Source: an uncultured Anaerolineaceae bacterium
GTDB lineage: Bacteria > Chloroflexota > Anaerolineae > Promineifilales > Promineifilaceae
Reading direction: 5' to 3'
Assembly (NCBI GenBank): GCA_937967805.1
Contig: CALBTC010000048.1
Location: 1 to 21,746 of the forward strand
Length of the DNA: 21,746 nucleotides
Shown piece after piece: positions 1 to 21,746 of this stretch. The notes under the pieces are model-generated. The model did no database searches. It saw nothing but the letters and a program-made list of their open reading frames with translations, and was not told where the DNA came from. Position 1 is the first letter of the stretch; the number at the start of each line of letters is the position of its first letter. A program made the translations under genes and the position numbers.

Positions 1-8
1 GCGTTTTG

Positions 9-251
9 TCATGTCTTAGAATGATTGGCCTGGCTAATGTAAAAAATACCTACTACCACCAAAGCAAGCGGCCACAAAATTGCTAACCAACTCCCCGCAA
101 GCCAGATGAGTCCAAATATCAGGCAGCAGAGACCACAAAGAGTAACGGCCGTTTTCTCATTAAGATCAATTTTGGGGCAGCAGATAAACGCCGTTGGCTT
201 TTTTACCTGTTCTGCGTCTTTCAAATTTTTGATTTCCGGTTCTACATTCAT
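9..251 (-). CDS. Small Cys-rich membrane protein, unknown function
   Basis: An 80-residue protein whose family I do not recognise. The N-terminal 30 residues are polar and carry a CC pair (residues 24-25). Two hydrophobic segments follow (about 37-56 and 58-73), and the first contains CGLCC (39-43). The start has a good ribosome site (AAGGATG). It is the last visible gene of the leftward mer-like cluster, 41 bp after the thioredoxin-like selenoprotein gene. Its Cys pairs next to membrane segments recall small metal transporters such as MerF, but the sequence does not match closely enough to name it. It ends at a UGA with only 8 bases beyond it in the window, so a selenocysteine readthrough here cannot be judged. 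Confidence 0.65.
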   Translation of the reverse strand: MNVEPEIKNLKDAEQVKKPTAFICCPKIDLNEKTAVTLCGLCCLIFGLIWLAGSWLAILWPLALVVVGIFYISQANHSKT

Positions 252-292
252 TTTTCACATCCTTTGACACCTTAACATGGTAATTGTGGTTG

Positions 293-877
293 TCATTGGT
301 CTAATTCCTCCCACAAAGTGGTTAGATCGGATTCAAGCTGCTCACGTTGGGCAAAAATAGTCACACCAGAACGAATCAATGGTTCAGGTAATGTCTGCCA
401 ATTTGCTTCTGCACCGTATAAAAAATAAATATCCCAGGCTACTCGACCAAAATTAAGGTCACGAAAATGGTTCCCCACAATAAATTCATCATTCCAATAA
501 TGGGTAGCGCGCGGGTCGGTCATTAAGCTGGTTGCTTCGCTGGCCTGTTCTCGCTTTCCACCTAACACCGGTTTCCACACAACGTATACCTTTATATCGG
601 CTTCAGGATTAGGAGTCAGAATATTTTCTTGTACCCACCGGGTACCTAAACGGCACTCTGGTCAGGTGGGCGCCACAATAAGGAGCAGTCTGGGTTGACC
701 CGCATCTGCTGCAAAGGCCGCTTGTAATGCAGAAATGTCGGCCAGATCAGAGAGTCTGTTTTGGCCATCATCAGGTACGGGTGTGACGGCCGTATCTAAT
801 TCAGACCGACAAGCCGAAAGGAACACAATAAAAAATAGGATGATTATTCCAAGGATTGATATTTTATTCTTCGTCAT
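293..877 (-). CDS. Thioredoxin-like lipoprotein, putative selenoprotein (UPEC)
   Basis: A 194-residue protein if the in-frame UGA at 662-664 is read as selenocysteine (residue 72). Residues 1-23 form a lipoprotein signal (lipobox FLSAC, Cys23), followed by an acidic/Pro linker. The segment LLLIVAPT-U-PEC has the beta-strand-then-CxxC layout of a thioredoxin fold, giving a U72-x-x-C75 redox pair. Reading continues in the same frame for 122 codons with coherent protein sequence (KVYVVWKPVLGG, then VAWDIYFLYG), which argues against two separate genes. A hairpin at 631-645 fits a bacterial SECIS. The protein should sit on the outer face of the membrane and act as a thiol/selenol oxidoreductase. 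The natural partner is the DsbD/CcdA-like carrier encoded nearby. The start at 877 has no obvious Shine-Dalgarno. I do not recognise the exact family. Confidence 0.72.
631..645 (-). promoter_or_regulatory. Putative bacterial SECIS hairpin (thioredoxin-like gene)
   Basis: On the coding strand this reads GTACCC-GGT-GGGTAC: a perfect 6-bp stem with loop GGU. The first loop base is 23 nt after the UGA. G at the start of a short apical loop, 16-37 nt downstream of the UGA, is the known bacterial SECIS layout. The same distance is seen in the GDCCV gene. Confidence 0.6.
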
Positions 878-980
878 TTATCAGTTTTTATGCCACCGAG
901 AATGAAAACCTGATAATGATGTTGATAAGTAGGCAGCCATATCAAAGGTTCCTTACCAGGCACCAGTTACATCATTCAGC

Positions 981-1061
981 CAATTGTAACGGCCGTTGTC
1001 TGTATGAAAAGTTACCGCTAACACCTGTGATTTACCTTTTCATACCGCAGTTCAATTGTAA
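981..1061. repeat. 9-bp direct repeats around a 10-bp inverted repeat
   Basis: CAATTGTAA occurs at 981-989 and again at 1053-1061. Between them are the perfect inverted repeats GTATGAAAAG (1002-1011) and CTTTTCATAC (1036-1045). This lies in the 228-bp gap (878-1105) between two selenoprotein genes. No T-run follows on either strand, so it is not a typical terminator. It could be a decayed small insertion with a target duplication, or an RNA-processing hairpin. I see no convincing gene in the gap. Confidence 0.5.
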
Positions 1062-1105
1062 ATAAACAAATTAACTCATTCATATCCACCATATTGCATT
1101 TCGTA

Positions 1106-2479
1106 TTAGCGTAGCTTTTTGGCCGTATCTTTCACCATCTCGCTCAGGGTCGGGTGAATGTAGATGGATTTGAAAAGGGATTCGGCCGTACCTTTGTTGT
1201 TCATCGTGGTCACCACCTGATGAATAAGATCATCGGCATGAGGACCTAGGATGTGCCCGCCCAACATTTCACCGGTTTGTCCATTAGCTATAAATTTGAG
1301 CATCCCTTCTGTCTCGCCAATCGCTTTGGCGCGGCCAGAATGTGCAAAATAGGCCATACCGGTTTTTACCTCATATCCAGCGCCTATTGCTTCCGCTTCC
1401 GTCAGCCCCACGCTAGCTAAAGCAGGTTGGGTAAAGACGGCACGCGGCACAACGCGGTAATCCACCGTGCGCCCGGCATCTTTGATGGCATTGAGTGCCA
1501 CAATTGGTCCGTCATAGGTGGCACGATGGGTGAACATCGCCCCACCATTCACATCGCCTAACGACCAGATGTTGGCGGCGGTGGTGCGTAAGGCTTCATC
1601 GTACACAATGCCATTCCCCTCCACTTGAACGCCAGCCTGTTCCAATCCCAATCCCTCAACACGGGGGACGCGCCCAGCCGCATATAAAACCTCTTCTGCC
1701 TCATTGCGATGTTCTTGCCCATTGACAGTGGCGATAATTGTTTTTTGACTGCCTGTTTTTTCAGCGCGAACGGCCGTTGCGCCCAACCGCACCTCAATCC
1801 CTTCTGCCGTTAAAACTTGCGCCAGCCGTTCAGACAACTCTGGCTCTTCCTGTTTCATCAGGCGCGAACTTCGGCTGAGAAGCGTTACTTTCGTGCCAAA
1901 CCGAGCATACATCTGGGCAAACTCCACGCCAATATAACCGCCTCCAATCACAATCAACGAAGATGTCACTTTTTGCATCATCAGCGCTTCGTGATTGGTC
2001 AGATACCCTATGTCGGAAAGGCCGGGGATTTGCACATCAGCGGTGCGTGATCCGGTGGCGATAACGCTTTTGCTGGCCGAAATCTGTTTGCCATCCACAC
2101 GAATGTCAACCGGCGAGGTAAATTCGGCGTGACCGCGTATGAAGGTGACGTTCGGATTGGGATTGACCCAACCATAAATGCCGTCAATAATGCCCTGTAC
2201 GATTTTGTCTTTACGAGCAACGGCCGTTTCCAAATCAAACCATATTTGTGTTGGATCTAAACCGCGCACCCCAAATTCACGGGCGCGGTTGCGGACTAAC
2301 TGCATCACTTCGGCAGACCTTAACAAGGTCTTGGTGGGGATACACCCCTCATTCACTCAGGTGCCGCCGACTTCGTGCATCTCAATGAGAGCAACATTCG
2401 CCCCCAATCTTGCCGCCAAAGCGGCTGCGGGTAGGCCGCCTTGCCCTGCGCCAATGATGGCTAAATCATACTGTGTCAT
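1106..2479 (-). CDS. MerA-like FAD disulfide reductase, putative selenoprotein (UxxxxC)
   Basis: A 457-residue pyridine nucleotide-disulfide oxidoreductase. It starts at ATG 2477-2479, with GGAG 9 nt upstream. An FAD-binding GxGxxG (IIGAGQGG, residues 8-15) is followed by GGT-U41-VNEGC46-IPTK. The in-frame UGA at 2357-2359 replaces the first cysteine of the family's redox-active CxxxxC. The NAD(P)H-binding GGGYIG, the second FAD motif (SLGDVNG) and the C-terminal HPTLSE catalytic His-Glu are all present. Compared with classical MerA it lacks the N-terminal HMA domain and the C-terminal vicinal cysteines, so metal reduction is inferred from the neighbouring mer-type genes. A dihydrolipoamide dehydrogenase-like role on another disulfide or selenenylsulfide is the main alternative. 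It lies 19 bp after the DsbD-like gene, in the same operon. Confidence 0.88.
2315..2331 (-). promoter_or_regulatory. Putative bacterial SECIS hairpin (MerA-like gene)
   Basis: On the coding strand this reads AGACCTT-GTT-AAGGTCT: a perfect 7-bp stem with loop GUU starting 33 nt after the UGA, at the far end of the usual SECIS distance. If the top U-A pair opens, the loop becomes UGUUA with G second, which also fits the rule. It encodes KTLLRS, a normal family segment, so the stem is built into conserved coding sequence. Confidence 0.55.
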
Positions 2480-2498
2480 TTGTCTACTCCAACGCCAT

Positions 2499-3344
2499 TT
2501 ACGGAAACAATATTTGAGCGAACAGATCCGCCCAAATGGCTAAGACCATCAGCCAAGTCCCAACCGCCAATAAAATAAAACCACTGCCTCGCTTAACGGT
2601 TCGCGTGCTTCCTTTCAATGTAGTAACAACATGAGTTTGTGCCAATCCGATAGCGAAGACCAGCACAGCCATAACCACGGCAATCGTGATGGCCGCCGTG
2701 AGAAAAGCAGTGAAAGCGGCCGTTTCATTAGCCACCGTTAGTGCGTGCAAGGCCAGACCAGCCAAGATTGGCCCCGTTCAACCAAAGCCCGCCAAAATGT
2801 AGCCAAAGCCGTACAGACCATAACCCAAAGACGACTTTTTACGCTGCCAGCGTGTTTGCGTATGCCAAAGCGGTTGTAACAACTGATTCAGCCAAACAAA
2901 ATTGAGGGATTGCCCCCGAAGTTGCCAGAGACCAAAGCCTATCAAAATCAGTCCCACCATCAAACGAAGACTGCGTCCGGCATCACTGGTAAAGGTAAAT
3001 TGGGAGATGAACGAACCAGCACCAACAGCCAGTGCAGTTCCGAGCAACATCAGGAAAGCCATCATGCCCAGCGTAAAAGCAACGGCCGTACGAACCAGTG
3101 TCTTTTTGGAATTCGTCGCTTCTTCTCGTGCCAAAAGCGTCACCAGCAAGGGGAACGAGCAAGGCGAAAATAAGGAGGCCAGCCCAGCAACTATGGCTAA
3201 TAGAATAAGTCCACTGCCAACATTAGACGGCCGTGTCACATGCGGATACAAAATGAAACTGCTGTAACCAATCAGAGCCAGTAAGAGAACCCCTATCGCG
3301 AGTAAAATATACGAGAAACCACGATTGTTGTTTGTATTATCCAT
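2499..3344 (-). CDS. DsbD/CcdA-like transmembrane redox carrier, putative selenoprotein
   Basis: A 281-residue membrane protein if the UGA at 2778-2780 is read through (residue 189). After an N-terminal anchor helix come the CcdA/DsbD features: SLFS-PC62-SFPLL in the first core helix and, after the fourth, GYILAGFG-U189-TGPILAGLA. In this family the second site is a Cys at the same place; the sister gene at 5875-6558 has ASLSC-TLPVFLA there. Such proteins pass electrons from cytoplasmic thioredoxin across the membrane to exported thiol proteins. Here the couple would be Cys62-Sec189. The start has AAGGAG upstream. The gene follows a MITE and is 19 bp ahead of the MerA-like gene. The likely clients are the thioredoxin-like and MerP-like lipoproteins. 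Confidence 0.85.
2751..2763 (-). promoter_or_regulatory. Putative bacterial SECIS hairpin (DsbD-like gene)
   Basis: On the coding strand this reads GGCT-GGTCT-GGCC: a short 4-bp stem with one G-U pair and loop GGUCU starting 19 nt after the UGA. The loop sequence and its distance equal what I recall of the E. coli fdhF SECIS. The stem is weaker than those in the other four genes. Confidence 0.45.
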
Positions 3345-3386
3345 TTATAAAACTCCTTCGTATTTGAAATTCCTTCAACGACTACC

Positions 3387-3538
3387 AAGGGTTTTTCAGT
3401 GTTTGAAAAAATGTACAAACACTTTAGCGTAAGATTGCCTTTTTAAGGCAAATTTCTTGGCTTCTAGGCAAATCACAGCAATTTTTGCGCATGTTCATGA
3501 TTTTTATTGTGTACTTTTGCTTTTACTGAAAAACCCTT
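3387..3538. mobile_element. 152-bp MITE-like element with 14-bp TIRs and 10-bp target duplication
   Basis: Perfect terminal inverted repeats AAGGGTTTTTCAGT (3387-3400) and ACTGAAAAACCCTT (3525-3538) continue imperfectly inward for about 15 bp more. They are flanked by exact 10-bp direct repeats AACGACTACC at 3377-3386 and 3539-3548. The AT-rich interior has no reading frame. The right end supplies two bases of the TAA stop of the upstream lipoprotein gene. Without the insertion the same codon would read TGA after the same last residue, so the protein is unchanged. Removing the element leaves about 30 bp between the two operon genes. A 10-bp duplication is compatible with IS4-type transposases, but the helper is not in this window. 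Confidence 0.85.
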
Positions 3539-4118
3539 AACGACTACCGCCGGGCCATACCAAAATCGGAAAATTAACTACAATACCTGGCTCTGTTATT
3601 GTTACTTCTCCATTGGCTTCAGCTTCCTTGACTTCGGCAACTGAACGGAGCTCCATGGGTGTTACCCCTTCATCCCATTCTACTAACAATACGTTACGCA
3701 ATGGACGGTAAGCGTCATCACCCGGCACAGAATCAAAAATGTCCTGTTGAAAACCAAACGGGCCATGCCCCTCAATCCCATTTGTAAAAACATATAAAGT
3801 TGCCAATAGGGAAGAAGGTGCATCAGCAAGTTCTGGCACCAAGATAACTTGCGGGCCGCCCATCATTTCGGTGAGCATCGTTGCCACCTCACGATCTGAA
3901 GTTTCAGTATGGATGAATAAGACCTCGCCACCGTTATAGAGGCCGCCCACTAACGGCGCATATTGCTGTGTTGTTTGTGAGCTATCAACGCCCATGTTGT
4001 CCATGCCTTCCATGATACTTGTCGGTTCTGCTGTTGGTACGGCCGTTTCTGCTGCACAAGCAGCCGCTAAAAATAGTATCAGAACAATACCTAAAATATA
4101 TTTGATACGGAGTTTCAT
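3537..4118 (-). CDS. Secreted lipoprotein of unknown function
   Basis: A 193-residue protein with a lipoprotein signal (FLAAAC, Cys21), a Met/Asp-rich linker (EGMDNMGVD, about 37-45) and one globular domain from about residue 53 to the end. The domain contains VGGLYNGGEVLFIHTETSD, VFTNGIEGHGPFGFQQDIFDS and VNFPILVWPGG. It resembles an uncharacterised secreted domain seen next to metal genes, possibly DUF7482, but I am not certain of that assignment. There are no cysteines beyond the lipid anchor and no obvious catalytic triad. The start has a strong ribosome site (AAGGAAGG) inside the 3' end of the MerE-like region. The stop codon is formed at the MITE junction. A substrate-binding role at the outer membrane face is only a guess. 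Confidence 0.75.
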   Translation of the reverse strand: MKLRIKYILGIVLILFLAAACAAETAVPTAEPTSIMEGMDNMGVDSSQTTQQYAPLVGGLYNGGEVLFIHTETSDREVATMLTEMMGGPQVILVPELADAPSSLLATLYVFTNGIEGHGPFGFQQDIFDSVPGDDAYRPLRNVLLVEWDEGVTPMELRSVAEVKEAEANGEVTITEPGIVVNFPILVWPGGSR

Positions 4119-4168
4119 TTATTTACCTTCCTTTGGAAAAAGTGCATCGCACCTGAATAAATCAGACT

Positions 4169-4441
4169 TCATGATTCGACTGGCTGTTTCTCCTTCAGGT
4201 CAACCGGACATGCTTCGGCTTCATCAGCCATCAACCATTTTCCAGCCAAGATCAGCCCGCCGATGAACAACACAGCCGAACTTGCATAAATGAGGATTGT
4301 GTTATTTGCCAGCCAGCCGCCAACGGCCGTTCCCGCCATCAGTGCCAAAATCAAAGGGAGCGTCAATGGCAAATGACAGGGACAAATCAAAAATGCGCCC
4401 ACCCCGGCCACATAACCGCGAATTTTCAACCAGATAAGCAC
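4169..4441 (-). CDS. merE: MerE-like small mercury transporter
   Basis: A 90-residue protein with two membrane segments. IRGYVAGVGAFLI-C20-P-C22-HLPLTLPL matches the MerE pattern, in which a CPCHLP motif in the first helix binds Hg(II) during uptake. The second helix covers about 47-70, and a polar tail with one Cys follows. It is about 10 residues longer than Tn21 MerE. The GTG start lies 2 bp after the stop of the CopZ-like gene, so translation is probably coupled. It ends with UGA. Continuing past it gives 17 further codons that stop at an ATGA overlap with the next gene, and a hairpin (4140-4154) lies 21 nt downstream. Readthrough is possible but weakly supported; see findings. Confidence 0.75.
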   Translation of the reverse strand: MLIWLKIRGYVAGVGAFLICPCHLPLTLPLILALMAGTAVGGWLANNTILIYASSAVLFIGGLILAGKWLMADEAEACPVDLKEKQPVES

Positions 4442-4443
4442 AC

Positions 4444-4968
4444 CTAAACCAGAACGGCCGCCGCAAATTCCGCCTCAATTCGCTTGACGACCTTGCCCAC
4501 ATTGCCCAGGCAGCAGCTTCCCTGCGGGTTGCGGATGTCGCAGGCGCACTGCCCCGTTTTTGTACCCTCCGTAACGCGGGCGACGACATCGGTAACGCCC
4601 TGCTCAAATTCGGCGCGAATGCTGCCGGGGCTGTGATTGAAGCAATAACAGACGTTCACATCATCCGCCATCGGATGCTTTTGGTGCACCCGCTCCCGCA
4701 GCTGATCCTCGGTGAAAAATTGCCCCGCTTCATCGCCATAGTAGACGACGGGACAACTTTCTGTGCGGCAAAAACGGTAGCTGGCCGACGGCCGTACTAC
4801 TTCCAGGCTAACGGTCAGCATCGCTTTGACGATTTGGGTATCGACCGTTTTTCCTTTTTTGCCGCAGGAAGGGCAGGCTCCTTCTGCCAGGTTAGCGGAA
4901 ACGGCCGTATTTACCGCCTGTTCCGCAGGTACAGCACAACTTTCATCGGTTGCACAACAATCAGACAT
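4444..4968 (-). CDS. CopZ-like iron-sulfur metallochaperone
   Basis: A 174-residue cytosolic protein. The start is ATG 4966-4968, with AAGGAG 7 nt upstream; a longer reading to 5028 lacks a ribosome site. Cysteines are arranged as in the N-terminal domain of Archaeoglobus CopZ and related [2Fe-2S]/zinc metallochaperones: CPSC (32-35), FCRTESC (67-72), CYCF (107-109), then the BFD-like CAC (141-143) and NPQGSCCLG (148-155). The usual C-terminal HMA domain of CopZ is absent. In this family the cluster-bearing part is thought to reduce or hand over metal. Here it sits between merT and the MerE-like gene, so it could accept or reduce metal entering through them. No UGA interrupts this gene. Confidence 0.82.
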   Translation of the reverse strand: MSDCCATDESCAVPAEQAVNTAVSANLAEGACPSCGKKGKTVDTQIVKAMLTVSLEVVRPSASYRFCRTESCPVVYYGDEAGQFFTEDQLRERVHQKHPMADDVNVCYCFNHSPGSIRAEFEQGVTDVVARVTEGTKTGQCACDIRNPQGSCCLGNVGKVVKRIEAEFAAAVLV

Positions 4969-5052
4969 GAGAATCTCCTTTGGCGAGAGCGAGAAGAAAA
5001 CCTCTTGCTGGCGCCAGCAGCTTGTCAAAAAAAAACCTTTGGCCCCCGTGGT

Positions 5053-5414
5053 TTATCCGGCCAGCGTCATTGTCACCGGCAGGGAACCCAGAAGCGTAAA
5101 CAAAACCGCTAACACCGCCGAAAGCCACACAATCTGGCGCTGGCGGCGCAGCGATTTGGGCGAACAGACCCCTTCAGCACAGTCCGCTTCCGCCTTGGGT
5201 CGGTACACTACGTAAAAAGCCGCGCCCAGGAACAAAAGCTGATGGGCAGCGTGATGGAGCGGTAGCGCATCAGAAAGGCAAAGGGGCCGAGGCTGGTGAA
5301 GCCCGCCACCAGCAGCACCACCGGCAGAACACAGCAGCTGGCGTTAAGGGTGGCCGCCAGCGTGGAGATGAGCGAACCAGATCGGCTTTTAGTAGTGAAA
5401 GGGTTGTTTTTCAT
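5053..5414 (-). pseudogene. merT: MerT mercuric transport protein, split by a one-base frameshift
   Basis: Two overlapping frames together make a MerT of about 120 residues. The first (from ATG 5412-5414) has the helix-1 metal site ASCCVLP (Cys27-Cys28). The second, ending at 5053, has FLGAAFYVVYRP, the cytosolic-side pair DCAEGVC and a last helix. Adding one T to the TTTT run (+ strand A-run 5234-5237) restores LPISFLFLGAAFYVVY. MerT takes Hg(II) from MerP and passes it inward. The start overlaps the MerP stop (ATGA). It may be a true inactivation or a homopolymer sequencing error. The intact flanking motifs favour an error or a very recent event. Both MerT Cys pairs are ordinary cysteines. 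Confidence 0.85.
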
Positions 5415-5860
5415 GGTTCAAATGTTCCTGTTACTGCATAGCCAACGGCCGCAACCGCCTGACTAATTTCCTCTGGCTCCACCTGTGCCGGATCGTAAGT
5501 CACCATCAAGGTATTTGTGCTTAAGTCGCCTGTCGTTTCCATGATGCCCGGCAACTGCCGGACGCTCGCGAGAGTCACGGCGATTCAACCGCCTCAGACC
5601 CAGCCGCTGATATTGAAGCCGGTGGTGACCTGGGTGGCAGCAGGTGCGGACGGCGATTCATTTACCTCAACCGGGGCCGTTTCCGGATTTGTGTTGAGAA
5701 CCGGCGTGGCTGCCGGTGGCGCTGCGGAAGGATTGGGGTCTGCCTGACTACCGCACCCGCTCAAGCCCATTGCCAGGATGAGCATGCCCAACAGCCAAAC
5801 GGCCGTTCTGCGCAGCCAACCCCTGTGAGTTGGCGATGACAAAAAAGAGAGGGATTTCAT
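5411..5860 (-). CDS. merP: MerP-like HMA lipoprotein, putative double selenoprotein (UGGU)
   Basis: A 149-residue protein if two in-frame UGAs (5594-5596 and 5585-5587) are read as Sec89 and Sec92. A lipoprotein signal (GLSGC, lipobox Cys near residue 36) and an Ala/Pro/Glu-rich linker precede an HMA domain (83-149): GWV-U-GG-U-IAVTLASVRQLPG, then VTYDPAQVEPEEIS and AAVGYAV. The two UGAs fall exactly on both cysteines of the CxxC metal site. After them the frame stays open for the rest of a complete HMA fold and ends in an ATGA overlap with merT. In MerP this motif binds Hg(II) outside the membrane and delivers it to MerT. A hairpin at 5548-5561 fits a SECIS. A start-codon ribosome site (GGAG) is present. 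Confidence 0.85.
5548..5561 (-). promoter_or_regulatory. Putative bacterial SECIS hairpin (MerP-like gene)
   Basis: On the coding strand this reads CCGGCA-GT-TGCCGG. With the top pair open, the loop is AGUU with G second. The loop G is 30 nt after the second UGA and 39 nt after the first. One element may serve both codons. A smaller hairpin, GGCG-N7-CGCC, also forms across the second UGA. Confidence 0.55.
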
Positions 5861-5874
5861 AGGTTCAACTCCGT

Positions 5875-6558
5875 TTACGATTGAAAATTAGACAAAATCA
5901 CGGGCATATACCGCCCTACATACCAGATTAGATATAGTCTGGCGGCTATCAGCAGCGCCGCGCCCACTTTGTGAACATAGGGCAGGGAACGCTGGATATA
6001 TTGCAGCAAGGCGTCTTTCGCCAGGGCAATGCTGACCACAATCGTCATCAAAACGGCCGCCATGCCTGCGCTGTACCCGCCAAACATCGCTACCGCTTCA
6101 ACCGGGCCTCTCAGGGTGAGACTACCGGCAACCACCGCCAGAAAAACAGGCAGGGTGCAGCTCAAGGAAGCTACGCCGTAGGCCACGCCATACAAAAACA
6201 CTGATTTGGCATTTCGTGCCTGAAGGCTGAATTCGGGTATTGGCAAAGCAAACGGCATTGCATTCCCAGCCAACAACCACACCCCAAACAGCACCAGTCC
6301 TAGCCCCACTACCAACGCACCCAGAGGCAGTACCTGCACAAAGCCGACGACGCTGAATACCAGCACAAAACCGGCAGTCATCAACAGCCCCAAGCGCACC
6401 CCTTCCAGAGCGCGATGACCGACCGGACGCTGGTCGTAGTCTGCTTCTTTGGCGCCCAGGTAGTAGGAAGCATAAGCGGGCAGCAATGCCCAACCGCACG
6501 GGTTTACTGTTGCCAGCATCCCAACTGAAAAGGCCCAGGTTAACAAGACGGCATTCAT
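5875..6558 (-). CDS. CcdA-like cytochrome c biogenesis/thiol transport protein
   Basis: A 227-residue protein with about six membrane helices. It has the two family redox sites as normal cysteines: ATVNP-C21-GWALLPAY in helix 1 and YGVASLS-C134-TLPVFL in helix 4. CcdA proteins carry reducing equivalents from cytosolic thioredoxin to the outer face. The start codon overlaps the stop of the GDCCV gene (ATGA), and the merP start follows its stop by 14 bp, so it is firmly within the mer-like operon. Its role here is probably to keep the MerP-like selenol/thiol pair reduced. It is the all-Cys counterpart of the gene at 2499-3344 and a useful internal control for that gene's Cys-to-UGA change. Confidence 0.88.
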   Translation of the reverse strand: MNAVLLTWAFSVGMLATVNPCGWALLPAYASYYLGAKEADYDQRPVGHRALEGVRLGLLMTAGFVLVFSVVGFVQVLPLGALVVGLGLVLFGVWLLAGNAMPFALPIPEFSLQARNAKSVFLYGVAYGVASLSCTLPVFLAVVAGSLTLRGPVEAVAMFGGYSAGMAAVLMTIVVSIALAKDALLQYIQRSLPYVHKVGAALLIAARLYLIWYVGRYMPVILSNFQS

Positions 6559-6776
6559 GGCTGCCCTTTGGCTAATGCTTCAAGTTGTTTACCAATGCAG
6601 TGATGGTCGCCAAAGGAGCAGAAGACACAACAGTCGCCGGGGTGCGGACGTAATCTAGTACCACAACTGGTACACGTGTGAAACGCCAGTCAATAATCCA
6701 GCGGAATATCTAATTCAACAACAAAGCTGCATTCAGGGCAGGTTAAATTGGTGCGGGTAACAATCCGTTCATCCAT
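6555..6776 (-). CDS. GDCCV heavy-metal-binding protein, putative selenoprotein
   Basis: A 73-residue cytosolic protein if the UGA at 6690-6692 is read as Sec29. CPEC (13-16) and HTCTSCG (33-39) frame a zinc-ribbon-like site, followed by the diagnostic GDCCVFCSFG (47-56) and a final Cys60. In the GDCCVxC family the segment before the second Cys pair is typically D-x-C-x-x-F-x-x-C-x-x-C-G. Here it is D-Y-U-L-A-F-H-T-C-T-S-C-G, so UGA takes the place of a conserved cysteine. It is the first gene of the leftward operon behind the MerR-type promoter and overlaps the CcdA-like gene by ATGA. It probably buffers incoming soft metal in the cytosol. It has been missed by simple ORF calling because of the UGA. 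Confidence 0.85.
6658..6673 (-). promoter_or_regulatory. Putative bacterial SECIS hairpin (GDCCV gene)
   Basis: On the coding strand this reads GTACCA-GTTG-TGGTAC: a perfect 6-bp stem with loop GUUG starting 23 nt after the UGA. The stem GUACC-like sequence and 23-nt spacing are shared with the thioredoxin-like gene. Confidence 0.6.
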
Positions 6777-6831
6777 AAATGTATCTTCTTAAACATCTGA
6801 TTTTGCTTTCTTGTTTTAGCAAGTTTGTTAG

Positions 6832-6862
6832 AGGATACACCTTCCGGTTACTGGAAGGTCAA
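6832..6862 (-). promoter_or_regulatory. MerR-type promoter of the mer-like operon
   Basis: Leftward -35 TTGACC (6857-6862) and -10 TATCCT (6832-6837) are separated by 19 bp. That is the over-long spacer typical of MerR-family targets. The spacer is filled by a 21-bp dyad, ACCTTCC-N7-GGAAGGT (6839-6859), of the CueR/CadR operator class. It drives the GDCCV gene and those behind it. It lies 14 bp after the regulator's stop. Confidence 0.9.
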
Positions 6863-6875
6863 GAGGGTATTCTTT

Positions 6876-7289
6876 TTAGCTATTTTCTGATTGTTCGCTG
6901 ACGAGATGGCAGACACAATTTTTGCCATCCACATCATCGGTAGGGAATGTTTCACCCAACTGGCGTAGTTCACGTAGTTCAGTTTCCATACGTTGCAATT
7001 CCGCAATGCGACGGTTGATTTCGTCTGCTTTTTCTTCCAGCAAATCTAGAATTACCCGACAAGGAGCAATGCGTTTATCCCGTAAATCAAGAATCTCTTG
7101 AATATCGTCGAGGGAAAAATCTAGCCGACGCGCTCCTGCCACGAGTCTAGCACGGACAACATCTGCTTCGTTGTAATCACGGTAGCCATTTTCCAATCGC
7201 TGGGGTGGGGGCAGTAAGCCGACTTCTTCGTAGTAGCGAATGGTTTTGGGGGGCAAGTTGGTTTGTTGGGCGAATGTTTTCATCTGCAT
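6876..7289 (-). CDS. MerR-family metal-sensing activator
   Basis: A 137-residue regulator. The start ATG 7287-7289 has GAGG 8 nt upstream; the longer reading to 7319 would begin inside its own -10 box. It has the winged helix FAQQTNLPPKTIRYYEEVGLLPPPQR (6-31), the second wing region NGYRDYNEADV, and a dimerisation helix (about 81-112). Metal ligands are likely Cys77 (APCRVILDLLEEK), Cys125 and Cys127 (NCVCHL). MerR itself uses three cysteines at comparable places, while the CxC near the C terminus also resembles Zn/Cd/Pb sensors. The identity of the metal therefore rests on the operon (merP, merT, merE-like). It is autoregulated through a second copy of the operator at 7318-7338. Confidence 0.9.
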   Translation of the reverse strand: MQMKTFAQQTNLPPKTIRYYEEVGLLPPPQRLENGYRDYNEADVVRARLVAGARRLDFSLDDIQEILDLRDKRIAPCRVILDLLEEKADEINRRIAELQRMETELRELRQLGETFPTDDVDGKNCVCHLVSEQSENS

Positions 7290-7310
7290 AGGGTTTACCT
7301 CATATAGCAT

Positions 7311-7341
7311 ATGATACACCTTCCAGTGGGTGGAAGGTCAA
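7311..7341 (-). promoter_or_regulatory. MerR-type promoter of the regulator gene
   Basis: Leftward -35 TTGACC (7336-7341), 19-bp spacer, -10 TATCAT (7311-7316), with dyad ACCTTCC-N7-GGAAGGT at 7318-7338. It is a near copy of the promoter at 6832-6862, which implies that the regulator activates itself and the operon together. Confidence 0.9.
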
Positions 7342-7408
7342 GCCGGTTAGCGGAGAAATAAATGTGCCTTCGTTCATAATTATACAAGTCGATTTTTTTA
7401 ATGGGTTT

Positions 7409-7442
7409 GGGAAAGGTCAACAGAAGTGCCACTGCCTTTCCC
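7409..7442 (+). other. Hairpin upstream of the peptidase-like gene
   Basis: Perfect 8-bp inverted repeat GGGAAAGG (7409-7416) and CCTTTCCC (7435-7442), ending 24 bp before the start codon. It is probably a 5' untranslated stem-loop. There is no T-run, so termination is unlikely. The rest of the gap 7342-7466 is AT-rich and may hold the promoter, but I see no clear -35/-10 pair. Confidence 0.5.
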
Positions 7443-7466
7443 CCTGTCACATGAGGAGTGAAACAA

Positions 7467-8681
7467 ATGTCAAATGAAAAAAATGATAAAGTAACTGTTC
7501 ACCGTTTTCATGGAGAGCTGGGGGGTAAAAAGCATGAACATCCCCTCTTACCGCTGGAGTATGGTCACCCGGTTACCGTCACCGATGCCGATATTCCGGC
7601 AGGTTTGACGACCGAAAATGTAGCTGTTATTGAGATGCGGGGCAATCGTTTTCGTTCATTGAACGGCAATGATTTTCCGCTAAGCAATTGGGTAGATGCC
7701 TTTGCCGAAGTAAAGGATCGGTATGGCGACTGTTTTGATTTTGTGGTGTTTTTCACCGATCCACGCTTGCCCAGCATCCCTTACTCTGGCTATCATCGCG
7801 GAATCTACAATGAGGTAGACGGTATCAATCGCGGTAATTATAACAGCCGGGCAACCTGGAATTCGGCCCGGCTACAATCCCAACTTTGGATGGGGCGGTT
7901 CAGCTTGGGCACACTGCTCCAGGAAATTGGCCATCGCTGGGGTTCATTTGTGCGCTATCGCATTAAACCTGGTGATCCATTGCAAAATGATCTCATGCTG
8001 CCTGGCGGTGGCCATTGGGCACAAGAATTTGATGATGGCAACTCCCCAATGGACTACGACGAAGAACGACATATTCGCCTAAACAGCACCACCTGGCTTC
8101 GAGAACCCGTGGGTGGCTTCGAATTTAAGTTTTGTAATTTGGATCTGTATTTAATGGGCATGAAAGAACCCAACGAGGTAGGGCGGTTTACACTTATTCA
8201 AGACTATACACCGTTTGGTCCAACCCTACCTGGGGGTCGCCAGTTAATTCAGGGAACGGGTTTAAACCTGACCGTCACAAATATCAGACGAGCTGAAGGG
8301 TCGCGCAATCCTCGCGAGAGGGATTCGCAAAAGAACTTCCGCGCTGCGTTTGTAGTGGTGACCCGAGATGAAGACCAGCTTGATCCAACCTTTGTGAAAA
8401 AGGTGGAAGTGCTACGTCAGCAAACCGAACAATATTTCCAGGTGGCTACGGATAATCGAGCCTGCATGGATACACGGCTCTGCTGTGGGCACACCATTTC
8501 ACGCAGTGGTGAAGTCAAAATGAATCTTAAGGCCGATAAAATTACCTGGAGTCCCTATTTGTATCATGGCTTGGGGCCAATTCCGGCAAAGGTGGAAGTG
8601 GGCATTGAAACGTCAATTGGCGGCGATCCCATTGATGCCTGGTCTCGTGAAGAGACTCCTGACATTACCACAGGCGTATAG
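7467..8681 (+). CDS. Divergent metallopeptidase-like protein, ends at a premature amber codon
   Basis: A 404-residue protein. The ATG at 7467 has GAGGAG 8 nt upstream. Motifs resemble large secreted zinc-peptidase-like proteins of Chloroflexota: LLQEIGHRWGSFV (150-162) where HExGHRW is expected, GGHWAQEFDDGNSPMDYD, and a DLYLMGM segment like the family's LDLYLMGL. The first zinc His is Gln (Q152), so catalysis is doubtful. There is no signal peptide. The ORF stops at TAG 8679-8681, but the same frame continues for 38 more coherent codons (RYSYEVRFRIVAQAKGG, then NLNITFRWW) to TAG 8796-8798. This looks like a nonsense mutation (CAG to TAG). The gene holds no ACGGCCGT copy, unlike most neighbours. 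It is transcribed away from the mer-like cluster and its role is unknown. Confidence 0.7.
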   Translation: MSNEKNDKVTVHRFHGELGGKKHEHPLLPLEYGHPVTVTDADIPAGLTTENVAVIEMRGNRFRSLNGNDFPLSNWVDAFAEVKDRYGDCFDFVVFFTDPRLPSIPYSGYHRGIYNEVDGINRGNYNSRATWNSARLQSQLWMGRFSLGTLLQEIGHRWGSFVRYRIKPGDPLQNDLMLPGGGHWAQEFDDGNSPMDYDEERHIRLNSTTWLREPVGGFEFKFCNLDLYLMGMKEPNEVGRFTLIQDYTPFGPTLPGGRQLIQGTGLNLTVTNIRRAEGSRNPRERDSQKNFRAAFVVVTRDEDQLDPTFVKKVEVLRQQTEQYFQVATDNRACMDTRLCCGHTISRSGEVKMNLKADKITWSPYLYHGLGPIPAKVEVGIETSIGGDPIDAWSREETPDITTGV

Positions 8682-8846
8682 CACTTATCTGCTCAGGTGA
8701 ATCGTTATTCGTATGAGGTACGTTTTCGCATCGTCGCTCAAGCCAAAGGTGGCAATCTCAACATTACTTTCCGCTGGTGGGCGAGTGCCATCAGTTAGAC
8801 TTTATGATGTTATGCTCAGACTGAAATAACGCGAAACCACATTTTC

Positions 8847-8908
8847 TTGACAACCGAATAGAGTAAGTTATTATATTGTGAGGCATATATGAAGATATGT
8901 TCATATAT
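8847..8908 (+). promoter_or_regulatory. ArsR promoter and operator
   Basis: -35 TTGACA (8847-8852) and -10 TATATT (8872-8877), with a 19-bp spacer (18 if TTATAT is used). A perfect dyad ATATATGAA-N6-TTCATATAT (8885-8908) follows at the start of transcription. This matches the AT-rich 12-2-12 type operators of SmtB/CzrA-class repressors. Confidence 0.85.
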
Positions 8909-8917
8909 TTGATGGTT

Positions 8918-9223
8918 ATGACTGACAATAAAAACCTTGTAGATGAAGTACTAGCCGGGCAAATAGCTGAACTATTCAGGGCCCTGGGCGATACAAGCCG
9001 CATACAGATTATCGCGGCGCTAACGAAGAATGATTTGAATGTCGGCGAATTGGCTGACCTGGTAAAGATCAGCCATTCGGCCGTTTCTCACCACCTGCGC
9101 CACCTTAGACAAATGAAATTAGTGCGTACCCACAAGGAAGGTCGTCATGTGTTCTACAGTTTAGACGATGACCATGTGCGTGACTTGTTCCTCTGTGGTC
9201 TGGAGCACGCCCAGCATGGCTAA
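8918..9223 (+). CDS. CzrA-like ArsR/SmtB metal-responsive repressor
   Basis: A 101-residue winged-helix repressor (IAELFRALGDTSRIQIIAAL, then ISHSAVSHHLRHLRQMKLVRTHKEGRHVFYSL). The alpha-5 metal site is complete: Asp84, His86, His97 and His100 (DDDH, then HAQH). That is the CzrA zinc/cobalt site, and starting at ATG 8918 reproduces the CzrA residue numbers. The alpha-3 cysteine site of ArsR/CadC types is absent. Upstream ATGs at 8897 and 8912 are in frame, but the first lies inside the operator and none has a strong ribosome site. It should release the operator at 8885-8908 when Zn or Co binds, turning on the ATPase operon. Its stop overlaps the next start. Confidence 0.9.
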   Translation: MTDNKNLVDEVLAGQIAELFRALGDTSRIQIIAALTKNDLNVGELADLVKISHSAVSHHLRHLRQMKLVRTHKEGRHVFYSLDDDHVRDLFLCGLEHAQHG

Positions 9224-9539
9224 CGGCCGTTTGTTTCACCTTTTTTCCGTTTTCTGGCTGTGCCTGGCTGCTACCAGTCTGCTTGGCCATTACCTGGCAG
9301 ATGCAACCAGTATGGGGTGTAAGGTCAACGTGACCGCCAGTTGCCAGGATGAAGATACCACGACAAACTTCCAGACGACGGATGAAAATGAATCTTACGC
9401 AACGGCACTTCACGCTGGATTTAACATACCAGCCAATCTTTCTGTACCCCTCAGCCTGGCATTAACCCTGGCCACCAGCCTCCTCACCCTACCCCCTGTC
9501 GTAGTAAAGCCACCAGTTCTTTCCCCACCGCCTCAATAG
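9216..9539 (+). CDS. Small membrane or exported protein, unknown
   Basis: A 107-residue protein starting at ATG 9216, overlapping the last 8 bases of the arsR-type gene, so it is translated by coupling. It has an N-terminal hydrophobic segment (about 6-25, signal-anchor like), a polar middle with two Cys and many Thr/Asp/Glu (35-63), a second hydrophobic segment (about 75-95) and a Pro-rich end. I do not recognise a family. Its place between repressor and ATPase suggests a minor part in the same Zn/Co response. The gap to the ATPase (9540-9626) holds only a ribosome site (GAAGGAG). Confidence 0.6.
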   Translation: MANGRLFHLFSVFWLCLAATSLLGHYLADATSMGCKVNVTASCQDEDTTTNFQTTDENESYATALHAGFNIPANLSVPLSLALTLATSLLTLPPVVVKPPVLSPPPQ

Positions 9540-9626
9540 CCCTTCATACATCTTTACTGATAAATAATTAGACAGCAAATAGATAGCAACTCTAACCTGC
9601 TTGCTGATGACAATGAAGGAGTACCG

Positions 9627-12050
9627 ATGAGCGAACAGACTATCCAATTAGACATTCCCTTAATTTTGCCGGACATTGAAGATGCCCGCGATGATTGCCT
9701 TACGAAACTAAACCAAATGCTGGAAAATCACCGGGGCATCCAGCGAGTTCACGTGAATTATGATGCCGATCCGCCCCAACTCTGCCTGCACTTCGATCCC
9801 AATCTCATCTCACTGGCGACGGTGGAGCGTATGGCACGAGATGCTGGCAGCAGCTTTACCAATCGCTACCGGCATGAAGCCATTCCCTTCACCGGCATGA
9901 CGAGTGCAGATGCGGCCGATTCATTGGCAGCTCTGCTGCGCGACCTGCCTGGCATGTTGCACGCCAGCGTCAACTATGCCGCTGGTTTCGCCTTTGTGGC
10001 CTATGACATCACCATTTTGCAACGGCCGCTTATCCACAAGACACTTCAACGTATGGGTTACAGACCGCTCCGGCCAACGATTCAACCAGATGGGGAGCCA
10101 AGCGAACCACAAGAAAAAGAAGACCACGAAGACCACGACCACGGCAGCGCCCCCGCCTTCCTGCCCCATTGGATGCAAGAGCGGTGGACGCTGATTTTGG
10201 TGGCGCTGGCCGGTCTGTTCTTTCTCATTGGCTGGCTGGGCGAGACGTTTTTTAATATGCCGGAAACAATGGCAATCGCCTTCTTTGTTCTTTCTTACGT
10301 CTCTGGTGGTTACGACATTGCCACCCACGCCATTCCCGGCTTGCTCAAAGGCAAGTTTGATACCGATGTCCTCATGCTGGCGGCAGCGGCTGGAGCCGCC
10401 TTGCTGGGCGAATGGAGTGAAGGTGCCTTTCTCTTGTTTCTTTTCAGTCTGGGTCATGCCGGGGAGCATTATGCACTGGATCGTGCCCGCAACGCCATTA
10501 ACGCCCTGGGCGAACTGATGCCTAAAACGGCACGTGTCAAACAGGGTGATGAGATTGTCGAACGGCCGGTAGAGCAGGTCGCAGTAGATGATGTGGTCGT
10601 CGTTCGCCCCGGCGACCGCATTCCGGTTGATGGCGAGATTGTGCGCGGCACCAGCGCCATTGACCAGAGCGCCATCACTGGAGAAAGCGTGCCGATGAAC
10701 AAAAAGGAAGGTGACGAGGTTTTTGCCGGGACGATTAACCAGGAAAATGCCCTTGATGTGAAAGTGACCAAACTGGCGCAAGACAATACGCTCAGCCGGG
10801 TGATGCAAATGGTGGCCGAGGCGCAGGAGCAGCAAAGCCCAACGCAGCAGTTGACCCAACGCTTTACGGCCAAGTTTGTGCCCGGTGTTCTCGTTTTTGT
10901 GCTGCTGGTTATCGTCGTGCCCCCGCTGATCGGCTGGATGTCCTGGCAAAACAGTTTCTATCGGGCAATGCTGCTGTTAGTTGCTGCCTCGCCCTGTGCA
11001 TTGGCTTTAGGCACACCTGCTTCGGTGTTGGCCGGGATTGCCCAGGCCGCCCGCAACGGCGTTCTGATAAAAGGCGGTGTCCACCTAGAGAATTTGGGTA
11101 ACCTCAATGTAATAGCCTTTGACAAGACAGGGACATTGACAGAGGGCAAGTTCAAGGTAACAAACAGTGTGCCACTCAATGGAACCAGCGTGGATGATCT
11201 GCTGCGTATTGCGGCGGCGGTAGAACAGCAGTCCAATCACCCGCTGGCGCTGGCTGTGGTACGGGCAGCGCAGGCCAAAGGGCTGGACTTACCTCCGGCC
11301 AATGGTCTGGAAAACGTGACCGGTCGCGGCGTAAAAAGTGAAGTGGGCGGCAAGCCGGTGCTCATTGGTTCGCTGAAGCTCTTCCGCGAAGCCAATGGAC
11401 ACGCTTTGGATGATGCGGTGGTACGAACAGTTGAGCAGTTTGAGAGTAAGGGCAAGACGACGATGGCGGTGAGTCAAGACGGCCGTTTCCTGGGCGTGCT
11501 GGCACTGGCTGACACACCCCGCGCTGGCGTGAAAGAAACGCTGCAAAAGCTGCTCGACCTCGGCGTAAAGAAGCTGGTCATGCTCACTGGCGACAACGAC
11601 GACGTGGCCCAGCAGATTGGCAAAGAAGTCGGTGTTACTGACGTGCGTGCCGAGCTGTTACCAGAACAAAAGCTGGCAGCGATCAAAGAACTTCAGCAGG
11701 AACATGGGGATATTGCCATGGCCGGGGATGGTGTCAACGATGCCCCAGCCTTAGCCACAGCCACGGTAGGCATTGCCATGGGGGGTGCAGGAACGGCCGT
11801 AGCCCTGGAAACGGCCGATGTCGCGCTGATGGCTGACGATCTGAGTAAACTGCCCTTTGCGGTTGGTCTCAGTCGCGCTACGCGTGCCATCATCCGCCAG
11901 AATTTGGCTGTGTCATTGGGTGTGATTGGCATTTTGATCGTCACATCCGTTCTCGGTGTTGTGGCGTTAAGCGGAGCCGTTATCTTGCACGAGGGCAGCA
12001 CCATTATTGTCGTATTGAATGCGCTGCGATTACTGAGGTATCGAGCATGA
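9627..12050 (+). CDS. P1B-4 type heavy-metal P-type ATPase with cysteine-less HMA domains
   Basis: An 807-residue exporter. Two N-terminal HMA-like domains (about 8-75 and 85-150) have lost their CxxC: the second reads GMTSADAA where GMTCxxC is normal. A His/Asp/Glu-rich stretch (EKEDHEDHDHG, 163-173) follows. Core motifs are TGES (351-354), SPC in TM4 (455-457), DKTGTLTEG with phosphorylated Asp499, the HP motif (538-539), GDGVNDAP (700-707), and HEGST in TM6 (788-792). SPC plus HEGG/S-T defines the P1B-4 group (CoaT, CtpD, PfeT-like), which exports Co, Fe or Zn. That group usually lacks HMA domains, so degenerate ones are unusual. The CzrA-like repressor upstream fits Zn/Co. It overlaps the next gene by ATGA. 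Confidence 0.93.
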   Translation: MSEQTIQLDIPLILPDIEDARDDCLTKLNQMLENHRGIQRVHVNYDADPPQLCLHFDPNLISLATVERMARDAGSSFTNRYRHEAIPFTGMTSADAADSLAALLRDLPGMLHASVNYAAGFAFVAYDITILQRPLIHKTLQRMGYRPLRPTIQPDGEPSEPQEKEDHEDHDHGSAPAFLPHWMQERWTLILVALAGLFFLIGWLGETFFNMPETMAIAFFVLSYVSGGYDIATHAIPGLLKGKFDTDVLMLAAAAGAALLGEWSEGAFLLFLFSLGHAGEHYALDRARNAINALGELMPKTARVKQGDEIVERPVEQVAVDDVVVVRPGDRIPVDGEIVRGTSAIDQSAITGESVPMNKKEGDEVFAGTINQENALDVKVTKLAQDNTLSRVMQMVAEAQEQQSPTQQLTQRFTAKFVPGVLVFVLLVIVVPPLIGWMSWQNSFYRAMLLLVAASPCALALGTPASVLAGIAQAARNGVLIKGGVHLENLGNLNVIAFDKTGTLTEGKFKVTNSVPLNGTSVDDLLRIAAAVEQQSNHPLALAVVRAAQAKGLDLPPANGLENVTGRGVKSEVGGKPVLIGSLKLFREANGHALDDAVVRTVEQFESKGKTTMAVSQDGRFLGVLALADTPRAGVKETLQKLLDLGVKKLVMLTGDNDDVAQQIGKEVGVTDVRAELLPEQKLAAIKELQQEHGDIAMAGDGVNDAPALATATVGIAMGGAGTAVALETADVALMADDLSKLPFAVGLSRATRAIIRQNLAVSLGVIGILIVTSVLGVVALSGAVILHEGSTIIVVLNALRLLRYRA

Positions 12051-12700
12051 CAACAAATCAAGCCCTTCGCTGGTATAACGGGCTTTCTCTTGTTCACGAC
12101 TTGCTCAGTTTCAACGATTGGCCCTATCGTGATGCCAGAAAACAAGCTATTAACACGCTTGATTTGCAACCGGGCGATACGGTGATTGATTTGTTTTGCG
12201 GTACAGGCGTGAATTTTGGGCCTATCCTGGAACGAATCGGCAAGCATGGTCAGCTAATTGGCATAGATGGCTCCACTGGCATGTTGGCCCGTGCCCGTAA
12301 GCGAATCAACAAAGCAGGCTGGAAACCAGAACAGATTACAGTAATAGTGAGGGACTTGCTTAATCTGCCCCCAGATTATTTCTCAACTATCTTGTCGGCT
12401 GGTGTCGTCCCTAAAGTGCTGATCACCTTAGCTCTGGGTGTCCTTTCCAATTACGAAGAGGTTTTTACCAACGTTTTCAACGCCGTGCCAGATGGAACAC
12501 GCTTTGTCATATTGGAAGGTTACTGTGAGGAAGGGGCAAGAGGCGCTTGGCTGCTCAACTTCATCGGCTACTCAGATTGCCGCCGTCCTGTGTGGGAGCC
12601 AGTGCAAGACCTGACTCATGACTATCAAGAAACGTGGTATCCAGCCAAATTCAAATATATTCAAGGCTCCCTACTTGTTGCTACAGGGGTAAAAAGATAA
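12047..12700 (+). CDS. Class I SAM-dependent methyltransferase
   Basis: A 217-residue protein with motif I VIDLFCGTGVNF (46-57) and the acidic residue ending strand 2 (LIGIDGSTGM), followed by a motif II/III region. It resembles the UbiE/phospholipid methyltransferase group by length and by the N-terminal helix (WYNGLSLVHDLLSFNDWPYRDARKQAI). The start overlaps the ATPase stop (ATGA) and the stop overlaps the next methyltransferase by one base (TAATG), so the three are coupled. The substrate is unknown. A lipid or small molecule is likelier than a metal, since no arsenite-methylating cysteines are present. Confidence 0.85.
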   Translation: MTTNQALRWYNGLSLVHDLLSFNDWPYRDARKQAINTLDLQPGDTVIDLFCGTGVNFGPILERIGKHGQLIGIDGSTGMLARARKRINKAGWKPEQITVIVRDLLNLPPDYFSTILSAGVVPKVLITLALGVLSNYEEVFTNVFNAVPDGTRFVILEGYCEEGARGAWLLNFIGYSDCRRPVWEPVQDLTHDYQETWYPAKFKYIQGSLLVATGVKR

Positions 12701-13314
12701 TGAAACTGTTTCTTTTGGTCTATCTCATTTTGTTTTATGGCCTCGCCTTTTTCTGGCGCAGCTATGTGACCTGGCGGGCAACAGGAGTTAACCCTTACCG
12801 ACTCACCCAGACGGACGGTTTGATGAGCTTTCTAGGCCGACTGTACCGGCTGGTGTCACTCGGCAGCGTGGCTGCTGTGCTTCTCTACAGTCTGGCGCCG
12901 ACCAGCTGGTATGCTTATTTGGGACCGTTGACCTGGCTGGAAGGTGCTGCGGTAACGGCCGTTGGCGTGATGCTGCTCATCCTTGCCCTCATCTGGGTGC
13001 TAATCGCCCAGGCACATATGGGCGCATCCTGGCGCATCGGCATCGACACGGAAAATGAAACATCGCTCGTTACCCACGGCGTGTTTCGCTTCTCGCGCAA
13101 CCCCATTTTTCTGGGGATGCGCCTTAATCTCCTCGGTCTATTCTTGGTATTGCCCAACGCCCTTACCCTCTTACTTTGGCTGTTGGGAGATGTAGCCATT
13201 CAAATACAGGTGTTTCTGGAAGAAGACCATTTGCGGCAGCAGCACGGTGCCGCCTACGACCACTATTGCGCGGCGACTCCGCGCTATCTTGGCCTACCAA
13301 AATCAAATACATAA
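12700..13314 (+). CDS. Isoprenylcysteine methyltransferase-like membrane protein
   Basis: A 204-residue membrane methyltransferase of the ICMT/phospholipid-methyltransferase group. It has several membrane helices (about 3-19, 50-66, 82-104, 137-165). The SAM-binding C-terminal region has THGVFRFSRNPIFLGMRL (125-142, family pattern RHPxY) and EEDHLRQQHGAAYDHYCAATPRYLG (174-198). The start ATG at 12700 uses the last base of the previous stop. Bacterial members often methylate unknown small substrates and commonly sit next to metal-efflux genes. Two consecutive methyltransferases behind a metal ATPase suggest a membrane or lipid modification linked to the stress. This is inference. Confidence 0.85.
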   Translation: MKLFLLVYLILFYGLAFFWRSYVTWRATGVNPYRLTQTDGLMSFLGRLYRLVSLGSVAAVLLYSLAPTSWYAYLGPLTWLEGAAVTAVGVMLLILALIWVLIAQAHMGASWRIGIDTENETSLVTHGVFRFSRNPIFLGMRLNLLGLFLVLPNALTLLLWLLGDVAIQIQVFLEEDHLRQQHGAAYDHYCAATPRYLGLPKSNT

Positions 13315-13346
13315 AACTTGCGTTATCAATAAGGACGACAAACCTA

Positions 13347-13970
13347 ATGAGTGAACAAATACAAACGAACAATCCTATCCGACAATATTCATATTTGCTG
13401 CCATCCATCCTGCTTTTTCTCCTGCTGGGCGGCATTGGTGGCTATTGGCTCAAAGCCTCACAATTGCCGGGAGAAAGCTCGGCCGATGTTGGTTTCGCTC
13501 GTGATATGAGCGAACATCACCAGCAGGCTGTCGAGATGTCTGCTTTACTCTATGACCGCACCGACGATGAAATCATGCGTATTCTTGCCTACGACATTTT
13601 GACAACACAGCAGGCACAAATTGGCATTATGAGCGGCTGGCTAGATGCCTGGGGCTACCGTTGGAGCAGCGTTGGCCCCAAAATGGAATGGATGGGCATG
13701 TCGGTTGAGGGTTTGATGCCCGGCATGGCCACGCGAGAAGAGCTTAATGAACTGGCAGCCGCCACTGGTGTCGAGGCCGAAGCCCGTTTTTTGCAACTCA
13801 TGATTCCTCACCATCGCGCCGGTGTTGTCATGGCCGAAGCCGCCGCCCAGCAAGCGAAAACAGAAATTGCACGTAATCTGGCGCAGGGCATGGCCAATGC
13901 ACAGCAAACAGAAATTGAGTACATGCAGCAACTGTTACAGGAGAAAGGATATGAGCCAGTGCGGGATTAG
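13347..13970 (+). CDS. DUF305 family membrane-anchored protein
   Basis: A 207-residue protein with an N-terminal anchor (15-34) and a DUF305 ferritin-like four-helix domain. The paired motifs are DMSEHHQQAVEM (53-64) and MIPHHRAGVVMAE (152-164), with Met-rich GIMSGW and MEWMGMSVEGLMPGM between them. DUF305 proteins are common beside copper and other metal resistance genes. The His and Met clusters suggest metal binding outside the membrane. The start ATG 13347 has AAGGA 11 nt upstream. A longer in-frame reading from 13176 overlaps the previous gene and is not used. It lies 32 bp behind the ICMT-like gene. Confidence 0.9.
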   Translation: MSEQIQTNNPIRQYSYLLPSILLFLLLGGIGGYWLKASQLPGESSADVGFARDMSEHHQQAVEMSALLYDRTDDEIMRILAYDILTTQQAQIGIMSGWLDAWGYRWSSVGPKMEWMGMSVEGLMPGMATREELNELAAATGVEAEARFLQLMIPHHRAGVVMAEAAAQQAKTEIARNLAQGMANAQQTEIEYMQQLLQEKGYEPVRD

Positions 13971-14009
13971 GCGCCGGTGGAGATGGGTGGCCAGTAGTAG
14001 GAGCGAATA

Positions 14010-14867
14010 ATGTACAGGCAATGGAGTTATCTGATGCTGTTTTTCTGTCTTGCACTGGCTGCTTGCACCGGCCAGAAAGATGACGTACCGGCGACAGCGG
14101 AGGCAACCTCAACCATACAGGTAGCCATAGCTACCGATGACTTTGTGGCCGGGACACCACGAATCCCCTTTTTCCTGTATGATGGCTCCCAGCGTGTTAG
14201 CACGGCTCAGACAGTGACGTTAACCGCCTTTGATTTGTCACAAGACCCCCCGGAACCAGGCTGGACAGGGACGGCAACAGGCTACAATGATTACGAAGTG
14301 CCTTATTGGGTAGCTTACCCGGCAGTGCCAAAAGCCTGTTTCTGGGGGCTGGCGGCCGCTATTACCTTGGCCGATGGCAAAATAGCGCAGGCGCAATTTA
14401 CAATTGAAGTAAAAGAGGAATCCCAATCGCCAGTGGTTGGGGATATGGCGCTGCCGAGTGAAAATCGCACCCTGGCGACTGAGCCGGATATTAGCAAATT
14501 ATCGTCAGGCAATGAACCCAATCCCGCTTTTTACCAGGTGACAGTTAAAGAAGCGCTGGACAGTGAACGGCCGTCTGTCATTGTCTTTTCTACACCCGCT
14601 TTTTGCCAGACAGCCATCTGTGCGCCGGTACTCAACAGCGTTGAAACGGTTTATGAGTCGCTGGGTGACGAGGTGAACTTTATTCACCTGGAGATTTACA
14701 AGCAATTCAATCCAGAGCTTATCCTGGCCGATGAAATGACTGAATGGCAATTAGCGACCGAGCCATGGACATATGTGTTAGATGATACAGGGCGCGTGGC
14801 TGCACGCTTAGGTGGGCCTGTTTCAGCCCTTGGATTAACCGCCGTTTTAGAACCATTGCTGCCATGA
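14010..14867 (+). CDS. Thioredoxin-like lipoprotein with CxxxxC
   Basis: A 285-residue protein with lipobox LAAC (Cys19), an unassigned beta-rich N-terminal half (about 35-135) and a C-terminal thioredoxin-like domain (about 175-285). The redox segment is VIVFSTPAFC199-QTAIC204-APVL, followed by VNFIHLEIYK and the cis-Pro-like TEPWTYVLDD. The CxxxxC spacing is wider than the usual CxxC and recalls Sco/peroxiredoxin-type sites. The start has GGAG upstream. The next gene starts 4 bp after its stop. As an exported thiol protein beside a CopC-cytochrome fusion it may help in copper delivery or redox sensing. In contrast to the left cluster, its redox residues are ordinary cysteines. Confidence 0.85.
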   Translation: MYRQWSYLMLFFCLALAACTGQKDDVPATAEATSTIQVAIATDDFVAGTPRIPFFLYDGSQRVSTAQTVTLTAFDLSQDPPEPGWTGTATGYNDYEVPYWVAYPAVPKACFWGLAAAITLADGKIAQAQFTIEVKEESQSPVVGDMALPSENRTLATEPDISKLSSGNEPNPAFYQVTVKEALDSERPSVIVFSTPAFCQTAICAPVLNSVETVYESLGDEVNFIHLEIYKQFNPELILADEMTEWQLATEPWTYVLDDTGRVAARLGGPVSALGLTAVLEPLLP

Positions 14868-14871
14868 GACT

Positions 14872-15867
14872 ATGAGCGTTAGTAGAGGGCATTTCATCCA
14901 ACGTTCTCGGCTGCTAATCTTGTTAGTGGGCAGTTTCTTGATAGTCATCAGGGTGATGCCTATCTTTGCCCATGCCGAACTGGTTATGGCAGAACCAGCT
15001 CCTGGAACAAGGCTCTATCGTTCACCCGCGCAGATACGGTTGACCTTTGGTGAACCAGTTGCCCCCAATAGCACGATTGTGGTGTTTGGCAATAATTTTC
15101 GAGCGATAAATGGCCTTCGGGTGCTTTATAATGCGGCAACACCAGAGCGACTTGCGGCCACCCTGCCCTCTTTATCCCCAGGTCAATACACCGGGCAGTG
15201 GAAAGCTGTTTCGGTTGACGGGGATATTGTCAGCGGCAGTTACGCCTTCAGTGTCACTGGCTCATTGATAGATGCCGTGAACGGAAAAGAGTGGCTACGA
15301 GGAGGTATACTGGCTATTTTGGGGTTAACTCTAGTGGCTGGGATAATCCGCTGGCACAAGAGAAGTAAGCGAACGACTCAACCTCAACGCAGGCAGCGCA
15401 CCTCGTGGCAAAAAACAGTTCTGTTACAAATATTCTTCTCTATGCTAACACTGACACTAGCTGCGTGCCTCACTACGAACATAACACCCACACCCTTACC
15501 CACAGTGATGCCAACAGCCACGCCTGACCCTGTGATTTTGGGTCGGCAGGTTTTTGTTCGGGTCTGCTCTGTCTGTCATGGTGAAAATGCCGAAGGGTAT
15601 GCCAATGCGCTCAATGCGCCTGCCCTGGATGAAACTGAACATGCCTATGAACATCCTGACCCTGTGATTCACGATTGGATTGTCAATGGCAAGCTAGGTT
15701 TAGGGCGACAGATGCCGGCTTTGGGTGAGCAACTTACTGATGAAGAGGTTCATGCCGTCATCGCTTACCTGCATACGCTTTGGACGGACGAACAGTTAAC
15801 CATTCAGCAAGATATTACATCGCGCTATCCGGCAACACCCGAACCAACGTGGACACCAGGGTCATAA
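14872..15867 (+). CDS. CopC domain fused to cytochrome c
   Basis: A 331-residue protein. A signal peptide (to about 33) is followed by a CopC domain (34-128) starting HAELVMAEPAPGTRL. The N-terminal His34 is the typical Cu(II) ligand. There is a membrane helix at 144-160, a basic stretch, and a second hydrophobic segment ending in LTLAAC (Cys199) with a Thr/Pro linker. A class I cytochrome c follows (222-305), with heme site CSVCH (232-236) and distal Met281 (GRQMPALG). The inner LTLAAC plus linker looks like a lipoprotein signal kept after fusion of two genes. It probably links copper binding with electron transfer outside the membrane. The response regulator starts 3 bp later, so expression is shared with the two-component pair. 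Confidence 0.88.
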   Translation: MSVSRGHFIQRSRLLILLVGSFLIVIRVMPIFAHAELVMAEPAPGTRLYRSPAQIRLTFGEPVAPNSTIVVFGNNFRAINGLRVLYNAATPERLAATLPSLSPGQYTGQWKAVSVDGDIVSGSYAFSVTGSLIDAVNGKEWLRGGILAILGLTLVAGIIRWHKRSKRTTQPQRRQRTSWQKTVLLQIFFSMLTLTLAACLTTNITPTPLPTVMPTATPDPVILGRQVFVRVCSVCHGENAEGYANALNAPALDETEHAYEHPDPVIHDWIVNGKLGLGRQMPALGEQLTDEEVHAVIAYLHTLWTDEQLTIQQDITSRYPATPEPTWTPGS

Positions 15868-15869
15868 TT

Positions 15870-16541
15870 ATGAATCCTCGTCTGCTTATTATCGAAGATG
15901 ATTCTGAATTCGCCTATTATCTAAAACGCGGTCTAACTTATGAAGGGTATCAGGTGCAAGTCGCTAACACTGCCGAAACAGGAATGGCTCTGCTAAAGGC
16001 CAGCCAGCCTGATTTAATCATTTTAGATGTCATGCTGCCTGGCATAGATGGGATGGCTGCCTGTCGTGTTATTCGTCAGACGGGTTACAGTGGCCCAATC
16101 CTTATGCTCACCGCCCGCAATGCGATTGATGACCGTGTAACCGGTCTGGATGCTGGCGCAGACGATTACTTAGGCAAGCCATTCGGTTTTGATGAATTGT
16201 TGGCCCGACTGCGGGCATTGCTGCGTCGCCAGGGAACAATCGGCAACATTATGACATTTGCCGACCTGGAATTGGATACCAGCCTCTATTGTGCCTATCG
16301 TCACGGCCGAGAAATCAGCTTTAGCCGAACTGAATATGAACTGCTGCGGCTATTTCTAACCCATCCACAGCAATTACTTACCCGCGAGGTCATTCTGGAA
16401 AATGTCTGGCCTGGCATACAAGTACATCGGGGCGATGTACTGGATGTTTATGTTTTGCGCCTGCGGCGGAAATTAGGGAATCCCTCTTTAATTCATACAG
16501 TGTATGGTATGGGTTATATTCTCAAGGAGGACAAAATATGA
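15870..16541 (+). CDS. OmpR/PhoB-type response regulator
   Basis: A 223-residue protein. The receiver domain (1-115) has Asp10-Asp11, phosphoacceptor Asp53 (LIILDVMLPG), Thr81 and Lys103. The C-terminal winged helix (130-221) includes SFSRTEYELLRLFLTHPQQLLTREVILENVW and the closing VYGMGYIL. The start ATG 15870 follows the CopC fusion stop by 2 bp. It ends in an ATGA overlap with the histidine kinase gene, whose ribosome site AAGGAGG lies inside its last codons. It is the cognate partner of that kinase. Context suggests control of copper or envelope genes, including its own operon. Confidence 0.95.
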   Translation: MNPRLLIIEDDSEFAYYLKRGLTYEGYQVQVANTAETGMALLKASQPDLIILDVMLPGIDGMAACRVIRQTGYSGPILMLTARNAIDDRVTGLDAGADDYLGKPFGFDELLARLRALLRRQGTIGNIMTFADLELDTSLYCAYRHGREISFSRTEYELLRLFLTHPQQLLTREVILENVWPGIQVHRGDVLDVYVLRLRRKLGNPSLIHTVYGMGYILKEDKI

Positions 16542-17917
16542 TTTCGTTGCGATGGCGTTTAACGCTTTGGTATGTGTTGATAACAGTGGTTGCTTTGGGC
16601 AGCTTCATCCTCATCTCCTACCGTGCCTTTTCCGATTCCCTGCTGAATGAAATAGATAACACCCTAGTCGAACGCGCCAATCACGTGACCGATGCCCTCT
16701 CGGTCATCCCCAACCGCCCTATTGAGGGGGTATCGCCGGAAATAACCGATGAATTCCGTTCGCCGGGAGTCTATGTGCAGATATTGAACGGAGAAGGCAC
16801 TGTCGTCGCTCGCTCCTTTAACCTGGGCGCACAGCAGTTGCCGATCACGGCCGTTGACCTAGAACAGGCGCTGTCCGGCGACGGTTTCTATACCACTGCC
16901 CCCATAAGCGAGCAGCCCGTGCGCCTTTACCATCGCCCATTACGGCGTGAAGGGGTGACGGTGGGCGCTATCCAGGTGGGCCAATCCCTGGTAGGCTTAG
17001 AAACGACACTGCAACGGCTGCGGCTCATTTACGCCATCGGATTGACCAGCGTTTTGTTGTTTGGCCTGGCCGGAAGCTGGTGGATCGCCCGGCGTGGCTT
17101 GTGGCCTGTAAGCCATATCGCCCAAACCGCCCGCGAGATTATCCAGGCCGAAGACCTGGCTCGCCGGGTAGATTACAATGGCCCGGCTGACGAAATCGGA
17201 ACCCTGGCTGCCACCTTCAACGAGATGCTAGACCGGCTGCAAACGCTTTTTGAAAACCAGCGCCGTTTTCTGGCCGAGATTGCCCACGAACTACGCACAC
17301 CGCTGGCTTCTATTTTGGGCAACATAGATTTATTGGCGCGATACGAAACAGATGGCGACCGTCAGCAGGAGGCGCTGACGGCTATCCGACGCACGGGCAG
17401 ACACACTGCCCGGTTACTGGATGATCTGCTGTTGTCAGCGCAGGCCGAGGCTGGCTGGCATTTGCAGCTTTGTCCGGTAGCTGTAGATGATGTCTTTCTT
17501 GATGTATATGAAGCGATGCTGCCGACGGCTAATAGCCACGCCCTGCAATTAAATCGGTGTGAAGCGGCTCAGGTATTGGGCGATGCCGACCGACTGCGGC
17601 AAGTTTTCACCAATTTGATAGACAATGCCTGCAAACAGGTCATGCTGGATGGGGTGGTGGCGATGGCCTTGTGGTCGGAAAACGGCCGTGTTTGGGTATC
17701 TATTCAGGACAATGGCGCTGGTATGACCTTAGATACCCAAAATCGCATCTACCATCCCTTTTTTCGTGACCCAAACCAGACTCAACTTTCCGGCGTTGGG
17801 CTGGGTCTAGCCATCGTCCACTGGATTGTGCAGGAACATCACGGTGAAATCCAGATAGATAGTGCGCCTGGGCAGGGTACGCATATCACGCTCAGTTTCC
17901 CTGAACTTCCCGCCTGA
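16538..17917 (+). CDS. Sensor histidine kinase
   Basis: A 459-residue membrane kinase. It has TM1 (about 9-28), an extracytoplasmic sensor domain (30-160), TM2 (163-184) and HAMP (185-238). HisKA has His250 in FLAEIAHELRTPLASI, and HATPase carries the N box NLIDNACKQ (359-367), G1 DNGAGM (391-396) and G2 GVGLGLAI (419-426). The overall layout is that of CusS/BaeS-like kinases. The sensor domain has no clear Cys/His/Met metal cluster, so the signal cannot be named. The start overlaps the regulator stop (ATGA). Like its neighbours it carries ACGGCCGT palindromes (16847, 17682). Confidence 0.95.
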   Translation: MISLRWRLTLWYVLITVVALGSFILISYRAFSDSLLNEIDNTLVERANHVTDALSVIPNRPIEGVSPEITDEFRSPGVYVQILNGEGTVVARSFNLGAQQLPITAVDLEQALSGDGFYTTAPISEQPVRLYHRPLRREGVTVGAIQVGQSLVGLETTLQRLRLIYAIGLTSVLLFGLAGSWWIARRGLWPVSHIAQTAREIIQAEDLARRVDYNGPADEIGTLAATFNEMLDRLQTLFENQRRFLAEIAHELRTPLASILGNIDLLARYETDGDRQQEALTAIRRTGRHTARLLDDLLLSAQAEAGWHLQLCPVAVDDVFLDVYEAMLPTANSHALQLNRCEAAQVLGDADRLRQVFTNLIDNACKQVMLDGVVAMALWSENGRVWVSIQDNGAGMTLDTQNRIYHPFFRDPNQTQLSGVGLGLAIVHWIVQEHHGEIQIDSAPGQGTHITLSFPELPA

Positions 17918-18013
17918 TTCTCCTTTTCTCATTTAACTGCAAGATTTTGTTTGGAACTTTCTCATTAGAGGGAGATATATTCCGGTGTTGTCGGATTGCC
18001 TGGCCAACCGACC

Positions 18014-18061
18014 TTATCCTCTGGCCTCTGTTCGCTAGATAGTGCGACAGAGGCCGGATAA
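18014..18061 (+). other. Long stem-loop before the CDF-SPFH gene
   Basis: TTATCC (18014-18019) pairs with GGATAA (18056-18061), and GGCCTCTGT (18023-18031) with ACAGAGGCC (18047-18055). A 3-base bulge separates the two stems. An inner CGC/GCG extends the stem. It ends 16 bp before the start codon and 8 bp before the ribosome site. There is no T-run, so it may be a processing or regulatory hairpin, or a weak terminator of the kinase operon. The remaining gap (17918-18013) shows nothing clear. Confidence 0.55.
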
Positions 18062-18077
18062 TCTGCGGAAGGGATCT

Positions 18078-19634
18078 ATGGATCGGAAAGAACGTACAAT
18101 CTTTGTCACCATCATTATTAATCTCGTCTTAGTGGGTTTTAAGTATGGTCTGGCTGGCGCTTCTGGCAGCCTGGCTTTGCAAGCCAGCGCTGTCCACTCC
18201 ATTACCGATGTAGCCATAGGTGTTCTGGTCCTGGTAGGCTTACTGATTGGCCGCTGGGATGCCGCCCGCCGACAAACGCAGGCACGAGCCAATAGAATCG
18301 AAAATTGGATTGCGCTCATCGTGGGCCTGGCCATCTTCTATGTGGGTCTGGACATCATCCGCGAAGTATTGTTAGGTGAGGCACCAGAGCTAAGAAATCT
18401 GGTTCCCATCACCTTTGCCTCTCTCATTACAGTAGCCGTCGCCTATTTTATTGCTCGTTACAAGCTGTTCGTAGGCCGCCAGACAGAATCGCCAGCGCTC
18501 ATCGCCAGCGGCTATCATTCGCAGATGGACATCTATGCCGCCATCGTAGTTGTCGTTGGTCTGGCTGGCGCGGCTCTCGGTCTGCCCAATCTAGATCGCG
18601 TCGCGGCGGTCATTGTTGTCATTTTCATTTTTCTTGCCGGGTACGAGATTGTTTCTTCTGCTATTGCCGCACTGCGAACCAATCAAGCGCTTGAGATTGA
18701 AGGTGAACACGGGCATATCCATCTGCCCACTGGACGGAGACCTTGGCGGCGTATTGTGCCGATTACGGCCGTTATTTTCGTAAGCGCCGTTTTGCTGTCG
18801 GGATTTTATCAAGTCCAACCAGGTGAAGCGGCCGTCGTGCGGCGTTACGGTCGTGTCATCGCCAACAATGTTGGCCCAGGCCTGCACTATCGCCTACCTG
18901 CACCCATTGACCAAGTAGACATCGTTGCTATTGACAATGTGCGCCGCACCGACAGCCCGGCCAGCCTCATGCTCACTGGCGACGAGAATCTGATTTCAGT
19001 ACGCCTGAGCCTACATTACAACATCACCGATGCCGCCGCTTTCCTGCTGAATGTAGCCGATCCGGAAGCCCTGGTGACACAGGCAGGAGAAGCAGCTATG
19101 CGCCAGGTTGTAGCGCAAGAAAATGTGGATGCCCTGCTGACAATTGATAAGGCCATCATTGAACGGCGAGCGGCCGATCTGGCTCAGAATACGCTCGATA
19201 CCTACAACGCCGGGCTGCGTGTGGTCAGCGTCCAACTGCTGGAAAGTAATCCGCCGCCAGAAGTGGCGGATGCCTTTCGTGATGTGGCCAGCGCCCGCGA
19301 AGACCGTAACACCTTTATCAACGAAGCCCTGGCCTACCAAAACGAAATCGTTCCCCTGGCGCGTGGTGACGCTGCCCAAACGATTCAAGAGGCGAATGCT
19401 TATTATGCCGAGAAAATAGGGTTGGCCAGGGCTGATGCCGCATTGTTTACCAGCCGGCAAGGCGCGTATGCCAATGCTCAGGAGGCTACCCGGCTGCGCC
19501 TTTACCTGGAAGCAGTGGAAAACGTCTTGCCCGGTACACGCAAATTCCTGGTTGATGAGTCGGTGCAGTTAGATACCACTGACCTGTGGATACCGGGCAG
19601 TAGCGGGGTACAGACATTCCCAACCGAACCATAA
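18078..19634 (+). CDS. CDF metal transporter fused to an SPFH (HflK-like) domain
   Basis: A 518-residue fusion. The start ATG 18078 has GGAAGGGA upstream. A GTG at 18042 is in frame but lies inside the hairpin. Residues 1-205 are a cation diffusion facilitator membrane unit with both metal sites: HSITD (His40, Asp44) in TM2 and HSQMD (His147, Asp151) in TM5. The usual cytosolic C-terminal domain of CDF is replaced by a short linker with HGHIH (211-215). A membrane helix (225-243) and an HflK-type SPFH domain (245-500) follow: VQPGEAAVVRRYGRV and the coiled-coil EALAYQNEIVPLARGDAAQTI region. It may couple Zn/Co export to a membrane scaffold that regulates FtsH. It is the first of three SPFH genes. 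Confidence 0.9.
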   Translation: MDRKERTIFVTIIINLVLVGFKYGLAGASGSLALQASAVHSITDVAIGVLVLVGLLIGRWDAARRQTQARANRIENWIALIVGLAIFYVGLDIIREVLLGEAPELRNLVPITFASLITVAVAYFIARYKLFVGRQTESPALIASGYHSQMDIYAAIVVVVGLAGAALGLPNLDRVAAVIVVIFIFLAGYEIVSSAIAALRTNQALEIEGEHGHIHLPTGRRPWRRIVPITAVIFVSAVLLSGFYQVQPGEAAVVRRYGRVIANNVGPGLHYRLPAPIDQVDIVAIDNVRRTDSPASLMLTGDENLISVRLSLHYNITDAAAFLLNVADPEALVTQAGEAAMRQVVAQENVDALLTIDKAIIERRAADLAQNTLDTYNAGLRVVSVQLLESNPPPEVADAFRDVASAREDRNTFINEALAYQNEIVPLARGDAAQTIQEANAYYAEKIGLARADAALFTSRQGAYANAQEATRLRLYLEAVENVLPGTRKFLVDESVQLDTTDLWIPGSSGVQTFPTEP

Positions 19635-19642
19635 GGGTATTA

Positions 19643-19704
19643 GAGATGAGAGGGTGAAGATTGATTTAGCTCTAATCGCCACCCTCCGATCTCCAAATAT
19701 GGAG
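19643..19704 (+). promoter_or_regulatory. Alternative hairpins that may mask the hflC ribosome site
   Basis: A large stem (GAGAT with ATCTC; GAGGGTG with CACCCTC; GATT with AATC; 19643-19693) shares its last bases with a smaller one, CTCC-N6-GGAG (19691-19704). The latter's GGAG is the hflC ribosome site. The two cannot both form fully. This could tune hflC translation against the upstream gene. It is structure seen by eye only. Confidence 0.4.
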
Positions 19705-19711
19705 AAAAACT

Positions 19712-20632
19712 ATGAAACTTATCCGTAACATTATCATTGCGCTTGTTATCATCGGTTTTCTGGCGACAACACTGGTTTTCTTTCGGGTTGATGCCACTGA
19801 AGCAGCCATTGTAACGCAGTTTGGCGAGCCAGTGCGGGTGATTACAGAGCCAGGTTTGTATGCAAAGTTGCCCGACCCCCTGCAAACTGTAGTGCGGATC
19901 AACGGGCAGCTTCAGGTTTACAATCTGCCGCAAACGGAGTTCCTGACGGCCGATAAAAAGAACATTGTGGTTGAGGCTTATGCTACCTGGCAGGTCACGG
20001 ATCCGCTGGCATTTCTGAAGACGGTGCGTGACCCAATCGGCGCTGAGACACGGTTGGCCGACGTAATTGCTTCGGAGTTGGGTGCGGCCTTAGGCCAGGT
20101 AGAGCTAGCTCAGTTGGTGACAGTAGACACAGAGCAGATGAGGCTGCCGGATATGTTAACGGCCGTTACCGAGGGTGCGGCCAACCGAACAGACGATTTT
20201 GGTCTGGCCATCACCGACGTGCGTTTGAAACAACTAACCTTTCCCCAGGCTAACCTGACCAGCGTTTTTCAACGGATGCGTGCCGAACGCGAAGCCATTG
20301 CCCGCCAATTCCGCTCAGAAGGCACCGAAGAAGCGGCCGGTATCAGAGCAGAAGCGGATGCTGAAAGAGCGCAGATTTTGGCTGATGCTAACCAGGAAGC
20401 GGCTGAAATTCGAGGGCAGGCAGATGCCGAAGCGATTGCTATTTATGCCGAAGCGTTTGGCAAAGACCTGGAATTCTACCAATTCTTACGCACTCTGGAA
20501 TCGTATCAGGCGTTCATTGATGAGAATACGACTCTGATTTTGCCCTCTGATTCGGAACTCCTGCGCTATCTCAACCCGACCAACAGCAGTACAACCCCGC
20601 CCATCGCCGCAACCCAGGAGGAGCAGCCATGA
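19712..20632 (+). CDS. hflC: HflC-like SPFH protein
   Basis: A 306-residue membrane-anchored stomatin/prohibitin-type protein. It has an N-terminal anchor (6-25), then TEAAIVTQFGEPVRVITEPGLYAKLP (29-54, typical HflC), the SPFH core to about 190, and a long Ala/Glu coiled coil (190-260: RSEGTEEAAGIRAEADAERA). A Thr/Pro tail follows. HflC pairs with HflK in a large ring outside FtsH and limits its proteolysis. The start has GGAG 7 nt upstream, in a possible hairpin. It ends in an ATGA overlap with hflK. The gene order C-then-K is the reverse of E. coli hflKC. Confidence 0.92.
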   Translation: MKLIRNIIIALVIIGFLATTLVFFRVDATEAAIVTQFGEPVRVITEPGLYAKLPDPLQTVVRINGQLQVYNLPQTEFLTADKKNIVVEAYATWQVTDPLAFLKTVRDPIGAETRLADVIASELGAALGQVELAQLVTVDTEQMRLPDMLTAVTEGAANRTDDFGLAITDVRLKQLTFPQANLTSVFQRMRAEREAIARQFRSEGTEEAAGIRAEADAERAQILADANQEAAEIRGQADAEAIAIYAEAFGKDLEFYQFLRTLESYQAFIDENTTLILPSDSELLRYLNPTNSSTTPPIAATQEEQP

Positions 20633-21746
20633 GCGAGCAAATGCCTGTAACGCCACCACCCGATCCAGATGAAGAACGGCCGTCCGCAGAAGAGGAAACA
20701 CCTGAACAGGAACGGCCGTCTATCAACTGGCGTGTGTTTGCCGGTCAAATCTATCAGGCAATTCGCCATTTCATACGTATTCTCATCGGCGATGGCGAAT
20801 CGCCTCTGGACGACCTAAAAAGCGCGTTCGGCCATTTACGGCCGCAGCGCATACTCTGGGGGCTTATTGGGCTGGCGCTCTTGACCTACTTGCTTACCGG
20901 AATTTATATGGTAGACCCCGGCGAGGCAGGCGTTGTGCGCCGTTTTGGGGCAGTTATCGTTCCCCGTGCTGAACCCGGCCTTCATTACCGCTTCCCCTGG
21001 CCTGTGGATCAAGTGGACATCATCAACATTAATGATGTCCGCCGTGAAAGTGTGGGTATTCTGGAACCGGAAGAAGGGCACGAACACCCGGAACCGCCAT
21101 CCAAGTTACAAGTGCTGTCTGGCGATACCAATGTCATAGATATTGAACTCATTATCCAGTACCAGGTACGTGATCCGGCCGCCTTTCTCATCAACGTGCA
21201 GTACGCGCCCTATCTCCTGATTCGGGACGTGGCCCGGCAAGCAGTCACCAACCTGCTCAGTCGCCAGCCAGTAGATGCCATCCTTACTACCGAACGCCAA
21301 TCGCTGCAGCAGGGTATTCAGACCGAAATGCAGCGACGACTGGACGCCTACGGCAGCGGCCTGGTTGTGGTAGGCATCAACTTGCAAAAAGCCTTTCCGC
21401 CTGATGAAGTGGCTGATGCTTTTACCGACGTGAACAGTGCCCGCGAGGATAAGGCGCGGGCGGTTAATGAAGCTAACGGCTATGCCAACAGCATCATTCC
21501 TGAAGCACGCGGACAGGCGCAACAAATTATGGCTGATGCTCAGGCGTACCGCTCAGATGCCCTGGCGCAGGCCAACGGCGCGGCCCAGGCATTTGCGGCG
21601 GTGCTGGCGGAATATGAGACCAATTCACAAATCTACGGTGAGGATGTCACCCGTTATCGTCTCTACCTGGAAACACTGGAAACAATTTTGCCGCGTGTGC
21701 AGGTTTATGTGGTAGATGGTGAGAATGGCGGTGCGGTGAATTTGCG
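20629..21746 (+). CDS. hflK: HflK-like SPFH protein, cut by window end
   Basis: Partial, with 372 codons visible and no stop. The start ATG 20629 overlaps the hflC stop and has AGGAGGAG upstream. A Pro/Glu-rich N terminus (1-32) contains two ERP triplets, each encoded by an ACGGCCGT palindrome (20676, 20712). There is an amphipathic stretch and a membrane helix (74-93). The SPFH domain begins MVDPGEAGVVRRFGAV and includes DVRRESV, an EGHEHPEPP insertion and the coiled-coil EANGYANSIIPEARGQAQQI. It is a paralogue of the SPFH half of the CDF fusion gene. Together with HflC it should form the FtsH-regulating ring. Confidence 0.92.
   Translation, partial: MSEQMPVTPPPDPDEERPSAEEETPEQERPSINWRVFAGQIYQAIRHFIRILIGDGESPLDDLKSAFGHLRPQRILWGLIGLALLTYLLTGIYMVDPGEAGVVRRFGAVIVPRAEPGLHYRFPWPVDQVDIININDVRRESVGILEPEEGHEHPEPPSKLQVLSGDTNVIDIELIIQYQVRDPAAFLINVQYAPYLLIRDVARQAVTNLLSRQPVDAILTTERQSLQQGIQTEMQRRLDAYGSGLVVVGINLQKAFPPDEVADAFTDVNSAREDKARAVNEANGYANSIIPEARGQAQQIMADAQAYRSDALAQANGAAQAFAAVLAEYETNSQIYGEDVTRYRLYLETLETILPRVQVYVVDGENGGAVNL

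Follow-up and report, generated by a model that had tools for sequence, protein, structure and literature searches.

A mer-type operon from the Chloroflexota with predicted selenocysteine in five of its genes

We analysed 21,746 nucleotides from an uncultured Anaerolineaceae bacterium (Chloroflexota; contig CALBTC010000048.1, positions 1 to 21,746), hereafter the window, and found a mer-type operon in which five genes contain in-frame UGA codons. Comparison of sequences leads us to predict that these codons encode selenocysteine (Sec) at metal-binding or redox positions. We hold with about as much confidence as doubt that the five genes encode selenoproteins through which Hg(II) would be captured, imported and reduced to Hg(0) by a Sec-Cys flavoprotein. 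More broadly, and rather tentatively, we propose a selenium-based mercury detoxification in the Chloroflexota. Selenolates would replace thiolates at the MerP capture site, at the flavin site, where the C-terminal Cys pair of MerA would be unnecessary, and in a transmembrane electron relay, and three of the selenoprotein families would be uncatalogued.

In-frame UGA codons, hairpins and the selenocysteine machinery

All genes, promoters and hairpins given with coordinates here lie on the minus strand. An earlier note on this DNA had reported six in-frame TGA codons in five genes of a leftward cluster, and all six proved correct in coordinates and frame. They are found in the genes for a thioredoxin-like lipoprotein (662-664, codon 72), a MerA-like flavoprotein (2357-2359, codon 41), a CcdA-like carrier (2778-2780, codon 189), a MerP-like protein (5594-5596, codon 89, and 5585-5587, codon 92) and a GDCCVxC protein (6690-6692, codon 29). 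The five genes contain no other internal stops, and it is very unlikely that the six UGAs act as stops.

Codon 41 of the flavoprotein gene is TGA in 19/19 genome loci from different assemblies. In an alignment of 20 rows this position is TGA in all 20, and the 8478 aligned codons contain no further stop; a search of the class at E 1e-110 found the UGA kept in 15/15 matches. The corresponding residue is Cys in P0215. Among database homologues of the CcdA-like protein, 100/105 terminate at the residue before the UGA; the site is TGA in L025-L028 and Cys in L029-L031. The thioredoxin-like site is TGA in five relative genes and Cys in two (L072 and L073). Both MerP-like sites are UGA in L002, L003, L007 and L049, while L054 has UGA followed by TGC. 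The earlier note had placed every UGA where its family has a metal-binding or redox cysteine. This holds for three families and for one MerP site, at which Cys replaces Sec in relatives; the GDCCVxC relatives found all carry UGA (TGA also in L001, L002, L007 and L063), and a Cys form of this protein is indicated by the NF041374 (seleno)protein model. That note had also named in advance, as evidence against Sec, sites that become codons other than Cys. Close relatives were found to carry UGA and more distant ones Cys, with one exception: P0094, a metagenome protein represented by its protein sequence alone, has an unexplained Trp at the CcdA-like Sec place, which counts against the prediction.

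This Trp, together with a merT gene that is split over two frames and so indicates that some error or decay exists, could be cited in favour of the UGAs being true stops, sequencing errors or products of a reassigned code, with the genes truncated or decaying. We find that explanation scarcely credible in view of the identical codon at all 19 flavoprotein loci, the Cys residues in relatives and the Sec machinery in relatives. Two specific forms of it were rejected. Since UGA terminates five genes of the operon, it has not simply been reassigned. Two separate reading frames with a restart past the UGA were rejected on the grounds that the first 40 flavoprotein codons are constrained as coding; mean identity is 78.8% in these 40 codons versus 61.4% after the UGA, and third positions are the most variable.

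Hairpins with a G in the first or second loop position, 19 to 33 nt past the UGA, had been noted for all five genes of the window, and all five were recovered. The predicted SECIS hairpins are GUACCA-GUUG-UGGUAC in the GDCCVxC gene (6658..6673), a CCGGC-AGUU-GCCGG core in the MerP-like gene (5546..5563), GGCU-GGUCU-GGCC in the CcdA-like gene (2751..2763), AGACCUU-GUU-AAGGUCU in the flavoprotein gene (2315..2331) and GUACCC-GGU-GGGUAC in the thioredoxin-like gene (631..645). The MerP-like core is identical in 6/6 genes. The CcdA-like hairpin is weak in the window (-3.4 kcal/mol) and stronger in relatives. When synonymous conservation was followed along the flavoprotein gene, the hairpin stretch ranked top of 79 windows. 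Overall, a G-loop hairpin is present at 31/41 UGA sites versus 1798/9674 control positions. A second flavoprotein subclade, in which 9/10 rows are without a simple G-loop hairpin, counts against this pattern. RNAalifold in sliding windows did not recover a distinct local stem at the flavoprotein hairpin; the two best windows begin just past the UGA and pair distant flanks. In covariation tests with five rows each, the observed score was reached by 108/500 and 197/500 shuffles, and sliding the partners sharply reduced pairing.

We searched eight relative genomes for SelA, SelB, SelD and tRNA-Sec, the absence of which the earlier note had named as evidence against Sec. Four genomes have all four parts, three have three and one (G005) has two. 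A tRNA search of the window found none, and an Rfam search of the window at E up to 1 gave no match. A SelA match occurs in 14/14 genomes with the flavoprotein and in 315/396 genomes of the class; SelA is so common that this co-occurrence would be expected by chance about 1 time in 20 and has little power.

Operon layout and mercury context

As the earlier note had described, the leftward cluster lies behind a MerR-type promoter and contains merT and a MerE-like gene. Genes of the merT, merP and merE types are found under a MerR-type regulator, with merT broken in this contig. The regulator gene (6876..7289) matches the NCBIfam MerR, CueR and CadR models, all below their curated cut-offs, and in its product we read by eye a Cys resembling Cys82 and, in the C-terminal part, the motif CVCHL. 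A start at the GTG further upstream (7319) would overlap the gene's own promoter (7311..7341), so we took the ATG at 7289 as its start; this promoter reads TTGACC-N19-TATCAT with a CCTTCC...GGAAGG dyad. The operon promoter and operator (6832..6862) read TTGACC-N19-TATCCT with the same dyad in the spacer. A loose promoter-pattern scan returned 26 matches against a mean of 43 in shuffled sequence, so the promoter assignment rests on visual recognition of these two TTGACC-N19 sites, which match each other.

The first gene (6555..6776) encodes the GDCCVxC metal-binding protein with predicted Sec29 (NF041374, 80.4 bits, cut-off 40). It is followed by CcdA2 (5875..6558), a CcdA-like membrane protein in Cys form that has no match in Pfam or NCBIfam and weakly resembles the Sec CcdA-like protein; its place is kept in L003 and L007. 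Next is the MerP-like HMA lipoprotein (5411..5860; PF00403), with predicted Sec89 and Sec92 in a UGGU motif. The merT gene (5053..5414) is split into ORFs at 5208-5414 and 5053-5235; the frame breaks near 5208-5235 in this contig, and merT is a single open frame in L002, L003 and L007. Its first piece matches the MerT model weakly, and the L002 relative matches PF02411. Downstream are a CopZ-like 2Fe-2S/zinc metallochaperone in Cys form (4444..4968; PF18423 and NF047645, both over cut-off), a MerE-like transporter (4169..4441; PF05052, 24.5 bits, cut-off 22.8; NF010310 below cut-off) and a DUF7482 lipoprotein (3537..4118; PF24298), which stays near operon genes in L067 and L068. The CopZ-like, DUF7482 and CcdA2 genes are additions to the earlier list.

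The CcdA/DsbD-like electron carrier (2499..3344; PF02683) has predicted Sec189 in a GFGUTGP motif. Its predicted structure is of low confidence (pLDDT 68) and has CcdA 5vkv as best solved match (E 0.028); a sequence search among solved structures gave no match. The MerA-like class-I flavin disulfide reductase (1106..2479; PF07992, PF02852) has predicted Sec41 in GGTUVNEGC, and the thioredoxin-like lipoprotein (293..877) has predicted Sec72 in APTUPEC. The latter fits a ResA/CcmG/DsbE-like model and has no match in Pfam or NCBIfam at E 1e-3. An ORF at 9..251, also an addition to the earlier list, encodes a membrane protein of 80 aa that contains two CC pairs and is probably the last gene of the operon; the protein has no family match and was not found in the relatives examined. 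A ZntA-type P-ATPase cluster adjoins the operon.

The selenoproteins might be real and the operon answer another soft metal or oxidative thiol stress, with the MerT-, MerP- and MerE-like parts reused, which we judge improbable. The CCTTCC...GGAAGG dyad, which resembles the operator dyad of copper-type MerR regulators, favours such a role. So does the regulator, for which models of the copper, cadmium and mercury types score alike and all below cut-off; no MerR protein exceeded the cut-off of the Hg-specific models. Copper chaperone models also give scores for the MerP-like HMA, and the neighbouring ZntA-type cluster points the same way. The relatives argue against it. The organomercurial gene merB lies inside the operon in L002, L003 and L007 and nearby in L078 and L086, canonical merA is part of the L003 operon, and L077 and L078 have canonical merA together with the thioredoxin-like gene. 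These relatives strengthen the mercury reading that the earlier note had put forward. A merA with the MerA signatures occurs in the L003 operon, and none occurs in the window. Two further observations count against the mercury reading: in L003 the Sec flavoprotein lies beside canonical merA and follows a CsoR-type gene of its own, and 7/16 flavoprotein loci have no merE, merT, merP or merB nearby (L004, L005 and L008 are cut short by contig ends).

The predicted Sec-Cys flavoprotein and the proposed route of mercury

The earlier note had called the flavoprotein a MerA-like reductase. A MerA-like flavoprotein with the redox pair is indeed encoded, but two MerA signatures are missing. We mapped MerA residue positions in the Sec rows via their distance from the redox pair. 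That pair (207/212) is present as Sec-Cys, with the second-place Cys in the 19 rows that reach it, of 20. Tyr264 is present in 15/19 Sec rows, including the window, in 7/7 MerA rows and in 0/10 other paralogues. The C-terminal vicinal Cys pair (628/629) is found in 0/18 Sec rows versus 7/7 canonical MerA rows, and residue 605, Tyr in bacterial and Phe in archaeal MerA, is His in 18/18 Sec rows. The missing CysCys pair and Tyr605 lead us to call the flavoprotein MerA-like rather than MerA. Against the MerA model TIGR02053 (cut-off 454.45 bits) the window (391.2), L006 (365.7) and L054 (379.5) all fall below, and against the dihydrolipoyl dehydrogenase model TIGR01350 (cut-off 408.8) the window (412.6) and L006 (415.3) lie above and L054 (397.4) below.

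These features would also suit selenoproteins that serve Hg resistance through a flavoprotein that is a Sec disulfide reductase, feeding NAD(P)H electrons to a thiol/selenol relay that maintains MerP and its partners in reduced form, with Hg handled otherwise or by a MerA encoded elsewhere. We regard this as possible but unlikely. The His in all 18 rows and the absent Cys pair speak for it, as does passage of the dihydrolipoyl dehydrogenase cut-off by two of the three proteins. In the window the gene adjoins the Sec-containing CcdA-like and thioredoxin-like genes, and 4/18 genomes with the Sec flavoprotein also have canonical MerA. On the other side, the remaining 14/18 have no MerA over the model cut-off, and the Sec flavoprotein directly follows merE, the place of merA, in L002 and L007, whose genomes have no MerA over cut-off. 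Tyr264 is common to MerA and most Sec rows, and the nearest solved relative by sequence is a mercuric reductase (5x1y).

In the mercury route that we propose, MerR would sense the metal. Selenolates would capture Hg(II) outside the membrane, the Sec-Gly-Gly-Sec MerP lipoprotein passing it to MerT, and MerT and MerE would import it. The GDCCVxC and CopZ-like proteins may bind or ferry the metal. We infer that the flavoprotein reduces Hg(II): the Sec41/Cys46 pair beside FAD would take up Hg(II) directly and convert it to Hg(0), which would explain the absent C-terminal Cys pair. Two further Sec proteins, the CcdA-like carrier and the ResA-like lipoprotein, would maintain the exposed selenols in the reduced state. 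Can one Sec stand in place of the second cysteine pair of MerA? The flavoprotein opens this chemical question.

Comparison with known systems

Much of the toxicity of mercury stems from its affinity for selenols, which it binds more tightly still than thiols. With Sec predicted at metal and redox positions of mer-type genes, selenium would probably take the role that sulfur has in other bacteria, in both the capture and the detoxification of Hg; if this is true, Sec at each Hg-handling step would turn the affinity of selenols for Hg into a defence. The bacterial selenoproteome would also gain a class-I flavin disulfide reductase, a CcdA-like carrier and a ResA-like lipoprotein. Database entries call genes of these families as truncated proteins.

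The earlier note knew of no whole mer-like pathway built from selenoproteins. This needs narrowing, as Sec MerP and UxxU proteins, GDCCVxC (GOS_B) and SAO were known before. Judged by the review of 119 families, what appears to be new is a Sec residue within the N-terminal redox pair of a flavin disulfide reductase of class I, the Sec CcdA-like carrier, the thioredoxin-like lipoprotein described here, and the combination of these three in a mer operon. Among the titles and abstracts listed in searches of freely accessible literature, none describes a mer operon of selenoproteins, a Sec MerA, a Sec dihydrolipoyl dehydrogenase or a Sec CcdA.

Sec MerP, Sec MerT and GDCCVxC are already catalogued as selenoproteins (PMC13188914). 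The marine-metagenome Sec MerP, the putative Sec mercuric transport protein, the UxxU family NF041115 and GOS_B (NF041374) correspond in kind to the MerP-like and GDCCVxC genes here, but each is catalogued as a single family; the MerP-like protein scores 27 against the NF041115 cut-off of 95. The Sec FAD oxidoreductases of the CoA-disulfide reductase type (UGxP) and of the type III sulfide quinone reductases (HxxU) likewise place Sec in a flavin disulfide-type oxidoreductase. They belong to other classes with other motifs, and an N-terminal CxxxxC Sec is absent from Table 1 of the review (PMC13188914). The same table has several Sec thioredoxin-like families that share the thioredoxin fold and UxxC motif with the lipoprotein described here, which matches no Pfam or NCBIfam model at E 1e-3.

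The Sec-assisted organometallic (SAO) operon of Haft and Gwadz (2023), as summarized in PMC13188914, is a multi-selenoprotein organometal operon with a MerB-like lyase and a thioredoxin-like selenoprotein. In this summary it shares with our operon the tie to organometals and the thioredoxin-like selenoprotein, and differs in having ABC-transport parts where MerT, MerP and MerE are found here. No Sao family was matched at E 1e-3 by the 12 operon proteins scanned, which include the first merT piece; for the flavoprotein this covers the best 25 of 80 matches. According to the same summary (PMC13188914), the Tso operon of Haft and Tolstoy (2025) encodes TsoB, a selenoprotein like a rhodanese/DsbD fusion. 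To that extent both multi-selenoprotein operons have Sec in a DsbD-related protein, which here lies in the CcdA-type GFGUTGP motif; none of the operon proteins scanned matched a Tso selenoprotein family (for the flavoprotein, among the best 25 of 80 matches).

A further comparison is with the mer operon itself. The regulator type, MerT, MerE and a MerP-like HMA protein are the same, as is a flavoprotein resembling MerA at the position of merA, and relatives add merB and canonical merA. What differs is the predicted Sec in MerP, in the flavoprotein and in three accessory proteins, and a reductase without the C-terminal Cys pair.

Operon layout and conservation of the UGA codons

All six in-frame TGA codons reported in the earlier note lie where it placed them, with no other internal stops in their genes: 662-664 in a thioredoxin (Trx)-like lipoprotein gene, 2357-2359 in the MerA-like flavoprotein gene, 2778-2780 in a ccdA-like gene, 5594-5596 and 5585-5587 in the merP-like gene, and 6690-6692 in the GDCCVxC gene. 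The leftward order is merR, GDCCVxC(U), ccdA-like (Cys form), merP-like(UU), merT, copZ-like, merE-like, a DUF7482 lipoprotein, ccdA-like(U), flavoprotein(U), Trx-like lipoprotein(U) and an 80-aa gene, where (U) and (UU) denote one and two UGAs predicted to encode selenocysteine (Sec). Two similar promoters (TTGACC, 19 nt, TATCCT or TATCAT), one ahead of the operon and one ahead of merR, each contain a CCTTCC...GGAAGG dyad in the spacer. The merT gene (5053-5414) occupies two frames in the window contig, through either assembly error or decay, and a single frame at the related loci L002, L003 and L007.

Adjoining the operon, a rightward cluster (8897-12700) encodes an ArsR/SmtB regulator, a heavy-metal P-type ATPase and a methyltransferase. 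At 13176-15867 lies a second metal cluster: a CopM-like protein that scores below cut-off, an ORF matching no family, and a protein in which a CopC domain is joined to cytochrome c. A single protein at 18042-19634 fuses a cation-efflux (CDF) domain with an SPFH/Band 7 domain, and two further ORFs after it resemble Band 7 proteins by eye.

Searches located the flavoprotein on eight genome contigs, of which seven bear Chloroflexota titles and one a Neomarinimicrobiota title. At E 1e-110, 396 genomes sampled from the class gave 15 matches in 14 genomes, each match with one TGA. After loci fetched twice were dropped, 19 loci from 18 genomes remained, giving 20 rows with the window. Codon 41 is TGA in 20/20 rows and codon 46 is Cys in all 19 that reach it (L008 stops short); the 8478 aligned codons contain zero further stops. 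Among the best-listed 120 of 4434 database homologues, 119, the window's own included, lack the N-terminal portion as far as the UGA, and the one full-length protein, P0215, has Cys at the Sec place. Phylogenetic analysis grouped 17 Sec rows in one clade (100/99), with canonical MerA outside. Since P0215 is nested within this clade, its Sec was probably replaced by Cys.

The ccdA-like(U) gene was found in 7 of 396 class genomes, of which four have TGA and three have Cys at the Sec place. Of 105 CcdA-like homologues, 100 stop at the residue preceding the Sec position; 93 of these end in AGFG and the others in a close variant of it. Homologue P0117 has Cys at the Sec position and P0094 has Trp, possibly from a gene call under a code reading UGA as Trp. 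Relatives of the Trx-like lipoprotein carry TGA in five genes from four genomes and Cys in two, and the gene at L075 has UGA at both motif positions. The MerP-like pair is UGA-UGA in L002, L003, L007 and L049, and UGA-TGC in L054. GDCCVxC has TGA in L001, L002, L007 and L063, the fetched relatives all being UGA forms. At a contig end, L063 (139-1697) holds adjoining merR, GDCCVxC(U) and ccdA-like(U) genes with no flavoprotein in view, a case of two of the selenoprotein genes travelling together.

Hairpins and selenocysteine machinery

RNA hairpins support the Sec reading in most cases. Flavoprotein codons 46-54 rank top of 79 gene windows for synonymous conservation (0.924 versus a column mean of 0.511) and fold as AGACCUU-GUU-AAGGUCU. 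Codons 50-54 (AAG ACC TTG TTA AGG) are identical in 9/9 rows of the first subclade, among them the Neomarinimicrobiota row, which shares just 61% of the protein. The hairpin core is identical in 6/6 MerP-like genes and nearly identical in 5/5 GDCCVxC genes. A scan for G-loop hairpins (loop beginning 16-37 nt past the UGA, free energy of -5 kcal/mol or lower) passed 31/41 UGA sites versus 1798/9674 control codon positions, a comparison that gives no probability because the UGA sites are mutually related. The ten failures were nine of ten second-subclade flavoprotein rows and the window ccdA-like site (-3.4). Counted from the single UGA of the L054 merP-like gene, the shared hairpin lies one base beyond the scan range and a different hairpin was scored. 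Covariation was too sparse to weigh for or against the hairpins.

Among eight relative genomes, of completeness not given, SelA was over cut-off in seven (exception G008) and SelB in six, split across two contigs in G002 and with none over cut-off in G005. SelD was over cut-off in all but G005, every best SelD having its own single TGA. A tRNA-Sec of at least 61.8 bits was found in seven; the top match in G001 (47.3 bits) is no better than the second matches in G004 and G008, which each have a strong match besides. All four components occur in four genomes, three in three, and two in G005. SelA was over cut-off in 315/396 class genomes, so Sec use is common in the class. For evidence from sequence alone, the Sec reading of the UGAs is about as strong as it can be.

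Mercury context and role of the flavoprotein

The proposal that the cluster serves mercury resistance is well supported by mer neighbours in relatives. L002 and L007 share the order merR-GDCCV(U)-merB-merP(UU)-merT-copZ-merE-flavoprotein(U), with an additional Cys-form ccdA in L007; the L002 merB is over both the Pfam and NCBIfam MerB cut-offs, and a genome search placed MerB over cut-off in G002, G003 and G007. L003 contains canonical merA (N-terminal HMA domain by eye, LSCCAG end), merB, ccdA, merP(UU), merT and merE, followed by a CsoR-type regulator and then the Sec flavoprotein. On the 3.97-Mb contig of L077 (7134-10856), two differing Sec Trx-like genes flank canonical merA and merE on both sides, which makes this genome well suited to tests. 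In L078 one such gene lies between merB and a merA truncated by the contig end. Among 16 Sec-flavoprotein loci with surroundings, merE, merT, merP or merB is nearby in nine and none is in view in seven, three of which are cut at a contig end.

One in-frame UGA also lies at the second catalytic Cys of MerB (FTU) in MerB-like genes at L105 (9439-10263) and L107 (8042-8839), whose products score under the cut-offs of the MerB and SaoL models, and G006 supplies a third MerB match, again containing a single TGA. These genes possibly encode a further Sec organomercurial lyase.

MerA signatures were taken as used in the accessible parts of PMC8261052 and PMC3466566. The flavoprotein keeps the redox pair in Sec/Cys form, and Tyr264 occurs in 15/19 Sec rows versus 7/7 MerA and 0/10 other paralogues. 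Tyr605 is replaced by His, and the C-terminal Cys pair of MerA is absent, in 18/18 Sec rows. The flavoprotein is not MerA by membership; it may work like MerA. MerA over cut-off was not found in 14 of 18 genomes having the Sec flavoprotein, which in L002 and L007 occupies the merA place. The main rival is that the protein is a Sec disulfide reductase; the likeliest role is Hg(II) reduction, which the Sec-Cys pair would carry out. The predicted Trx-like model (pLDDT 77) matches the folds of ResA, CcmG and DsbE, the usual CcdA partners, a resemblance that would fit a relay, including this protein, that keeps exposed selenols reduced. We infer the chemistry of each operon step.

Comparison with known selenoproteins

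No selenoprotein model appeared among the best 25 of 80 NCBIfam matches to the flavoprotein, and the CcdA-like and Trx-like proteins had zero selenoprotein model matches in NCBIfam. A 2026 review (PMC13188914), in its accessible parts, catalogues 119 selenoprotein families or subfamilies, including Sec MerT, a UxxU metal-binding protein, SaoT, TsoB, several Trx-like UxxC families and GOS_B, which is NF041374, the GDCCVxC model. The same parts list two other Sec FAD oxidoreductases, of the CoA-disulfide reductase type and the type III sulfide quinone reductase type; within them we found neither a class-I flavin disulfide reductase whose N-terminal redox pair contains Sec nor, besides the rhodanese/DsbD-like TsoB, any CcdA-like Sec family. 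The operon is predicted to hold three selenoprotein families whose catalogue entry was not found in the literature searched, where no description of a Sec mer operon was found either. In ocean metagenomes, PMC2398784 (accessible parts) lists Sec MerP along with a putative Sec mercuric transport protein. The present cluster is best described as a mer operon in selenocysteine form.
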